A stretch of DNA of 64,000 nt from Nitrospira sp. (GTDB lineage Bacteria > Nitrospirota > Nitrospiria > Nitrospirales > Nitrospiraceae): contig SWDG01000007.1 in NCBI GenBank assembly GCA_005116965.1, positions 70,320-134,319 of the forward strand. The letters are read 5' to 3'. Shown here in pieces: positions 1-64,000 of this stretch (positions are counted from its first letter, which is position 1; the number at the start of each line of letters is the position of its first letter). Made by a program: the position numbers and the translations under genes. Below the pieces are notes generated by a model. That model did not search any database. It was not told the DNA's origin and saw only the letters and a program-made list of their open reading frames with translations.

Positions 1-1457
1 CTGGCGCGAGCGGGTACATTGGCGGCCGTCTTCTGCCCTCATTGGAAAATCAGGGCTACCGCCTGCGCTGCCTAGCCAGGCGTCCAGAGATTCTTAAGCA
101 AAAGGTCCATCCCTCAACCGAACTTTATACCGGAGACGTGCTTGATCGTCCGAGTCTCGATTCGGCATTGCGCGGGGTCGATGTGGCCTACTACATGGTC
201 CACTCGATGCGCTCGACCGGTTCTTTTGCAGAAATAGACCGGCAGGGTGCCCGAAACTTCAGCGAAGCGGCGAAGGCAGCGGGCGTGAAGGGACTCATCT
301 ATGTGGGAGGCTTGGGCAGCGACGAAGAAGAACTCTCGACGCATCTGCGCAGTCGGCACGAGGTCGGTGACATCTTGAGGCAATCGGACCTGCCTGTCTG
401 TGAGTTTCGCGCATCCGCCGTGATTGGCTCCGGCAGTGCCTCGTTTGAGCTGGTTCGCGCGCTGGTCGAACGATTGCCGATCATGCTCACACCGAGATGG
501 GTCAAGGGAAAAGCGCAGCCAATCGGAATCGACGACTTGCTGGACTATTTGATTGAGGCGCTTCAGATTCCCCTCTCCAAATACCGTATCTATGAAGTCG
601 GCGGGGCAGACAAAGTCTCCTACGCGGATATGATGCGGGCATACGGGCGGCACCGCGGGCTTAAGCCTCTTATCATCCCAGTGCCGGTCCTCACCCCCTG
701 GCTGTCTGCTCTGTGGCTGGGGTTGATCACGCCAGTCTACGCTCGCATCGGGCGGTCCATTATTGAGAGCATTGTTCATGTCACCGTGGTACGGGACAAC
801 GCTGCGCTCACTGCCTTCTCTGTACGTCCGATGGGAATCGATGAAGCCATTCACCGAGCCCTTGCCAATGAGGAGACGCATTTCTCCGAGACGCGATGGT
901 CCGATGCGCTCTCTTCTTCCGGCACGCACCGTTTCGGCACGCGGATCGTCGATTCACGGGCCCTGACGGTCGAAGCGCCGCCCAACATCGTCTTCAAGTG
1001 CATTGAGAGAATCGGCGGTGACCATGGTTGGTATGCGTGCAACTGGCTCTGGCATTTGCGTGGCTTCATCGACCTACTTCAGGGAGGCGTCGGCATGGGA
1101 CGTGGTCGGCCTTCTTCCCACACTCTCCGCGTCGGCGACACAGTCGACTCATTTCGGGTCGAGGCCATTGAGCCACATCGCCGTCTGCGGCTGAAGTCGG
1201 AGATGAATTTGCCCGGGAGGGCATGGCTGGAGTTTGAGGTGACGAAGGAAGGCGCTTCAACACAGATACGGCAGACGGCAATCTTTGATCCGGTGGGACT
1301 GAAAGGACAACTGTACTGGTATTCCCTCTACGTACCACATGAGTTTGTGTTCAATGGAATGTTGAGGGGAATCGCGCAAGCCGCGTTGCGAGAGATGAGA
1401 GACCTCGCTATGCCACAGATACAAAATGGGTACACCGCGACGCAGCGCCGCCGCTGA
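1..1457 (+). CDS. SDR-family NAD(P)-binding protein with C-terminal DUF2867 domain (5' partial)
   Basis: The reading frame is already open at base 3 and begins inside a Rossmann glycine motif (GASGYIGGRLLPSLENQGYR), so the true start lies upstream of the window; the TTG at 42 is not the start. The first ~290 residues resemble atypical NAD(P)H-dependent epimerase/reductase proteins (YMVHSM, VKGLIYVGGLG). The last ~150 residues (RALTVEAPPNIVFKCIERIGG onward) look like DUF2867, a START-like lipid or ligand-binding fold often fused to such SDRs. Substrate unknown. Proteins of this type often sit near photolyases and other photo-oxidative stress genes, as here, but that link is inferred from neighbours. 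About 66 bp separate it from the next gene. Confidence 0.8.
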   Translation, partial: GASGYIGGRLLPSLENQGYRLRCLARRPEILKQKVHPSTELYTGDVLDRPSLDSALRGVDVAYYMVHSMRSTGSFAEIDRQGARNFSEAAKAAGVKGLIYVGGLGSDEEELSTHLRSRHEVGDILRQSDLPVCEFRASAVIGSGSASFELVRALVERLPIMLTPRWVKGKAQPIGIDDLLDYLIEALQIPLSKYRIYEVGGADKVSYADMMRAYGRHRGLKPLIIPVPVLTPWLSALWLGLITPVYARIGRSIIESIVHVTVVRDNAALTAFSVRPMGIDEAIHRALANEETHFSETRWSDALSSSGTHRFGTRIVDSRALTVEAPPNIVFKCIERIGGDHGWYACNWLWHLRGFIDLLQGGVGMGRGRPSSHTLRVGDTVDSFRVEAIEPHRRLRLKSEMNLPGRAWLEFEVTKEGASTQIRQTAIFDPVGLKGQLYWYSLYVPHEFVFNGMLRGIAQAALREMRDLAMPQIQNGYTATQRRR

Positions 1458-1523
1458 ACGGGGCGTAACAAGAGAAGCGAGACTGCTTCCTATGGGGAAA
1501 CCCCCTTGTGATGGAGGTCTGCA

Positions 1524-2576
1524 ATGTACACAGCAAGAATCATTGTGATCGCGGCGCTAGCCACCGCATTCACAACAGTGAACCAGACAGTGCGTGCGGA
1601 GGAATCCCTGATCCCGAGAGATATGGTGTACATCGGCCAAGGACTGTCGATCATGGGATTCGACAAGGAAGAACCTACGGAACTCGCTCACGCCCCTGCG
1701 ACATATCACAAACGCAACAGAACACCTGCCGCTACGTTGAACGACGAAAGTCCATCCCATACGGTCTTCCTCGATTCGTACCTGATCGATACGTATGAAG
1801 TCTCCAACAAAGACTATAAAGAATTCATGAGGACGACAAAACATGGAGCTCCTGCCTATTGGGATGATCCCCGCCTCAATAGCCCGACACAACCAGTGGT
1901 CGGCGTCAGCTGGTTCGATGCGCATGCCTATTGCGAGTCTCGCAGCAAGAGACTGCCGACGGAAGCAGAATGGGAGAAGGCCGCTCGAGGGCCAGATGGC
2001 AATCTCTATCCCTGGGGCGATGCCTTCGATCCGGCGAAGGCCAATTATGGAAAAACTCACGATGCCACCAGGCCGGTCGATTCATATCCCGATGGAGTCA
2101 GCTACTACGGCCTCTATAACATGGCCGGTAACGCGTTTGAATGGGTCTTGGACTGGTACGACCCTCGCTACTATAGCCAGCTGGAACCGATGGTTAATCC
2201 GACTGGACCGGCCAAACCTGTATGGATTGGTGGCACCGGGACCTATGTGGATCTCCTGACCGTCGGCGAGAAGCGGGTCATACGCGGTGGCTCCTGGATC
2301 GCCCCGGAGGGCACAGCTAGGGCCACCCACCGATTCTGGAATCACCCTCTGAATAACAGCTACGGCGTGGGGCTGGGATTCCGCTGTGCGAAGACTGCCC
2401 CACCAGAAATCGATCAGCGGATCAAAGACGCCGCCATCTTGACCTACGTCGACATGGGACGAGAGCGCTTTGCAGAAGCTCAGCAAACCCTCGCTCCAGC
2501 ACTGGCCCTTGACCCAAAGAATAGGGAGCTCCTGGATCTTCGACAATTGATCGAGCAATCGATGAAGCGACCGTGA
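1524..2576 (+). CDS. Secreted SUMF1/EgtB/PvdO-family (formylglycine-generating-enzyme-like) protein
   Basis: 350 aa. A signal peptide (about residues 1-25, ending VRAEE) implies export. The body is the FGE-sulfatase domain: KDYKEFMRT, PVVGVSWFDAHAYCESRSKR, LPTEAEWEKAARG, YPWGD, NMAGNAFEWVLDWYD, RGGSWI and the closing GFRCA. The paired cysteines of true formylglycine-generating enzymes are not visible in the final segment (RATHRFWNHPLNNSYGVGLG), so sulfatase activation is unlikely; the domain may be structural, sugar-binding or act on another substrate. After GFRCA a ~55-residue helical extension resembles a single TPR-like hairpin (AEAQQTLAPALALDPKN). GGAGG lies 8 nt before the ATG. It is followed by a His-rich protein and a paralogue (2994-3839). 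Confidence 0.87.
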   Translation: MYTARIIVIAALATAFTTVNQTVRAEESLIPRDMVYIGQGLSIMGFDKEEPTELAHAPATYHKRNRTPAATLNDESPSHTVFLDSYLIDTYEVSNKDYKEFMRTTKHGAPAYWDDPRLNSPTQPVVGVSWFDAHAYCESRSKRLPTEAEWEKAARGPDGNLYPWGDAFDPAKANYGKTHDATRPVDSYPDGVSYYGLYNMAGNAFEWVLDWYDPRYYSQLEPMVNPTGPAKPVWIGGTGTYVDLLTVGEKRVIRGGSWIAPEGTARATHRFWNHPLNNSYGVGLGFRCAKTAPPEIDQRIKDAAILTYVDMGRERFAEAQQTLAPALALDPKNRELLDLRQLIEQSMKRP

Positions 2577-2628
2577 AGGAAGATTTCCCGGGACCTGTAC
2601 ATGGTTTGATTGTGACGGAGGCGCACCA

Positions 2629-2997
2629 ATGACACCTAAGAAGATTCTGTATCGAGGGATTGTCCTCATCGTCCTACTTGGGGCCTCATCCCTCCACGCT
2701 GGTCCCATCGATTCACCCGGACACGCGCATCAGGATACGGCTCAATTGGTCCATGAGGCCAATCATGAAGTGGACCACGCATGGGAGGTCTACCACCGGG
2801 CAGCATTGGGAGGAACAGTGGCCTCACCTGCTCTTCAGGCGGAAATCGAGCAACACTTGCACGAAGCCCGAACCCTCGTGACCCAGGCGCAAGAAGCAGC
2901 TGACCGAGGAGACGACCGGCAGTTGGAGGACCTTGTCAAGCAAGTGAGACTCCATACCACCCAAGCCATTAAGGGTAGCAAGGAGCAGAAGAGATGA
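2629..2997 (+). CDS. Small exported His-rich helical protein (SmbP-like)
   Basis: 122 aa with a clear signal peptide (MTPKKILYRGIVLIVLLGAS, cleavage near LHA-GP). The mature part is helical and rich in His, Glu and Ala, with repeated His-containing turns (DSPGHAHQD, VHEANHEVDHAWEVYH, EQHLHEARTLVTQAQEAADRG). The pattern recalls the periplasmic small metal-binding protein SmbP of ammonia oxidisers, so divalent metal binding is plausible but not demonstrated. It lies between two SUMF1-like secreted proteins, and its TGA overlaps the next ATG (ATGA), so the three genes are probably co-expressed. Low-complexity helical proteins are easily mis-assigned; the SmbP comparison is tentative. Confidence 0.7.
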   Translation: MTPKKILYRGIVLIVLLGASSLHAGPIDSPGHAHQDTAQLVHEANHEVDHAWEVYHRAALGGTVASPALQAEIEQHLHEARTLVTQAQEAADRGDDRQLEDLVKQVRLHTTQAIKGSKEQKR

Positions 2998-3839
2998 TCA
3001 CTGGTCTGTGTCGCAGATCAACTCAGCTCAAGAGAATGACAATGGCAGTTGTCACAGCTCTGGCGATGATGCAATGGCTCACCCTGGAATCATTCGCGGG
3101 AGCGAAAGAGCTTGACCCGGTGCCGATGGTCACGATTCCAGCCGGAGAATTTCTGATGGGCAATCCAGAAGGAAAAGGCCGGGATGATGAGAGGCCGCAG
3201 CGATCTGTCTACCTTGATGAGTTCGCGATCGATCAAGTCGAAGTGACGAATGAACGGTATATGGCCTTTGTGAAATCCATTGGCCATCGCACACCGCCTA
3301 ATCCCTATGGCACCGGGCCTCTCCAATCCATTAAGGGCATCGAGCAACTACCAGTGGTCCAGACAACCTGGTACGACGCCAAGTCCTATTGTAGTTGGGT
3401 CAAGAAACGGCTGCCGACGGAAGCAGAATGGGAGAAGGCTGCTCGCGGAACCGACGGCCGCCTCTACCCCTGGGGGAATGAACCACCCACGGCGAAGCGA
3501 GCAAACATTGATCGAGAGTGGGAGGACGAGCATACCCTGCACGCTGTCGGATCGCTTCCCGATGGAGATTCACCCTACGGAGTGAAGGATATGGCCGGAA
3601 ACGTCAGGGAGTGGGTCTCCGACTGGTACGACGCGGATTACTATCAACATGCACCTGATCGAAATCCCCAAGGTCCTGACAAAAAGGGAGTAGTTCGGTC
3701 GATTCGTGGTGGGTCCTGGCATAGTCCAGCATCCGATATCACCACATCGGCTCGTGGTCGTGGCGGCTTCGCCTTGCAAACTCATGGCACCGGGTTTCGC
3801 TGTGTCCGAGGTCTGGAGGAAGCGATCCAGAAGAAGTAA
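2994..3839 (+). CDS. Secreted SUMF1/EgtB/PvdO-family (formylglycine-generating-enzyme-like) protein, second copy
   Basis: 281 aa, starting at an ATGA overlap with the preceding gene. Residues 1-37 are a signal peptide with a long basic n-region (CRRSTQLKRM). The FGE domain runs from VTIPAGEFLMGN through DERPQRSVYLDEFAIDQVEVTN, QTTWYDAKSYCSWVKKRLPT, EAEWEKAARGTDGRLYPWGN, DMAGNVREWVSDWYDADYY and IRGGSWHS to GTGFRCV. Like the upstream paralogue it lacks the Cys pair of catalytic FGE. The two genes share a run of about 29 identical bases over LPTEAEWEKA, showing common ancestry. It lacks the TPR-like C-terminal extension of the first copy. Role unknown; probably periplasmic and working with the His-rich protein it overlaps. 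Confidence 0.87.
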   Translation: MITGLCRRSTQLKRMTMAVVTALAMMQWLTLESFAGAKELDPVPMVTIPAGEFLMGNPEGKGRDDERPQRSVYLDEFAIDQVEVTNERYMAFVKSIGHRTPPNPYGTGPLQSIKGIEQLPVVQTTWYDAKSYCSWVKKRLPTEAEWEKAARGTDGRLYPWGNEPPTAKRANIDREWEDEHTLHAVGSLPDGDSPYGVKDMAGNVREWVSDWYDADYYQHAPDRNPQGPDKKGVVRSIRGGSWHSPASDITTSARGRGGFALQTHGTGFRCVRGLEEAIQKK

Positions 3840-3954
3840 CCGGTTGTAGTGAACGTGCGAGATAAAGCGATGGCAACGACAAGAGCTCGGAGGCTGGTTT
3901 ATTGGTTTTGTAGAGGTGACGCCGAAACTCCGCACGGCGTCGCCCGCTAAGGCA

Positions 3955-3984
3955 GACAGGTCTCCTCTTCATGAGGAGCCTGTC
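3955..3984. terminator. Inverted repeat, probable terminator of the SUMF1-like operon
   Basis: GACAGG-t-CTCCTC pairs with GAGGAG-CCTGTC around a short loop (stem of about 12 bp). It lies 115 bp after the stop of the SUMF1-like gene and just before the -10 box of the next small gene. No T-run follows, so Rho-independent function is only likely. Confidence 0.5.
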
Positions 3985-3998
3985 TCCTTGGCGAACAG

Positions 3999-4004
3999 TA
4001 TAAT
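3999..4004 (+). promoter_or_regulatory. TATAAT -10 box ahead of the 43-aa membrane protein
   Basis: A perfect TATAAT is followed about 50 bp later by an AGGAGG ribosome site and an ATG. No convincing -35 hexamer is seen at 16-18 bp, so this is a partial promoter call. Confidence 0.4.
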
Positions 4005-4052
4005 CAACGTACGGGCAGGTAGTTCAAGACTCGGATAAGAAGGAGGAACGAT

Positions 4053-4184
4053 ATGGACATGAGTCTAGCTTTTTTGATCGCTGTTGGATTTCTGGCTTGC
4101 AGTATGGCAATGGGACTCTATCAGACCGCTACCGTTGTCGTCAGAGGTCGGTCTGTGAAAGGTAGGAGGACCAGGAAGAACTAA
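4053..4184 (+). CDS. 43-residue single-span membrane protein
   Basis: A short ORF with an excellent Shine-Dalgarno (AGGAGG at 4041-4046, 6 nt before ATG). The product starts MDMSLAFLIAVGFLACSMAM, a hydrophobic segment of ~20 residues, then a short polar part (GLYQTATVVVRG) and a very basic tail (RSVKGRRTRKN). This predicts one membrane helix with the basic end in the cytoplasm. I do not recognise a family. It has its own -10 box and is separated from the flanking genes, so it may be an independent transcript. The ribosome site and clean membrane pattern make it likely real. Confidence 0.6.
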   Translation: MDMSLAFLIAVGFLACSMAMGLYQTATVVVRGRSVKGRRTRKN

Positions 4185-4313
4185 AAGGGAACCGGCTTGT
4201 CTTTTCACCATACGCTTGATGTAGATAAGGCAGCCGATCGACATCACACTGCGGGCGGAACAAAAGCTCGCGATTGACCAGATCTGTCGATGGTTCTTGT
4301 AGGAGCTATTTCT

Positions 4314-5252
4314 ATGAACATCGTCGTAGCTGGAGGAACAGGGTTCATTGGTCAAGCGCTGTGCGCAGCGCTCGTACACGGTGGCCACAGAGTCAGTCTA
4401 CTGACAAGACATGCGGGGCAGGTTCTTCACCGGCCCGACGCACACGTGAATGTCGTGGAATGGAATGCACGAGACACGGGCCCATGGGAGGAGCTCCTTG
4501 AAGGAGCTGATGCCGTCGTTAACCTAGCCGGGGCACCGATCGCCGACGGACGCTGGACCGATGAGCGCAAGCGACTCCTTACCGAAAGCCGAGTCCTCAC
4601 TACCCGCTTACTAGTCAGAGCGCTGTCCCGCCGGTCATCGAAACCCCGCGTGTTTATCAGCGCCTCTGGCATCGGCTATTACGGCGCCAGCGATGACCGC
4701 CTATTGGATGAAGGCGCGGCTCGCGGTACCGGATTTCTCGCTGACCTTTGTCTTGCCTGGGAGGCTGAAGCGATGAGCGCCGCAGAAATTGGGACCCGCG
4801 TGGTCATCTTGCGTACCGGCATGGTCCTGGAAGCAGACGGTGGTGCGTTGGCCAAAATGTTATTGCCGTTCAAGCTGTTTGCAGGTGGTCCGATCATGCC
4901 GGGGAGTCAGTGGGTCTCCTGGATTCACCGGAGTGATCATATCGGTCTGATCCAATGGGCCCTCACCACGACCACAGTTTGCGGTCCGATCAATGCCGTG
5001 GCCCCAGAGCCAGTGAAGATGCACACGTTCTGTGAGATCCTCGGTCAAGCGATGCACCGACCATCGTGGCTTCCCGTTCCAGGCATTGCATTGAATATCC
5101 TCCTGGGAGAATTGGGAACATTGATGACTACCGGCCAACGAGTGATTCCAAAGAAAGCGATGACAGGAGGCTATACGTTTCGGTATTCGACGCTCGAATC
5201 CGCGTTGCGAGCCGTGCTCAAGAAACCGATCGCCGCAGAGCATATGACATGA
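4314..5252 (+). CDS. TIGR01777 family epimerase-like protein (YfcH-like SDR)
   Basis: 312 aa from the chosen ATG (MNIVVAGGTGFIGQALC), preceded by AGGAG at 8 nt; an upstream in-frame GTG at 4290 has no such site. It begins with the Rossmann GGTGFIG motif, followed by DAVVNLAGAPIADGRW, RKRLLTESRVLTTRLLV, FISASGIGYYG, ILRTGMVLEADGGAL, and the C-terminal domain with SWIHRSDH and PINAVAPEPV. Both the order and the length match TIGR01777 proteins, putative nucleotide-sugar epimerases of unproven substrate. Cytoplasmic. In many bacteria this family is encoded beside photolyases, and the photolyase gene lies two genes downstream. Function beyond NAD(P)-dependent chemistry cannot be stated. Confidence 0.9.
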   Translation: MNIVVAGGTGFIGQALCAALVHGGHRVSLLTRHAGQVLHRPDAHVNVVEWNARDTGPWEELLEGADAVVNLAGAPIADGRWTDERKRLLTESRVLTTRLLVRALSRRSSKPRVFISASGIGYYGASDDRLLDEGAARGTGFLADLCLAWEAEAMSAAEIGTRVVILRTGMVLEADGGALAKMLLPFKLFAGGPIMPGSQWVSWIHRSDHIGLIQWALTTTTVCGPINAVAPEPVKMHTFCEILGQAMHRPSWLPVPGIALNILLGELGTLMTTGQRVIPKKAMTGGYTFRYSTLESALRAVLKKPIAAEHMT

Positions 5253-5346
5253 TCGACGTCCGAGAATCCTCGCGCAGTCGCGGCACTGTCTTTACTAGGA
5301 TGTGTAAGTGTTCGGTGATCAATGGGCATTTAACAGGAGGTGCGCT

Positions 5347-5796
5347 ATGAGAATCTCCGGCTTTCATATGATGGCAGGGTTGTTGATGGGCCTTCTCGTT
5401 GTGGGATCGGCGCTAGCCGATCAAGCAGCGAACCAGACTCCGTATGGGCATGGAGACGATACCAAGCTGCCCAAGGGTGTGATCGGGCTCTCTCTACAGA
5501 TCGGAGCCGAGCGGATTGGTGATCCGGCCATTCTGTATGTCGGCATGGTCCATCCGGAGGGACCAGCCCACAAGGCGGGACTCGGACATGGCGATGAGGT
5601 CGTGAGTGTTGATGGAACACCCGTGAACGGAAAGCGTTATGAGGAAGTGGTCGGCATGATTCGAGGAGAAGCGGGAACCGCCGTGAAGGTTGGAGTCAAG
5701 GGTGAACACGGCCTCCGTGAGCTGTCCATCACACGAGTGGCAGGTGACAAGCTTTCAAGAGGACCATCGGGATCACATGGTAACTCAGCGCCTTAG
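5347..5796 (+). CDS. Exported single-PDZ-domain protein
   Basis: 149 aa from the ATG preceded by AGGAGG (7 nt); the longer frame from 5308 lacks a ribosome site. Residues 1-26 form a signal peptide (MAGLLMGLLVVGSALA). The mature protein is one PDZ domain: GVIGLSLQIGAE, VGMVHPEGPAHKAGLGHGDE, VVSVDGTPVNGK, VVGMIRGEAGTAVKVGVKG, ELSITR. There is no protease domain, so it is a stand-alone periplasmic PDZ adaptor or peptide-binding protein, unlike DegP or CtpA. Twenty-three bp separate it from the photolyase gene, suggesting one transcript. Its partner is unknown. Confidence 0.82.
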   Translation: MRISGFHMMAGLLMGLLVVGSALADQAANQTPYGHGDDTKLPKGVIGLSLQIGAERIGDPAILYVGMVHPEGPAHKAGLGHGDEVVSVDGTPVNGKRYEEVVGMIRGEAGTAVKVGVKGEHGLRELSITRVAGDKLSRGPSGSHGNSAP

Positions 5797-5819
5797 AACT
5801 TTATAAAGGGGAACAACCT

Positions 5820-7265
5820 GTGCGAGGAATAGTTTGGTTCAGGCGCGATCTTCGATTACACGACCAGCCGGCTCTTACCGCGGCCTGTGCGGAATGCGAC
5901 GAGATCATTCCGCTGTTTATATTCGATGAGCCGTTGCTGCACTCGCATGAGTTTGGATCAGCCTGTGTGAACTTCATGCTGGGATGCCTCGAAGATCTGA
6001 ACGCTGCGTTGAGCGGACTGGGAGCACCGCTCCAATGGAGGCGGGGTGAACCGGTCGAACAGGTCTTACAAGCAGCGCGTGAATGGAAAACTGACGCGGT
6101 CTATTGGAATCGTGACTACGAGCCGGGAACCATCGAGCGGGACCGGCTGGTGCAACAGCGTTTGGCAAAGCTCGGGGTGGCGGTGCGGACGTTCAAAGAC
6201 CATGTGGTGTTTGAAGCATCTGAGGTGCGGGGCGCAACGGGTGAGCCATTGCAACGGTACAGCGCCTATCGCGCACGCTGGTGGACCAAATGGTATGCAA
6301 CAACCCCAGCAGTTCAACCGATCCCAACCGCCCTTGCAATAAAGAAAGCCGCACCGCTGCCACTCTCTCATCCTCTTCCCACCGCTGGTGAGCTGGGGTA
6401 CGAATCCGTCGTCTTGGCGTTTGAGCCTGGCGAGCAGAACGCCCTGAAGCGATTGCGCTGGTTCATGAAAGGACCGCTTCATTCCTATGCGCAAGGTAGA
6501 AACCTGCCGGCCATCGATGGCAGTTCAACACTTTCCCCGCACTTCCGGTTCGGAACACTGTCGCCGCGCATGGCCATTCACGCAGCGTTGAATGCACTGA
6601 CTAAAGGCGGGCCAGTGTCCCGGGTTGATGTCCTGACCTGGGTTGATGAGTTGATCTGGCGTGAGTTCTTCCAGCAAGTCCTCACATCCTTTCCGCATGT
6701 CGCGAAGGGCCCGTTCAGAACAGTCATCGTTCCACCAGCTCGACCAGCTGGAGATAAACGGGATCGGCTGTTTCGAACATGGTGTGAGGGAAAGACCGGC
6801 TATCCCATTGTGGATGCAGGCATGAGGCAACTCAACCACACGGGATGGATGCATAATCGTGTACGAATGATCGTCGCGTCATTCCTGATCAAAGATCTCC
6901 GGATCGACTGGCAGAGTGGCGAACGGTATTTCATGCAGCATCTGATCGATGCTGATGTGGCGGCAAACAACGGCAATTGGCAGTGGTGTGCCTCAACTGG
7001 CACCGACAGTATGCCCGGCTATCGAATCTTTAACCCTGCGCTTCAGAGCAAGAAGTTCGACCCCGATGGAACCTACATTCGCCGGTATGTTCCTGAACTG
7101 GCCCGTGTATCGGCGAAGAGGATTCATGAGCTGCATCTCATGACCGCAGATGAGCAAGAACGCGCTGGATGCCGAATCGGGACCGATTATCCTTCCCCGA
7201 TTGTGGACCATCAACTCGCCCGTCAGGAATATCTCAACCTCGGGAAGCATGAGGCAACGAGATGA
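5820..7265 (+). CDS. phrB: Deoxyribodipyrimidine photolyase (class I CPD photolyase)
   Basis: 481 aa with a GTG start after AAAGGGG. The N-terminal alpha/beta antenna domain starts IVWFRRDLRLHDQPAL. The C-terminal FAD domain shows the standard motifs: SSTLSPHFRFGTLSPR, WVDELIWREFFQQVL, GYPIVDAGMRQLNHTGWMHN, RVRMIVASFLIKDLRIDW, GERYFMQHLIDADVAANNGN, WQWCASTGTDSMPGYRIFNP and SKKFDPDGTYIRRYVPEL. The family binds reduced FAD and repairs cyclobutane pyrimidine dimers in light. Length and motifs match class I enzymes; a cryptochrome role is less likely. The stop codon overlaps the next start by ATGA, so it is translationally coupled to the DUF523-DUF1722 protein. Confidence 0.93.
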   Translation: MRGIVWFRRDLRLHDQPALTAACAECDEIIPLFIFDEPLLHSHEFGSACVNFMLGCLEDLNAALSGLGAPLQWRRGEPVEQVLQAAREWKTDAVYWNRDYEPGTIERDRLVQQRLAKLGVAVRTFKDHVVFEASEVRGATGEPLQRYSAYRARWWTKWYATTPAVQPIPTALAIKKAAPLPLSHPLPTAGELGYESVVLAFEPGEQNALKRLRWFMKGPLHSYAQGRNLPAIDGSSTLSPHFRFGTLSPRMAIHAALNALTKGGPVSRVDVLTWVDELIWREFFQQVLTSFPHVAKGPFRTVIVPPARPAGDKRDRLFRTWCEGKTGYPIVDAGMRQLNHTGWMHNRVRMIVASFLIKDLRIDWQSGERYFMQHLIDADVAANNGNWQWCASTGTDSMPGYRIFNPALQSKKFDPDGTYIRRYVPELARVSAKRIHELHLMTADEQERAGCRIGTDYPSPIVDHQLARQEYLNLGKHEATR

Positions 7266-8215
7266 CGACCTCCCCGCTTCGCCTTGGCATCAGTCGATGT
7301 CTTCTCGGAGATGAGGTTCGCTTCGACGGAGGACACAAGCAGGACCATTTCCTAACCGATGTATTGGGCCGCTACGTCGAATGGGTACCGGTCTGCCCTG
7401 AGGTGGAAGCGGGATTGGGCACCCCGCGTGAAGCCATGCGCCTGATGGCCGATCCGCATCATCCCCGGCTCATGACAATTAAGAGCAAGCACGATCACAC
7501 CCAGGCAATAGAGACGATGATCGCCACGCGTCTTGATTCATTCCAAAAACAGGACCTCTCAGGGTTTGTCTTCAAGAGAGGTTCACCCAGTTGCGGCGTC
7601 GAACGGGTGCGTGTGTACACCGCACAGGGCATGCCGAGCCATAACGGGGTCGGGATTTTTGCGAAAGCCTTCACAGAGCAGTTTCCGTTGATTCCCGTCG
7701 AGGAGGAAGGGCGGCTCTGCGATCCTTCCCTTCGGGAGAACTTCATCGAGCGAGTATTCTGCTACCGCCGGTTCCAAGATCTGGTGCAGAACGGAGTCAC
7801 AAAGCAGGCTCTGATACGCTTCCACACGATTCACAAATATCTGCTCTTAGCCCATAGCCAGCAGCACTACGAAACGATGGGGCAGCTGGTCAGCCAAACG
7901 AAACGGTATCGACTCAAAGAATTAACGTTGAAGTACGGTGAGCACTTCATGAGAGCCCTGACCATGAAGGCGACGGTGCGTAAGCATGTCAATGTGCTGC
8001 AGCATATTGTGGGCTACTTCAAGAGTCGATTAAGCACTCATGAAAAGGCCGAGCTGTTGGGCGTGATTGCCGACTATCATGGGGGGCTTACGCCGTTGAT
8101 CGTCCCTCTCACGCTGGTCAAGCATTACGTCCAGATCTTCGACGTCGGGTACATTCGCGATCAGGTCTATCTTAACCCGCATCCGAAAGAGCTCATGTTG
8201 CGAAATCATGCGTAG
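7262..8215 (+). CDS. DUF523 (TudS-like) and DUF1722 fusion protein
   Basis: 317 aa overlapping the photolyase stop by 4 bp. Residues 1-~150 are DUF523, with cysteines in SRCLLGDEVR (C13), WVPVCPEVEAGLGTPREAM (C45) and KRGSPSCGVERV (C111). In the thiouracil desulfurase TudS, three such cysteines hold a [4Fe-4S] cluster. Residues ~165-317 are DUF1722 (FHTIHKYLLLAHSQQHY, YRLKELTLKYGEHF, HVNVLQHIVGYFK), the YbgA fold. The fusion is a well-known neighbour of bacterial photolyases. Desulfuration of thiolated pyrimidines by the N-terminal half is an inference from the family; the DUF1722 role is unknown. Probably cytoplasmic. Confidence 0.9.
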   Translation: MTTSPLRLGISRCLLGDEVRFDGGHKQDHFLTDVLGRYVEWVPVCPEVEAGLGTPREAMRLMADPHHPRLMTIKSKHDHTQAIETMIATRLDSFQKQDLSGFVFKRGSPSCGVERVRVYTAQGMPSHNGVGIFAKAFTEQFPLIPVEEEGRLCDPSLRENFIERVFCYRRFQDLVQNGVTKQALIRFHTIHKYLLLAHSQQHYETMGQLVSQTKRYRLKELTLKYGEHFMRALTMKATVRKHVNVLQHIVGYFKSRLSTHEKAELLGVIADYHGGLTPLIVPLTLVKHYVQIFDVGYIRDQVYLNPHPKELMLRNHA

Positions 8216-8227
8216 AAGGGAATTGCA

Positions 8228-8599
8228 ATGCCACATGTTGTTGTAGAAGAAGCCGGAGATTTGCAGGGCCTCTACCAGGCATTCACACCGATGGTTCAAC
8301 GAACCGGCAACGAGATTCTCAAAGTTCAGGAATTCTATGTGTCCCGGAGCGGAAAAGACGCCCTGCTGGAGTCCGTGGCGATCGAGAAGGGTGCTGCGTG
8401 CACGTTCTTTGTCCAACTCAAGTCACACGAGAAAGCCATCACCGTCCGTCTGTTACCGGCCACAGATCCTGAAAAAACCCCTGCAGTCAAGAAGCTCATG
8501 GCCCTCGTCGCGGGATTCATTCGAAAAGTGTATCCAGGGAGTCGCTATGGTAAAACCAACCTTCAAGAATACTTAGTGCCAACGGCAGGCCCGGAATGA
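8228..8599 (+). CDS. Conserved-looking hypothetical protein
   Basis: 123 aa starting 12 bp after the DUF523-DUF1722 stop, with AAGGGA ahead of the ATG, so it is probably in the photolyase operon. There is no signal peptide or membrane span. The sequence is a compact alpha/beta mixture (MPHVVVEEAGDLQGLYQAF, ILKVQEFYVSRSGKDALLE, TFFVQLKSHEKAITVRLLPA, KKLMALVAGFIRKVYPG). I do not recognise a family. Its position suggests a role linked to the repair or photoprotection genes around it, which is only inference. Confidence 0.7.
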   Translation: MPHVVVEEAGDLQGLYQAFTPMVQRTGNEILKVQEFYVSRSGKDALLESVAIEKGAACTFFVQLKSHEKAITVRLLPATDPEKTPAVKKLMALVAGFIRKVYPGSRYGKTNLQEYLVPTAGPE

Positions 8600-8675
8600 C
8601 AGTGGAGAACCATACTGTACTGTTCAAGAAAGAGACCACGCATCTGCGGACAATTAGCACACATATGAACGCTAC

Positions 8676-9935
8676 GTGAAACACTCAACTCCACACGTGC
8701 TCATTATCGGCGCTGGTCTTGCCGGGTTGGCCTGTGCACGTCGACTGACACAATCAGGCCTCACCTGCACGATCCTTGAAGCTTCCGACGATATCGGTGG
8801 GCGTATCCGGACAGATCGCGTAGAGGGTTTTCAGCTCGATCGCGGATTCCAGATTCTTCTCACCGGCTACCCGGAAGCGCGCAAGACGCTGAACTATCCC
8901 GCGTTGAACCTCAGGCCTTTTCATCCTGGATCGCTCATTCGCTATGCCGGCCGGTTTCACTTGATGAGCAATCTCTTTCGTCGGCCGCAAGATCTGATTC
9001 AGACTTTGGTCAGCCCTATCGGCTCGCTCGCCGATAAGTTACGACTGTTGCGAGTGCGACGGGACACATTGCACCAGCGCCTCTGCTTCGAGATGAGCGA
9101 CCCCGCCCGTCCGACTCACGAAGTCTTGCAGACGTATCAATTTTCGGACGCTATGGTGACGCGTTTCTTCCACCCATTTCTCAGCGGCGTATTTTTGGAA
9201 ACCGGGTTGACAACGCCCTGCTGGATTTTTGAGCTTGTCTGGGGCGCCTTCTGCCGAGGAGCAACGGCCTTGCCACAAGATGGCATGGGCGCTATCGCAC
9301 AACAACTTGCGGCTCCATTGCCTCCGGGGACGATCCGCCTCAACCAAGCCGTACAACACATTCAGGGATCGAGTGTGGTGCTGGAGTCAGGGGAACAGCT
9401 CACGGGTGATGTGCTGGTGGTCGCGACAGATCATGCAACCGCTGCCCGCCTGCGTGGGGAGCACGTAGCAAGCTCCTCAGTCCGTGGTTCAATGACGCTC
9501 TATTTCGACGCGCCAGCTCCTCCGCAACCCGGACCCTGGTTGATATTGAACGGGGAAGGTACTGGGTTAGTCAGAACCCTCTGCGTGCTGAGTGAGGCGG
9601 CGCCTTCATACGCACCGCCTGGCCGAGCTTTGATCTCAGTGACAACTACTGAGCAGATTGAGGCACACGATGATTTGGTGCTAGCAGTGCGGCTATTTCT
9701 TCAATCCTGGTTCGGCTCGCAAGTTAACGGGTGGCGACATCTGCGGACCGATCACATTTACCACGCGCTACCTCCGATAGACTTACTTTCCCCCGGGAAC
9801 CGCACAGCCTCACCGCGCGTGGCTGCGGGTCTTTACCTTTGTGGCGATTACCGGGAGAGCGGTACACTGGATGGGGCGTTGTTGTCAGGCCGGAAAGCAG
9901 CTGAGGCAGTGCTGTCTGATTACGACCTGTCGTGA
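8676..9935 (+). CDS. FAD-dependent amine oxidase/protoporphyrinogen-oxidase-like protein
   Basis: 419 aa, GTG start without a clear ribosome site; a second GTG at 8697 (VLIIGAG) is possible. The N-terminus has the FAD-binding motif VLIIGAGLAGLACARRL followed by EASDDIGGRIRTD and FQLDRGFQILLTGYPEA. The C-terminus has the second FAD contact (GLYLCGDYRESGTLDGALLS). Overall it resembles flavin-containing amine oxidoreductases and phytoene-desaturase-like enzymes. The substrate cannot be read from sequence. Homologous oxidoreductases occur in photolyase/SDR stress clusters, which suits this position. It is convergent with 10019-10444. Confidence 0.85.
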   Translation: MKHSTPHVLIIGAGLAGLACARRLTQSGLTCTILEASDDIGGRIRTDRVEGFQLDRGFQILLTGYPEARKTLNYPALNLRPFHPGSLIRYAGRFHLMSNLFRRPQDLIQTLVSPIGSLADKLRLLRVRRDTLHQRLCFEMSDPARPTHEVLQTYQFSDAMVTRFFHPFLSGVFLETGLTTPCWIFELVWGAFCRGATALPQDGMGAIAQQLAAPLPPGTIRLNQAVQHIQGSSVVLESGEQLTGDVLVVATDHATAARLRGEHVASSSVRGSMTLYFDAPAPPQPGPWLILNGEGTGLVRTLCVLSEAAPSYAPPGRALISVTTTEQIEAHDDLVLAVRLFLQSWFGSQVNGWRHLRTDHIYHALPPIDLLSPGNRTASPRVAAGLYLCGDYRESGTLDGALLSGRKAAEAVLSDYDLS

Positions 9936-10018
9936 CTTCAACGGTGAGTGTTTCCTTGGTGTATTGGATCACTTGCCCGATAATCCGCCGACTCTAAGCC
10001 AAAGTCTTGAGCAACTCT

Positions 10019-10444
10019 TCAACGCCCGCAGGCTATCGTCATGAGTGCGGCCGTAGCTGTACCCGACGCCGACGTTACTAATTGGCCTGTGGCTCCAACC
10101 GTGCGGCCTGCTGCTCCGGACCCCATATGGTCGGCATACCACGTCGTTTTCACTGCCTGGCTCTTTTGATTCTGACAGTCATATTCTCGCACGGTGATTT
10201 TCGAGAGTACCGGAATGCCACCTTCTGCCTGTGCTGTTTTATAATCAAACAGATCAGACATAGTGACGGTTTCGTCCGCTTTCCGAATACTCCCTCGATC
10301 GGCGTAATAGGCGTACGTCTCCATCTTGCCAACTTTAGACCAATCAGCTACAGAGATCGTCGTCGGACTAGATGACGGCTCCCCTCCAGTACAGGCTGTC
10401 ATCCACATACAACTCAGCACCAGCAGCATACAGAGTCGCGGCAT
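10019..10444 (-). CDS. Adhesin-E-like exported lipoprotein
   Basis: 141 aa. The N-terminus is a lipoprotein-type signal (MPRLCMLLVLSCMWMTACTG, lipobox MTAC). The mature domain has the pattern of the surface-adhesin protein E family: ADWSKVGKMETYAYYADRGS, a short strand DETVTMSDLFDYK, SKITVREYDCQNQKSQAVKT and a late Cys (TIACGR), probably bonded to the Cys of YDC. A paralogue with the same W...G...D...DC pattern lies 22 bp upstream in the same operon. In Nitrospirota these small proteins are usually unannotated; adhesion is only a family label. Last gene of the glutathione peroxidase operon. Confidence 0.75.
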   Translation of the reverse strand: MPRLCMLLVLSCMWMTACTGGEPSSSPTTISVADWSKVGKMETYAYYADRGSIRKADETVTMSDLFDYKTAQAEGGIPVLSKITVREYDCQNQKSQAVKTTWYADHMGSGAAGRTVGATGQLVTSASGTATAALMTIACGR

Positions 10445-10466
10445 GTCACCTCCTGCTATCCATGAC

Positions 10467-10892
10467 TCAACCTCGATGGGCCTGCCGACAGGCCACCTTC
10501 ATTTCAGCATCATCATCGCTACCGGGAACCACGCGGGACCACTCGTGCGTCGCCGGCGCAGCATACAACACGTGGCCTTGTGCCATGCCGTCTGGATAGT
10601 ACCGAGTGCGGAGCGGCCGGCTTTTCCTCTGGCTACAATCGTACTGGCGCTTGATCGTCAGTGACCGATAGGGACCGCGCGGAATGGCTCGCTCGACACG
10701 AAAGTCTCGGAGGGTCCAGATCGTAACCTTGTGTCCCGACAGCCCAATGGTAGTCATATCCACATAGCGGTCGTATTTATGGGTCCCTCCAACCCTTGCC
10801 CACTCAGCCGCTGCCAAGCTGGCACCGGGCGTGTCAAACAGGAAGAGCCCAATGCTCATACCAATCACAATACTTACCCGACGCACCCACAT
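10467..10892 (-). CDS. Adhesin-E-like exported protein
   Basis: 141 aa with a signal peptide (VSIVIGMSIGLFLFDTPGAS, cleavage near SLAAA). The domain reads AEWARVGGTHKYDRYVDMTT, VTIWTLRDFRVE, RSLTIKRQYDCSQRKSRPLR and closes with VACRQAHRG, the same scaffold and Cys pair as the downstream protein at 10019-10444. Its ATG directly follows the TGA of the glutathione peroxidase (TGAATG), so the genes are translationally coupled. Function unknown; periplasmic or surface location is inferred from the signal. Confidence 0.75.
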   Translation of the reverse strand: MWVRRVSIVIGMSIGLFLFDTPGASLAAAEWARVGGTHKYDRYVDMTTIGLSGHKVTIWTLRDFRVERAIPRGPYRSLTIKRQYDCSQRKSRPLRTRYYPDGMAQGHVLYAAPATHEWSRVVPGSDDDAEMKVACRQAHRG

Positions 10893-11537
10893 TCATCGTT
10901 CCATATCGACATGCGGTTTCCTTGTTGCCAAGGCTTTCTCCACATCGGACAGAATGGCAGGTGACAAAGGATTCATCCCGGGATCATATTTCCTGATCAC
11001 GTTTCCGGAGCGATCCACCAGGTACTTTTGGAAATTCCACGTCACACGGCCGGGGAAGGGACTCTCTTCAGTTAGATACCGATAGAGGGGATGCTTCTCT
11101 TTTCCGACAACGCTGATTTTTGAGAACAGGGGGAAACTGATGCTGTATTTTGTGTAGCAGAATCCTTTAATTTCTTGATTGGTCCCTGGCTCCTGCTGCC
11201 CAAAATCATTAGCCGGGAACGCCAAGACCTCGAATCCCCGTTCCCGATACCGCTCATACATTTCCTCAAGATCGGCATACTGCGGCGTATTGCCGCACAT
11301 GCTCGCGGTATTCACAATTAACAGCACTTTGCCCTTGAACGTCTTGAGATCGACGGGATGGCCATCGATGTCTGGGAGACGAAACCCATACAAAGGTGCT
11401 ATCAAGTTATCAGCACGTGACGGCACATTGGATTGTTTCTCCCTAGCATTGACGTCTGACTCGGTGAACGCACCAAGTCCCAGCCCCAGCAAGACGAGAC
11501 CGGGTAAGACAGGGAGAATTCTTGAGTAGATTGACAT
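10893..11537 (-). CDS. Exported glutathione peroxidase family protein
   Basis: 214 aa with an N-terminal signal or anchor (RILPVLPGLVLLGLGLGAF). The peroxidase domain carries the peroxidatic Cys at about residue 81 (VNTASMCGNTPQY, Cys rather than Sec), the Gln motif (FPANDFGQQEPGTN) and the Trp motif (RVTWNFQKYLVDRSG). The family reduces hydrogen or organic peroxides, bacterial Cys forms usually with thioredoxin. Export to the periplasm is unusual but predicted. It leads an operon with two adhesin-E-like proteins, and a peroxidase suits the nearby photolyase region. Its start codon lies about 135 bp from the divergent short ORF at 11672. Confidence 0.9.
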   Translation of the reverse strand: MSIYSRILPVLPGLVLLGLGLGAFTESDVNAREKQSNVPSRADNLIAPLYGFRLPDIDGHPVDLKTFKGKVLLIVNTASMCGNTPQYADLEEMYERYRERGFEVLAFPANDFGQQEPGTNQEIKGFCYTKYSISFPLFSKISVVGKEKHPLYRYLTEESPFPGRVTWNFQKYLVDRSGNVIRKYDPGMNPLSPAILSDVEKALATRKPHVDMER

Positions 11538-11671
11538 GGGAGCGTCTCCTTCCTTGGTCTAACCATCAAAATTGACTTGAACACTATCACAGCGTCACAT
11601 GTTTGTCTATATATTACTTGACAAACACTGAACACAGCGGTATGGTTATCTTGAGATTTGAAGTCTGCTGC

Positions 11672-11869
11672 ATGAAAAGGAGAGGCCTATGTCGGCAAAT
11701 AGTCTCCCCGACCACGCATCCCGATGGAGTGGTCAGAGGCGAAGCGACGCTGGCCCAAGGGCTCTACACGCTCATCATTACGCCAGAAGGGCTGAGCTCC
11801 TCGTATCGCTTACGAGTGCAGCAGTTCGATGCTGGCACGACAGGCCGGATCCGTTCCCCAGCCAGGTGA
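11672..11869 (+). CDS. Short hypothetical ORF running into the repeated 48-bp tail (possibly broken)
   Basis: 65 codons from ATG 11672. The stretch GVVRGEATLAQGLYTLIITP, EGLSSSYRLRVQQFDAGTTG has the GC-rich third positions expected of real coding sequence here. The ribosome site AAGGAG, however, fits the ATG at 11689, which is in another frame and gives a 68-residue product ending DPFPSQVNPNAKAGY. The data therefore suggest one of two things: a gene starting at 11689 with two frameshifts, or an old gene fragment joined to a foreign tail. The ORF ends IRSPAR inside the repeat shared with the truncated pheT. No family recognised. A strong terminator follows. Confidence 0.35.
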   Translation: MKRRGLCRQIVSPTTHPDGVVRGEATLAQGLYTLIITPEGLSSSYRLRVQQFDAGTTGRIRSPAR

Positions 11870-11894
11870 ATCCCAACGCCAAGGCCGGGTACTA
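11847..11894 (+). repeat. 48-bp direct repeat, copy 1 (gene-tail repeat)
   Basis: Identical to 18074-18121 except at one base (C at 11892, T at 18119). It starts GGATCCG and ends GGGTA-Y-TA. Read in the frame of GAT CCG it encodes DPFPSQVNPNAKAGY. The one internal difference is a synonymous TAC/TAT, and the next base beyond makes TAA here and TAG in copy 2. It sits at the 3' end of a short ORF and is followed by a terminator. Confidence 0.9.
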
Positions 11895-11928
11895 AACAGA
11901 AGATAAGCCTTCGCGTAGGGCTTGCAGT

Positions 11929-11970
11929 CAGAGGGCTGGTTCGGATATCCGGACCAGCCCTCTGCTTTTT
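11929..11970 (+). terminator. Strong Rho-independent terminator
   Basis: CAGAGGGCTGGT-T-CGGAT pairs with ATCCG-G-ACCAGCCCTCTG, an almost perfect 18-bp stem, followed by CTTTTT. It ends the short plus-strand ORF. From here to the receiver gene at 12204 I see no gene; the 11896-12203 gap holds only this terminator. Confidence 0.85.
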
Positions 11971-12203
11971 GGTAGAACGGATGCCAAACGAATGAGTCGG
12001 TTAGTTCAGTTGAATCAATACAGCTGGATTGTGGATAAACCGGTAGTAGACCTATGAGCTGAGGCTTGCCAAACAAGCATTGCTAGTGAGGGTCAGAAAG
12101 CATATCGAGCAACGCGGAGGAGCCCTTGCTTCCGTCTAGCGGGGGTCTGAAGTAACCTTTTGCGATTCGCAAGGGTTGTCACTCAGTATTCTAACTGAGT
12201 CAA

Positions 12204-12566
12204 TCAGTGCGCCAACTCATATCGGACGGCGCTCAGCAGCTCCTCAATGCCAAAGGGCTTGCGCAACGTTTGTCGTGCGCCCAACAGCCGGGCCGTTTTT
12301 CGCAGGTATTCATCACTGAATACTCCTGAGATGGCAATGACCTTGATGTCCAAGAATTCGCGAGTGAGCTCAATGATCGTATCGGACCCATTCAATTCAG
12401 GCATCAGAAGATCCACGATGACCAAATCTGCCGGCCTCTGACGGTACGACCCTAGACCTTCGCGCCCGTTAGCTGCTTCGACCACAGCGTATCCTGCCGA
12501 TTGAAGAGCTGTGGACAACAACGCGCGAATGGGGGCTTCATCATCAATTACTAATATGCTGGCCAT
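12204..12566 (-). CDS. Stand-alone response-regulator receiver protein
   Basis: 120 aa from the ATG preceded by GAAGGGA (MASILVIDDE); a longer TTG start at 12578 is less likely. A complete receiver: acidic pair D8-D9, phosphoacceptor D52 (VIVDLLMPELNG), Ser/Thr switch (VIAISG) and Lys (LRKPF). There is no output domain, so it acts by protein contact, CheY-like, or as a phosphorelay intermediate. It closely resembles the receiver at 43203-43574 (same D52, ARQTLRKPF versus ARRTLHKPF). No kinase is adjacent, so its partner must lie elsewhere. Confidence 0.9.
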   Translation of the reverse strand: MASILVIDDEAPIRALLSTALQSAGYAVVEAANGREGLGSYRQRPADLVIVDLLMPELNGSDTIIELTREFLDIKVIAISGVFSDEYLRKTARLLGARQTLRKPFGIEELLSAVRYELAH

Positions 12567-13025
12567 GCATCCCTTCAAAAAACATCACACTGAACAAGAA
12601 ACCTGTCGAAGTCTACGTGAAATGTGTCGAGTTTCAACAATAACCTGATTTACGGGAGAGGGAAGCATCTCAGCGTTTTAGGGCATGAGCTCCTTCAAGT
12701 CAGTGAGACCAAATGAGGTGACGTTGCGCCACCCTCCGGATTGATCCTTGAACGGCCCATAAAAGGGCGGTGGGAAGAAAGATCGCTTCTCACTAATCTT
12801 TGCCAGATGGTCGCCTTGATGCTCCCTCATCGCAATATGATCACGGTCAATTTCGATGGCCATGCGATATGCACATCACCATCCGGAAAGTTTATCTGCC
12901 GGCATCGAGATTCTTGATCGAGTTCCGGACGGAGTTAGCACAGTTTTAGCACAATCGGCTAATTTCACTGTGTCGGAAGCCGGGAGAGAATCGGTTGTAA
13001 GATATTGAAAGGAAAGAGAGACGGT
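12567..13025. other. Gene-poor 459-bp gap between receiver and tRNA-fMet
   Basis: Apart from the doubtful 61-codon ORF at 12678-12863 I see no gene. Near 12940-12960 the octamer TTAGCACA occurs in two close direct copies, just downstream of the 3' end of the initiator tRNA. No integrase is present, so I do not call an attachment site. Confidence 0.4.
12678..12863 (-). CDS. Doubtful small protein, 61 aa
   Basis: The ORF encodes a hydrophilic 61-residue protein (MAIEIDRDHIAMREHQGDHL, then SEKRSFFPPPFYGPFKDQSG, then GWRNVTSFGLTDLKELMP). Its Pro/Phe-rich middle and FGLTDLKEL end look protein-like, and third-position GC is only slightly raised. No clear ribosome site precedes the ATG. No family recognised. 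It could be a real small gene or chance. Confidence 0.3.
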   Translation of the reverse strand: MAIEIDRDHIAMREHQGDHLAKISEKRSFFPPPFYGPFKDQSGGWRNVTSFGLTDLKELMP

Positions 13026-13102
<77 letters not shown>

Positions 13103-13107
13103 GAGGG

Positions 13108-13137
13108 AGACTAACAAAGCGCTGAATGACAAGTCAA
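13108..13137 (-). promoter_or_regulatory. Promoter of tRNA-fMet
   Basis: On the minus strand TTGACT (13137-13132), an 18-bp spacer and TAGTCT (13113-13108) lie directly before the 5' end of the tRNA at 13102, at the spacing expected for a sigma-70 promoter. Confidence 0.55.
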
Positions 13138-13189
13138 GTTGAGGTGTTGCCGGATTGCATTCTCGGAATCACGATGTTAAAGCGATAGC

Positions 13190-14131
13190 ATGCGGATCGT
13201 CTTCATGGGCACACCGGAATTCGCGGTCCCGTCGCTTGAGGCACTTCTTCGATCCGGCGATCAGGTCGTCGGAGTCGTCACGCAGCCTGATCGACCGAAG
13301 GGAAGAGGTCATCAGCTCGTCGCGCCGCCCGTGAAACTGGTTGCGGAGCGTGCCGGCATTCCTATTCTACAGCCGCTCAAAATTCGTACACCCGAGTTCT
13401 TGCAGGCCCTTTCTGCCTGGCAGCCTGATCTCATCGCGGTCACAGCCTTCGGGCGGATTCTGCACACGCCGATTCTTCGGCTCCCAGCGATGGGCTGCGT
13501 GAATGTCCACGGGTCTCTGCTGCCAAAATATCGCGGCGCGGCGCCGGTCCAGTGGGCCGTCATCAATGGCGAGACCAAAACGGGTATTACCACGATGCTC
13601 ATGGATGAAGGAATGGATACTGGTCCCATGCTGCTCCAAGAGGAGTTGGATATCTCGCTTGATGATACGGCCGGGACATTGGCGCCTCGTATGGCAGAGC
13701 TAGGCGGGCAGCTACTCATCAAAACGATCGCTCAGCTGAAGGCGGGGACGTTGGTGCCGAAGAGGCAAGATGATGGACAGGCGACCATGGCTCCACTCTT
13801 GAAAAAAGAAGATGGCCTGATCGATTGGACAATGAACGCCACGTCGCTTGCCAATCGGGCACGAGGGCTTTCGCCCTGGCCAGGTGCATACACGTTTTTC
13901 GGTGAGGAGCGTTGGAATATATGGAAAGCAATCTCGCTTATGGGTGCGACGACCGAGAGGCCCGGAACGATCGTCACGGTGAATAAGCAGGTGATTCTGG
14001 TGGCGACAGGCGAGGGCATTCTTGAGATTCATGAAATCCAAACGGCCAATTCGAAACGCATGTCGGTCGTCCAATTCCTGGCTGGGCACCGAGTCACGGC
14101 CGGTATGCAATTGGGTTCATCGACTGCGTAA
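13190..14131 (+). CDS. fmt: Methionyl-tRNA formyltransferase
   Basis: 313 aa, the usual length. It transfers a formyl group from 10-formyl-tetrahydrofolate to Met-tRNA(fMet). The N-terminal domain shows MRIVFMGTPEFAVPSLEALL, VVTQPDRPKGRG, the catalytic-site region CVNVHGSLLPKYRGAAPVQW and GITTMLMDEGMDTGPML. The C-terminal tRNA-binding domain includes NRARGLSPWPGAYT. It heads a plus-strand run of translation and housekeeping genes (rsmB, rpe, pheS) and is divergent from the initiator tRNA gene. The ribosome site is weak. The product ends 40 bp before the rsmB start. Confidence 0.96.
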   Translation: MRIVFMGTPEFAVPSLEALLRSGDQVVGVVTQPDRPKGRGHQLVAPPVKLVAERAGIPILQPLKIRTPEFLQALSAWQPDLIAVTAFGRILHTPILRLPAMGCVNVHGSLLPKYRGAAPVQWAVINGETKTGITTMLMDEGMDTGPMLLQEELDISLDDTAGTLAPRMAELGGQLLIKTIAQLKAGTLVPKRQDDGQATMAPLLKKEDGLIDWTMNATSLANRARGLSPWPGAYTFFGEERWNIWKAISLMGATTERPGTIVTVNKQVILVATGEGILEIHEIQTANSKRMSVVQFLAGHRVTAGMQLGSSTA

Positions 14132-14171
14132 TTCTTCTCTTCACAACGGTTGCCATCTCCTTGTTCCAACT

Positions 14172-15590
14172 ATGACTGACGAAAGACCCGTGGGTACTGA
14201 TGTGCGGGGGCTCTCTCCACGATCGATCGCGCTCGCGATCCTCCTGTCCTGTCAACGAACTGATGACGCACTCGATGAGCTGATCGAACAACGAGCCACA
14301 TCAATTCCACAGCCTCGTGACCGCTCGCTGGTCATGGAGCTGGTGTATGGGACCTTACGGCGACAGGAGACGGTTGATTGGAGGCTTGATGCGGTTCTCG
14401 CCAAACCTCTCCACAGATTACCGATGGTCATTCAAATGTTACTGCGGCTTGGCGCCTACCAGCTGCTGTTTCTCGATCGCATTCCGGCTTCCGCAGCGGT
14501 GAACGAAACCGTCCTCTTGACGAAGTCCTACGCGAAACAATTAGGACGCGATTGGAGTGGGTTGGTGAATGGAGTTCTGCGAAACCTGATTCGTGTACCG
14601 GCGCCACCTTTCCCAGATCCAGCAAGTTATCCGGCTCAATCGTTATCTATTCGGTATGGAATCCCAATTTGGCTGACAGAGCGGTGGCTCGGCCGAATGG
14701 GACTTGAACAAGCAGAATTGGCTTGTCGAGCAAGCAGTACGGCCCCAAGTGTTACCCTGCGAGTGAACGCCAATCGACTCACCAGGGAAGAGTTTTTGGA
14801 GAAGTTGCGGCAGGCCGGTATTGAGGCACACCCGACTGCGATCAGTCCTGTCGGGGTGGTGTTGGACAAAGGCCAGGCTGTCACGTCGTTGCCAGGGTTC
14901 CAGTCTGGCGATTTCTATGTGGAAGATGAAGCGGCTCAACTCATTCCTCGGATCCTTGATCCTCAACCTGGCGAAACGGTGCTGGATGCCTGCGCCGCTC
15001 CAGGCGGCAAGGCGACGCACCTGGCCGAACTCATGCGTGATCGCGGAACGATCTATGCGGTTGATCGGAAGACTCTCCGCATGGACCTCCTTCGACAAAA
15101 TTGCGGACGATTGGGCGCGCGGAGCGTCGTGCCAATCGTCGGCGATGTGAGAACACCATCCGAATGGGCCGGGGTGATCGCCCGCAGGCCGATCCTCCAT
15201 AAGGAACCGCTGCAGGTCGATCGGATACTCGTGGATGCCCCGTGCAGTGGGTTGGGTGTGTTGCGCCGGCATCCTGAAGCGAAATGGCGGAAGGACAGTT
15301 CGACGTTCGCCAGGCACCAGACACTTCAAGCTGAAATCCTTGCCTCGGTGGCTTCCTGCTTGCGACCCGGTGGGGTGCTAGTCTATAGTACCTGCTCGAC
15401 AGAAACGGAAGAGACGGAAGGGGTCATCACCTCTTTTTGCGATGCCTATCCTGAATGGATGCGTGAATCTGTGGCGCCGTGGGTTCCCACCACGGCTCTC
15501 CCCTTTGTGACCATCTGCGGCGCGTTCTCGACTATGGGTAACGAGTGCGGGATGGATGGCTTTTATGCCGCCCGCCTACGGAAGAAATAA
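14172..15590 (+). CDS. rsmB: 16S rRNA (cytosine-967-C5)-methyltransferase
   Basis: 472 aa from ATG 14172 (MTDERPVGTDVRGLSPRSIA). The open frame extends upstream but overlaps fmt and is not protein-like. The N-terminal NusB-like RNA-binding domain (ALAILLSCQRTDDALDELIE, LVMELVYGTLRRQ, AVNETVLLTK, GLVNGVLRNLIR) is followed by a Rossmann SAM domain with DACAAPGGKATHLAELM, VDAPCSGLGVLRRHPEAKWR (one catalytic Cys) and VYSTCSTETEE (the second catalytic Cys). Both cysteines of m5C methyltransferases are present, and the NusB fusion identifies RsmB rather than RsmF. Its stop overlaps the rpe start by one base (TAATG). Confidence 0.92.
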   Translation: MTDERPVGTDVRGLSPRSIALAILLSCQRTDDALDELIEQRATSIPQPRDRSLVMELVYGTLRRQETVDWRLDAVLAKPLHRLPMVIQMLLRLGAYQLLFLDRIPASAAVNETVLLTKSYAKQLGRDWSGLVNGVLRNLIRVPAPPFPDPASYPAQSLSIRYGIPIWLTERWLGRMGLEQAELACRASSTAPSVTLRVNANRLTREEFLEKLRQAGIEAHPTAISPVGVVLDKGQAVTSLPGFQSGDFYVEDEAAQLIPRILDPQPGETVLDACAAPGGKATHLAELMRDRGTIYAVDRKTLRMDLLRQNCGRLGARSVVPIVGDVRTPSEWAGVIARRPILHKEPLQVDRILVDAPCSGLGVLRRHPEAKWRKDSSTFARHQTLQAEILASVASCLRPGGVLVYSTCSTETEETEGVITSFCDAYPEWMRESVAPWVPTTALPFVTICGAFSTMGNECGMDGFYAARLRKK

Positions 15591-16291
15591 TGGGTCATTC
15601 GATTCAGATCGCCCCCTCAATCCTTTCCGCGGATTTTGCTCGATTGGCCGATGAAGTAGCCGCAGTGGAGCGAGCGGGTGCCGATCTGCTACACGTGGAT
15701 GTCATGGACGGGCATTTTGTGCCGAACCTGACAGTGGGGCCACCTATTGTCGAAAGTCTCAAAAAAGTCACCAAGCTTCCACTTGACGTTCATTTGATGA
15801 TCACCAACGCCGATGCGTTCATCCCTGAGTTTGTCGATGCCGGAGCCGACTATTTGACCGTACATGTCGAGGCCTGCCCGCATCTCCATCGCACGATTCA
15901 ATCGATTAAGGAACGGGGGATCAAGGCCGGAGTAACCTTAAATCCTGCGACGCCACTCTCGTTGCTTCAGGAGATCTTGGGAGATGTCGACTTGGTGTTG
16001 ATCATGTCGGTGAATCCTGGATTCGGCGGGCAAAAGTTTATCCCATCGGTGCTTAGAAAAATTGCCGATACACGGGCACTGTTGGACAAGATCAAAAGCC
16101 AGGCGCTGCTAGAAGTGGATGGTGGCGTGAAGGTGGAAAATACTCAAGAGATCGTGGCCGCCGGAGCGACGGTCCTCGTGGCAGGGTCCGCGATTTTTTC
16201 CCAACGCGACTATACAGCGACCATTGCGGCCATGCGGGCGGCTGGAGCAATGGCCGTCTCGCCGGCGTCACGCGCCGCGGTCCATCAATAG
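15590..16291 (+). CDS. rpe: Ribulose-phosphate 3-epimerase
   Basis: 233 aa from the ATG overlapping the rsmB stop. It interconverts ribulose-5-phosphate and xylulose-5-phosphate in the pentose phosphate and Calvin pathways. Motifs of the TIM barrel and its metal site are intact: APSILSADFARLADEV, LLHVDVMDGHFVPNLTVGPP, LDVHLMITNADAFI, YLTVHVEAC, LVLIMSVNPGFGGQKF, LEVDGGVKVENTQEI and VLVAGSAIF. Cytoplasmic. The tail beyond residue ~218 (AMAVSPASRAAVHQ) is a little longer than usual. Confidence 0.96.
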   Translation: MGHSIQIAPSILSADFARLADEVAAVERAGADLLHVDVMDGHFVPNLTVGPPIVESLKKVTKLPLDVHLMITNADAFIPEFVDAGADYLTVHVEACPHLHRTIQSIKERGIKAGVTLNPATPLSLLQEILGDVDLVLIMSVNPGFGGQKFIPSVLRKIADTRALLDKIKSQALLEVDGGVKVENTQEIVAAGATVLVAGSAIFSQRDYTATIAAMRAAGAMAVSPASRAAVHQ

Positions 16292-16300
16292 GCGGCTTAG

Positions 16301-17866
16301 GTGGACATCTCCACACTCATCGACAGTCTGCACCCTCTCGAAATTAAAGTACTGACGACCTTAGGGCTTCACCCGTCGGGAACCGCTCTGGGCAGCGAAC
16401 AGTTGGCCGGCGCAGCTGAGTTGGAGGCGTCTCAACTCAGCATGGCGGTCGAGTGGTTATTGGCCAAGTCTCTCATCACGGTCCAGACGGAAACGGTGAC
16501 GCCCATCGTCTCGCTGACGAAGATCGGGGAGGAATATCACCAGACCGCCTCGCCCATCGAGCGAGTCCTGGTGGCTGCGCGGGAAGCCACCGGCACCGGG
16601 AAACGACTGACCATTCCTGACCTTCAGTCGCAAGGCGGACTGGACGCTTCGGATGTCAGCAAAGCTGTCGGGCGACTGAAAAAGGAAGGGGTGGTGCTGA
16701 TCATCCAGGGAGGGTGTATCGAGACAACTGGACGCCCGAGTTCGACTGTCGAGGCACTCCGAACCCTCCTGGGGGACATGCATGACTCGCCGAAAGAGCT
16801 GAAGAGCTTCACGGAAGCCCATCGGCAGATCATTGAAGACTTTGCCGTGAAACGTGGCAATGCCAAAGAACCGTTCCGTGTGGACGAGCGGGTGGCCCGC
16901 TCATTTGTATTGTCACCGGACGGAGCAGGTGCAGCGGCGCACTTGCTGACGCAGGGGGTTGCTGAAGAAGTTTCGCAGTTGACTCCCGACTTGTTGAAGG
17001 ATGGGAGTTGGCGTCAGACGCGATTGAGAAAGTACACGATCAGTCTGCGCCCGCCTCGTATCGGAACAGGAAAGAAACATCCCTATCGTGAATTTCTCGA
17101 TACGGTCAAAACCAAACTTGTGAGCATGGGGTTCCAAGAGATGCGGGGGGCGCTGGTCGAAACCGAGTTCTGGGACATGGATGCCCTGTTCATGCCGCAA
17201 TTCCATCCAGCCCGGGACATTCACGATGTCTATTTCGTCAAGGAGCCCAGCCATACCACCGCCGTGGATGAACCGTTCTTGTCGCGTGTGGCCAAGGTAC
17301 ATGAGAGCGGCGCAGAGACTGGTTCCACAGGCTGGGGCTATTCGTTTGATGTGCATCGGGCTAAACGGTTGGTGTTGCGGAGTCAGGGCACGGCGGTGTC
17401 GGCTCGAACTCTTGCTGCTTCGCCACACATTCCCGGGAAATATTTCTCGATTGCCCGGTGTTTTCGCTATGACCAAGTCGACGCCACCCACGCCACGGAT
17501 TTTTTCCAGGTGGAGGGGATTGTGCTGGGAGAAGACATCAACTTTCGGACACTGTTGGGGCTCTTGAATTTGTTTGCCCGGGAAGTGGCACAAGCGAAGG
17601 AAGTAAAGTTCTTACCGGCCTATTTCCCGTTTACTGAACCGTCGGTCGAGATGCATGTGCGGCATCCACGCCTGGGATGGATGGAACTCGGCGGCGCTGG
17701 TCTCTTTCGCTCCGAAGTGACGTTGCCGCTCGGTGTCACGGTGCCGGTCATTGCCTGGGGGTTGGGTCTCGATCGCATGGCGATGGTGGCGTTGGGCATA
17801 CATGATATCCGCGAACTCTTTACCGACAACCTGGAATTGATCCGCACGACCAGAGGACTGTTCTAA
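16301..17866 (+). CDS. pheS: Phenylalanyl-tRNA synthetase alpha subunit, archaeal/eukaryotic type
   Basis: 521 aa with a GTG start, far longer than the ~340 aa of ordinary bacterial PheS. The first ~200 residues are winged-helix modules typical of archaeal and eukaryotic alpha subunits. The catalytic core follows: HPYREFLDTVKTKLVSMGF, ETEFWDMDALFMPQFHPARD, motif 2 (FSIARCFRYDQVDATHATDF, then FQVEGIV) and motif 3 (VIAWGLGLDRMAMVALGIHD, then IRELF). It charges tRNA-Phe together with PheT in an (alpha-beta)2 enzyme. The next gene, 8 bp downstream, is the start of an archaeal-type pheT that breaks off early, so this PheS has no complete partner in the window. An archaeal-type PheRS is known in spirochaetes; here it implies ancient transfer. 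Confidence 0.93.
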   Translation: MDISTLIDSLHPLEIKVLTTLGLHPSGTALGSEQLAGAAELEASQLSMAVEWLLAKSLITVQTETVTPIVSLTKIGEEYHQTASPIERVLVAAREATGTGKRLTIPDLQSQGGLDASDVSKAVGRLKKEGVVLIIQGGCIETTGRPSSTVEALRTLLGDMHDSPKELKSFTEAHRQIIEDFAVKRGNAKEPFRVDERVARSFVLSPDGAGAAAHLLTQGVAEEVSQLTPDLLKDGSWRQTRLRKYTISLRPPRIGTGKKHPYREFLDTVKTKLVSMGFQEMRGALVETEFWDMDALFMPQFHPARDIHDVYFVKEPSHTTAVDEPFLSRVAKVHESGAETGSTGWGYSFDVHRAKRLVLRSQGTAVSARTLAASPHIPGKYFSIARCFRYDQVDATHATDFFQVEGIVLGEDINFRTLLGLLNLFAREVAQAKEVKFLPAYFPFTEPSVEMHVRHPRLGWMELGGAGLFRSEVTLPLGVTVPVIAWGLGLDRMAMVALGIHDIRELFTDNLELIRTTRGLF

Positions 17867-17874
17867 CTCCACGT

Positions 17875-18096
17875 ATGCCTACCATCACGATTTTCAAGGA
17901 CGATCTAGAGTCGCTTCTGACGGGTGAGGGCGATGTCGACCGTGACATTCCGATGGCGCAGTTGGAAGAGTGGCTCATGCTCGTGAAGGGCGAGCTGAAG
18001 GGGCACAATCCGGAAACCGGAGAGTTGCGTATCGAACTGCAAGATAGCAATCGGCCGGACCTCAGGCCATTCTGGATCCGTTCCCCAGCCAGGTGA
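17875..18096 (+). pseudogene. pheT: Truncated phenylalanyl-tRNA synthetase beta subunit (N-terminus only)
   Basis: 73 codons. Residues 1-~63 match the N-terminus of archaeal-type PheT (PMAQLEEWLMLVKGELKGHN, ETGELRIELQDSNRPDL). In the family the NRPDL motif is followed by a Trp/Glu-Gly-Ile-Ala-Arg segment and another ~480 residues. Here it switches to RPFWIRSPAR and stops inside the 48-bp repeat also found at 11847-11894. No other pheT sequence is present in the window. An intact second copy elsewhere, a recent deletion, or an assembly join within the repeat could explain this. Since PheT is essential, a plain null allele is improbable. The start is 8 bp after pheS, as expected for a pheST operon. 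Confidence 0.8.
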
Positions 18097-18121
18097 ATCC
18101 CAACGCCAAGGCCGGGTATTA
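18074..18121 (+). repeat. 48-bp direct repeat, copy 2 (gene-tail repeat at the pheT break)
   Basis: 47 of 48 bases match 11847-11894. The match starts at GGATCCG immediately after the pheT homology has ended. In the GAT frame it reads QAILDPFPSQVNPNAKAGY then TAG; this frame is not that of pheT. Relative to copy 1 the internal change is TAC to TAT (Tyr), and TAA becomes TAG at the adjoining base. Confidence 0.9.
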
Positions 18122-18149
18122 GTTGAGAGCGTGAGTGGAGTGAGGATTC

Positions 18150-18180
18150 GGCCCGGAACTCCCTTGAGGGGTTCCGGGCC
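18150..18180 (+). terminator. Strong hairpin after the pheT fragment
   Basis: GGCCCGGAAC-t-CCC pairs with GGG-GTTCCGGGCC around a TTGA loop, about 13 bp in all. It is followed by CAACTATG rather than a T-run, and 20 bp later by the cbiX-like start. It may end the pheS transcript or shape the leader of the next gene. Confidence 0.6.
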
Positions 18181-18201
18181 CAACTATGTATAGGAGGATG
18201 C

Positions 18202-18735
18202 ATGGCGACCCATCAGCGTGGAGTCATTTTGGTTGGACACGGTGGCATTCCAAAAGGGTGCCCTCCAGAACTTGTCACGAAACTGAAACGGCTGGAAGGC
18301 CAGCGCCGTGCGGCAAAGATTCCACCTTCAGCAGAAGAACTGGAGCTCGATGCCAAAATCCGCCAGTGGCCAAGAACAGCGGAGACCGATCCCTATCAAG
18401 TAGGTCTCGAAGCAGTGGCAGCACGGCTGCGAGCTCAACTAGACGGCGCACTATTTGCCGTGGCCTACAATGAGTTTTGCGCACCGACGTTAGAGGAATC
18501 GGTTGAGTCGTTAATCAAGCAGGGGGCGACTCATATCACCGTGACGACGACGATGTTTACCCCAGGTGGTTCACATTCCGAAGTCGAGATTCCCGAAATC
18601 CTCGATCAGTTGCGGCCACAGTATCCTGAGGTCGAGCTGCGTTACGCCTGGCCCTTCGACCTTGAATCGGTTGCCAACACGTTAGCCGAACAAATCCGAC
18701 GGTTTTCCCAAGCAGTTCCACTTGGGAAGGCGTGA
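18202..18735 (+). CDS. CbiX-family sirohydrochlorin chelatase-like protein
   Basis: 177 aa, ATG preceded by AGGAGG (7 nt). The N-terminal metal-site motif is RGVILVGHGGIPKGCP. The domain continues with LFAVAYNEFCAPTLEESVES, LIKQGATHITVTTTMFTPGG and SHSEVEIPEILDQLRPQYPE; H of GHGG and H of GGSHSEVEIP are the expected metal ligands. The CbiX/SirB family inserts Co, Ni or Fe into sirohydrochlorin for cobalamin, F430 or siroheme. About 45 extra residues sit between the two motif groups, making it longer than small CbiX proteins, so chelatase activity is likely but the metal is open. No other tetrapyrrole gene is nearby. Next gene is pyrE. Confidence 0.8.
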   Translation: MATHQRGVILVGHGGIPKGCPPELVTKLKRLEGQRRAAKIPPSAEELELDAKIRQWPRTAETDPYQVGLEAVAARLRAQLDGALFAVAYNEFCAPTLEESVESLIKQGATHITVTTTMFTPGGSHSEVEIPEILDQLRPQYPEVELRYAWPFDLESVANTLAEQIRRFSQAVPLGKA

Positions 18736-18808
18736 AAAGGTATGTTCTGTGGAGACCACTCCGTGTAGAATACCTCCTAACTTTTGGCTGTCGCACTAGG
18801 GAGAACGC

Positions 18809-19387
18809 ATGGTGACGGTTCGGGAGCAATTGGCGCAAGCATTTCACAATACGCAGTCGTTTAAATGGGATCGTGACAAGGGATTCAAGCTCGCCTCAGG
18901 CGAGATCAGCCCTTTTTATGTCGATTGTCGTGCCCTCATGGCGCATCCTGAAGCGCGTCGTCTGGTCGCACAACTGGCCTATGAAGCGCTCGCGGACATT
19001 GAATTCGACTGTCTGGGTGGCCTCGAACTCGGAGCTATCCCGATCGCCGTGACCATTTCAGATTTTGCCTGCGCTGCTTCGCGTCAACGCCTCTGGCGGA
19101 CGTTCGTCGTTCGCAAGCAGGCCAAAGACCATGGTCTTGGAAAGCTGATCGAGGGTAGCATCCGTCTCAGCGACCGAGCCGTGATCGTGGACGATGTGCT
19201 CACGAGCGGTGGGTCCCTGTTGAAAGCGGTGGGGGTCGCCCGAGAAGCCGGGCTTCTGGTGGATCACGCTTTCGTGATTGTGGACCGCCAGGAACAGGAT
19301 GGGAGAGCACGTGTGGAAAGAGAAAAGATACGGCTAATCAGTCTCCTAACTGTTCAAGATCTCACGAGCACGATGAAGAAGCCCTAG
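18809..19387 (+). CDS. pyrE: Orotate phosphoribosyltransferase
   Basis: 192 aa, ATG after AGGGAGA. It joins orotate to PRPP to make OMP in pyrimidine synthesis. The PRPP-binding motif is at residues ~123-136 (RAVIVDDVLTSGGS). The flexible-loop residues RKQAKDHGLGKLIEG and the N-terminal GFKLASGEISPFYVDCRAL are typical of PyrE. Cytoplasmic. It is convergent with the lipoprotein gene at 19422. Confidence 0.94.
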   Translation: MVTVREQLAQAFHNTQSFKWDRDKGFKLASGEISPFYVDCRALMAHPEARRLVAQLAYEALADIEFDCLGGLELGAIPIAVTISDFACAASRQRLWRTFVVRKQAKDHGLGKLIEGSIRLSDRAVIVDDVLTSGGSLLKAVGVAREAGLLVDHAFVIVDRQEQDGRARVEREKIRLISLLTVQDLTSTMKKP

Positions 19388-19421
19388 CGCCATTTCCAAA
19401 ATCATACGTTCCGGGTCCCGC

Positions 19422-19742
19422 TCATTTGCATTCGAACTGAATCCCCCAGCGCCGCTCCTCTACCAGTTCTTGCGCCCCATCAAGCGGACTCACGACTCGA
19501 GTGCGTCCTTTGGCTTCTCCCTCACGAACAATGCCATAGGAACTGCCGCCACCACATTTCTCTTTCATGAGGTCGAGGGCCTCCTGGCGAAATGAAGAGA
19601 GCATCGGTCCCTGTCCTTCTTTGAATGGATAGATGACGACCCCACCCGCGTCATGTTGCTGAACGATCTTTGCGCCATCGGCGCAGCCTCCAACGGATAG
19701 GCATGCCGCTGCCACGATGGTTTTCAGCCAAGATTTACTCAT
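19422..19742 (-). CDS. Small lipoprotein of unknown function
   Basis: 106 aa. The signal ends in a lipobox-like LSVGGC (MSKSWLKTIVAAACLSVGGC), so the mature protein is probably lipid-anchored. The rest is a compact domain: AKIVQQHDAGGVVIYPFKEG, SSFRQEALDLMKEKCGGGSS, YGIVREGEAKGRTRV, ERRWGIQFECK. Two cysteines (EKCGGG and FECK) could be disulfide-bonded. Many small Nitrospirota lipoproteins have this GGVVxYPF and final FxC pattern, but I cannot name a Pfam family. Its ATG overlaps the TAA of the upstream NAGPA gene, so the two are translationally coupled. Confidence 0.78.
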   Translation of the reverse strand: MSKSWLKTIVAAACLSVGGCADGAKIVQQHDAGGVVIYPFKEGQGPMLSSFRQEALDLMKEKCGGGSSYGIVREGEAKGRTRVVSPLDGAQELVEERRWGIQFECK

Positions 19743-20590
19743 TACCTGGGACTGGCCCCAATCACGGTGGGCAACGGGATATGACTACCCGTGCTGCCCC
19801 CGAACAGACTCTTCCAGGAAGCATGTTCTGCTACACGCAGATCGTTATCCCACAGCGACTCAAAAATTCGGACATCTGAGGAAGACCCACCGTCCATGGC
19901 CATCGCTTGACGCACAGCGGGAAGCGCATCTTTGAAACACTGGCCGATGTCGTATAAGCGAACAGCTCCAAGGCTCTTCAAGAGAAGAATGTGTCCGGCT
20001 TCCGTTTCAGCGACAATCGTCTGATAGGCATGTTTCCCACCCTCGCGGACACGGATCTTGCCGGTCAGATCTAGCAGCATTAACGCCTGTGCTGCTTCAC
20101 GGTAGCGCGGTTGTGCTTCGTCGAAACGCTCTGCAGCCAAATCAAGAATCCGCGCCTTCTTCAACCCCAAGGCGAACGGTTCTGCAACAAACAATCCCTG
20201 CCATGAGGTATGGCGCCGGCTTCCCAACGAACGCCCGTCCTTATAGAGGAGACCAAGATACGCAAAGTTTTCCCGGAACAACCCGCCATTGAATAGCACA
20301 TGATGACCCGTTCGCTTCTGCCATTCGTCGATTCTGGGCGGTTCTGAAAGCCCTTCTTGGGCGTAATGATGAACGGAGAACTTTGTGCGTTCCGGATCCA
20401 TATCGACAACCAGCATGGTCGGCACGGTAGGACACGCATCGCCTGGTTTCCACACCGACACCATGAGGCCGTCAGATAGGCGCTCCCACGAAATATCTTG
20501 GGCTGGACACAGACTAGGCAGTAGCACCAGGCTTAGGATGAAAAAGCGCACGGCATGTTTGGCGCCTTTACGCCACCGGCGCCTATTCAT
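19742..20590 (-). CDS. Exported phosphodiester glycosidase family (NAGPA domain) protein
   Basis: 282 aa from the ATG with GCAGGGA upstream (MNRRRWRKGAKHAVRFFILS); the longer frame to 20644 is unlikely. A signal peptide ends near LCPAQD. The domain shows NAGPA features: KFSVHHYAQEG, VLFNGGLFRENFAYLGLLYK, HTSWQGLFVAEP, and the C-terminal active-site-like MDGGSSSDVRIF. Members hydrolyse phosphodiester-linked sugars or act on surface polysaccharide, but the bacterial substrate is generally unknown. Periplasmic or outer-envelope location is inferred. Operon with the small lipoprotein, which may be its partner. A 57-bp gap separates it from the hybrid kinase. Confidence 0.85.
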   Translation of the reverse strand: MNRRRWRKGAKHAVRFFILSLVLLPSLCPAQDISWERLSDGLMVSVWKPGDACPTVPTMLVVDMDPERTKFSVHHYAQEGLSEPPRIDEWQKRTGHHVLFNGGLFRENFAYLGLLYKDGRSLGSRRHTSWQGLFVAEPFALGLKKARILDLAAERFDEAQPRYREAAQALMLLDLTGKIRVREGGKHAYQTIVAETEAGHILLLKSLGAVRLYDIGQCFKDALPAVRQAMAMDGGSSSDVRIFESLWDNDLRVAEHASWKSLFGGSTGSHIPLPTVIGASPR

Positions 20591-20647
20591 GACAGTCCCT
20601 GCAAACACACAGTCATAGCGACTAGCCAGGTAACGACAGCTCATAGT

Positions 20648-22324
20648 TCACGCTCGGTTGACGCTCTGTGACTCTTCAATAGCCTCCGATTTTTGATCGC
20701 AACTCGTCGGAGTTGTCGGCTTCATATCCAACAACTCACGCACGGAACTTGCCAGCGCTTCCGGTGTAACCGGCTTCTGCAGAAAAGCACTCGCCGGGTC
20801 ACGAGCCCCGATACCGACATCATCCGTATACCCAGAAATGAAAAGCAGCTTCAATTCGGGTTTAATCACGCGAAGATGCCTCGCCAGTTCAGTCCCACTC
20901 ATCCCCGGCATCACGACATCCGTGAGCAACAGCTTGAGCTTCTCAATATGCGGCGTAGCCACCAGACACGCCTCTATACCATTTCTTGCTTCGACGACAC
21001 GATAGCCAAGTTTACGAAGCTCATCTCGAATGAGTACACGAACCTCTTCCTCATCCTCAACAAGAAGAATGGTTTCATGTCCTACTACCGACTGCACCTG
21101 GACGTGTTCGTCTTCTGGCACTTCGATCTCACTGACGACCCGCGGGAAATACACCTCGAAACGCGTCCCCACTCCTATCTCGCTGATCACATCCAATCCT
21201 CCACCGCCTTCGGTGACGATACCGAACACAGTGGAAAGCCCAAGTCCAGTCCCCTTTCCTTCCTCCTTGGTCGTAAAGAAAGGCTTAAAGATCTGCGCCT
21301 GTACCTCAGGAGACATTCCACAGCCTGTGTCGGATACCGATATCTTCACGTACTCTCCAGGCGGGAGCGGATTGACATGATATGTCGGCGCATAGTCAAG
21401 ATCAGCCGACGCAGTTTCAATCGTCAGCTTGCCGCCAGTCGGCATCGCATCTCGCGCGTTTATGACAAGATTCATCACAACCTGCTCGGCAAAGGCGGAG
21501 TCGGCTTTGATTCGAAGATCGTCCACGCTCAGTCTCAACGTCAGTTGAATATCCGTTCCAATCAACCTCCGAAGCATACTCTCGCAATTACTGAGGGTGG
21601 CATTCAGGCTCAGCACTTTCGATCCAGAAGGCTGTTTTCTGCTGAAGGTGAGCAACTGGCGAATAAGCATCTTCGCTCGCTCACCCGCCTTCTGCATTTC
21701 TTCCACCCTATTTCTCAGGGGGTGATCCGGACCCATTTCACTGAGCAGCACCTGACTCTGTCCCATAATGACCATCAACAAGTTATTAAAATCGTGTGCA
21801 AGTCCTCCCGCCAAACGGCCGACAGCCTCAAGCTTTTGAAGCTGCCGAAGTTGCATTTCGCTTTGCAGCAGTGCTTCCTCCGCTTGCCTTCGTGCCACTC
21901 GTGCTTCTCGCTCACGCAGTACGCGGCGCACCGATGGGACCAGTCGACCTAATCTTTCTTTGGAAATGCAATCTGTCGCGCCACGATACATGTGTTCGAA
22001 ACACAGGGTCTCAGCACGCGCTGCCGAGATAAAGATAAACGGCACGTCAGGAGCCAGCTGTTGAGCCACCTCCAGAGCCCCCCCCTCATCAAACCCATGT
22101 AGGAAGAATTCAGCCAAGATGAGGTCCACCTGGCCATCATTCAGAGCAGCCGAAAAGGTGCGGCGAGTCTCTACCCGTCGTATCGTACACGACAGCCCTC
22201 CATCGACCAGCAGGGCCTCGATACGAGCCGCATCGTGTGGGTTAGCCTCTAGATGCAAGACTCTTAGCAGAGTCGTCATGGTAACGTCAGTGGGTGGAAC
22301 GGCAATTTTCAGGAGGGGGTTCAT
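20648..22324 (-). CDS. Hybrid histidine kinase with degenerate N-terminal receiver and C-terminal receiver
   Basis: About 558 aa; starts at GTG 22333, ATG 22324 or ATG 22279 are all possible. The N-terminal ~120 residues align with receivers of the RVLYVEDNP...LILSDYSLPGFDG type but read RVLHLEANPHD and LILAEFFLHGFDE. One pocket Asp is Ala and the phosphoacceptor is Glu, a possible permanent phospho-mimic. Then come the kinase core with H180 (GLAHDFNNLLMVIMGQSQVL), N-box MNLVINARDAM, G boxes ISVSDTGCGMSPE and GKGTGLGLSTVFGIV, and a normal receiver with D472 (LLTDVVMPGMSG). No membrane span, so cytoplasmic. It follows a receiver and a CHASE3 kinase in one operon. Confidence 0.9.
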   Translation of the reverse strand: MNPLLKIAVPPTDVTMTTLLRVLHLEANPHDAARIEALLVDGGLSCTIRRVETRRTFSAALNDGQVDLILAEFFLHGFDEGGALEVAQQLAPDVPFIFISAARAETLCFEHMYRGATDCISKERLGRLVPSVRRVLREREARVARRQAEEALLQSEMQLRQLQKLEAVGRLAGGLAHDFNNLLMVIMGQSQVLLSEMGPDHPLRNRVEEMQKAGERAKMLIRQLLTFSRKQPSGSKVLSLNATLSNCESMLRRLIGTDIQLTLRLSVDDLRIKADSAFAEQVVMNLVINARDAMPTGGKLTIETASADLDYAPTYHVNPLPPGEYVKISVSDTGCGMSPEVQAQIFKPFFTTKEEGKGTGLGLSTVFGIVTEGGGGLDVISEIGVGTRFEVYFPRVVSEIEVPEDEHVQVQSVVGHETILLVEDEEEVRVLIRDELRKLGYRVVEARNGIEACLVATPHIEKLKLLLTDVVMPGMSGTELARHLRVIKPELKLLFISGYTDDVGIGARDPASAFLQKPVTPEALASSVRELLDMKPTTPTSCDQKSEAIEESQSVNRA

Positions 22325-22742
22325 TGATGACACCCCAAAATGTTCCTAGCTCCTTGACGGCGGACAAGAATTTGTGAAACTCCACGGGCTTGACGACGTA
22401 GGCATTGGCCCCCAAGGCATAGCTCTCGGCCAGGTCACGTTCTTCTCGCGACGATGTCAGCATCACGACGGGAATCGGACGAAGATCGGCGTCCGTCTTG
22501 ATGGTACGCAAGACCTCAAGGCCGTTCACTTTGGGCATTTTCAGATCAAGAAACACAACAGCTGGATTCCCTTTCAGCCGTGACTTGAATTGTCCTCGAC
22601 AATACAGATAGTCCAACACTTCAGCGCCATCATGGCACAGCACGACTTTTTCTGAGATATGCTCGGCCTCCATGGCAGCCAAGGCCAGCTCGGCGTCTCG
22701 CGGGTTATCTTCGGCGAGAAGGATCGGTTTGGCCGCCGTCAT
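22287..22742 (-). CDS. Rcp1-type single-domain response regulator
   Basis: 151 aa. A receiver of the cyanobacterial-phytochrome (Rcp1) type: acidic pair in ILLAEDNPRDAELALAAM, phosphoacceptor D66 (AVVFLDLKMPKVNGLEVLRT), switch Thr (VVMLTSSREERD) and Lys (AYVVKPVEFHKF). No output domain. Its start overlaps the stop of the CHASE3 kinase by ATGA, so it is almost certainly that kinase's partner. Its 3' end reaches the start region of the hybrid kinase. A three-gene kinase/receiver/hybrid arrangement suggests a phosphorelay. Confidence 0.92.
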   Translation of the reverse strand: MTAAKPILLAEDNPRDAELALAAMEAEHISEKVVLCHDGAEVLDYLYCRGQFKSRLKGNPAVVFLDLKMPKVNGLEVLRTIKTDADLRPIPVVMLTSSREERDLAESYALGANAYVVKPVEFHKFLSAVKELGTFWGVINEPPPENCRSTH

Positions 22743-24229
22743 GAGTCACGCCCCCTCATTGGTAGTAGAACATAAAACGTCGCCCCTTTGTCCGGCACAC
22801 TTTCGGCCCAGGTCCGTCCCCCGTGACGATGAACGATCCGACGAACGTTGGCGAGACCAATGCCCGTCCCCTCAAACTCATCAGCTCGGTGCAGTCTCTG
22901 GAACACTCCAAACAGTTTGGGAGCGTACTGCATGTCGAATCCCACGCCATTGTCGCGGACGAAAAGGACGATTTCCGTAGAGCTGGGGTGCTCCACACCG
23001 ATCTCAATCGTCGCGATCGGCCTGGTGCTCGTAAACTTCACGGCATTTGCGATCAAGTTCATAAAGACCTGTCGGAGCATGGCCGGATCGCCCTGTACTT
23101 CAGCCAATGGCGAGATTGTCCATGATATCTCTCGTCCTTGCAAGTCCAAGCGGAGATCAGAAAGGATGTTCTTGATCAACTGATCAAGGTTGACAGCGGT
23201 ATGAAGCATTTCTTGCCGACCCATACGAGAGAACACCAACAAGTCGTCGATCAGCTGTCCCATCTGTTTGGCAGAATCGGAGATCGTCTGCAAATAGCGA
23301 GCAGCCTTGTCATTCAGTGAATGCTCGACCGCTTTCCGCAAGAGCGCGGCATAGCCGTCAATATGTCGCAGCGGAGCTCGTAGGTCGTGGGAGACTGAAT
23401 AGCTGAATGCTTCCAATTCTTTGTTTGCAGACTCCAAGAGCTCTCCTCGCCGTTGGAGTTCCCCGGCTACACGTCGTCGTTCCGTGAGGTCATGGTGAAT
23501 GAGATAGTATACCCATGCCAGCAGAACCAGCTGCAGCAATGCACCGATGCCGAGGAGTACGATGGTAGCTTTGGTCCCGGCGGATGATTCCACGACACGC
23601 CGACTTATTGCCTGTCGCTCATGCACATCCATCTCCGCAATAATTTTGTGAATCACGCCAAGCTCACGTTTTCCGGCCCCTTCAAAGGCCATTTTCTTGA
23701 CGGCTCGGAAGCCGCCCTCCTGAAACAGCGCTATAGCTTTTGATTCTGCGTTCAGTTGCCGGTCCATCATCCGATCGAGAAGTCCGGCCCGTTGTTGATG
23801 CTCAGGTGATTCACGGATCAAGTCATTAAGATACGCGATGAATGTCGGCTTCTGCTTCACAACCTGCTTGTACGCTTCCAGATACGACGCCTCTCCAGTC
23901 ACCAGATAACGACGGTGTGTATCTTCTGCTTCACTCATCGCCACATCGATATTGTTCAGGAGCTGGATGAGCTCCTGACTGCGGCCATCCAATCCCCTGT
24001 TCGCAAGTAGGATCTTCATATTGCCATAGGATACGGCGCTCACGATAAGAATCCCCACGAACACCAGGCTAAAACCAGCTAGCACCCGTTGCTCAATGGT
24101 CAGTCGGTAAAACCACGCGATGGCAGCACGGTACAAACTAGATGAGCTGGCAGGAACGGAGGATGAAGGCGCGGGTTCCTCAGTCGCTAAGGAAGGAGCC
24201 AGTGAATGATGGTTGGAGGCTGATTCCAT
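22739..24229 (-). CDS. Membrane sensor histidine kinase with CHASE3-type periplasmic domain
   Basis: 496 aa. After a Pro/Ser-rich cytoplasmic lead come TM1 (~50-69, AGFSLVFVGILIVSAVSY) and a helical extracytoplasmic domain of ~150 residues. That domain has the CHASE3 pattern (VAMSEAEDTHRRYLVTGEAS, YLEAYKQVV). TM2 follows at ~222-244, then HisKA with H281 (AFSYSVSHDLRAPLRHIDGY) and HATPase_c (MNLIANAVKFTS, FVRDNGVGFDMQYAPKLFGV, GTGIGLANVRRIVHRHGGR). All catalytic boxes are intact. The ligand of CHASE3 domains is unknown. First gene of the operon with the Rcp1-type receiver and the hybrid kinase. Confidence 0.92.
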   Translation of the reverse strand: MESASNHHSLAPSLATEEPAPSSSVPASSSSLYRAAIAWFYRLTIEQRVLAGFSLVFVGILIVSAVSYGNMKILLANRGLDGRSQELIQLLNNIDVAMSEAEDTHRRYLVTGEASYLEAYKQVVKQKPTFIAYLNDLIRESPEHQQRAGLLDRMMDRQLNAESKAIALFQEGGFRAVKKMAFEGAGKRELGVIHKIIAEMDVHERQAISRRVVESSAGTKATIVLLGIGALLQLVLLAWVYYLIHHDLTERRRVAGELQRRGELLESANKELEAFSYSVSHDLRAPLRHIDGYAALLRKAVEHSLNDKAARYLQTISDSAKQMGQLIDDLLVFSRMGRQEMLHTAVNLDQLIKNILSDLRLDLQGREISWTISPLAEVQGDPAMLRQVFMNLIANAVKFTSTRPIATIEIGVEHPSSTEIVLFVRDNGVGFDMQYAPKLFGVFQRLHRADEFEGTGIGLANVRRIVHRHGGRTWAESVPDKGATFYVLLPMRGRDS

Positions 24230-24339
24230 CGATCAGGATGACTTGCATCACGAGACTTCGGCGATGGTACAGAAGCCAGACAGTGAAAGCGTCTCTCACT
24301 GGTAATTGTAGCAGAACTCTTGTAAGGCGGAAGCAGAAA

Positions 24340-25836
24340 CTACCCGCCCAGCGAAGCGCCAGGAGGAATGATCGTCACCGAAGGACCGACAAAATTGGCG
24401 AACATGAGAGTCGCTGAGACGACCCAGTCCGTGAAGGGTTGCGGGTAAATGCCGATCACCAACGTTCCAGCTAACCCGACATAGATCACCGTCTTCATCG
24501 GACCAGAAATCGCGATCGGAGAAGGATCGATCGGCTCATTGATATACATCTGTTTCACAACGATGAGGTAATAGTACATCGAGATGACGATATTGATCAA
24601 ACCGACCACGATCAACGTATAGAGACCTTCTTTGATGGCTGCCACGAAAATGTAGAGCTTGCCGATAAACCCGGCGAGAGGTGGCACCCCGGCGAGAGAC
24701 AGGAGAAATAGCAACATCGCAAACGCCAGAAACGGCGACCGTCTACTGAGGCCTCGGTAATCCTCAATCTCATCTGTTCCAATAGCCTGGCTCACCGCGA
24801 TCACGACGGCGAAGGCCCCGATATTCGCAAACAGGTAGGCGAGAAGATAAAACAAAATGGCATCGTTTCCCATTTTGGTGCCTGCTGCAAGGCCGATCAA
24901 TACATTCCCGACCTGGGCAATACCCGAATACGCCAGCAGTCGCTTAATGTTGCGTTGCGCAATTGCCACAATATTGGCATAGGTCATCGAGAGGATGGAC
25001 ACAGCTACTAAGAGAACCACCCATATCGGCTTAAATGTTCCCAAGGCGACCAGGAAAATGCGGAGCAAGATCGCAAACGCTGCGGCCTTTGGAGCAATCG
25101 ACAAAAATGTTGTTACAGGAGTCGGAGCTCCATGGTAGGTATCAGGAATCCACGAGTGGAATGGGACGGCACCGACCTTAAATCCAAGGGCAGCAAAGAT
25201 CAGCAGAAACCCAATGATTAAGCCTGGCGTTGGCTGGGCAGATGCCATGTCCGAAAACACAAGCTTGCCGGTTTCACCGTAGACAAGGCTGATCCCGTAG
25301 GCAAGTAAGCCGGCGGCAAGGACGCCCAGGATAAAAAACTTGAGCCCTCCTTCGTTCGAAGCCAAATCATCACGTAGATACGAGACCAGAACGTAGAACC
25401 CAAGTGTTGCAAACTCCAGGCTGACGAAGACGGACAGCAGATCATTGGCGGACACCATGAACATCATGCCCAGTGCCGACATGACGACGAGGCAATAATA
25501 TTCCCCCCGAAAAAGCGTGAAGCGATTGACGTACTCGATCGATGCCAGGATGACGAGTATCGTGGCTCCGAGAATAACGATTTTGAAAAAGATCGCCATG
25601 CGATCCAGCACGAACATGTTGCCAAAAAGCGTGCCGGAAACATGATTCATGTCAAACCATGCCAAACAGCCAAGCGTAACGACAAGACCTGCGACACTGA
25701 GATAGGCCAGTCGCTCTTTCGGTACACGCGGAAGGGAAAAATCAACGATGAGGACCACACAGAGCCAGCAGGTTAAAAAGATCTCCGGCAATAACAGCAA
25801 AAGATCGGAGAAGGCCAAATTCAGCGAGAACGTCAT
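24340..25836 (-). CDS. nuoN: NADH-quinone oxidoreductase (complex I) subunit N
   Basis: 498 aa, about 14 membrane helices. Antiporter-like proton-pumping subunit next to the NuoA/J/K module. Channel residues are present: the TM5-region Glu (LLSVFVSLEFATLGFYVLVS), the TM7 Lys (ALGFKVGAVPFHSWIPDTYH) and the second Lys (SIAPKAAAFAILLRI). Last gene of the operon; its start overlaps the nuoM2 stop by 4 bp. About 110 bp without a gene follow before the CHASE3 kinase. Confidence 0.95.
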   Translation of the reverse strand: MTFSLNLAFSDLLLLLPEIFLTCWLCVVLIVDFSLPRVPKERLAYLSVAGLVVTLGCLAWFDMNHVSGTLFGNMFVLDRMAIFFKIVILGATILVILASIEYVNRFTLFRGEYYCLVVMSALGMMFMVSANDLLSVFVSLEFATLGFYVLVSYLRDDLASNEGGLKFFILGVLAAGLLAYGISLVYGETGKLVFSDMASAQPTPGLIIGFLLIFAALGFKVGAVPFHSWIPDTYHGAPTPVTTFLSIAPKAAAFAILLRIFLVALGTFKPIWVVLLVAVSILSMTYANIVAIAQRNIKRLLAYSGIAQVGNVLIGLAAGTKMGNDAILFYLLAYLFANIGAFAVVIAVSQAIGTDEIEDYRGLSRRSPFLAFAMLLFLLSLAGVPPLAGFIGKLYIFVAAIKEGLYTLIVVGLINIVISMYYYLIVVKQMYINEPIDPSPIAISGPMKTVIYVGLAGTLVIGIYPQPFTDWVVSATLMFANFVGPSVTIIPPGASLGG

Positions 25837-27542
25837 TCGCCTTCTCCTCGCGAGACCTGAGACGGAAGCGGTAGGAGCTTGCTGGCCACGACCGGAACCG
25901 TGGAAGTCGTTCCTGGGATTATCACCTCACTCCGGACCCCTGACCCTTCATGGGTTTGGGCAACTGGAACCACGCGCATAATCCTCGCCACTAACGGATC
26001 GACTCCGGACCGAACGACATCATACAAATGCATCGGGAAAATTCCGAACCCAATACTGATCGAGATCATGATCAACAAAGGGAGACGATCGACCGCGGAG
26101 ATTGCATCGTGCGCATGACTGTACTTTTGGTTCATCGGACCGTAGAAAAGACCTCGCATCATTTTGAACAGGTAGGCCAAGGTCAACACAATCCCCAGCA
26201 TGGCCACGATGACTTGGAGGGGGTACTTATCCCAACTTCCGACAATGATCATGATTTCTGCAATAAAGTTGACCGTGCCCGGCATCCCGATTGATGCCAT
26301 ACAGCCGATGACAAAACACACCGAGATGAACGGCATCTTGTTGGACAGACCACCTAACGACGGGATATCCCTCGTATGCGTTTGGTCATAGACCCAGCCG
26401 GCCATCGCGAAGAGCATGCCCGTCGCCATCGCATGGGCGAACATATAAATCACGGCCCCACTCAAGCTGATGTAATTCAACGCTGCCATGCCTAAAAATA
26501 CATAGCCCATGTGACTGGAACTGGAATAGCCGATCACGTATTTGGTGTCTTTGGCGTAAAACGCAACGAAGCCGCCATACACAATGCTGAACATGCACAG
26601 GACAGCGGCGATCGGCATCAGTTCTCTGGTCGTTTCAGGGAGAATTTCGAAGGCCACCCGAATAATGGAAAAGTGCCCGAGCTTCATCAAGACACCCGCA
26701 TGAAGCATGCTGGTTGCGGCCGGTGCCGCCGCATGGCCCACCGGGGACCAGGAGTGTAACGGCCATAGCGGAGCGATCGACGCAAAACCGAAGAACACCA
26801 ACACCCAGATGATCTTGTCCAAGGTCGTACCAAGCACCGGGATATTCATGAGATTAGCCTGTTCACGGAGTACCAGAATGTCGAAGGTGTTCAGGCCAGA
26901 GTATTTGTAGATGAGTAAGATACCCATCAGCGCGGCAACGGCAAACGCCGACAAGAAGAGCACCAGTTTCATTGCCGCATATTCTTTACTGTTCGAGCCA
27001 AAGTTGAGAATAAACCCGACTGAGTCACGCAACTTCAGACCTTCAGAATCGGTCATCTCCAAATACTTCTTCGTGTGGCTGCCCCACATCCCCAACAATA
27101 AATACATTGGAATGACGGACATCTCGTAGAAGAAATAGAGGAAGAACAGGTCGAGAGACATGAACACACCGATCGTGGCCGCAGCCAAGATCAGAAGCCA
27201 GATGTAAAACTCTTTCGCGCGGTCCTTGATATGCCACGACACGAAGATGCCGGCAAACAGCAAAATCGATGAGGCCAGCACGAGAGGCGTGCCAATCCCA
27301 TCCACCCCAAGGTGCAGTGAAATACCGAGCTGTTTCGACCATTCATATTTCTGGACGAACTGGAACCCACCTTTCACCGGATCATACGCATAAAAGAGAT
27401 AGAGCGACGCAAGCAGCGACACAAACGCCGCACTCGCCGCGACGCTTCGAACGAGCAGGGGTTGGCGATTGGAAATAAAAATCAATGCCAGGGCGCCTGC
27501 GAACGGCGCAAAGAGGATATAGAGCAGTGCGTATTCTCCCAT
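25833..27542 (-). CDS. nuoM: Complex I subunit M, second copy (NuoM2)
   Basis: 569 aa, ~50 longer than the M subunit encoded just upstream. It keeps the TM5 Glu (E140, LFFLYFFYEMSVIPMYLLLG) and the TM8 Lys (AGVLMKLGHFSIIRV). At the position of the TM7 channel Lys it has Ile256: GFASIAPLWPLHSW against GFAFKAPVFPFHTW in NuoM1. WLPD is changed to WSPV. An insertion of roughly 30 residues follows TM5 (TKKYLEMTDSEGLKLRDSVG). Two tandem M subunits define the '2M' complex I reported for Nitrospira and some other lineages, proposed to pump extra protons. It overlaps nuoN by 4 bp and lies 8 bp after nuoM1. Confidence 0.93.
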   Translation of the reverse strand: MGEYALLYILFAPFAGALALIFISNRQPLLVRSVAASAAFVSLLASLYLFYAYDPVKGGFQFVQKYEWSKQLGISLHLGVDGIGTPLVLASSILLFAGIFVSWHIKDRAKEFYIWLLILAAATIGVFMSLDLFFLYFFYEMSVIPMYLLLGMWGSHTKKYLEMTDSEGLKLRDSVGFILNFGSNSKEYAAMKLVLFLSAFAVAALMGILLIYKYSGLNTFDILVLREQANLMNIPVLGTTLDKIIWVLVFFGFASIAPLWPLHSWSPVGHAAAPAATSMLHAGVLMKLGHFSIIRVAFEILPETTRELMPIAAVLCMFSIVYGGFVAFYAKDTKYVIGYSSSSHMGYVFLGMAALNYISLSGAVIYMFAHAMATGMLFAMAGWVYDQTHTRDIPSLGGLSNKMPFISVCFVIGCMASIGMPGTVNFIAEIMIIVGSWDKYPLQVIVAMLGIVLTLAYLFKMMRGLFYGPMNQKYSHAHDAISAVDRLPLLIMISISIGFGIFPMHLYDVVRSGVDPLVARIMRVVPVAQTHEGSGVRSEVIIPGTTSTVPVVASKLLPLPSQVSRGEGE

Positions 27543-27550
27543 CTCGTGAC

Positions 27551-29110
27551 CTAATACCCTCTTCCAGTTCGGTTGTCTTGCAGTGACACTTTCGTCTCCT
27601 GTTGGACTCGATCAACAAGCGCTTGGATCGATCCATTCATGATTCGCAGGAACGGTGACGGATACAGCCCGATCCAAAGAATCATGACGGACAGTGACAC
27701 CGCAATGATCTTCTCTCGCGGTTGCAGATCGTTCATCGTCACCTTCACCGCAGCACCCAACGGACCGAACATCGACCGTTCGTAGTACCACAGAAAATAG
27801 GCGGCCCCAAAAATCACCCCCAGAACGGCGACAGCACCGAACCACCATTTGGCCTTGAACGCCCCCAAAAGGATGAGAAACTCGCCGACAAAGCCGTTGG
27901 TGCCGGGAAGTCCGATCGACGCCAGTCCGATAATGAGAAAGAAGGTCGCCAACAGAGGCACTTGCTTCGCCATCCCGCCGAACGCCGACAAATCTGTCGT
28001 CTGCTGCCGAGAGTAGAGAAACCCGGCGATAAAAAAGAGCCCCGCCGTGCTGAAGCCAAGATTGATCATCGTAAGCAAGCTGCCTTGCAGACCTTGATAA
28101 TTCAAGGCAAACAACCCGACGACAACAAAGCCAAGATGACTGACGCTGCTGTAGGCCAGCAAGCGTCGAAAATCGGCTTGGACCAAAGCCATCCACGCGC
28201 CATAAAGAATCGCGCAGAGCCCAAGCCCGACCACAACCATGACGACCGTCTCGCTTTTCGACGCATCCGGGAGCAGCGGAATGCTGAAGCGGATGAAACC
28301 GAACGTGCCCAGTTTCAAACCCGCCAAAACCACAGCCATCCCAATCGGCCCCTCCAACAGCGCATCGGGCAGCCATGTGTGAAAGGGAAACACGGGCGCT
28401 TTGAACGCAAAGCCCAGGAACATCAGCCAAAAGATGACGAGTTGCTGAGAGACCGGAATCGGCACCCGCAGGAGGTCGAGCAGATCAAACGAATAAGCCT
28501 GCTCCGTGTGATGCAGCAACGCCCACTGATGATAATTGATATCCAGTAACGCGATGCCTACCAGCATGAAGACACTGCCCAAGAGCGTATACAGGACGAA
28601 CTTCAGCGCGGCATAGTGACGCTCGGCCCCTCCCCCCCACAGTTTGATCAGGAAGTAGCTGGGAATCAGCATGAGCTCCCAGAACACGAAGAACAGAATC
28701 AAATCCAACGACACGAACACGCCCATCGTCGTCGTCTCGAGCGCTAACAGGCACATCATGTACAGCTTGACTTGATGTCGGATCGTATCCCACGAGTACA
28801 CCACCACCAGAACCGTCAGAAAAGCCGTGAGCCCCACGAACAATACGCTGATTCCATCGACTGCCAGGTGATAGCTAATGCCTAAGGCCGGAATCCATTG
28901 AACACGTTCCGTAAACTGCATGGCAGCCGATTCCGGAACGAAACGCAGCAGGACAAATACAGAGAGCGCAAGCTCAACCAGCGCAATCGTGAGGGCTGAG
29001 GTCCTGACCATGTCCTCTTCGTCGAACAGCCAGAGCACAACCGCCCCGGCAACTGGGAGGAAGAGAATACAGGACAGAATCGGAAATCCGGCTGTGAGTT
29101 CTTCGAGCAT
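27551..29110 (-). CDS. nuoM: Complex I subunit M, first copy (NuoM1)
   Basis: 519 aa, ~14 membrane helices. A canonical NuoM: TM5 Glu145 (DLILFFVFWELMLIPSYFLI), TM7 Lys237 (GFAFKAPVFPFHTWLPDALL) and TM8 Lys (VVLAGLKLGTFGFIRF), all expected for proton translocation. It begins 30 bp after nuoL and ends 8 bp before the second M. In a 2M complex it would sit between NuoN or the second M and NuoL; which M neighbours which is not readable from gene order. The length is close to E. coli NuoM. Confidence 0.95.
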   Translation of the reverse strand: MLEELTAGFPILSCILFLPVAGAVVLWLFDEEDMVRTSALTIALVELALSVFVLLRFVPESAAMQFTERVQWIPALGISYHLAVDGISVLFVGLTAFLTVLVVVYSWDTIRHQVKLYMMCLLALETTTMGVFVSLDLILFFVFWELMLIPSYFLIKLWGGGAERHYAALKFVLYTLLGSVFMLVGIALLDINYHQWALLHHTEQAYSFDLLDLLRVPIPVSQQLVIFWLMFLGFAFKAPVFPFHTWLPDALLEGPIGMAVVLAGLKLGTFGFIRFSIPLLPDASKSETVVMVVVGLGLCAILYGAWMALVQADFRRLLAYSSVSHLGFVVVGLFALNYQGLQGSLLTMINLGFSTAGLFFIAGFLYSRQQTTDLSAFGGMAKQVPLLATFFLIIGLASIGLPGTNGFVGEFLILLGAFKAKWWFGAVAVLGVIFGAAYFLWYYERSMFGPLGAAVKVTMNDLQPREKIIAVSLSVMILWIGLYPSPFLRIMNGSIQALVDRVQQETKVSLQDNRTGRGY

Positions 29111-29140
29111 GAAAGACCGTCTAACTAATCCGGTTAACGC

Positions 29141-31117
29141 CTACATCTGAGCAAATAGTTGAACAATAAGAACTAAAAGGAACAGCCCTGCAACGATGAT
29201 GGCGGCATAATGATGGACCATTCCACTCTGGATCTTCCGCCCCTCACGAGCCGCGAGGTGATTGCCATAACCGATCACGTTGAGCCCGGCATACACGATG
29301 TGCTTCTCGATCCATGTGGAGCCAGAGGCACCCCAATCCGTCAGCCGTCCTACCCCGCGTACGATACCGTCTATGATGGTACGATCGAACCAGTCAAGCA
29401 GTGCGCCCAGACGCTTGAGCGGCTCAACAAAAAGAAGGTCGTAGAGTTCATCCACGTAGTACTTGTTCAATAAGACCCGATAGGCTCCTGAAAATCTCTC
29501 CGCCCATCCTTCCGCAGTCATCGGACTCACGGTATACAGGAAATGTGCGAGTCCCCAGCCGAGCAACGCAATGACGATCGCGATGCACATCAGCAGAATC
29601 ACCATGCCGGTACCGGCCTCATGTTCAGCCCCACCCCCGACGACCGGTCCCAAAAATCCATGCAGCCAGCCATGCTCTGGTGGAAACCCCAAGATCAATC
29701 CACCCACGATTGAGAGGAAGGCAAGGACCAGTAAGGGAGCGACCATGACCATCGGAGATTCGTGCACATGCTCGGCCGTATGAGCATCCATCCGAGACGC
29801 ACCATAGAACGTCAGATAGGTCAGGCGGAACATATAAAAAGACGTCATCAGGGCTCCGACGGCTGCCATGCTATACAGGAGATAGTGATGATGGATGAAG
29901 GCATGGGCCATAATTTCGTCTTTGCTCCAGAATCCCGCTAGAGGAGGAAGCCCGGCGATCGCAATGGTGCCGATCAGAAACAGACGATGGGTCCATGGAA
30001 TTCGGTTGCTCAGCCCGCCCATCTTCCGGATATCTTGCTCCCCCGATAAAGCATGGATCACCGACCCTGCCGACAAGAACAACAACGCTTTGAAGAAGGC
30101 ATGGGTCATGACATGAAACACCGAGGCCGTATAGGCACCGATCCCACAACCCAGGAACATGTATCCAAGCTGGCTGACGGTCGAATAGGCTAAGACGCGC
30201 TTGATGTCGGTCTGGACGAGTCCGATGGTGGCCGCAAACAACGCGGTGCCTCCCCCGACAAACGCGACCATCGACATCGCGAAGGGCGAGAGATCGAAGA
30301 TGGCATGATTACGGACGATCATGTAGACACCGGCTGTCACCATCGTCGCCGCATGGATCAACGCGCTCACTGGCGTCGGGCCTTCCATTGCATCGGGCAA
30401 CCATGTGTGAAGGGGAAGCTGCGCGGACTTCCCAATCGCACCTACGAGAAGACAGAGGGCAATGGCGGTGGCCATGTCCGGAGACAGTTGCCCAACCTGG
30501 GCAAAGACCTTTGTGTAGTCGAGGGTCTTAAAGTTGATAAAGACAAGAAATATGGCCACAAGAAATCCCGCGTCGCCGATCCGGTTGACCACGAACGCCT
30601 TGGAGGCTGCTTTGGCGGCGGAAACCTTGTCATAGTAGTAACCGATCAACAGATAGGAACAGAGCCCGACACCTTCCCAACCGATAAAAAGCACGACATA
30701 GTTGTTCCCCATGACAAGAAGCAGCATGGAGACCATGAAGAGATTCATGTAGGTGAAGAAGCGTGTAAATCCAGCTTCTCCATGCATATAGCCGACGGAA
30801 TAGACGTGAATAAGGAACCCCACACCGGTGACAACCAGCAACCAAGCGCAGGTCAAGGGATCCACCAGGTAGGCTAAATTGATCGCGAGATCACCCCCGA
30901 AGATCCACTGATAGACAATGACTTCATGGGAAACCCCTGTCCGCATGACGTCGGTGAAGACGCCGACCGTACAGAGAAACGAGAGACCGACCGACCCCCA
31001 CGCCAATCGATGGGCCAGGTCGTGAGAATAGCGGGATCCCAGCAGTCCGTTCACCAGAACCGCGAGCAGCGGAAACACAGGAATCAATTTAATGAGAAGA
31101 TCGGTCAAATCGGACAC
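29141..31117 (-). CDS. nuoL: Complex I subunit L
   Basis: 658 aa with a GTG start. Distal proton-pumping subunit with channel Lys (VGAIGKSAQLPLHTWLPDAM) and typical NuoL motifs (LFIGWEGVGLCSYLLIGYYY, KAFVVNRIGDAGF, SVSQ-like STVSQLGYMFLGCG, THAFFKALLFLSAGSVIHAL). The C-terminal part includes the amphipathic lateral helix region and a final membrane helix (HHYAAIIVAGLFLLVLIVQL). It is ~45 residues longer than E. coli NuoL. An extended lateral helix is expected if it must span an extra M subunit, but I cannot place the insertion exactly. 137 bp without a gene separate it from nuoK. Confidence 0.95.
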   Translation of the reverse strand: MSDLTDLLIKLIPVFPLLAVLVNGLLGSRYSHDLAHRLAWGSVGLSFLCTVGVFTDVMRTGVSHEVIVYQWIFGGDLAINLAYLVDPLTCAWLLVVTGVGFLIHVYSVGYMHGEAGFTRFFTYMNLFMVSMLLLVMGNNYVVLFIGWEGVGLCSYLLIGYYYDKVSAAKAASKAFVVNRIGDAGFLVAIFLVFINFKTLDYTKVFAQVGQLSPDMATAIALCLLVGAIGKSAQLPLHTWLPDAMEGPTPVSALIHAATMVTAGVYMIVRNHAIFDLSPFAMSMVAFVGGGTALFAATIGLVQTDIKRVLAYSTVSQLGYMFLGCGIGAYTASVFHVMTHAFFKALLFLSAGSVIHALSGEQDIRKMGGLSNRIPWTHRLFLIGTIAIAGLPPLAGFWSKDEIMAHAFIHHHYLLYSMAAVGALMTSFYMFRLTYLTFYGASRMDAHTAEHVHESPMVMVAPLLVLAFLSIVGGLILGFPPEHGWLHGFLGPVVGGGAEHEAGTGMVILLMCIAIVIALLGWGLAHFLYTVSPMTAEGWAERFSGAYRVLLNKYYVDELYDLLFVEPLKRLGALLDWFDRTIIDGIVRGVGRLTDWGASGSTWIEKHIVYAGLNVIGYGNHLAAREGRKIQSGMVHHYAAIIVAGLFLLVLIVQLFAQM

Positions 31118-31254
31118 AGTCTCGTGCCATTCCGAGGATGTTCACCTAGCCAACTATTGCTCACGGAGCCGGATCCTAAAGCGTACGCTTGGAAGTACGT
31201 TGAGGGCTACAAGCTACCGACTGCGCTGTTGGAGGTAATTATCCACACATCCTG

Positions 31255-31557
31255 CTACCACTTTAATAGGTTCATTTCATCCACATTCGTGGAAATCTTG
31301 CCTCTGAACACAACGATGATGATGGCCAACCCGACGGCCGCTTCGCCCGCCGCAATCGCAATGATGAACAGGGCCACAAGTTGCCCTGCCATCGATTCCA
31401 AGTAATGTGAAAAGGCGACCAGATTGATATTGGCCGCATTCATCATGATTTCAACTGACAGCAACACAATGATGAAGTTCCGTCTGACAAGTACACCCAT
31501 GAGCCCTATGATAAATAGGACGGCACTGACGGCTGTATAAGCAGACAGCGGGATCAT
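31255..31557 (-). CDS. nuoK: Complex I subunit K
   Basis: 100 aa with three membrane helices. The two conserved membrane glutamates are visible: RNFIIVLLSVEIMMNAANIN (TM2 Glu) and LFIIAIAAGEAAVGLAIIIV (TM3 Glu). NuoK links the quinone-site energy to the antiporter arm. Its start overlaps nuoJ by 4 bp (ATGA). Length and motifs are standard. Confidence 0.96.
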   Translation of the reverse strand: MIPLSAYTAVSAVLFIIGLMGVLVRRNFIIVLLSVEIMMNAANINLVAFSHYLESMAGQLVALFIIAIAAGEAAVGLAIIIVVFRGKISTNVDEMNLLKW

Positions 31558-32081
31558 GATCGCTCTCTCTCCGTATCGAGCCGTTTCGGCGTCTTGGCCA
31601 GGACAATCGCACCAATGACAGCTCCAAGCAGAAAGATGCCGACGATCTCAAACTGCAAAAGATGGTCGCTGAACATCTTAATACACACGGCGTAGGTATC
31701 CCCGTCTTGCAGCACGGCAGCGGCCGGCGTATCCCCCTTCGCCCCATCAAATGGAGACCGCAGGAGGTTGTATAGAACGTAGCTGGCCCCCAAGACAGCA
31801 GGCCCCAGAACATACAACGCCGATTGGTGGAAATATCGTTCGTCCGTTTTGAGATTCATCAACATCAATACAAAGAGATACAGCACCAGAATAGCTCCGA
31901 CATAGACGATGACTTGCACGGCCCAAAGAAACTCCGCGTTCAGGAGGATGAACAGGCCGGAGACGTGCATGAGCAACACAAGCAAGGAGAGCGCACAGTG
32001 AACCGGGTGCCGTAAGGTCACCGTCAAAACTCCGGCGGCAATACTGATCAATGCGAAATAAGTGAAAAACACTCCCACCAT
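31554..32081 (-). CDS. nuoJ: Complex I subunit J
   Basis: 175 aa with five predicted membrane helices (VGVFFTYFALISIAAGVLTV, HCALSLLVLLMHVSGLFILL, AVQVIVYVGAILVLYLFVLM, LYVLGPAVLGASYVLYNLL, FEIVGIFLLGAVIGAIVLAK). The NuoJ signature VQVIVYVGAILVLYLFVLML is intact. Membrane subunit at the root of the proton-pumping arm. It overlaps nuoK by 4 bp and follows nuoI by 9 bp. Confidence 0.95.
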   Translation of the reverse strand: MVGVFFTYFALISIAAGVLTVTLRHPVHCALSLLVLLMHVSGLFILLNAEFLWAVQVIVYVGAILVLYLFVLMLMNLKTDERYFHQSALYVLGPAVLGASYVLYNLLRSPFDGAKGDTPAAAVLQDGDTYAVCIKMFSDHLLQFEIVGIFLLGAVIGAIVLAKTPKRLDTERERS

Positions 32082-32090
32082 GGGTTCGGC

Positions 32091-32678
32091 TCAACTCAGA
32101 TGTTTCGGAGGTGGTTGGGTCGACTTCTGTACCGACTGCGGGAAATAGTAGCGGTACTCGCGGCTCTGCTCGACATTTTTCTCTTGGTTGTGCGCATACA
32201 AATATTTCTTTCCATCATCAAGGTGGCGTTCGCCAATGTCGTACAACCGTTTTTTGTCGAACAGCAGACTTCGTTTGTCGTGGGTGGAATATTCGTACAT
32301 CTTGGTCATCGCCAGCGCATTGACTGGACAAGCCTCAACACAATAGCCGCAGAAAACGCATTTCGTGATATCGATATAGAATTCGCTGGCATAGCGCTGA
32401 AGTGGACGGGTCGTATCCTCGGCACTAATCACCTTGATGCAATGCGATGGACAGGCGACCTCACACAGATCGCAGCCGACGCACCGCTCGTGCCCATCGT
32501 CGTATCGAAGCAAGCCAAGCGCACCGCGATGCGCATCCGGAATCGTGCGCTGTTCCCGTGGATACTGAAACGTCATCGGTCGATGAAGCATGTGCCGAAA
32601 CGTGACTTTCATCGCATCCCAAATCTCATAGAAGAGCGCGGCCTGAAGGATTTTTTTGGTCAGGGCTACGACACTCAT
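32091..32678 (-). CDS. nuoI: Complex I subunit I (2x[4Fe-4S] protein)
   Basis: 195 aa from the ATG with GAGGAG 6 nt upstream (MSVVALTKKILQAAL); the ORF extends nine codons further without a ribosome site. Two classical 4Fe-4S motifs carry clusters N6a and N6b: CVGCDLCEVACPSHCI and CVFCGYCVEACPVNAL. N-terminal amphipathic helices (ALFYEIWDAMKVTFRHMLHR) anchor it to the membrane. It directly follows nuoG; in most operons nuoH would lie between them, and here there is no room for it. The C-terminal tail (NVEQSREYRYYFPQSVQ) is longer than in E. coli. Confidence 0.95.
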   Translation of the reverse strand: MSVVALTKKILQAALFYEIWDAMKVTFRHMLHRPMTFQYPREQRTIPDAHRGALGLLRYDDGHERCVGCDLCEVACPSHCIKVISAEDTTRPLQRYASEFYIDITKCVFCGYCVEACPVNALAMTKMYEYSTHDKRSLLFDKKRLYDIGERHLDDGKKYLYAHNQEKNVEQSREYRYYFPQSVQKSTQPPPKHLS

Positions 32679-32720
32679 CGTAAACTCCTCGTCACGAACG
32701 GGCAACCGATAGACATCCGC

Positions 32721-35414
32721 TTATACCTGTTCAATACTCACCCAGATCTGCTTGAACGACGGGACACCAGTCGTGGCATCAACCGACACCGTCATCAAAT
32801 CCTTGACTGGCGGTTCGTTAAAATGCTCCGGAAAAAAACACGTGCCAGGCGCAATGGACTGGTCAGGCTGCACACCAAGCTGAAGGGAGCCTCGATCCGA
32901 GATCAGACGCACCTTCACCCCATCGTGCAGTCCAAGACGTTCCATATCTTGTATGTTCATCCGCAGCTTCCCGGTGTTCGGAGCGATTGTTATAAGCCCA
33001 GACGCTTGCGTCGACAGCTTTCCCGAATGCATCAGCACCTGCCCCATCAACAGCGCAAAAGGCCGTGTGAGTTCCCCTGATAAAGGTGTGGGGCGATAAC
33101 GAGCCTTGACCTCCACCTCATAGCCGGTAGACAAATACTGATCTGGAACAGGCAATACTTGGCGGGGTTGGCCGAGATTGTAGTATCCGGGCAGCAACTT
33201 CATGATCTCGGCCTGAATATCGTTAGACGATTGATATTCCCATTGACATCCCATGGCGTTCGCGAGGGAGGTCATGATGTGCCAGTCCGGTAAGCTCTCT
33301 CCAAGCGGATCCATCGCCTGACGAACGCGAAGGACACGACCTTCGAGGTTCGTAAAGGTGCCCTCCTTTTCCGCGTAGGTACAGGCCGGGAGTGCGAAAT
33401 GAGCCATCTTCGCCGTATCGGTCAAGAAAGGATCTTGCACCACCAGGAGTTCGAGCCGTTCGAGACCAGCACGCACCTCCATCGAAGCCGGCAAGGTCGC
33501 GAGCGGATTTTCGCCGAGCACATACAACGCTTTAATCTGGCCGCTCTTACACCGCTTCAATATTTCAACGAGGTGGGCACTCGATCCGGTCGGAGGAAGC
33601 GGCGCCTCCCATGCTCTAGCAAACCGGTCCCGTGCTGCGGGATCGTCAAACCGAGCTTGCCCAGGGAAAAACTCGGGAGCCACGCCCATATCCACGGCCC
33701 CTTGTTCGTTCGGCTCCTCCGTCACCGTGTTCACACCGCAGCCTGTTCGACCAAGCTTGCCGGTGATCCAGGCCAGATCCATTAGCTTTAAGACGTTTTG
33801 ATAGCCGTTCGTTCGCCTGACAATCCCTTCCGCACAGAGAATGATCGACCTCGTCGATTCTGCAAAAATAGCTACAATTTCGCGAAAGGCATCTACGGAA
33901 AGGCCGGTCTGAGCCGCGAGCCGCTCCAACGACACGTCGGCCACCGCGCTTTTGAGCGCTTCAAACGCGTGGGGGTGTTTTCCAACAGTCTCTTCGTCCA
34001 CAAAATCCTGATCAATGGCCGCTTTGACTAATCCATCGATCACCGCCCCTTCCGTCCCCGGCTTGATCAAAAACGGGTGCGATGCCAACTTCGCCATATT
34101 GGTAATGGCGCTGTCGAGCGTCACCACCTGAGCCTTGTAGACCCGCAGGGCTTCTTTGATTCGCACAGCAGTCAACGGGTTCGTTTCGGTAATATTGGAA
34201 CCGATCAAGATGATGGCTTTCGCTTTCGTCAGATCTTCCCAATCATTCGGCGTCCTTCCCAGTCCAACAGCATGTTTAGAGGCAAGCACAAAGTTCATAT
34301 GGCCATAGCGGGCGCTGCTATCGAGCTGGTTGGTACCAAAAACCGTGCGCATGAGCTTCTGAAACAGATACAACTCTTCATTCGTACAGCGCGCCGTCAC
34401 GAGGCCGGCGATGGCATCGGGTCCGTATTGCCGTTTGATTTCAGTAAAACGGTCTACGAGCAGATCCATCGTGTCCAGCCAAGGTTTCTGCACCAACTGA
34501 CCGCCTTCGCGGACCAGTGGCTGTGTAAGCCGGCTCTTACTATCCAGATTTTCGAACCCAAAACGTCCACGTACGCAGATCCCGCCGTGCCCCTTGGCGG
34601 TTTCTGATCGGTCTCCCCACTTGTTCTTCCAAGATAATGGGGAGGTAACTCGGACCACCTCTTCATCTTTTGTTTCTAGATAGAGTTGGCAACCGTCTCC
34701 GCAGTAATTGCAGGTCGTCGTCGTCGTCTTCATCTGCCACGGTTTATACAGATACTTGGAAAACTTGTTCGTGATGGCGCCAACCGGACAGACCGCTAAA
34801 CAATCTCCGCAGAATTCGCAATCGAGGGCGAGGTCGCCCTTGGCCACGACCTGGTTGAATCCGCCCTTCTTCATGAACTGCAACGCATCGATCATCAACA
34901 CATCCTTGCAAACATTGATGCATTCTGCGCAGGCGATGCAGCGATTCATGTTGAAGTCGAGCACGAGACTGCGGGTATCTTCCGGAATGAGTTTCTGCTT
35001 GGCACTGGCCAGATTTGTCACGCCATGCTGAAAGGCCATATCTTGAAGTTCACAATGGCCGTCCGCATCGCACACTGGACAGTCGAGAGGATGTACAGAC
35101 AGATGTTTCTCGACGGCTTTCTTCCGGGCGAGAAAAAGATCCTCGCCTTCAGTACGAATCACCATTCCCGCCGCCGCCTTGGCAGTACAGGACCGAACAG
35201 GAGCTTTCTTCCCCTCTTGCATGACGAGGCACATCCCGCAAGAGCCGAACGGGTCAAATGTGTAGTGGTAACACATGGCCGGGATGATCTTGCCTGTCAT
35301 CGAGATGACGTCGTACAACGACACGCCGTCCTGTGCCGTGACGGATTTTCCGTCGATGCTCAATTCGATCCTTGCCGCTTCGACGTCTGGATTAGTAGCC
35401 GGCTTTAAACCCAT
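32721..35414 (-). CDS. nuoG: Complex I subunit G (FeS/molybdopterin-oxidoreductase-like)
   Basis: 897 aa. Clusters in order: [2Fe-2S] with C48, C59, C62, C76; His/Cys cluster H108, C112, C115, C121; two ferredoxin-like 4Fe-4S sets C159/162/165/169 and C199/202/205/209; and an extra cluster C235, C238, C242, C280. A formate-dehydrogenase-like molybdopterin domain follows (RCTNEELYLFQKLMRTVFGT). At the position where formate dehydrogenase has a catalytic Cys or Sec (ARLCH-like), this protein has SSARYGHMN, so formate chemistry is not expected. The usual electron-input partners NuoE and NuoF are not encoded between nuoD and nuoG. 85 bp separate it from nuoD. Confidence 0.92.
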   Translation of the reverse strand: MGLKPATNPDVEAARIELSIDGKSVTAQDGVSLYDVISMTGKIIPAMCYHYTFDPFGSCGMCLVMQEGKKAPVRSCTAKAAAGMVIRTEGEDLFLARKKAVEKHLSVHPLDCPVCDADGHCELQDMAFQHGVTNLASAKQKLIPEDTRSLVLDFNMNRCIACAECINVCKDVLMIDALQFMKKGGFNQVVAKGDLALDCEFCGDCLAVCPVGAITNKFSKYLYKPWQMKTTTTTCNYCGDGCQLYLETKDEEVVRVTSPLSWKNKWGDRSETAKGHGGICVRGRFGFENLDSKSRLTQPLVREGGQLVQKPWLDTMDLLVDRFTEIKRQYGPDAIAGLVTARCTNEELYLFQKLMRTVFGTNQLDSSARYGHMNFVLASKHAVGLGRTPNDWEDLTKAKAIILIGSNITETNPLTAVRIKEALRVYKAQVVTLDSAITNMAKLASHPFLIKPGTEGAVIDGLVKAAIDQDFVDEETVGKHPHAFEALKSAVADVSLERLAAQTGLSVDAFREIVAIFAESTRSIILCAEGIVRRTNGYQNVLKLMDLAWITGKLGRTGCGVNTVTEEPNEQGAVDMGVAPEFFPGQARFDDPAARDRFARAWEAPLPPTGSSAHLVEILKRCKSGQIKALYVLGENPLATLPASMEVRAGLERLELLVVQDPFLTDTAKMAHFALPACTYAEKEGTFTNLEGRVLRVRQAMDPLGESLPDWHIMTSLANAMGCQWEYQSSNDIQAEIMKLLPGYYNLGQPRQVLPVPDQYLSTGYEVEVKARYRPTPLSGELTRPFALLMGQVLMHSGKLSTQASGLITIAPNTGKLRMNIQDMERLGLHDGVKVRLISDRGSLQLGVQPDQSIAPGTCFFPEHFNEPPVKDLMTVSVDATTGVPSFKQIWVSIEQV

Positions 35415-35499
35415 GATTCTTCTCCGTGAAAGGAAAAACGAGAACCGTAAAACAAACCCCTGATTTTACCTTTCACCTTGCACATCTCACGCGTCACGT

Positions 35500-36744
35500 T
35501 TATCGGTCACACTCGCCCATCACGATATCGTAGGTCCCGAATATGGTACAGGCATCCGAGATCATATACCCCCTGGCCATGTGATCGAAGGCGCCCATGT
35601 GAATGAACGAAGGGGCTCGAATCTTGAGTCGATAGGGCTTTCCGCCCCCCGTACTGACGATGTAAAAGCCCAGCTCCCCTTTGTGCGCTTCTGTACCGCA
35701 GTAGACTTCGCCCGGTGGAGCATCGAACCCCTGCGAGAAGAGCTTGAACTGTTGGATCATCGCCTCTAGATTTGTAAAGACGCGTTCTTTCGGCGGCAGC
35801 GTCACGCTTGGAACATCCGCCATAACTGGCCCCTCTTGCATCTGCTCCAGACATTGCCGAATGATCTTGACGCTCTCGTAGAGCTCCATCACCCGAATCC
35901 AGTAACGATCGTACGTATCCCCGTTTTTTCCGACAGGCACGCTGAACTCGCACTTTGGATAGGCGCTATAAGGCTCATACTTGCGAAGGTCGTAGTCTAC
36001 GCCGGATCCGCGGAGAACTGGCCCGCTCAGCCCAAAACTGACCGCATCTTCTGCTGAAATCACGGCGACCCCTTTGGTGCGCCCAAGCCAGATGCGGTTT
36101 TTCTCAAGAAACACTTGATATTCATCGATCTTCGGCGGGAAATAGTCGAGAAACTGATTGAGCTTGTCGATCAACGACGGCGTCAAGTCCCGCTCAACCC
36201 CACCGATTCGGTACCAGCTCGTTGTGAGGCGAGCGCCACACAGCTCGTCGAACCAATCAAGCAGGATTTCGCGATCTCGAAAACAGTAAAAAAAGACGGT
36301 CATGGCTCCAATATCAAGCGCCTGGGCGCTCAACCAAAATTGGTGTCCAATGATGCGCTGAACTTCCGCAACGATCGTCCGTAAATATTCAGCTCGTTCC
36401 GGGACCTGTAAATTTAAAAGTTTCTCGACGGCTCGGCAGTAGGCAAAGTTGTTGTACATTGCGCAGACATAGTCGAGTCGATCCGTATGAGGAATGAACT
36501 GATGATACGTGCCGTCTTCGGCAAGCTTTTCTACTCCCCGGTGGAGATACCCCATCACTGGCGTGGACTTCACCAGCCGCTCCCCTTCCAGCTCTAGAAT
36601 TACCTTGAGCACCCCATGGGTACTGGGATGTTGCGGCCCCATATTGAGCAAGAGCTCCTCGGTTCGTAAGGTCGGGAGCGTTTCGCTTTCCGGGTGTTCC
36701 GGGTTGACCTTATAAACAGTGGTTCTTTGATCTTCGAATGCCAT
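35500..36744 (-). CDS. nuoD: Complex I subunit D (49 kDa)
   Basis: 414 aa. Quinone-site subunit with the signature NMGPQHPSTHGVLKVILELE, YLHRGVEKLAE and PHTDRLDYVCAMYNNFAYC. Later motifs are RIGGVERDL, GPVLRGSGVDYDLRKYEPYS and the C-terminal IFGTYDIVMGECDR. Separate from nuoC (stop to start 14 bp), not fused as in E. coli. Peripheral arm at the membrane interface. Confidence 0.96.
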   Translation of the reverse strand: MAFEDQRTTVYKVNPEHPESETLPTLRTEELLLNMGPQHPSTHGVLKVILELEGERLVKSTPVMGYLHRGVEKLAEDGTYHQFIPHTDRLDYVCAMYNNFAYCRAVEKLLNLQVPERAEYLRTIVAEVQRIIGHQFWLSAQALDIGAMTVFFYCFRDREILLDWFDELCGARLTTSWYRIGGVERDLTPSLIDKLNQFLDYFPPKIDEYQVFLEKNRIWLGRTKGVAVISAEDAVSFGLSGPVLRGSGVDYDLRKYEPYSAYPKCEFSVPVGKNGDTYDRYWIRVMELYESVKIIRQCLEQMQEGPVMADVPSVTLPPKERVFTNLEAMIQQFKLFSQGFDAPPGEVYCGTEAHKGELGFYIVSTGGGKPYRLKIRAPSFIHMGAFDHMARGYMISDACTIFGTYDIVMGECDR

Positions 36745-36758
36745 GATGGTAGAGCATC

Positions 36759-37256
36759 CTATCGCGGAACTTCGTCCAGAAAATCAAACGTGTCTCGCCA
36801 ACCTTTGCCGCGAAGTGGGAAATCCTTACGCAACGGGTAGCCTTCGGTATAGTCATCCGGCATGAGAATCCGTCGAAGATCGGGGTGATTTCGAAACCGG
36901 ATACCCATCATGTCGAAGACTTCACGTTCCATGAAATCGGCACCCTTCCAAAGATCCGTCAAGGAATCAACGACACAATCCGATTCAGGCACCCGCGTCT
37001 TCAGTCGGATGCGATGCCGCTTCCGAATCGAGTAGAACTCCCACACCACTTCGAATCGCTCTTCATCGTCAGGCCAATCCACGGAACTCACATGGACGAT
37101 ATAATCGAAATCCATCCCGGGATCGTTGCGCAGAAACTGAGCCACTTCATGAAGTTTGTCTCGCGTAACGGTCACCGCCGCATCACCTCGCCACTCAGCC
37201 AAGCCAGTGACTCCAACCGAAAACGTCTGCTGAATTCGTTGCAGCAATGGATGCAT
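36759..37256 (-). CDS. nuoC: Complex I subunit C (30 kDa)
   Basis: 165 aa. The NuoC/30-kDa signature appears as DLWKGADFMEREVFDMMGIR followed by FRNHPDLRRILMPDDYTEGY, PLRKDFPL. The N-terminal domain includes DYIVHVSSVDWPDDEERFEV. Peripheral-arm scaffold for NuoB and NuoD. It starts 8 bp after nuoB stops. Standard length for an unfused NuoC. Confidence 0.95.
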   Translation of the reverse strand: MHPLLQRIQQTFSVGVTGLAEWRGDAAVTVTRDKLHEVAQFLRNDPGMDFDYIVHVSSVDWPDDEERFEVVWEFYSIRKRHRIRLKTRVPESDCVVDSLTDLWKGADFMEREVFDMMGIRFRNHPDLRRILMPDDYTEGYPLRKDFPLRGKGWRDTFDFLDEVPR

Positions 37257-37264
37257 ACAATGCG

Positions 37265-37792
37265 TCAGACCTTCAGACCGGCCCTAACCTGTTCTGGCTG
37301 AGTCACAAACACACGTTTTTGCATAATACGCTCTTGCAGCTTCAGGATGCCGTCCAAGAGTGCCTCCGGCGTCGGAGGGCAGCCAGGCACATAAATGTCA
37401 ACGGGAACAAATCGATCAACTCCCTGCACGACACTGTAACTGTCATAGATGTTCCCTGACGTGGCGCAGGAACCCATCGCAATCACGTATTTAGGTTCCG
37501 GCATTTGGTCATAAATCTTTCGAATCACCGGTGCCATACGTCGGCACACGGTTCCAGCGACGATCATCAAATCTGACTGCCGCGGCGAGCCACGAAACAC
37601 GCCTGCCCCGAACCGATCCATGTCGTACCGAGAAGAAACAGCTGCCATCATCTCGATGGCGCAGCAAGCGAGCCCAAAGGTCATCGGCCAGAGAGAACCT
37701 TTCCTCGCCCAATTCACGGCTTTTTCCAGAGACCCCGTGATGACGTCCGGAGCTGCGTCTTTCTCATGCCGTCCCAGATGGATTAGTCCCAT
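37265..37792 (-). CDS. nuoB: Complex I subunit B (N2 cluster)
   Basis: 175 aa from the ATG preceded by GAGGG ([12 protein letters not shown]); the longer ORF overlaps nuoA and is rejected. The four cysteines of cluster N2 are visible in [29 protein letters not shown] and [20 protein letters not shown] plus [21 protein letters not shown]2 passes electrons to quinone. It follows nuoA by 7 bp. Confidence 0.96.
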
Positions 37793-37799
37793 ATAACCC

Positions 37800-38183
37800 T
37801 CAGTCCCACTCCAGTGCGCCTTTTCGCCAGGCGTAGACGTAGGCCACAATGAACAAGCCTATAAAAATCATCATTTCAATCAGCCCAATTACCCCAATCT
37901 TGGTGAAGACGACCGCCCACGGGTAGAGGAAGATCACTTCAATGTCGAAGATGACAAACAACATGGCAAAAATGTAATACCGGACAGGAAATGGCATACG
38001 GGCGTCGGAAAATGGTTCAGCTCCACATTCGTAGGTCGATAACTTTTCTGGCTCCGGATACCGGGGCTGCACAAAATAACTTATGAGTAAGGTCGCCACC
38101 CCGAAGGCCAAGGCTACCAAGATAAAGAGAAAGATCGGGAAAAACTTCGTCAGGTAATCAAGAAGAACTTCGGTCTCGGCCAT
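37800..38183 (-). CDS. nuoA: Complex I subunit A
   Basis: 127 aa with three membrane helices ([60 protein letters not shown]). The signature [20 protein letters not shown] and the acidic [11 protein letters not shown] are intact. First gene of the operon, with a TATAAT about 40 bp upstream. It helps form the quinone-coupled part of the membrane arm. Confidence 0.96.
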
Positions 38184-38220
38184 TTAGCTTTCTCTCACAA
38201 GGCATTGACCTAAAAAGGAT

Positions 38221-38226
38221 ATTATA
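38221..38226 (-). promoter_or_regulatory. -10 box of the nuo operon
   Basis: A perfect TATAAT on the minus strand, placing the start of transcription about 25-30 nt before the nuoA ATG. No good -35 hexamer is found at 16-18 bp, which may mean an activator is needed. Confidence 0.5.
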
Positions 38227-38669
38227 GATGTGCCGGGTGAAATCTTAGTGCCCCTGTCTCGGGGATAGCAAGCGAACAAAGGACCTAATTCAGGCGGACC
38301 CGAAAGCCCTAGGGAAGGCGGTCTGGCAGCGGAGAGTAGGTTGAGCGGTTACATTCTTGTGACAACTCACGATCAGACACCAAGTGCCGGATCTCTTTCG
38401 CCTTACTCATTACTTCACAAGAAGATGGGCTAGTCTGGGAACTTTCCCATTCAGATTCTAAAGGAGAAAACGCTTTGACCGTTCGCCGCCGATGGATTTG
38501 TGTATCGATTCGCTCCTTCTGGCGGAAACCCATGGAAAGACGCTGACCCTCTTTTTCACTACCATTCATCGGTCAGTCACCATGCCCCGGTCAGATATAG
38601 AATAACAAGATCTCACGTTAGCACTAGAAAGAACGGCCCGTCAAACTCCTACCAATCCAGCTCAAATTC

Positions 38670-38697
38670 TTGACAATACAGCGTCTTTTGCTATGGT
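38670..38697 (+). promoter_or_regulatory. Sigma-70-type promoter of the OmpA-family gene
   Basis: Perfect TTGACA (38670-38675), 16-bp spacer, TATGGT (38692-38697). The gene's AAAAGGA ribosome site and ATG follow at 38717-38736. Confidence 0.65.
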
Positions 38698-38733
38698 TTT
38701 CAAAGCAACACTAGCCTCAAAAGGAATCCACCT

Positions 38734-40296
38734 ATGAAAACCTTCGCCCCTCTCGTCTTGGTCCTGTGTTCAGGAATCGGCGTCTCGCTTGATGAAGCGT
38801 TGGCACAGACACCAGAGATTGATTCCGTCCGGTTTTCAGATGCCGCGCGCGCCTTTTCTCATGGTGCTATCCAGAAAACATCTCCGATCGACGGAACCGT
38901 AAACTTGATAACTGGTGATAATCAGTCGACGGGCAATCGCATGCTGCTTGGCAAGCGCGATTCACTCTATCTCAAGCTCAATAACCCCACTGAGGTAGCA
39001 GTTGGCGATCTTTTCACCGTCTACCGGCGTGTCCGGAAAGTGTTTCACCCAGTGACTAATGAATACCTTGGATTTGTTGTGAATCGGTCGGCGATCGTGA
39101 AGGTGACCGCAGCCGACCATGCTCTCACGACCGTAGAGGCCGTGCACAGCTATGGACCAATTTCCCCCGGGGACCCCGTCATGCGTTTTGTGGCGCCGGC
39201 GCCAGACACCGAGGCAAGCCCTGCGTCGAACATCTCCGACCTGGAGGGTATGATTGTTGAACTCCAGGCCGACCGGACAATGACCCTCGTTTCACAATCA
39301 AATGTTGTGTATGTGGATCGAGGGAGAGAGGACGGACTAAAGACCAGCGATCTCCTCGAGATTCACCGTCACAGTGCCGGACTTCCTCCACGAAAGATCG
39401 GCCAGCTCAGGGTCCTGTCGGCGGAACCCCACACGGCAACTGCCATTATCCTTAAAGCCAATACCCGCGTCTTCAAAGGCGACCGATTCAAGCTCGTTGG
39501 AAACGCGGCACCCCCTACTCAACCAGTAGGCGTCATCCCGGAATCGCCCACAACTCAGGCCAGTCAAACGGTTCCAGCCAATCTGGTAGCCAGCAAGCTG
39601 AAAATACAGGATGCATCAGGACAAAGCCGACTCAACCTTGGGGACCTCGCGAAGTTCCTGCACTACGACTCAGGGGATGCGGCTATTAAGCCTGACAATT
39701 ATAAAGTGCTCGATCAGTTGATTGATTACCTGCACACCAGCAGCGACATGAGGATGATCCGAATCGAGGGCCATGCAGATAACATAGAGATCGGCCCTTC
39801 ACTCAAGTCGCGGTATCCAAGCAATTTGGAATTGTCCAAAGTGCGCGCGCACGGTGTCCTCCGGTATCTTATTGAAAAGGGCGGCGTTGAACCGAAACGG
39901 ATCAGTGCGGTGGGTTTGGGTGATACCAAACCAACTGCTACGAATATGGTGGAAGACGGCCGCACGAAGAATCGCCGTGTAGAAATTCTTCTGTATACTC
40001 CGGATACGGAGACTCCGGCACCTAAACCAGAGATTGAGACTCACATGCAAAAGCCGGAAGGAAGGCTTTCCACTGTGAGTGCTCGTGACGACAACGACCA
40101 GCCGCTTCCCGCTACTACTTCCGTCATGACTGATTCACCTGGCCGAGGGACCATGGCTACGGGCGACTCTCCAGAGACTCCCTCAAAGGATAAGTCAAAT
40201 TCTGCCAATAACCCTGATGAGAGTGGCTCAACATCGCCTGACACAAACAAGAAAGATAATCCTCAGCAGCCAACCGCCGGAACCCAGACGGAATAG
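38734..40296 (+). CDS. Exported OmpA-family protein with long disordered tail
   Basis: 520 aa. A signal peptide ends near ALAQT. An N-terminal half of unknown fold has two short repeat-like modules of a LysM/flagellar-assembly flavour (VAVGDLFTVYRRVRKVFHPV, TSDLLEIHRHSAGLPPRKIG). An OmpA peptidoglycan-binding domain follows at ~305-430: LHYDSGDAAIKPDNYKVLDQ, MIRIEGHADNIE, NLELSKVRAHGVLRYLIEKG, RISAVGLGDTKPTATNMVED and GRTKNRRVEILL. The last ~90 residues are Pro/Thr/Ser/Asp-rich and probably disordered. It likely tethers the outer membrane or a surface structure to peptidoglycan. It has its own promoter and is followed by priA. Confidence 0.85.
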   Translation: MKTFAPLVLVLCSGIGVSLDEALAQTPEIDSVRFSDAARAFSHGAIQKTSPIDGTVNLITGDNQSTGNRMLLGKRDSLYLKLNNPTEVAVGDLFTVYRRVRKVFHPVTNEYLGFVVNRSAIVKVTAADHALTTVEAVHSYGPISPGDPVMRFVAPAPDTEASPASNISDLEGMIVELQADRTMTLVSQSNVVYVDRGREDGLKTSDLLEIHRHSAGLPPRKIGQLRVLSAEPHTATAIILKANTRVFKGDRFKLVGNAAPPTQPVGVIPESPTTQASQTVPANLVASKLKIQDASGQSRLNLGDLAKFLHYDSGDAAIKPDNYKVLDQLIDYLHTSSDMRMIRIEGHADNIEIGPSLKSRYPSNLELSKVRAHGVLRYLIEKGGVEPKRISAVGLGDTKPTATNMVEDGRTKNRRVEILLYTPDTETPAPKPEIETHMQKPEGRLSTVSARDDNDQPLPATTSVMTDSPGRGTMATGDSPETPSKDKSNSANNPDESGSTSPDTNKKDNPQQPTAGTQTE

Positions 40297-40413
40297 CATC
40301 GGACCGAGACGGGGACACGTCGGTATTGGATTCGCCCCCCAAGTGTCTTGTCAAACACCTTCCTCGCCGAGAACGCCGGTGTCCTTCACATTTCCAGACT
40401 GCTAGAATGCGAC

Positions 40414-42684
40414 ATGGATTCCGATGGGCTCTCGACCGTTCCGCGTCAAATGCAGGCGCTCTATGCAGACGTTATTGTACCCCGCCATATTGCAAAGGCC
40501 TTCACCTATCTCGTCCCTCCCACTTTAGCTCAGACCCTAGCAATAGGGCACCGCGTCCTCGTCCCGTTTGGACGTATTGTGCTGGAAGGGGTCGTCATCT
40601 CCCTGAGTCACCACCTTGCGACCGAGATAAAATCCACTTCCCTTAGAGAGATCCGCTCCCTCGCTCACGCCGGGCAAACTTCTGCACTGTCTCCGGCGCT
40701 GTTCGAACTCTCTCGCAAGATCGCAGAGCATTACGTTGCACCCTGGGGCCAGTGTCTTCGACTCATATTGCCCTCGCTGGCAACGCGAAAAACCTCCCCC
40801 GCGCGATACATCGTCACTCCACAGGGTTGCGCGGCACTGGAAGCCGGCCTTTGTCCAGACGATCTGAGACCGATTTTGGACCGAATTGCCCGACGAACTC
40901 TAGGGATTCTGGCCTCCACACTTCAAGCAACTAGACAGGGAAACACCGTGCGGGGGATCGACGCCCTCATCAACAAGTCCTGGGTCACACTCATACCTTC
41001 GAACAACGCCAACGTTGAGTCCCAAAAGCCACATAGGACACCCACCGCAGGCGAGTCTGATCGTCGAGTGCCAGAAGATGGCATTCTGCCCACTGACACA
41101 CCTCCAAAGATCGACTCCTCATGGAAAGCGCATATTGCTCACTGCCTCCAAAACAATCACATGAAAAAGCTCGTGCTCCACGCTTCATGGGAACACCGAC
41201 TCCACCGACTTGCCGACGCCATTCAGCAAACCCACTCAATGAAGCGATCCGCTCTAGTTCTCACCGGCGAGATCGCGAAAGCATCCTGGTTGACACAACA
41301 GCTCGCAAGACTCACTGGCCTCCAGATTACCCTCGCGCACCCATCTTCACAATCCGCTCGATGGCCACAGAACCAGGGGCAGACTCCCTCGGTAGTCGTA
41401 GGAACCCGTTCGGCCATATTTTTGCCGCTTCAATCGATCGGGCTCATCTGGGTGGAGGGAGAAGAGGACCCTGCCCTGAAAGAGCCTCAGGAGCCTCGCT
41501 ATCATGCCAGAGAGGTGGCTAGCTTGAGAGCGGAGAGCGAGCACGCGCTCGTTGTGCTGGCATCCGCTCATCCATCCCTTGAATCGAGGTTCGATACCGA
41601 AGCTGAGATCCATCACGTGCCACAAGACGTGGCTCTTCAACCTACGATTGAGCTCGTTGACCTCCACAACGAGTCAGCACGGACCCTCTTGAGCCACAGG
41701 CTCATCCGGGCAATGCACGACGCCCTACAGAACCGTGTCAAGATCCTGCTCTTTCTTAACAGGAAAGGATACGCCGGGACCTTGGTGTGTCGAGACTGTG
41801 GCTGGGTCCCTCGTTGCGAGTCCTGTATCGTGCCGCTGACCTATTATCGTGAAGCTGGCAGGTTGACTTGCCGCTACTGTGGTAAGGCAGATCGGTTGCC
41901 CGACCTCTGTCCTTCGTGCTGTACTCCCCATATAAGTCCTGTTGGTGGTGGCACCGAGCGTGTTGAAACCGAAGTTCGTCGTATATTCCCACAAGCCAAC
42001 GTCGCCCGGCTCGATGGTGATACGCTCCGGCATTCGGCGTCTGCTCAGGCTCTGCGGGAAGGTGCCAGGTCAGGTGTGTGGGATGTTCTTATCGGGACCC
42101 AAGCACTGTTTAGCCGAGAGCCACTGCCCCGCTACGGCTTGGTGGGGATCCTTCAGGCAGATTCCGGGTTACACGTCTCAGACTTTCGAGCGGCTGAGCG
42201 GACCTATCACCTGCTGATTGATGCTACCAACCTAGCATGTCCGGCGTCCGCCGGAGGTCGAGTCATCGTACAGACGCGCCTTCCTGCACATCATGCTGTA
42301 CAGGCCTTAATCTCCGGAGATCCCAATCAATTTTACAATGAAGAATTCACGGCACGCCAGCTTCTTCATTATCCTCCCATCTGTCACCTAGCTGATCTTT
42401 CGGTAACTGGGCAAAACCTAAGAACCGGCGAAGAGGCCGCCACGCGATGGGGTGCAGACCTAGAACAGAACGCACATGATCAGAAGCCGCTGATTGTTTT
42501 AGGACCCGTCCCCGCAATGCGCAGGCCTTCCAAAGGCCGTCAGCAGTATCGTCTCTTGGTAAAGGGAACGGATCGCATCGCCCTTAGCCGCCGGATCCAT
42601 GACTCCGTCCAGAATATGGAGCGAGAGTACCGAAAAGGACAGATCAAATTCCTGGTCGACATCGACCCGGTCGAGAATGGATAA
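40414..42684 (+). CDS. priA: PriA-like primosomal protein N' with degenerate helicase motifs
   Basis: About 756 aa; ATG 40414 or 40450 could be the start. The N-terminal DNA-binding domain (ADVIVPRHIAKAFTYLVPPT, IGHRVLVPFGRIVLEGVVIS) and the zinc region (CRDCGWVPRCESC and CRYCGKADRLPDLCPSC, eight Cys) are intact. The ATPase motifs are lost: Walker A GVTGSGKT is replaced by ASWEHRL, DEEH by VEGEED, SATPS by SAHPS, and the motif VI QVAGRAGR by DATNLACPAS. Other helicase-fold landmarks remain (VVVGTRSAIFLPLQSIGLIW, LLFLNRKGYAG, GGGTERVETEVRRIFPQANV). It probably acts as a fork-binding or loading scaffold without translocation, as annotated for actinobacterial PriA. Confidence 0.88.
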   Translation: MDSDGLSTVPRQMQALYADVIVPRHIAKAFTYLVPPTLAQTLAIGHRVLVPFGRIVLEGVVISLSHHLATEIKSTSLREIRSLAHAGQTSALSPALFELSRKIAEHYVAPWGQCLRLILPSLATRKTSPARYIVTPQGCAALEAGLCPDDLRPILDRIARRTLGILASTLQATRQGNTVRGIDALINKSWVTLIPSNNANVESQKPHRTPTAGESDRRVPEDGILPTDTPPKIDSSWKAHIAHCLQNNHMKKLVLHASWEHRLHRLADAIQQTHSMKRSALVLTGEIAKASWLTQQLARLTGLQITLAHPSSQSARWPQNQGQTPSVVVGTRSAIFLPLQSIGLIWVEGEEDPALKEPQEPRYHAREVASLRAESEHALVVLASAHPSLESRFDTEAEIHHVPQDVALQPTIELVDLHNESARTLLSHRLIRAMHDALQNRVKILLFLNRKGYAGTLVCRDCGWVPRCESCIVPLTYYREAGRLTCRYCGKADRLPDLCPSCCTPHISPVGGGTERVETEVRRIFPQANVARLDGDTLRHSASAQALREGARSGVWDVLIGTQALFSREPLPRYGLVGILQADSGLHVSDFRAAERTYHLLIDATNLACPASAGGRVIVQTRLPAHHAVQALISGDPNQFYNEEFTARQLLHYPPICHLADLSVTGQNLRTGEEAATRWGADLEQNAHDQKPLIVLGPVPAMRRPSKGRQQYRLLVKGTDRIALSRRIHDSVQNMEREYRKGQIKFLVDIDPVENG

Positions 42685-42686
42685 GA

Positions 42687-43169
42687 CTACCGGCCTTTCT
42701 TCTTTTTGTTCGACCGGGAAGTTGGTACTGTCACAACCTGCTCCTCTAATAGGGCCGGATCCAGCTTGCGTGCTCGTTTAAACAGGCCGTAAGAAAACGA
42801 AATCCAAAACACAGATGCGAAGAGACCCAACACGACGGCTGAGAGGATCGTTCCCATCTCAGATTCGGGAAGTGAGTCAGCCTGGTCTCTGAGTTGAATC
42901 ATCAACACCACAGGCCAGGCAAAGCTTTCCAGGCCGAGCAACAAGGTAGACCAAGCCCATAGTCCCGTGATCGACTCCGCCATGAACCATAAAAGCAGCC
43001 CTACGCTCAGGGCCCATCCAACCACGAGGGCTGGCGCGACAGTCCCCCCCCAGATGAGCCAGAACCCGACGGCAGTCACGAGAGTCCCCAGAGACAGATT
43101 GAGCACTATCATGATGGGCATGATCCAGGCATGGCAGGCAAGTCTGACCGGACCCTGTCGTGATGTCAA
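42687..43169 (-). CDS. Four-span membrane protein of unknown function
   Basis: 160 aa with four predicted helices (IMPIMIVLNLSLGTLVTAVG, ALVVGWALSVGLLLWFMAES, WSTLLLGLESFAWPVVLMIQ, ILSAVVLGLFASVFWISFSY) and a Lys-rich cytoplasmic end (SRSNKKKKGR). I do not recognise a family. It ends 2 bp from the convergent priA stop and follows a receiver gene on the same strand, so it may belong to the signalling operon. Confidence 0.72.
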   Translation of the reverse strand: MTSRQGPVRLACHAWIMPIMIVLNLSLGTLVTAVGFWLIWGGTVAPALVVGWALSVGLLLWFMAESITGLWAWSTLLLGLESFAWPVVLMIQLRDQADSLPESEMGTILSAVVLGLFASVFWISFSYGLFKRARKLDPALLEEQVVTVPTSRSNKKKKGR

Positions 43170-43202
43170 TGTGAAGCGCGTTGAGCGTACCCGGCGAGTT
43201 CT

Positions 43203-43574
43203 CTAGACGGCCAGTTCAGCAGCAACCGCATCGAGGAGAACGTTCAGCTCGAATGGCTTGTGAAGCGTCCGCCTGGCTCCAAACATCTTTGCAACATCCA
43301 ATAAATCGAGGACGCCGATCGTATCACTTGCCCCTGTCATCGCGATCACACGCGTATCGGGAAACTCCCGGCGAAGCGTCATGATGGCTTCGAGTCCATC
43401 TTGATCTGGCATGAGAAGATCCATGATGACAAGATCCGGCGATTTAGCCCGATACCGCTCCACTCCCTCTTTCCCATTAGAGGCCTCTTCGACCTCGTAG
43501 CCAGCCTGCTCCAAGGTTTCTCGGATGAGCTGACGAACTTGGTCTTGATCATCAACCACGAGGACTGACGGCAT
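43203..43574 (-). CDS. Stand-alone response-regulator receiver protein
   Basis: 123 aa from the ATG with GAGG upstream (MPSVLVVDDQDQVRQLIRET); the longer open frame overlaps the kinase and is rejected. Receiver residues are complete: D8-D9, phosphoacceptor D52 (LVIMDLLMPDQDG), switch Thr (VIAMTG) and Lys (LHKPFELN). It overlaps the 3' end of the hybrid kinase by 23 bp, so it is co-translated and the likely target. A close paralogue is at 12204-12566. Confidence 0.92.
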   Translation of the reverse strand: MPSVLVVDDQDQVRQLIRETLEQAGYEVEEASNGKEGVERYRAKSPDLVIMDLLMPDQDGLEAIMTLRREFPDTRVIAMTGASDTIGVLDLLDVAKMFGARRTLHKPFELNVLLDAVAAELAV

Positions 43575-45696
43575 CCGACACCTCAATCGATATTCTTGAT
43601 GGTTCTGGGCCAGAGTTGGCCGGCGCACCCGTAGTTTCCGGATAACTGGGAGACTGGTCCAAGGCCCGACGGATGGCATACGCCAGCTCATGCAACGTGA
43701 GCGGTTTGAGGAGGCATTCTGTCATGCCCTGCGAAGAGACGTCGTCCAGACCAGGTACACCATGTGACCCGCTGCAGAGAATGACGGAGAGATCCGGACG
43801 AAGTTTCCGACATTCTCGTGCTAGACGATCCCCACTCATGCCAGGCATCATCCGATCGGTCATTAGCAAGTCGAACCGTGTGGGCTCAACTTGAAAGATC
43901 TCCAAGGCTTCTACGGCTGTTCTACAAACTACTGGATGGTAGCCAAGAGATGTCAGCACCTCTCTTCCAAAACGGGCCACGGCGTCTTCGTCATCGACGA
44001 ATAAGATACATTCGTGTCCATGAGGAAGGGGATCATCCTGTTGAGCCGCTGATGGGGCACAAGCCCCGAGAACAGGGAGGTAGGCCGATACGGTCGCACC
44101 GGTGCCAATGTGGCTCTCAACCGCCAAGGTACCGCCATGCGCCGACACGATACCGTAGACGACCGCGAGCCCCATACCCTGTTCCTCGCTGACAGCCTTG
44201 GATGTCGCAAGCGAGTCGACCAATCGACTGATGCTCTGGGGGTCTAAGCCCTCGCCCGTATTCCGAGCACTCAAGCAGACATACCTTCCAGCAGGGAGTC
44301 GACCGGAGGGCATGATTTGATCGGTGACAAACTCCCTGTTCTGAAGCTGAACATCGAGGACTCCTCCCGTCTTCTGCATTGCACGGACGGCGTGATCGAC
44401 CAGATGGAAAATCATCTCATGCATCTGCATGGCATTGGCCGAAATCGGGTTGGTCGCACCCGCAATCTGCGTTCTGAGTTCAATCCACAGGGGGATCGTG
44501 GGACGAAGGAACCTGAGGGATTCTTTTGCCAAGGAGTGGAGTAACAATGGACATCGACCGTGGTCGTTCTGCCCACCGAAGGCCAGCAACTGTTGGATCA
44601 GTTCACGAGATTTTTGGGCCGCCGCCACCACTTGCCCGACATGGCGATGCGACTTCGTCTCAGCCGGAATCAACGGAAGCGCCAACTCACTGAAGCCGAG
44701 CACGGCCGTGAGACCATTATTCAACTCGTGAGCGATACCGCCGGCAAAGGCGCCGATCGCGTCCATTCGTGCTGTCTCACGCCAACGGGCCTTGACGTTT
44801 TTACGATCGGTCACATTGACGACCGTCCCGAGCGTACGGACCGGTTGCCTCGAGGAACCATCGCCATCAAACGACGTCAGAGAACGAAGACTGATGTGCC
44901 GCATGGCGCCGTCTGGTCTGATGAGACGATACTCGATCTCATGCAGGCCATCGCCTGTCATAGCACAGGCTCGTTGTACCGTAGAGACCACGCGGTCCCG
45001 ATCATCGGGATGAACGAGTTCAAGGTAACGCTGCCAGGAAGCTGGCTCATCGGTACCGACGCCGGAGATATCCCGTAGGATCGGTGACCAAGAGAGAGAA
45101 TCTGTCCGGTGATCATGTTCAAAGAACCCAACCTGCCCGACCTGCACGGCAAGATCAAGTCGCGCCTCGCTATCCCGGAGCGCCTGTTCGACCTGCCGAC
45201 GCGCGGCGATAGCATCGCCCTGGGTCTTCTCAGGCGCTTCTGTGATCTGCCCAAGTTGTGATACTTCGCTCATCGTCCAAACAACCGACCTCACCCGACC
45301 CAGGCGGTCTTTCACCGGTGACAGCGAGACATCACTCCAAAATGAGGTGCCGCTCTTGTGGTAATGACAGATCCGTACACGACACGCCCATCCATCCTGG
45401 AGAGCCATCGCAAGCTTTTCCATTGAGGCCCGATCTGTATCCATCCCGGTCAAGATCGACGTCGTTTGACCGATCACTTCCTGCTCGGCATAGCCGGTCA
45501 GTACCAGGAAGGCCGGATTGACATAGATGATGGGATGATGAGACACCCTCGCATCCGTCACGAGCACACTGCAATTCGCCGCTGCGATGACGGTTGAATT
45601 CAGAATGTTCTCTTGGCGTTGTCGAAGCAGTATCCAAAGAACACAACTAAGAGACAGGAGCAACCCTAGGAAGAGACCAGCAACCATGCGGGACAA
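43552..45696 (-). CDS. Membrane-anchored PAS-PAS hybrid histidine kinase with atypical ATP-binding boxes
   Basis: 714 aa. One N-terminal membrane helix (MVAGLFLGLLLSLSCVLWIL) is followed by two PAS domains (~30-150 and ~180-298, the second PAS_3-like with LELVHPDDRDRV and EIEYRLIRPDGAMRHISLRS). HisKA carries H323 (GGIAHELNNGLTAVLGFSEL), then a HATPase-like domain, then a receiver with D614 (LLMTDRMMPGMSG). The N-box Asn is His435 (HLVDHAVRAM) and the G1 Asp is Asn479 (SARNTGEGLDPQ), while G2 (EQGMGLAVVYGIV) is kept. ATP use may be weak or absent, leaving receptor or phosphatase roles. It overlaps the downstream receiver gene. Confidence 0.9.
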   Translation of the reverse strand: MSRMVAGLFLGLLLSLSCVLWILLRQRQENILNSTVIAAANCSVLVTDARVSHHPIIYVNPAFLVLTGYAEQEVIGQTTSILTGMDTDRASMEKLAMALQDGWACRVRICHYHKSGTSFWSDVSLSPVKDRLGRVRSVVWTMSEVSQLGQITEAPEKTQGDAIAARRQVEQALRDSEARLDLAVQVGQVGFFEHDHRTDSLSWSPILRDISGVGTDEPASWQRYLELVHPDDRDRVVSTVQRACAMTGDGLHEIEYRLIRPDGAMRHISLRSLTSFDGDGSSRQPVRTLGTVVNVTDRKNVKARWRETARMDAIGAFAGGIAHELNNGLTAVLGFSELALPLIPAETKSHRHVGQVVAAAQKSRELIQQLLAFGGQNDHGRCPLLLHSLAKESLRFLRPTIPLWIELRTQIAGATNPISANAMQMHEMIFHLVDHAVRAMQKTGGVLDVQLQNREFVTDQIMPSGRLPAGRYVCLSARNTGEGLDPQSISRLVDSLATSKAVSEEQGMGLAVVYGIVSAHGGTLAVESHIGTGATVSAYLPVLGACAPSAAQQDDPLPHGHECILFVDDEDAVARFGREVLTSLGYHPVVCRTAVEALEIFQVEPTRFDLLMTDRMMPGMSGDRLARECRKLRPDLSVILCSGSHGVPGLDDVSSQGMTECLLKPLTLHELAYAIRRALDQSPSYPETTGAPANSGPEPSRISIEVSDAVSPRG

Positions 45697-45792
45697 CCTC
45701 CCCGTGTGCGCACGCGGAGTAGTTATGGATACTAATAATTTGGTGCTACACTACATGAAGCATGAGCGGAATGCCCAGGGATGAAGGGTAGC

Positions 45793-45812
45793 TGCAAAAC
45801 TAAATTTTTGCA
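45793..45812. terminator. AT-rich hairpin downstream of the LuxR-type regulator
   Basis: TGCAAAA pairs with TTTTGCA around a short loop. It lies 32 bp beyond the stop of the LuxR-type regulator on the minus strand and ahead of the hybrid kinase gene. It is too short to be sure it is a terminator. Confidence 0.35.
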
Positions 45813-45843
45813 CCTAAAAGCAGTAGATCCGAATGTTGGTCGC

Positions 45844-46500
45844 TCATCCTTGCCGTTTCACAAAAAAGGCAGCCGCTTGCGCACGCCGAGTGATGCGAAG
45901 CTTTTGAAAGACGTTTGCCAAGTAGTTCTTCACGGTCTTGTCGCTGAGCCCGAGCGCAGCGGCAATTTCCTTGTTGGTCTTTCCCTCGGCAACCAACGCA
46001 ACGACTCGTTCTTCCTGAGTGGACAGTTGGTCCGTACCAGAGGTTGCTGGCAGATCGTGAAGCCCTCTCAGCCACCGCAGAGCCCGTTCCGTCACATGAG
46101 CGTCCAAGATCGATTGACCTTTCGCCACCGAGCGGATGGCTTCGAGCAAGGCGGGTGAATCGATTTCTTTAAGGACATAGCCATGAGCGCCGGCGAGCAC
46201 GGCGGCGAGCACGGAGTCGTCGTCAGCATAGGAGGTCAGGAAAATGACCCGTGTCCCCGGCAGCGCTCCGAGAATCTCCCGACAGGCATCGACACCAGAC
46301 CCATCCGGTAGTCGGACATCCATCAAGATCACGTCGGGCTTCACCCTCTGCGCTTGTTGGACGGCCTCCGCCATGGTGCCCGCTTCCCCGATAACCGCGA
46401 TGCCCTGGGTTTGGCCGAGCACCGTCCGCAGTCCCACGCGAATCACCTCATGATCATCGACAAGCAGCACACGAATAACGTGAGTTTTAGTTGTGAGCAT
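45844..46500 (-). CDS. NarL/LuxR-family DNA-binding response regulator
   Basis: 218 aa. Receiver with D15-D16 and phosphoacceptor D61 (VILMDVRLPDGSGVDACREI), switch Thr (VIFLTSYADD) and Lys (GYVLKEID). A LuxR HTH follows at ~155-215: LSTQEERVVALVAEGKTNKE, IAAALGLSDKTVKNYLANVF, QKLRITRRAQAAAFF. Its start overlaps the end of the giant PAS kinase by 14 bp, and that kinase has the HisKA_3 type that pairs with NarL/DegU regulators, so they are a two-component pair. Target genes unknown. Confidence 0.94.
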   Translation of the reverse strand: MLTTKTHVIRVLLVDDHEVIRVGLRTVLGQTQGIAVIGEAGTMAEAVQQAQRVKPDVILMDVRLPDGSGVDACREILGALPGTRVIFLTSYADDDSVLAAVLAGAHGYVLKEIDSPALLEAIRSVAKGQSILDAHVTERALRWLRGLHDLPATSGTDQLSTQEERVVALVAEGKTNKEIAAALGLSDKTVKNYLANVFQKLRITRRAQAAAFFVKRQG

Positions 46501-49500
46501 AATGAGTATCCTTTGGAAGATCGAGTGAGATCCTCGTCCCCTTGTCTGGTTTCGACTGGATGGCGAACAAGCCCCTGACTTTTTGAGCCCGTGCCGCCAT
46601 GTTGACTAATCCATGGCCAACCCCCTGAACTGAGCGGGTACTAAACCCGATGCCGTCATCCGTCACAGCCAGACGATCAGAGCGGATGAGATCCCGAAGC
46701 GAGACGGTGATCTGTTTGGCGCGGCTGTGGCGCAACGCATTACTCACCCCTTCCCGTACGATGTTGATGATATGGAGTGCCTGTTCGGTGGAAAGCCGCC
46801 GTGCGGCCTCGTCGTCGATTCTGACCCGACATCTGGTGGAAGAAGAGATGGACATCGTTTCGACCATCGTCCGCAAGGCGGTCGAAAAGTCTCCACCCTG
46901 CAACACTTGAGATTCGAGGCCGGCAATGAAATTCCGGACTTCCGTCATGACCTGGTTGAGCTGCCTAATGGCATGATCCAGTGCCACCATAAACTTCTTC
47001 GCCACAGGATCGCGTCGCTTCCTGATCAGTGGCTTACACGCTTCTAACCCAAGTCCAACAGCATACAGGGATTGGAGAATACCATCATGGAGGTCTTGAC
47101 TGATCCGCTCTCGTTCTTGAAGTGCGGCGCTCAAATCTCGTTCACGTTGTACGAGAATCTCCTCCATCCGTTTGCGCTCCGTGATATCCGTCGCGGCACC
47201 CAGCACCATGTGAACCTGTCCTTGATCGTCGAAAATCGGCCTCTTAACCGTCTGTAACCATCGCGTCTTTCCCCCGGCATCGGTGATCCTTTCCTCCGGG
47301 ATGAACCGATCTCTCCCGGAATAGATCACCTCAAGATCGCTCCGCCGAAAGAACTCTACCTCTTCGGCATTTGCATTGAAGTCGGAATCCGATTTCCCGA
47401 TCAGCTCTTCCACCGTCGTGCCATACCAATCAGCCACAGCCTTGTTGGCCACCGTAAAACGACCGTCGCGATCCTTGGCAAAGATGAGGTCGGGATCGGT
47501 GTCGATGACCTGTCGCAAGAATGTATGGGAGCGACGGAGCTCGGCTTCAGCCCGCTTTCGCTCTGCAACGTCTCGCATGATCATGCAGGCGTACTCTTTC
47601 CCTTCATGTTGCAGATAATTGACCGTCACGTCCGTCTGCAAGACGAGTCCAGTTCGTGACCAAAACTTCGCATCGAATGTTAACGCGCCCTGCTGTTTGA
47701 GATAATTCCAATGAGTCACCCACCGCTCTACGGGGAAATTTGGGTCAATATCGTGGACCGTCATGGCCAGCAGTTGCTCGCGTGAGTACTCCAACATGTG
47801 GCATGCGGTATCATTGACGCTGAATATTCGAGCGTTGGGGTCTAGCCACAAGATTGCCTCGACGGCTTGATCCACGGAGAACTGGGTCAACCGTAGCGCT
47901 CGTTCCAGGCGCTTGCTCTCAGTGATATCGTCGCCAACCGTCACACTGCACTGCTTGCCATTCAACTCGATCAGTTCCGATGACAGCACGCACTGGCGCT
48001 CCTCGCCGCTCTTGCTTCGTAGTGTCACTTCCACATTGCGGACCGATCTCTGGTGTTTCAACAGTTCGAGATAACGGTCCCGTGCCTCAGTCGAGGGCCA
48101 GATTCCTATTTCTTGTGTCGTGTGTCCTACAACTTCTTCTTTACGATAGGCGAACAGCTGACACGCGGCATCATTGGCGTCGATCACTCGACCAGAGTCC
48201 AGCTCGCTAATGACGACCGGATGGGGACTGGCTTGGAACGCCTTCGCAAAACGCTCTTCGCTCATGCGAAGCGCTTCCTCGGCTTGCTTGCGTTCCGTGA
48301 TGTCGTTAGCAACAGTCACTACACAGAGCGTTCCGTTGAGCTCTGCAAGATCAGCGGAGGTCAGAAAGTAGCGCAACGCGCCCGATTTGGCCTTTAACAC
48401 AAACTCCATGTTCCGCACCGGCTGCCCAGCTTTCAAGCGCTCGATGACCCGCACTCTCTCTTCGAGATTAGGCCAGATACCTAGTATCAACGTGGTGTTT
48501 CCGATTACTTCTTCTCGACGAAAACCGAACACGTCAAGACAGGCATCGTTCACCTCAATACATCGGCCCGTTGCTGCCTCCGTGATTCCGATCGGATGAG
48601 GACTTGTTCGGAAGGCTTTGGAGAATCGTTCTTCGCTTTCCCGTAGGGCTTGCTCAGCCTGCTTACGCTCGGTGACATCGAAGATCGCGCCATCGAGGAA
48701 ACGCACGTCGCCATTCGAGGTAAACACCCCCTGCCCTTTTTCATAAACCCACCGGACGGTACCATTCGCCTGGATGAGGCGGTACTCGATGACATATGGA
48801 CGGTGCTCCTGCAAGCTCGTCCAGGTCGCCTCCTCCACCAACTGGCGATCATCTGGGTGAATCACACTGGCGTAGGAGCGGGTGTGGTTGGCGATGAACT
48901 CCGTGGCTGGATATCCGACGATGTTCTCAATCGCATTGCTGAGATAAGACATCGTCCACTCCCTGTCCACGGCGCAGCGATAGATTGCTCCTGGAATATT
49001 TGCAACCAGGGTGCGGAACCGTGCCTCGCTCTCGGACAATGATCGTTCCGCTTGCTTGCGCTCCGTGATATCGACGGTGGCACCGATGAGGTGCGTCAAT
49101 TGTCCCTTTCGATCTCGGACGGCTTGAGCTCGTACGTCACCCCAGACGATAGAACCGTCTTTCTTTATGTGGCGCAGCTCGTAGTGAGAGGACTCTACCG
49201 CTCCGCTTTGGACCAATTCCCAGTTCTTCATAGCGATCGGCTGGTCCTCCGGACAGACCAAGTTCAGCCACTCATAGGGATCCGTGGAGAGTTCTTCGGG
49301 AGCATAGCCAAGGAGGGCTTTGAGATTAGCATCTGCGTGGTATTCACCTGCGATGACATCCAATTCCCAAACCCCCACCTTGCCAATAGCCGTAGCTCGC
49401 GCGTAGCGTTCCTGGCTGGCCTGCAGCTCTGCGGTCCGCTCGGTCACCTTGCGCTCCAATTCATCATGCGCTTTCCGAAGGGCTTCTTCTGCCCGTTTGC

Positions 49501-51895
49501 GCTCGGTGATGTCTTGGAACGTTCCGTACGCGCGAACTGCCCGGTCGTTCACGACTTCGACCTTCCCGGCAGCCCGGACTGCAAGCCGGCGGCCCTTCGC
49601 TGAGACAAGATCTAACTCGAGATCCCAAGACATCCCCTGGGCCATCGCTTTTCCCAACGCCTCAGCGATAAGGGGCCGACTTTCTGGTGTATAAAAATTC
49701 AACGCCGTGTCCACCGCCGGGCTGTACAACTCCGGCGTGGTCTCATGCAGCCGGTAGGTTTCGTCACTCCACCAGAGACAGTTGGTTACAAAATCGAGCT
49801 CCCACCCTCCTATTCTGCCGATCGCCTCTGTTTGGGCCATCAGCGCCAACTGTTGCTTGTGGTGCGTGATATCCTCTGCAATACCCGCAATGCGATGTTC
49901 CCGCCCCGCCATTCTGACGCGGCGATCGGAGATCCAGCGGACATAACCATCTCGTCCCACGATCCGGTACTCACAATGGAACACCGCAGTCGCCCCTCCG
50001 CCAACAAACTGATCATGACTTGCCTTCACCCGCGCATGGTCATCCGGATGGATCGAGTCGAGCCAAAGCGACCAATTTTGATAGATTTCCTCCCGCTCAA
50101 TGCCCCAGATAAAGGTGAATGCGGCGTTGACAAACAAGACCTTCCGTTCGTCCGGCGTCACATCCGCGATCCAGAAGGCGGAACCGACTGCCTCGGCAAA
50201 CTGTTGCCACCGTGCCTCGCTCTCCCTCAACGCTTCTTGTGTACGATTACGCTCAGTGACATCAGTGGCAATGACGCCAAGAGCCGAGAGATGCCCAGCT
50301 GCATCAGCCACCGGAAATTTCACAACGAGACTGGTATGGGGTCCGTCTTCCTGTTGTGTGATCTCCTCGAACTCCTGCCCTCGACCGCTAGTCAACACTT
50401 GCTGATCATGCGATCGAAACTGAGCAGCTTGCTCAGGTGAAAACAGTTCCTCATCCGTCTTGCCTAAGGCCATGCCGGTAGCAAACCCAAAGACCTCATC
50501 GAATCGTGGATTTGTATACAGATACCGACCGTGATGATCCTTCAGACATGTCACATTCGGCGCGTTCTCGAAGAATTGGCGAAACCGCTCTTCGCTCCGG
50601 CGCAACGCCTCCGTCCTGTCGCTTACTTGTTGTTCCAAGGTCGCATTGAGATCGGTGAGCGCTTGTTCGGAGCGCTTGCGCTCGGTAATATCGGAGAACA
50701 AGCCGATGATGGCAGGCTTCCCGTTCCACGTGATCCGCGCTGCCTCGACCTGGACCGGAATCGGTGTGCCATCCATCTTCAGATAGATTCGCTCCGCACT
50801 ATGGACGGACATTCCGCCGCTCAGCAGGCGTTTCACATTTTCACGGACTTCTTGATGATAGTCCGGATGGATGAATTCAAAGGTCGGCCGGTCCAGAATT
50901 TCCTGCGCAGCATTCGCTCCCAGGAGGACGGCGCCCGTGTGGTTGACGTAGGCGGTTCGTCCTTCACTAAAGACGAAGACACCCGATGGTGAAAGCTCAA
51001 CCAACGTCCTGTACCATTCTTCACTCTCCCGTACTGACTCCTCCATTCGTTTGCGATCAGTAATATCGGCATGTGAGCCGAGGAGACTAATTCTTCGACC
51101 ATCCGCTTCAGTGACAAACGAGGCTCGTGCTTCAATCCATCGATAGCCCCCATCCTTGTGCTTCAGTCGAAATTCCTGTCGATAATCTCCCTCGCGACGA
51201 GACACGTAGTCTCGTACGTAGGCAATCGCCGCATCACGATCCTCTGGGTGCAGAAGCGTCGTCCATCCATCAAAAGAATCTGAAATCTCCGCCGGCTCGT
51301 ATCCCAGCTGGTGTTTCCATTCCTCGGAAAACACCACCTCGTTCGTTTCCGTGTTCCAGTCCCAGAGTCCGGTACCTGACGCACGGAGAGCCTGTCGGAG
51401 CTTTTCTTGAGACGTCCGTAGCATCGCCTCCGCGCGCTTCCGCTCGGTAATGTCCAAGGCTGCCCCGGACATACGGAGGGGTTGACCGCCACTATCACGC
51501 GCAACCTCGCCGCAGCAATGAATCGTCCGTACGTCGCCATCGGGGCGGACGATTCGGCATTCCAGGTCGTAGGCTGCGGCCCCTGCCAACGCGTCATCAA
51601 TCGAGGCCAGCACCCGGTCGTGATCGTCCGGCAGTACCGCCGACACAAAGCTGTCGAAGGTGATCGCTCGCACTCGAGGTTCATAGCCGAAGATCCGGTA
51701 GAGTTCATCCGACCATTCCACCTCGCCGCTTGCGATGTCCCAATTCCAACTCCCCAGGTGAGCAAGAGCTTGTGCGACCTCGAGGTGACGAGTCTGTTCG
51801 TGCAGCACTCGGTCACGTTCGGCAAGCTCGCGTGCGAGATCGGCAACCTGCCTGCGCAACAAATCTAATTCAGGACGGTGACTCGTAGAACTCAT
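46487..51895 (-). CDS. Soluble sensor histidine kinase with about twelve tandem PAS domains and HisKA_3
   Basis: 1802 aa from the ATG preceded by AAGGAG (MSSTSHRPELDLLRRQVADL). I count twelve PAS/PAC units of about 120-135 residues, each ending in a DITERKRxE-like PAC motif (for example DITERKRAEAML, DITDRKRMEESV, DVTERNRTQEAL, DVAERKRAEAEL). Several are PAS_3-like with IHPDDR; units 9 and 10 are near-duplicates (SPHPIGITEA and SPHPVVISEL). The C-terminus is HisKA_3 (RISQDLHDGILQSLYAVGLG) and an intact HATPase (IVREGVSNALRHSRA, VTDDGIGFS, GVGHGLVNMAARA). No membrane span, so it senses cytoplasmic cues. It overlaps the LuxR-type regulator gene. Confidence 0.95.
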   Translation of the reverse strand: MSSTSHRPELDLLRRQVADLARELAERDRVLHEQTRHLEVAQALAHLGSWNWDIASGEVEWSDELYRIFGYEPRVRAITFDSFVSAVLPDDHDRVLASIDDALAGAAAYDLECRIVRPDGDVRTIHCCGEVARDSGGQPLRMSGAALDITERKRAEAMLRTSQEKLRQALRASGTGLWDWNTETNEVVFSEEWKHQLGYEPAEISDSFDGWTTLLHPEDRDAAIAYVRDYVSRREGDYRQEFRLKHKDGGYRWIEARASFVTEADGRRISLLGSHADITDRKRMEESVRESEEWYRTLVELSPSGVFVFSEGRTAYVNHTGAVLLGANAAQEILDRPTFEFIHPDYHQEVRENVKRLLSGGMSVHSAERIYLKMDGTPIPVQVEAARITWNGKPAIIGLFSDITERKRSEQALTDLNATLEQQVSDRTEALRRSEERFRQFFENAPNVTCLKDHHGRYLYTNPRFDEVFGFATGMALGKTDEELFSPEQAAQFRSHDQQVLTSGRGQEFEEITQQEDGPHTSLVVKFPVADAAGHLSALGVIATDVTERNRTQEALRESEARWQQFAEAVGSAFWIADVTPDERKVLFVNAAFTFIWGIEREEIYQNWSLWLDSIHPDDHARVKASHDQFVGGGATAVFHCEYRIVGRDGYVRWISDRRVRMAGREHRIAGIAEDITHHKQQLALMAQTEAIGRIGGWELDFVTNCLWWSDETYRLHETTPELYSPAVDTALNFYTPESRPLIAEALGKAMAQGMSWDLELDLVSAKGRRLAVRAAGKVEVVNDRAVRAYGTFQDITERKRAEEALRKAHDELERKVTERTAELQASQERYARATAIGKVGVWELDVIAGEYHADANLKALLGYAPEELSTDPYEWLNLVCPEDQPIAMKNWELVQSGAVESSHYELRHIKKDGSIVWGDVRAQAVRDRKGQLTHLIGATVDITERKQAERSLSESEARFRTLVANIPGAIYRCAVDREWTMSYLSNAIENIVGYPATEFIANHTRSYASVIHPDDRQLVEEATWTSLQEHRPYVIEYRLIQANGTVRWVYEKGQGVFTSNGDVRFLDGAIFDVTERKQAEQALRESEERFSKAFRTSPHPIGITEAATGRCIEVNDACLDVFGFRREEVIGNTTLILGIWPNLEERVRVIERLKAGQPVRNMEFVLKAKSGALRYFLTSADLAELNGTLCVVTVANDITERKQAEEALRMSEERFAKAFQASPHPVVISELDSGRVIDANDAACQLFAYRKEEVVGHTTQEIGIWPSTEARDRYLELLKHQRSVRNVEVTLRSKSGEERQCVLSSELIELNGKQCSVTVGDDITESKRLERALRLTQFSVDQAVEAILWLDPNARIFSVNDTACHMLEYSREQLLAMTVHDIDPNFPVERWVTHWNYLKQQGALTFDAKFWSRTGLVLQTDVTVNYLQHEGKEYACMIMRDVAERKRAEAELRRSHTFLRQVIDTDPDLIFAKDRDGRFTVANKAVADWYGTTVEELIGKSDSDFNANAEEVEFFRRSDLEVIYSGRDRFIPEERITDAGGKTRWLQTVKRPIFDDQGQVHMVLGAATDITERKRMEEILVQRERDLSAALQERERISQDLHDGILQSLYAVGLGLEACKPLIRKRRDPVAKKFMVALDHAIRQLNQVMTEVRNFIAGLESQVLQGGDFSTALRTMVETMSISSSTRCRVRIDDEAARRLSTEQALHIINIVREGVSNALRHSRAKQITVSLRDLIRSDRLAVTDDGIGFSTRSVQGVGHGLVNMAARAQKVRGLFAIQSKPDKGTRISLDLPKDTHYAHN

Positions 51896-52116
51896 GATGA
51901 GGCTCCTTGCCGCGCGACGCCGACAGTACCTCAACAGCCAGCTCAACTCACAGGAGCGACCATGTCACGTGGCGAATGATGATGACGGCCCAGCGCACTG
52001 CTTCCTAAGATAAAGACCTCAGGAGAGGGCTAGTGTCCTACGAGAATAGGCGAAAGTCTAGATCCAAATGGCCCAGAGTCTCTACCTGAAAAAAGACGAG
52101 GCTGCATCGAGTATGA

Positions 52117-52200
52117 TGGTGCCGAAGGCGGGACTTGAACCCGCACGGCTTTCGCCACACGCCCCTCAAACGTGCGTGTCTGCCATTCCACCACTTCGGC
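52117..52200 (-). tRNA. tRNA-Leu (GAG)
   Basis: On the minus strand, 84 nt with an encoded CCA. Acceptor GCCGAAG/CTTCGGC, D arm with GGAATGGCAGAC, anticodon arm CACGT-TTGAGGG-GCGTG giving anticodon GAG with a U-G closing pair, long variable arm TGGC-GAAA-GCC typical of class II tRNAs, and T arm GCGGG-TTCAAGT-CCCGC. The alternative reading TTG (Gln) would break the stem and does not fit the long variable arm. Confidence 0.93.
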
Positions 52201-52220
52201 ACAAAGCGTGAAGCATCACT

Positions 52221-52294
52221 CGTGAAGCGTCGTTCGTCGGAATTCGTCGTGGACAGCGGTTCACGAGACACGCTTCACGAACGACGAGCGACGC
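52221..52294. repeat. Imperfect inverted repeats upstream of tRNA-Leu
   Basis: CGTGAAGCG at 52221-52229 is inverted as CGCTTCACG at 52271-52279. The region is full of related words (CGTGAAG, CGTTCGTCG, CGAACGACG, GAGCGACGC). It lies between the tRNA 5' end and the HAD phosphatase gene. It looks like a small REP-type palindromic repeat unit; only one cluster is visible here. Confidence 0.5.
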
Positions 52295-52390
52295 CTGAGG
52301 GAGTGCGCATTATAGAAGTAGGGTAAAATTGTTGTCAATCAACCGGACGTTCGGTAGAATCGGCATCTTATTGTCCTAGGTTGCTCTTTC

Positions 52391-53071
52391 ATGACGCGAA
52401 CAGACGAACAAGGCCTCTCCTCTTCCATTGCAGCGTTTTTTGATGTCGACAATACCATTTTGCCTGGTGAAGCGAGTGAAATGAGATTTTTCCGCTGGCT
52501 GTGGCGACGCGGTATCGTCGGGTGGCCTGAAGCTCGTGAGAGCGTGTCGTGGCTCCTGCGACATTTCCCGGCATTGTCGCTGCACCCGCTCCGCAAGCGG
52601 AAGCTGTACCTGGCCGGAAAACCTTCGCAAGTGATTCAACCGTTGGGCGAGGAGTTTTGTCGCGAGGAACTCTGTCCTCGTGTCTCCCCCGCTGCGATGC
52701 GGATGCTCGACGAGCATCGCCGTGCCGGCCACGCCATCATTTTCGTGACAGGGTCCATCGATTTTCTAATCGCCCCCGTCGCGGACGCACTTCGAGCTGA
52801 TCGTTGCTTTGCCACTCGATTGGAACAGCAGAATGGACTCTATACCGGATTTCTTGTGCCACCCCTGCCGTATGGGGAGGGGAAACGCCAACTCATTGAT
52901 CAGTTGATCCATGAACTGACGCTGGATCTCTCCCAATGCTATGCGTACGGGGATAGCCCGGGTGATGTTGACTTGCTCCGTGCCGTGGGGCATCCGACGG
53001 TGGTGAACCCAATTCGTGGCATGGCCTCCATCGCCCGACAGCAGAACTGGCCGATCGTCAAATGGCGATGA
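52391..53071 (+). CDS. HAD-superfamily subfamily IB hydrolase (SerB-like phosphatase)
   Basis: 226 aa. HAD motifs in order: I, FFDVDNTIL (nucleophile D18 and acid/base D20); II, IIFVTGSIDFLI; III, Lys in GEGKRQLIDQL; IV, YAYGDSPGDVDLLRAVG. The helical cap between motifs I and II (MRFFRWLWRRGIVGWPEARE) is subfamily IB, as in phosphoserine phosphatase and the lipid-linked phosphatases. The substrate is not readable: phosphoserine, lysophosphatidate and polyprenyl phosphates are all possible. Cytoplasmic. The gene stands alone, 77 bp before queE. Confidence 0.87.
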   Translation: MTRTDEQGLSSSIAAFFDVDNTILPGEASEMRFFRWLWRRGIVGWPEARESVSWLLRHFPALSLHPLRKRKLYLAGKPSQVIQPLGEEFCREELCPRVSPAAMRMLDEHRRAGHAIIFVTGSIDFLIAPVADALRADRCFATRLEQQNGLYTGFLVPPLPYGEGKRQLIDQLIHELTLDLSQCYAYGDSPGDVDLLRAVGHPTVVNPIRGMASIARQQNWPIVKWR

Positions 53072-53148
53072 GTGACTCCTTGTGATCGAATCAACCGCCT
53101 GCTCGGTGAATCATCCAATCGACGATTTGGTTAGTCCACACACGGCTC

Positions 53149-53784
53149 ATGCGCGTCACTGAAATTTTTCATAGCGTTCAAGGCGAGTCGACCTTTGCCG
53201 GCCTCCCCTGCGTGTTCGTACGTCTGACCGGTTGCCCGCTGCGATGCACTTGGTGTGACACGGAGTATGCGTTCTTTGGCGGAACGGACCGGTCCATCGA
53301 TGACATTCTCGACACGGTGCGATCCTATGGTTGTCAGTTGGTGGAGGTGACGGGAGGTGAACCGTTAGCGCAACCGGATAGCAGCGCGCTGCTCCGTCGA
53401 TTGTGCCATGAAGGATTCACAGTCCTCCTTGAAACGAGTGGAGCAGTGGATACCGCCACCGTCGATCCATCGGTCCATATTATCTTGGACGTGAAATGCC
53501 CGGGAAGCGGCATGACAGAACGGATGCACTGGCCCAATGTCGAACGATTGCGACCACAGGATGAAGCAAAATTCGTCATGAATGACCGGAGTGATTACGA
53601 ATGGGCGAAACGTATTCTGGATCGCTTCCAGCTGACTGATCGTTGTGCGGTTCACTTTAGTCCGGTATTTGGTGCGCTGGATCCACAGCGGTTGGCTGAA
53701 TGGCTCTTGGCAGATCGATTACCGATTCGCCTTCAGTTGCAACTCCACAAGCACATCTGGGCACCCAATATGCGGGGAGTGTGA
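53149..53784 (+). CDS. queE: 7-carboxy-7-deazaguanine synthase
   Basis: 211 aa radical SAM enzyme of queuosine/7-deazaguanine synthesis. The N-terminus MRVTEIFHSVQGESTFAGLP is diagnostic of QueE. Cluster cysteines are C29, C33 and C36 (GCPLRCTWCDTEYAF). VEVTGGEPLAQPD binds SAM, and VLLETSGAVD and ILDVKCPGSGM complete the fold. The C-terminus LQLHKHIWAPNMRGV is typical. No queC or queD is nearby, so the pathway is dispersed. Confidence 0.94.
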   Translation: MRVTEIFHSVQGESTFAGLPCVFVRLTGCPLRCTWCDTEYAFFGGTDRSIDDILDTVRSYGCQLVEVTGGEPLAQPDSSALLRRLCHEGFTVLLETSGAVDTATVDPSVHIILDVKCPGSGMTERMHWPNVERLRPQDEAKFVMNDRSDYEWAKRILDRFQLTDRCAVHFSPVFGALDPQRLAEWLLADRLPIRLQLQLHKHIWAPNMRGV

Positions 53785-53878
53785 AGAATACCGCCGTCGA
53801 GCAAGATGAAGAAGTCGCGATGACAACCAACAATCGGCTGATGCTGCTTGCCCATTGATGCATCAAAAGGAGAATCGA

Positions 53879-55390
53879 ATGCCCATTCTGCGAGTTCATG
53901 CGAAACAAGGACACGTCGACACCGAGACCACAGACGCACTGGTCCTCCTGCTGTGTGAAGGGGAGGGACTGCCGAAGGAAAATGGGGCGATTCTGGATAG
54001 AGCGCTCGGTGGAGCCCTCCGTGATCTTCTCCAGTCACAGGAGTTCGATGGAAAGGCCGGTGAGGTGGTTTTGTTTCATACACACGGGAAAATTCCGGCG
54101 AAGCGGTTGATTCTTGTCGGGCTTGGGAAAAAACATGACCTGGGGTTAGATCAGATCCGACAGGCGATGGGCCATGCCGTCAAACGGGTTCGCCAAGCCA
54201 AATCCGGTGCCTTTGCGGTGGCGCTGCCGAGCATCGTGCCGCATGGGACGTCGCCGATTGACGTTGGCCAGACCATGACTGAAGGAGCGATCTTAGGAAG
54301 CTATCAATTCACGGCCTATCGCAGTGACGCCCCGACGGGTAAGGGAGTGACGGCGATGACGGTTCTGGCTCCGCAGAAAGATCACCTGCGCCAGTTGTCG
54401 GAAGGGATTCGTCGCGGCGTCGCGACCGCTGAAGCGACGGTCTACGTTCGTGATCTCTGCAACCATCCATCTAATGTGATGACACCGACCAGGATCGCCA
54501 GCGAGGCAAAAACCGTGGCGAAGGAAGTCGGCGTGAATCTCAAGGTCCTCGAACAAAAAGAGATGGAACAACTCGGCATGGGTGCGCTACTGGGAGTTGC
54601 AAAAGGCAGCCACGAACCGCCGAAGTTCATTATTCTCCAGTACCACGGAGCCAAGAACAAAAACGACCGCCCGGTCGTGCTCGTCGGCAAGACGATCACC
54701 TTCGACACGGGTGGGATCTCGCTCAAACCGGCTGAGAATATGGAACAGATGAAGGCCGACATGACCGGTGGAGCTGAGGTATTAGCCACGATGCGGGCAG
54801 CAGCTCGTCTGAAGCTACCCCTCAATCTCATCAGCATCCTCCCAGCAGCGGAGAATATGCCCGGGGGCCGGGCGATGCGACCTGGTGACGTGGTCAAGAC
54901 CCTTTCGGGCAAAACCGTGGAGGTGCAGAACACGGACGCCGAGGGCCGCCTGATCCTCTCCGACGGCCTTACCTATGCGACGCGATTCAAGCCGGCCGCG
55001 CTCATCGACATTGCCACGCTAACGGGAGCGTGTGTCGTCGCGCTGGGTCAGTTCGCGATCGGCATGTTCGGCACCGATGCCACGTTGAAAGATGCGGTTC
55101 ACAAGGCCGGCCTTCGAGCAGGCGAGCGGGTATGGGAAATGCCGTTGTGGGACGAATATTTCGAGCAACTGCGCAGCGATGTGGCCGACATGCGGAATAT
55201 CGGCGGACGTGGGGGTGGCATGATCACCGCGGCTCTGTTCTTAAGCAAGTTCGTCGGCGACGCCCCCTGGGTGCATCTCGACATCGCCAGCACCGATTGG
55301 AGCGAGCGGGAACGGGCGTATATCCCCAAAGGCCCAACCGGCATCGGGACCAGACTGTTGATCCAGTTCCTCATCAATCGCTCACTATAG
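53879..55390 (+). CDS. pepA: Leucyl aminopeptidase (M17)
   Basis: 503 aa from the ATG with AAGGAG upstream. Family M17 two-metal aminopeptidase. Active-site residues match the E. coli numbering almost exactly: K271, D276 (KTITFDTGGISLKP), K283, D294 (MKADMTGGAEV), and NTDAEGRLIL with D353, E355 and R357. The N-terminal macro-like domain (residues 1-~170) is present. Cytoplasmic peptide turnover; some PepA proteins also bind DNA, which cannot be judged here. The nagZ gene follows by 23 bp, so the two may be co-transcribed. Confidence 0.95.
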   Translation: MPILRVHAKQGHVDTETTDALVLLLCEGEGLPKENGAILDRALGGALRDLLQSQEFDGKAGEVVLFHTHGKIPAKRLILVGLGKKHDLGLDQIRQAMGHAVKRVRQAKSGAFAVALPSIVPHGTSPIDVGQTMTEGAILGSYQFTAYRSDAPTGKGVTAMTVLAPQKDHLRQLSEGIRRGVATAEATVYVRDLCNHPSNVMTPTRIASEAKTVAKEVGVNLKVLEQKEMEQLGMGALLGVAKGSHEPPKFIILQYHGAKNKNDRPVVLVGKTITFDTGGISLKPAENMEQMKADMTGGAEVLATMRAAARLKLPLNLISILPAAENMPGGRAMRPGDVVKTLSGKTVEVQNTDAEGRLILSDGLTYATRFKPAALIDIATLTGACVVALGQFAIGMFGTDATLKDAVHKAGLRAGERVWEMPLWDEYFEQLRSDVADMRNIGGRGGGMITAALFLSKFVGDAPWVHLDIASTDWSERERAYIPKGPTGIGTRLLIQFLINRSL

Positions 55391-55413
55391 GGTAAGAGAA
55401 AGACGGTTCGACG

Positions 55414-56511
55414 ATGTCGTACGACCAGATTGGCCAACTTTTCATGATTGGGTTCGATGGCACCACCGTGTCGGCTGACCTCGCCTCCTTCATCAGGGAA
55501 TATAAGCCCGGTGGAATCATCCTGTTTTCGAGAAATCTCGAATCAATCGCGCAGATCGTGGAATTGACAAGCGATCTTCAACGCTGCAGTCCACACTCCC
55601 CCCTCCTGATCTCTATCGATCAAGAAGGTGGACGGGTCTCACGATTACCGAAAGACTTTACAATTTTTCCACCATGCGAAGTCCTTGGGCAATGCCGTTC
55701 CTCTGAACTGGCCTACGCTGCGGCAGCCACGACCGCGACGGAACTCAAGGCCGTCGGCATCAACATGAATATGTCTCCGGTGCTTGATGTGAACAGTAAC
55801 CCCGCCAATCCGGTGATCGGTGATCGAGCCTTCGGCACAACGCCTGACCTCGTGGCTGAATTGGGGTTGGCCACAGTGGGAGGCCTCCAGGACAATCGTG
55901 TCGTGGCTTGTGGGAAGCATTTTCCTGGTCATGGCGACACCAACTCGGACTCGCACAAGGAGTTGCCCATCGTCACGGCGCCGCGCGAACGATTGGAGCA
56001 TATTGAGTTTCCTCCATTCCGGAGAGCGGTGGCGAACGGCGTGGCAACGATGATGACGGCCCACGTGCTGTATCAGGCGTTGGATGAGAAACGGCCGGCA
56101 ACCCTGTCCCCGACGATCATCGGGAGATTTCTTCGTGAGGAGTTGCACTACGATGGTGTCGTGTTGACGGATGATCTCGAGATGCATGCCATCATTGATC
56201 ATTATGGTATCGGCGACGCAACCATCCAGGCCATCCAAGCCGGTTGCGACATGCCGTTGATCTGTAAAGACCGCAACCGCGTCATAGCCGCGATGAATGC
56301 CGTTGACAAAGCTGTGGCCGACGCGGACATCTCGGCCGGACGGTTGGCCCAGTCCCTCGCGCGTATCCGTCGCGTGAAAGAGCGTTTTCTGCTTCCCTAT
56401 CGCCCCGTAATGATTTCAGATGCCAAACTTGTGGTGGGGTGCCGAAGCCATAAAGCGCTCTTGCGCTCCATCGACCGGACGCGAGAACGAGTCGCGAAAG
56501 CCGACCTATGA
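55414..56511 (+). CDS. nagZ: Beta-N-acetylhexosaminidase (GH3, NagZ)
   Basis: 365 aa, GH3 family. Motifs: GQLFMIGFDGTTVSADLASF, LLISIDQEGGRVSRLP, NMNMSPVLDVNSNPANPVIG, ACGKHFPGHGDTNSDSHKEL (catalytic His-Asp dyad loop) and GVVLTDDLEMHAI (Asp nucleophile). NagZ removes GlcNAc from anhydromuropeptides in cell-wall recycling; no signal peptide is visible, agreeing with a cytoplasmic enzyme. The usual NagZ length is ~340, and the C-terminal tail is slightly longer. Downstream of pepA by 23 bp. Confidence 0.92.
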   Translation: MSYDQIGQLFMIGFDGTTVSADLASFIREYKPGGIILFSRNLESIAQIVELTSDLQRCSPHSPLLISIDQEGGRVSRLPKDFTIFPPCEVLGQCRSSELAYAAAATTATELKAVGINMNMSPVLDVNSNPANPVIGDRAFGTTPDLVAELGLATVGGLQDNRVVACGKHFPGHGDTNSDSHKELPIVTAPRERLEHIEFPPFRRAVANGVATMMTAHVLYQALDEKRPATLSPTIIGRFLREELHYDGVVLTDDLEMHAIIDHYGIGDATIQAIQAGCDMPLICKDRNRVIAAMNAVDKAVADADISAGRLAQSLARIRRVKERFLLPYRPVMISDAKLVVGCRSHKALLRSIDRTRERVAKADL

Positions 56512-56705
56512 CCTTTGCTTTTTTCTTTTCAAGATAACAGAGTGGACAACTTTGTGCAGTGTCTCTCAGGAGAATTCCGCGAGTTACGCAGAGATGGAAG
56601 ACCTCCCCTCACTCAAGTGAGGAAACGAAACCTCTGTCCCTCTACCGAATACCTTGCCCTCCTCTCATCTCTTGTGGCATCATGACCATTCCTTTGGAGG
56701 GCCTT

Positions 56706-57146
56706 ATGGCCTCATTGCTCGAGTACGTTGGATCTGTCCATATTTTTCTTGGGCCCTACCGGGGCAATCCGATCGCGATCTATTTGCGGCGGACGGAATC
56801 TGGCTGCCAGATCGGCCCAAAAGTCTATCCTTGGAACAATGTCATGGGCCTTGGTGAAACGCCGAATAAGGCCGCTGCTGATTTCGAGGAAAAATGGAAG
56901 ACAAAGGGCTTAACGGCAAACATGTATTCGGGCCCAGCCTGGGAAGGAGGCATTAAGCCAGAAAGACCAGCGCCGCCCAAGCCAGCTGCCCCCCCACCTA
57001 AACCGGCCACTCCGCCCAAGGCCGCAGCCACTCCAGTAGACACAGCCCCTGGATCGCCTGTCCCGGCTGCTGCCGCAGTTCCCGCTGAAGAGACTTCTAC
57101 CACAGCACCCGTTTCCGCAACCCAGCCCGCCGGAAAGTCGGACTAG
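56706..57146 (+). CDS. Hypothetical protein with Pro/Ala-rich tail
   Basis: 146 aa from the ATG with GGAGGG 5 nt upstream (MASLLEYVGSVHIFLGPYRG); the longer frame from 56559 is rejected. The first ~80 residues form a small domain (NPIAIYLRRTESGCQIGPKV, YPWNNVMGLGETPNKAAADF, EEKWKTKG). The remaining 65 residues are Pro/Ala/Lys/Thr-rich (KPAAPPPKPATPPKAAATP) and probably disordered. There is no signal peptide. No family recognised. It is convergent with the APC transporter at 57172. Confidence 0.7.
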   Translation: MASLLEYVGSVHIFLGPYRGNPIAIYLRRTESGCQIGPKVYPWNNVMGLGETPNKAAADFEEKWKTKGLTANMYSGPAWEGGIKPERPAPPKPAAPPPKPATPPKAAATPVDTAPGSPVPAAAAVPAEETSTTAPVSATQPAGKSD

Positions 57147-57171
57147 ACTCCTTACTAACATTGTTCCTGAT

Positions 57172-58653
57172 TCATCGTGACGGCGGACTACTGTCGACAG
57201 CCTGAGCGGCTAGTTTGCTGTGTTTCATCCCATACACCGCATACACGAGAATGCCAATAATGGTCCATACCACAAAACGGATCCATGTTGCCCAAGGCAA
57301 ACCAGCCATGAGGTATAGACATGCCGCGATGCTCATGATGGGCACGAAAGGCATGAAGGGAAGACGAAAGGGCCTGGGCAGATCAGGCTTTGCGTACCGA
57401 AGCAGCATGACCCCAAAACTGACGAGGATAAAGGCAAAGAAGGTTCCGATATTGGTCATATCGGCCGCTTCCCCGATCTGGAACAACGCTGCCAAGATCG
57501 CGACAACCACTCCGGTCAGAATCGTTGCCCGATGGGGCGTTCCAAACGTTGGATGAACCTGTGAGAGCCCCGGGCTTAACAGCCTATCGCGCGACATAGC
57601 AAAGAACACGCGGATTTGTCCCAACATCATGACGATCAATACACTCGTGATACCTGCCACGGCTCCGATAGCCACGATAGCAGCGCCCCATTTAAACCCA
57701 ACGACGCTGAGCGCTTCAGCCACTGGAGCATGTATGTCAATTTGGCTCAGGGGAACCAGGCCGGTGAGGACAGCCGCCACGGAAATATAGAGCACGGTAC
57801 ACACAGCCAGCGAAGCAAGGATACCCAACGGAACGTCTCGTTGGGGGTTCCGAGCCTCCTCTGCAGCAGTTGAGACCGCGTCGAACCCTATATAGGCAAA
57901 AAAGATGATAGCAGCCGCAGCACGGACCCCTTCAAATCCGTTCGGCATGAACGGTGTCCAGTTCTCAGCGCTGACAGAGGGAGCCCCTACGGCGATGAAG
58001 AAGAGAACCACCGCAAGTTTCAACAGCACGATCATGCCGGCGGCACGAGCACTTTCCTTAATTCCTATCACGAGTATGGCCGTGACCAACAAGACGATGA
58101 TGGCAGCTGGAAAATTGGCGATACTTCCCTCAGGACCACCGGCCCAATGCGGTGGATTCGTCGCCCAATAGGGCAATTCCAGGCCAGCGAGCGTCAATAA
58201 TTTGTTGAAATATCCGGACCAGCCGATCGCCACCGCAACGCAGGCCACACCATATTCCAAAATCAGATTCCATCCCGTAAGCCAGGCAAGAAACTCACCC
58301 AGCGTGGCGTACGAAAAGGTATACGCAGACCCTGCGACCGGGATCATCGATGAAAATTCGGCATAACATAGCGCGGCTAACGCACAGGTGATGCCGGAAA
58401 GAATGAAGGAGAGAACAATCCCTGGTCCCGCTCCTGGCCGGTGGGCATCACCGACGATGGCAGTTCCGACCAGGACGAAAATGCCGGTCCCAATAATCGC
58501 GCCGATCCCAAGCGCCGTGAGATCCCACGCCGTCAATGTTTTCTTGAGACGATGCTCTGGATGCTCGGCATCGGCCAGAATTTGATCGATGGGTTTCGTT
58601 CGGAGAAGTTGGCTGCGCACAGTCCCTCCCAAGCTCAACGTGCCAGAATTCAC
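57172..58653 (-). CDS. APC-family amino acid permease (CAT-like)
   Basis: 493 aa, about 12-13 membrane helices. N-terminal motif LTAWDLTALGIGAIIGTGIF, then VLSFILSGITCALAALCYAE and FSSMIPVAGSAYTFSYATLG, the APC family consensus. FFAYIGFDAVSTAAEEARNP is typical of the cationic amino acid transporter subgroup (CAT/YfnA-like). A proton-coupled or facilitative amino acid carrier in the inner membrane; the substrate is not readable. Conserved IRVFFAMSRDRLLSPGLSQV is present. It stands 98 bp from the amidotransferase-like gene on the same strand. Confidence 0.92.
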   Translation of the reverse strand: MNSGTLSLGGTVRSQLLRTKPIDQILADAEHPEHRLKKTLTAWDLTALGIGAIIGTGIFVLVGTAIVGDAHRPGAGPGIVLSFILSGITCALAALCYAEFSSMIPVAGSAYTFSYATLGEFLAWLTGWNLILEYGVACVAVAIGWSGYFNKLLTLAGLELPYWATNPPHWAGGPEGSIANFPAAIIVLLVTAILVIGIKESARAAGMIVLLKLAVVLFFIAVGAPSVSAENWTPFMPNGFEGVRAAAAIIFFAYIGFDAVSTAAEEARNPQRDVPLGILASLAVCTVLYISVAAVLTGLVPLSQIDIHAPVAEALSVVGFKWGAAIVAIGAVAGITSVLIVMMLGQIRVFFAMSRDRLLSPGLSQVHPTFGTPHRATILTGVVVAILAALFQIGEAADMTNIGTFFAFILVSFGVMLLRYAKPDLPRPFRLPFMPFVPIMSIAACLYLMAGLPWATWIRFVVWTIIGILVYAVYGMKHSKLAAQAVDSSPPSR

Positions 58654-58751
58654 TGTGATGGGGTCACGACGCTACGGCTCCATCTGAGATCAACGTGTGG
58701 CCAGAGACCACGGAACGAGTTGGCAGTGCGTGCTGGGACGGTCCGGAGAGA

Positions 58752-59498
58752 TCATGCACGCATCCGGCGGGCCGCACGGAGCAAGGCTTCAAACAGCCGC
58801 CGATGGACCGCATGCCGCTCGAACAAGAATTCGGGGTGCCATTGGATCGCGAGGAGAAATCGATGTGCGGGAGATTCGATCGCTTCGATGATCCCATCAG
58901 GTGCCATGGCACTTGCGCAGAGCGACGGAGCAACTGTCTTGACCGATTGGTGATGGGAACTATTCACCATGAAGGTTCTTCTTCCGACCACCTTATTCAA
59001 GAGGCTCTTAGGTGTCACGGTCACCGGGTGAGCAACATGGATCGCCTTCGTTTTTTGACGATGATCCAACGCACTAGGGACTTGTGCAGGAATGTCCTGA
59101 TACAGGCTCCCTCCACAAGCGACATTCACCGTCTGCATCCCTCCGCAGATTCCTAGGAGGGGAAGATCCCGCTTCTTGGCCTGAAGAACTAGCTCCAGCT
59201 CAAAGTTGGCGCGGCGCTCGCTCACCAGCGGGAACTTGTAGCGTTGCCGCTCTCCATAGAGACTCGGCGGAAGGTCCGGCCCACTGCCGGTGAGGAGCAA
59301 CCCATCGACACGGTCAAGAAGCCGTCGCCGGGCAGACGGTTCCGCTACGAGAGGAAGGATCAGAGGAATACCACCGAGTTCTTCAACAGCCCGAATGTAG
59401 CGAGCTCGCAAAAAGTAGGTTGGCTCATGCCCCCCCATATCCTTCCTGTCACCGGCATTAAAGTCTGGGGTCACGCCAATTACAGGCTTCATACTCAA
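58752..59498 (-). CDS. Gamma-glutamyl-gamma-aminobutyrate hydrolase (PuuD)-family class I amidotransferase
   Basis: 248 aa. Peptidase C26 fold: start KPVIGVTPDFN, YIRAVEELGGIPLILPL, DGLLLTGSGPDL, nucleophile C118 (LPLLGICGGMQTVNVACGGS), INSSHHQSV-like VNSSHHQSVKTVAP and the catalytic His-Glu AIQWHPEFLF. PuuD cleaves gamma-glutamyl-GABA, but many members act on other gamma-glutamyl bonds, and no putrescine genes are nearby. Cytoplasmic. Eight bp separate it from the upstream small protein gene. Confidence 0.92.
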   Translation of the reverse strand: MSMKPVIGVTPDFNAGDRKDMGGHEPTYFLRARYIRAVEELGGIPLILPLVAEPSARRRLLDRVDGLLLTGSGPDLPPSLYGERQRYKFPLVSERRANFELELVLQAKKRDLPLLGICGGMQTVNVACGGSLYQDIPAQVPSALDHRQKTKAIHVAHPVTVTPKSLLNKVVGRRTFMVNSSHHQSVKTVAPSLCASAMAPDGIIEAIESPAHRFLLAIQWHPEFLFERHAVHRRLFEALLRAARRMRA

Positions 59499-59506
59499 TG
59501 CGCAGG

Positions 59507-59887
59507 CTAGTTCGTCTGAGCAGGCGCGACGGAGGTTCCTTCGTTTTCGGCACCAACACCGAGAAAACGTACCGGACGATCGCCGCTGAGATGCTCTGGC
59601 GTAATGAGGTAGGTCCCGTACACGCTGGGAACCCAGATACTTTTCGCCGTTGGCTCACTGAATCCCGAAAACACATAGGCGAGACCACCGACGATTCCAC
59701 CCCCAACAGCAAATGCTGCTTTAAAGGGGAAATACAAGATCGTGGCGGCAGCTGAAGCAGCTCCCATGCCGGCCCCGGAAGCCGTCCCTTGCTGTGAGTC
59801 AGCAGACGACGACTGACTCCAAGCCGGAGCGACAAGCATTGAACAGTAGGTGATGACAAGAATGAGAACCACGATTGGGAGTCTCAC
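59507..59887 (-). CDS. Small exported or membrane protein, unknown function
   Basis: About 127 aa from a GTG preceded by AAGGAGG; a longer ATG at 59938 is less likely. The signal peptide is RLPIVVLILVITYCSMLVAP ending near AWSQSS. The mature part has a small-residue-rich hydrophobic segment (GAGMGAASAAATILYFPFKA, AFAVGGGIVGGLAYVFSGF) and a short C-terminal domain (SVYGTYLITPEHLSGDRPVR). Glycine-rich hydrophobic hairpins like this suggest membrane insertion. No family name can be given. It is the first gene of an operon with the amidotransferase-like protein. Confidence 0.72.
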   Translation of the reverse strand: MRLPIVVLILVITYCSMLVAPAWSQSSSADSQQGTASGAGMGAASAAATILYFPFKAAFAVGGGIVGGLAYVFSGFSEPTAKSIWVPSVYGTYLITPEHLSGDRPVRFLGVGAENEGTSVAPAQTN

Positions 59888-60009
59888 GTGAAGCGCCTCC
59901 TTCCTTTTCACATCCACAACAATGGGATGCATAAACAATCATACACGAGTCCTGGCATGCGTTATAACAAATTCGCCGCTGAATGCAACTCCCGATGGAT
60001 CATCGATCT

Positions 60010-60480
60010 TTAACAAGATGACGACACCGAACGATCAGAGTCCAGATCCAACTCTCCCACGATATAGGTGAGAACATAGTCCATGCGATTGCAGGCTTCG
60101 CGATCCAACTCGGTCGTCAACTCCTCAGCTTGGATTCGCTGATTGTCTTGGGCCACACCCGCATGCAGCCTGAGATCCAGCTTACACCAACAAATAGCTT
60201 GTGCAAAGCAATCCGCCATGCGTTCTTGATAGTGAAGACGCTCGTGGGGATCGAGTGCCATCACACTCTTCGCCAATCGATCAGCAAGGCGTATCTTCTG
60301 TCGAAGAACCAAGAGCTGGTCGGTGCCAATTTCAACAGAGACCTGGATACCCGCTTTCCAACTCCGCTTTTTCACGTTGAACACACAGGCCAGCACATCC
60401 GGGCGCCCCTCGACTGGTTCAGGCCCGAAGAAGAGCGTGACTCGATAAGACGGAACGTCTCGATGTGATTCTGAAACCAT
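60010..60480 (-). CDS. Hypothetical protein
   Basis: 156 aa, no signal peptide or membrane span. The first ~40 residues are beta-rich (SYRVTLFFGPEPVEGRPDVL), followed by a helical part rich in charged residues (LVLRQKIRLADRLAKSVMAL, YQERMADCFAQAICWCKLDL) and a Ser-rich end. I do not recognise a family. It is divergent from the M24 peptidase gene, sharing an 81-bp promoter region. Confidence 0.68.
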   Translation of the reverse strand: MVSESHRDVPSYRVTLFFGPEPVEGRPDVLACVFNVKKRSWKAGIQVSVEIGTDQLLVLRQKIRLADRLAKSVMALDPHERLHYQERMADCFAQAICWCKLDLRLHAGVAQDNQRIQAEELTTELDREACNRMDYVLTYIVGELDLDSDRSVSSSC

Positions 60481-60524
60481 GGGACGTCATTGTACCATGA
60501 TTCACATAAAGACCCGGAGCTTGA

Positions 60525-60553
60525 TTGACGCACCTGTACCCCGAGGATAAGAT
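60525..60553 (+). promoter_or_regulatory. Sigma-70-type promoter of the M24 peptidase gene
   Basis: TTGACG, a 17-bp spacer and TAAGAT end 8 bp before the ATG at 60562. If used, the mRNA would be almost leaderless; an AGGA inside the -10 area could instead serve as a ribosome site for a transcript starting further upstream. Confidence 0.45.
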
Positions 60554-60561
60554 GGAAACCT

Positions 60562-61764
60562 ATGAGCGACGTTGCCCACCAGACTCGGATCGTTGCAATC
60601 CAAGACGCACTCGGAGACATGGGCTCCGTTGATGGATGGCTTTTCTACGACTTTCGCGGCAGCGACCCACTAGCCTATCGGGTCTTGCTTCTTGATCCAA
60701 CCCAGCATGTCACTCGACGCTGGTACTATTGGATCCCCTCGTCTGGGGAACCGGTTAAGCTCCTTCACAGGATCGAACCACATGTGCTGGATGAGCTACC
60801 CGGTCAGGTCCAGCAATACGTGTCATGGGAACAGCAACGTTTGCTCTTGGCCTCGCTGTTGCGAGGTCGACGACGAATCGCCATGCAGTATTCACCATTC
60901 AACGCTGTTCCGTATCTGTCCAGAGTGGATGCCGGCACCATCGAGTTGATCAGGAGTTTTGGGCTTGAGGTGGTCACATCAGCTGATCTCGTCCAACAAT
61001 TCGAGGCAGTCTGGACGGATGCGCAACTGGAATCCCATCGGTACGCCGTGACGGCGCTCAGAAACATCGTCGATGAGGCCTTCGCCCACGTGGCGTCTTG
61101 TGTCACCAATGAACGTCGGTTATCCGAATATGATCTGCAGCAGTTCATTCTCTCACGTATTCGCGATGCGGGCATGACCACATCCAGCGCTCCAATTGCA
61201 GCTGTTGATGGCCACAGCGCCGATCCTCACTATGGGCCGACTGAGTCAAACCCCTCACTCATCGCTCGAGACAATTTAGTTCTGATCGACCTCTGGGCGA
61301 AACAAACGGCCCCGGGATCGGTCTATGGAGATATCACCTGGACAGGCTATACCGGCACGGACGTACCAGCAAAGCAGCGCATGATCTTTGAACATGTTCG
61401 ACGTGGACGTGATGCGGCACTGTCATTTGTCAAGAATCAGGTAGCTACCGGCCGATTTCCTTGTGGATGGGAGGTTGATGACGTCTGCCGTGATCCGATT
61501 CGAGCGGCAGGCTACAGCGACTTCTTCATACATCGAACCGGCCACTCGATCGGTGAAGAAGTCCATGGTAATGGAGCCAATATCGACAACCTGGAAACTC
61601 AGGATAGTCGTCGGCTTCTGCCGAGAACCTGCTTTTCTATCGAGCCGGGGATCTACCTGCCGGGAGAGTTTGGGATCAGGAGTGAGCTTGACGTCTATAT
61701 ATCGGATCGCGAAGCCGTGGTGCATGGGTTACCACTTCAAACCGAAATTGTGTCTTTTCTCTGA
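60562..61764 (+). CDS. M24-family metallopeptidase (Xaa-Pro aminopeptidase-like)
   Basis: 400 aa. A creatinase-type N-terminal domain (~1-160) and a pita-bread C-terminal domain with all five metal ligands: Asp in LVLIDLWAK, Asp in YGDITWTGYTG, His in FFIHRTGHSIGEEVHGNGAN, Glu in CFSIEPGIYLPG and Glu in GIRSELDVYIS. The family releases N-terminal residues before proline. No signal peptide. It has its own promoter-like sequence and is separated by ~110 bp from the tatA-like gene. Confidence 0.9.
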   Translation: MSDVAHQTRIVAIQDALGDMGSVDGWLFYDFRGSDPLAYRVLLLDPTQHVTRRWYYWIPSSGEPVKLLHRIEPHVLDELPGQVQQYVSWEQQRLLLASLLRGRRRIAMQYSPFNAVPYLSRVDAGTIELIRSFGLEVVTSADLVQQFEAVWTDAQLESHRYAVTALRNIVDEAFAHVASCVTNERRLSEYDLQQFILSRIRDAGMTTSSAPIAAVDGHSADPHYGPTESNPSLIARDNLVLIDLWAKQTAPGSVYGDITWTGYTGTDVPAKQRMIFEHVRRGRDAALSFVKNQVATGRFPCGWEVDDVCRDPIRAAGYSDFFIHRTGHSIGEEVHGNGANIDNLETQDSRRLLPRTCFSIEPGIYLPGEFGIRSELDVYISDREAVVHGLPLQTEIVSFL

Positions 61765-61798
61765 CATTTCTGTCCGAGCATTCTACTTCGGCCCTTTC

Positions 61799-61828
61799 TT
61801 GACACCATGTCCGAGGGGCGGCTAGATT
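61799..61828 (+). promoter_or_regulatory. Sigma-70-type promoter of the tatA-like gene
   Basis: Perfect TTGACA (61799-61804), 18-bp spacer and TAGATT (61823-61828), about 46 bp before the ATG. Confidence 0.5.
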
Positions 61829-61874
61829 CAGTCATCCCACAAGGGCACTCTCCGAATCACATGCGAGGCCGTGC

Positions 61875-62666
61875 ATGTTCGGCACAATGGGTTTCTCTGA
61901 ACTCATTCTCATTCTCGTCATCGTACTCATCATTTTTGGAGCAGGCCGTCTGCCACAGATCGGCGAGGGTGTCGGCAAGGCGTTGAAAGGCTTTCGAAAA
62001 GAAGTCACCGACGTGCCTCAACCCGCTTCAGGCCAAGTCCAACAAGAAGCCGGGCAACCACAGACAAGTCAAACTCCGACAAACATCCCAGCGCCAGTTC
62101 CACCACCGACCACAGGAACATCGCCAGCAACAACAAGGCCACTCGCTCCCTACGTCCCTGGTCCAGAACTGACACCCGGCACCACTGCTTCTTTGCTCTA
62201 CAACACAAGTCTTCAGACTCCGCAAACAACCGCGCTTTCCCCAAATCAAGCATCTCCATCTGCCTCCAGCCCAGTGCTCTCGATGGAGGAACGGGCTGCA
62301 GCTCCCCCTCCGAGAGCTCACGCCTCGTATCCACCGTTGCCGGCTGGTTCTCAGGCAAAACCGACCGCCAAACGTCCTTCCGCCATTGTGAATAAAGATG
62401 CGGTGGCCCGCGTACAGGCGCAACAGGCAGCACTCAAAGCGACGCAATCAGCAGCGGTATTGCCCGATGACCTTCAGCATTTCGGTGAAGGACTCGGAGA
62501 GGTCGTGCGAACGTTCCGGCAAGCTGTGACCGATGTCCGCAATAGCGTCGACCCTCAAATGACTACGATTCAGGCTGAACTAGATGCGGCCAAAAAAGAA
62601 ATCCAACAATCTATGGATGCCGCTAAAGAATTACCGCCGCAAGAAGATCCCCACAAATCTGCGTGA
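61875..62666 (+). CDS. tatA: TatA/B-family twin-arginine translocase protein with duplicated amphipathic helix
   Basis: 263 aa, far longer than the 60-90 aa of typical TatA. N-terminal membrane helix (FSELILILVIVLIIFGAGRL) and amphipathic helix (LPQIGEGVGKALKGFRKEVT, D46) are classical TatA. A ~145-residue Pro/Thr/Ser/Ala-rich linker follows. Residues 200-221 (LQHFGEGLGEVVRTFRQAVT, then DV) match the first amphipathic helix at 11 of 22 positions, so the helix is duplicated without its membrane span. A Lys/Glu helical tail closes the protein. TatA forms the Tat pore; the extra helix might lie on the membrane or bind the complex. No tatC is in the window. Confidence 0.85.
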   Translation: MFGTMGFSELILILVIVLIIFGAGRLPQIGEGVGKALKGFRKEVTDVPQPASGQVQQEAGQPQTSQTPTNIPAPVPPPTTGTSPATTRPLAPYVPGPELTPGTTASLLYNTSLQTPQTTALSPNQASPSASSPVLSMEERAAAPPPRAHASYPPLPAGSQAKPTAKRPSAIVNKDAVARVQAQQAALKATQSAAVLPDDLQHFGEGLGEVVRTFRQAVTDVRNSVDPQMTTIQAELDAAKKEIQQSMDAAKELPPQEDPHKSA

Positions 62667-63044
62667 CCCTCATCCATAGGGCCTCCCCATATTTCACTCA
62701 CATTCTTGCCGACTGATGTTTGCCCTCTTCGCACCACTGACATGAGGGATCGCTATCGCTGTAGGCCTTACCAAAAGACTCCAGTACCCGACCCTGACGT
62801 GACCCTTGAACAGGCTCAGTCGAACAGTTAATGAGCCATCGATGTTTTAGAGAAAACGAGGGTTGGTCAGTGAGTGCTACATCTACTGGATCAGCGATGG
62901 GATGAGGCGGTTATTTTCTTTGTTCTGGCGAGAGGTGCCTACGGGCTTGGGGGTAGAAGATCCATATCGGACAAATCGCAGCCGTTGGCCGGCAGAACGA
63001 TAGTCTGGACGTTACATGCTGATTCGGAAAAGCTTACTTGTTAC
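62667..63044. other. 378-bp stretch without a gene between convergent tatA-like and PilZ genes
   Basis: No convincing coding sequence. A 91-codon plus-strand frame (62874-63149) starts without a ribosome site, overlaps the PilZ gene antisense and has no domain. No clear terminator hairpin with T-run was found. Confidence 0.4.
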
Positions 63045-63563
63045 TCAGGAGGGATTTCGACTTCGATTCAGGGCCTCAACCAGTCCAACCAATTCCTCTT
63101 GTACCGTCTTCTCCAACTCCACAAACTGGATGCCCATGCCTGGAAATAGAAGGTATCGCTCCGGCTTGTTGCGGACCCAGGCAACCTTCGCCTTGGCTTT
63201 CAGCTTGTCCCACGGCCGATCTGGCAGCGCAAATTCGACTGTCAACTCGGTGCCCGGACTGAGGGGGGCACCACTCTCGATAAAGAGCCCGCCGCCGCCG
63301 ATTCCCCCGGTGAGACTATCGAACTGCTTTCCTTCTGGCGTCGTACACCGGACCTTCAGGGCGAGAGGCGCACGGGGCTGCGCGCGACAATGGGCAAACC
63401 GGCCATCTTCACCACTGACAACCACGTGCTCGATGATTGCACCCCATGACATGCTACCCAATAACTGGCCAGAGGTGTCGTGTACGTTGATCGTCTCTCG
63501 TCCAGAATCAATAATGAGAGACTTCCCTTGATGCCCCGTAGTGGAAACGACAGGAAACGTCAT
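63045..63563 (-). CDS. PilZ-domain protein with N-terminal extension
   Basis: 172 aa. The C-terminal PilZ-like domain begins around residue 55 (RFAHCRAQPRAPLALKVRC) and has the beta-barrel signature DSLTGGIGGGGLFIESGAPL, SPGTELTVEFALPDRPWDKL, KAKVAWVRNKPERYLLFPGM and GIQFVELEKTVQEELVGLVE, as in the Myxococcus-type PilZ group. The c-di-GMP motif RxxxR near the start is only partly matched (RAQPRAP), so nucleotide binding is uncertain. The N-terminal ~50 residues form a short beta-rich module (SLIIDSGRETINVHDTSGQL). A paralogue lies 37 bp upstream. Confidence 0.85.
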   Translation of the reverse strand: MTFPVVSTTGHQGKSLIIDSGRETINVHDTSGQLLGSMSWGAIIEHVVVSGEDGRFAHCRAQPRAPLALKVRCTTPEGKQFDSLTGGIGGGGLFIESGAPLSPGTELTVEFALPDRPWDKLKAKAKVAWVRNKPERYLLFPGMGIQFVELEKTVQEELVGLVEALNRSRNPS

Positions 63564-63600
63564 ACATCCCTTTTCCGGGTGGCGTAAGCCAGGAGTGGAA

Positions 63601-64000
63601 TTATGCTGCGTGCCCCATGTTCTGAGATGATTTCACCAGCTCATGGATTTTTTCGCGTATACATTCCGCTATCTCCGTGAACCGTATCCCCATTCCAGGA
63701 CTGAAAGTATATTGATCAGCTTTTGGACAAACCCAGGCGACGGTTCCTTTTGCCGGCATCCATTCTTCGGATTTCTCTGAAAACGAGAACTCCATCGCCA
63801 GTCTGGTTCCTACAGGAAGAGGAGTCTGGCTTTCGATAAACAATCCTCCACCGCCAATACCACCTGCGCGACTCTCACATCGTGGTCCTTCTGGGCTGTT
63901 GTAGCGCACCCGAAACGCGAGTGAAATCCGAGGCTCTGACCGGACTTCTTTTTGAGCACCCACAACATCCACCTTGCGGTAGGCGAGTATTTGATCAATG
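63601..64000 (-). CDS. PilZ-domain protein (5' partial at window end)
   Basis: The frame is open to the window edge: upstream of the GTG at 63972 it continues IDQILAYRKVDVVGAQKEV, which aligns with SWGAIIEHVVVSGEDGRFAH of the neighbouring PilZ protein. The GTG is therefore not the start, and the gene extends past 64000. The PilZ part reads RSEPRISLAFRVRYNSPEGP, RAGGIGGGGLFIESQTPLPV, GTVAWVCPKADQYTFSPGMG and IRFTEIAECIREKIHELV. The two genes form a tandem duplication in one operon. Function is presumably c-di-GMP-linked or structural regulation; no motility gene is in view. Confidence 0.82.
   Translation of the reverse strand, partial: IDQILAYRKVDVVGAQKEVRSEPRISLAFRVRYNSPEGPRCESRAGGIGGGGLFIESQTPLPVGTRLAMEFSFSEKSEEWMPAKGTVAWVCPKADQYTFSPGMGIRFTEIAECIREKIHELVKSSQNMGHAA

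Follow-up and report, generated by a model that had tools for sequence, protein, structure and literature searches.

The window considered here, the whole 64,000-nucleotide stretch of Nitrospira DNA that was analysed, raises the question of whether pheT, a single-copy and essential gene, has really been cut in this organism or only in its assembly. Directly 3' of an intact pheS (16301..17866, + strand, 521 aa; NF003210 (PRK04172.1), E 2e-167) begins an ORF of 73 aa (17875-18096, + strand), which ends, as the preliminary description had reported, with ELRIELQDSNRPDL followed by RPFWIRSPAR and a stop. Residues 1-63 of this ORF match positions 1-55 of TIGR00471 (pheT_arch) with an E of 6e-4, bearing out the earlier reading of an archaeal-type PheT N-terminus, and the ORF scores 18.4 bits against a curated cut-off of 282.65, below the level of a full-length member. 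Codons 1-63 (17875..18062, + strand), the 5' part of the gene for the archaeal-type PheRS beta subunit, share 61-97% amino acid identity with the pheT of 19 same-genus relatives, and the homology to intact relatives ends at 18062-18066, the DNA identity to the closest sister loci being 92-95%; the break after about 63 residues that had first drawn attention to the locus is thereby confirmed. A PheT of about 550 aa had been expected, and while the large size holds, the sister loci indicate about 570 aa.

To the right of the break, homology to amoC begins at 18064, which places a chimeric junction of pheT and an amoC tail at 18063..18064. The only full-length amoC in this assembly, a match to PF04896 and NF041641, belongs to the amoCAB operon on contig C1, and its 3' end has 91% identity with the sequence from 18064 onward. 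In the amoC frame the DNA from 18064 reads AILDPFPSQVNPNAKAGY, then a stop at 18120-18122; 18064..18122 (+ strand) thus preserves ~18 codons and the stop from the end of a non-operon amoC whose body is absent, and RPFWIRSPAR is amoC DNA read out of frame, not altered PheT. The genome is that of a comammox Nitrospira; such genomes are known to have one or more additional amoC genes outside the operon (PMC6311188). The 48-bp repeat at which the break had been placed is real: its copies at 11847-11894 and 18074-18121 are identical at 47 of 48 bases, and a third copy lies on C1. The repeat belongs to the coding region of a multi-copy gene, being the 3' end of amoC, and a mobile-element or REP-like role for it was dropped on that ground. 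The coincidence of break and repeat is not exact, since the junction at 18062/18064 lies about 10 bp before the perfect repeat.

The amoC tail is followed by a spacer with a terminator-like inverted repeat and the leader of a CbiX-like gene (18123..18201, + strand), which is the same as the spacer between an intact amoC and the CbiX-like gene in Nitrospira sp. RSF5. The CbiX-like gene itself (18202..18735, + strand; PF01903) stands directly after the amoC tail in RSF5, G013 and G017 and is the natural downstream neighbour of this amoC copy; the contigs of G013 and G017 end inside amoC just upstream of it. A second amoC 3' end without its body lies at 11847..11895 (+ strand), followed by the sequence that stands downstream of amoC in Nitrospira sp. 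CG24B and L122. Both tails are 3' ends of the non-operon AmoC of comammox Nitrospira (PF04896, NF041641), but unlike the known copies they lack their bodies. Fused to the second tail is the C-terminal fragment of an uncharacterised gene (11708..11846, + strand), whose counterparts, here called gene A', are found on contig C27 of the same assembly and in CG24B (74-88% DNA identity); 11708-11895 is a second wrecked amoC site, which lacks the amoC body and the greater part of the gene before it. On C27, gene A' (L001 2991-3537) is secreted-looking and without a Pfam match; it recurs ~140-180 nt upstream of amoC in several comammox genomes (L111, L112, L104, L115, L119, L101) and is a candidate partner of the non-operon amoC.

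The preliminary description had proposed searching the genome for the missing parts of PheT. A TIGR00471 profile search of the window's own assembly returned a single PheT match elsewhere, at C27:516604-517992 on the minus strand, covering positions 97-551 of the profile (E 3e-118). This C-terminal piece has 463 codons and no start of its own, scores 395 bits, above the family cut-off, and borders directly on a scaffold gap whose length is exactly 100 N; the displaced partner of the window fragment is therefore present in the same assembly, at a gap. Between the two pieces, 128 bp that are present in sister species are absent from both, interrupting this archaeal-type PheRS beta gene in the assembly, and these 128 bp were not found anywhere in the window's assembly. 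Neither a second nor a bacterial-type PheT was found in the assembly by the TIGR00471 search, which also detects PheT in E. coli and B. subtilis controls. The window's codons 1-63 and the 463 codons on C27 represent opposite ends of a single ordinary pheT, the former being normal sequence that was almost certainly severed by a misjoin.

Relatives retain the loci from which the two sides of the junction come. Among named records, Nitrospira sp. CG24B and RSF5 come closest, with 98% PheS identity. In CG24B (L119) the order is gene A' of C27, amoC, window 11847-18066, the 128 bp, the C27 part of pheT and further C27 sequence, and the stretch between L119 555 and 13901 is free of N. The pheT of CG24B is intact at 572 residues (462 bits against TIGR00471), intact genes of 570-572 codons are present in five sister loci (L119, L122, L120, L121, L056), and in the closest of these the pheT end of the block is continuous with C27 sequence. 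The block 11847..18062 (+ strand), comprising the amoC tail, a response regulator, tRNA-Met, fmt, an rsmB-like gene, rpe, pheS and the front of pheT, is collinear in CG24B, and this 6.2-kb segment most likely belongs in the 100-N gap of C27. The sequence to the right of the junction is found whole in another setting: on L241 of RSF5, window 11371-11700 is followed by a complete amoC and then by window 18064-24000, at 94-96% identity and without pheS or pheT, the counterpart of 18064-18408 (94%) standing directly after the intact amoC. Window ~8570 adjoins window ~18190 in many relatives, which makes the left and right parts of the window natural neighbours.

The nature of the assembly bears on how such a join could arise. 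Eleven runs of N, each of exactly 100, occur in ~419 kb sampled from C27 and from C7, the contig that carries the window, and this uniform length indicates a scaffolded draft. The window starts right after one of these gaps (C7 70220-70319) but contains no N itself, and the region of the junction at 18063 reads cleanly. Given that there is no N in the stretch carrying the join, the scaffolder is not responsible and the assembler must be. Runs of 100 N are also found in the close relatives CG24B, RSF5 and CG24D, and the filter genomes that include CG24B and RSF5 were assembled with IDBA-UD, reassembled, and scaffolded under reference guidance with MeDuSa (PMC8751384); the identical 100-N gaps suggest that the window's draft came from the same IDBA-UD/MeDuSa pipeline. 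The C27 join may itself be reference-guided and would then not be independent evidence of gene order. The draft is rated 99% complete and 0.8% contaminated, and a misjoin in spite of these scores indicates that completeness scores do not reveal such joins.

The position of the break also has a counterpart in the relatives. When the block and pheT are aligned across five sister species, the longest identical run, 59 bp at L119 11761-11819, begins where the window leaves pheT (L119 about 11762), and the same run is the longest in a four-species comparison over 6.7 kb. De Bruijn assemblers lose their path in identical stretches common to co-occurring species. Comammox genomes contain several amoC copies that are nearly identical, and in these short-read assemblers halt or go astray. 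G095, a Nitrospira draft at a greater distance (76% identity), has a contig that terminates at pheT nt 319, compared with nt 321 for C27, and in G080 the contig ends shortly after pheT nt 237; of the 85 amoC matches in relatives, at least 33 are no more than 4 nt from a contig end.

Taken with the intact loci and the lost half of pheT at a 100-N gap, these comparisons strongly support one of the possibilities raised at the outset, that the assembly joined two loci which have the repeat in common: the break is almost certainly a misjoin that fused pheT to an amoC tail, and not biology. The segment from the amoC tail at 11847 to pheT codon 63 at 18062, 6.2 kb, would have been taken from its place at the C27 locus and inserted between the window's left part and the tail of another amoC copy, from 18064 onward. 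In the organism, this piece would fill the 100-N gap of C27 and pheT would be continuous at about 570 residues, while a full amoC would join the left and right parts of the window. We infer both that the assembler took a wrong path here and that the species shares the gene order of its relatives. A variant of the misjoin holds that the window is truly contiguous from its left part to pheT codon 63, the amoC body having collapsed at 11847; the sole wrong join would then be that at 18063, the scaffolder would have bridged the N gap of C27 by copying the order of a reference, and pheT would again be whole. This arrangement has a precedent in RSF5 contig L120, where window 8431-10408 adjoins 13025-18066 (tRNA-Met-fmt-pheS) and the rest of pheT without N; owing to this contig, the block's left border is less secure than its right one. 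The variant is nevertheless unlikely, given that CG24B carries the C27 gene A' upstream of the block, that RSF5 itself joins 11371-11700 to amoC and then CbiX, and that the ~8570 and ~18190 positions are adjacent in many relatives. Under either version of the misjoin, pheT is whole in the organism.

A real rearrangement, in which pheT was severed behind codon 63 by illegitimate recombination and became attached to the amoC tail, with PheT split or otherwise supplied, would account for a junction that is free of N and reads cleanly. It is, however, very improbable for several reasons. Apart from the window's fragment, the assembly contains no PheT sequence but the startless C-terminal part of the same gene at an N gap, which argues against the deletion with pheT supplied from elsewhere that had been considered earlier, and the 128 bp missing from both parts speak against a split gene. 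The junction pattern is absent from the other genomes of the genus, the only occurrence among 79 (at up to 3 mismatches) being the window's own, the break coincides with a stretch identical between sister species, and a single-copy essential gene would have been disrupted. That pheT is truly cut after codon 63, leaving a PheT encoded in two places that lacks or exchanges residues 64-106, is scarcely credible. As to a natural family of PheT-like proteins of about 73 residues, which had been named as an observation that would overturn the reading of a truncated gene, no support was found, and a search of the 78 other genus members turned up none; where the contigs of relatives are uncut, PheT is of the 570-aa class, the last 10 residues here are amoC DNA out of frame, and of the short PheT matches, G058 and G049 among them, those examined, in G095 and G080, end at contig ends, so that the probability of such a family is practically negligible. 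Among these 78 other members 70 have a PheT match above the family cut-off, and 48 of 49 good-quality genomes of the genus have a pheT match.

Assembly damage at amoC has been seen before. Pinto et al. 2015 (PMC4863621), in early work on comammox, reported partial amoC genes at scaffold ends; in their metagenome bins amoC breaks the assembly as it does here and two partial copies lie on different scaffolds; those scaffolds simply ended, whereas the ends in the window were joined to the wrong sequence. amoC, a gene of prime interest in nitrification, is a frequent breaking point of comammox drafts; joins made in it can displace essential genes nearby, falsify gene order and the number of amoC copies, and create 'gene losses' that never happened. 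In CG24B, one amoC copy (L119 5265-5629) has 433 bp missing inside it without N, and another (L246 around 10062) joins codon 29 to codon 217, also without N; these two internally shortened copies are probably assembly errors too.

Three further observations were made alongside. The archaeal-type PheRS (pheS NF003210, pheT TIGR00471) is used across the genus Nitrospira, with the 70 other genomes above the cut-off noted earlier, and no paper settling the matter of archaeal-type PheRS in Nitrospira was found in the literature library searched. Within the block, the 3' end (~45 bp) of the tRNA-Met gene (CAT anticodon by ARAGORN; window 13026..13102, - strand) is repeated nearby in relatives (L116 7374-7422, L101 10829-10874, L103 10349-10393), and gene order changes at these repeats, as at an island integration site between amoC and fmt. 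Further along the window, a 29-55 nt segment recurs imperfectly within 47172-51466, its copies lying ~375-1600 nt apart and probably representing the repeated sensor domains of large signalling proteins.
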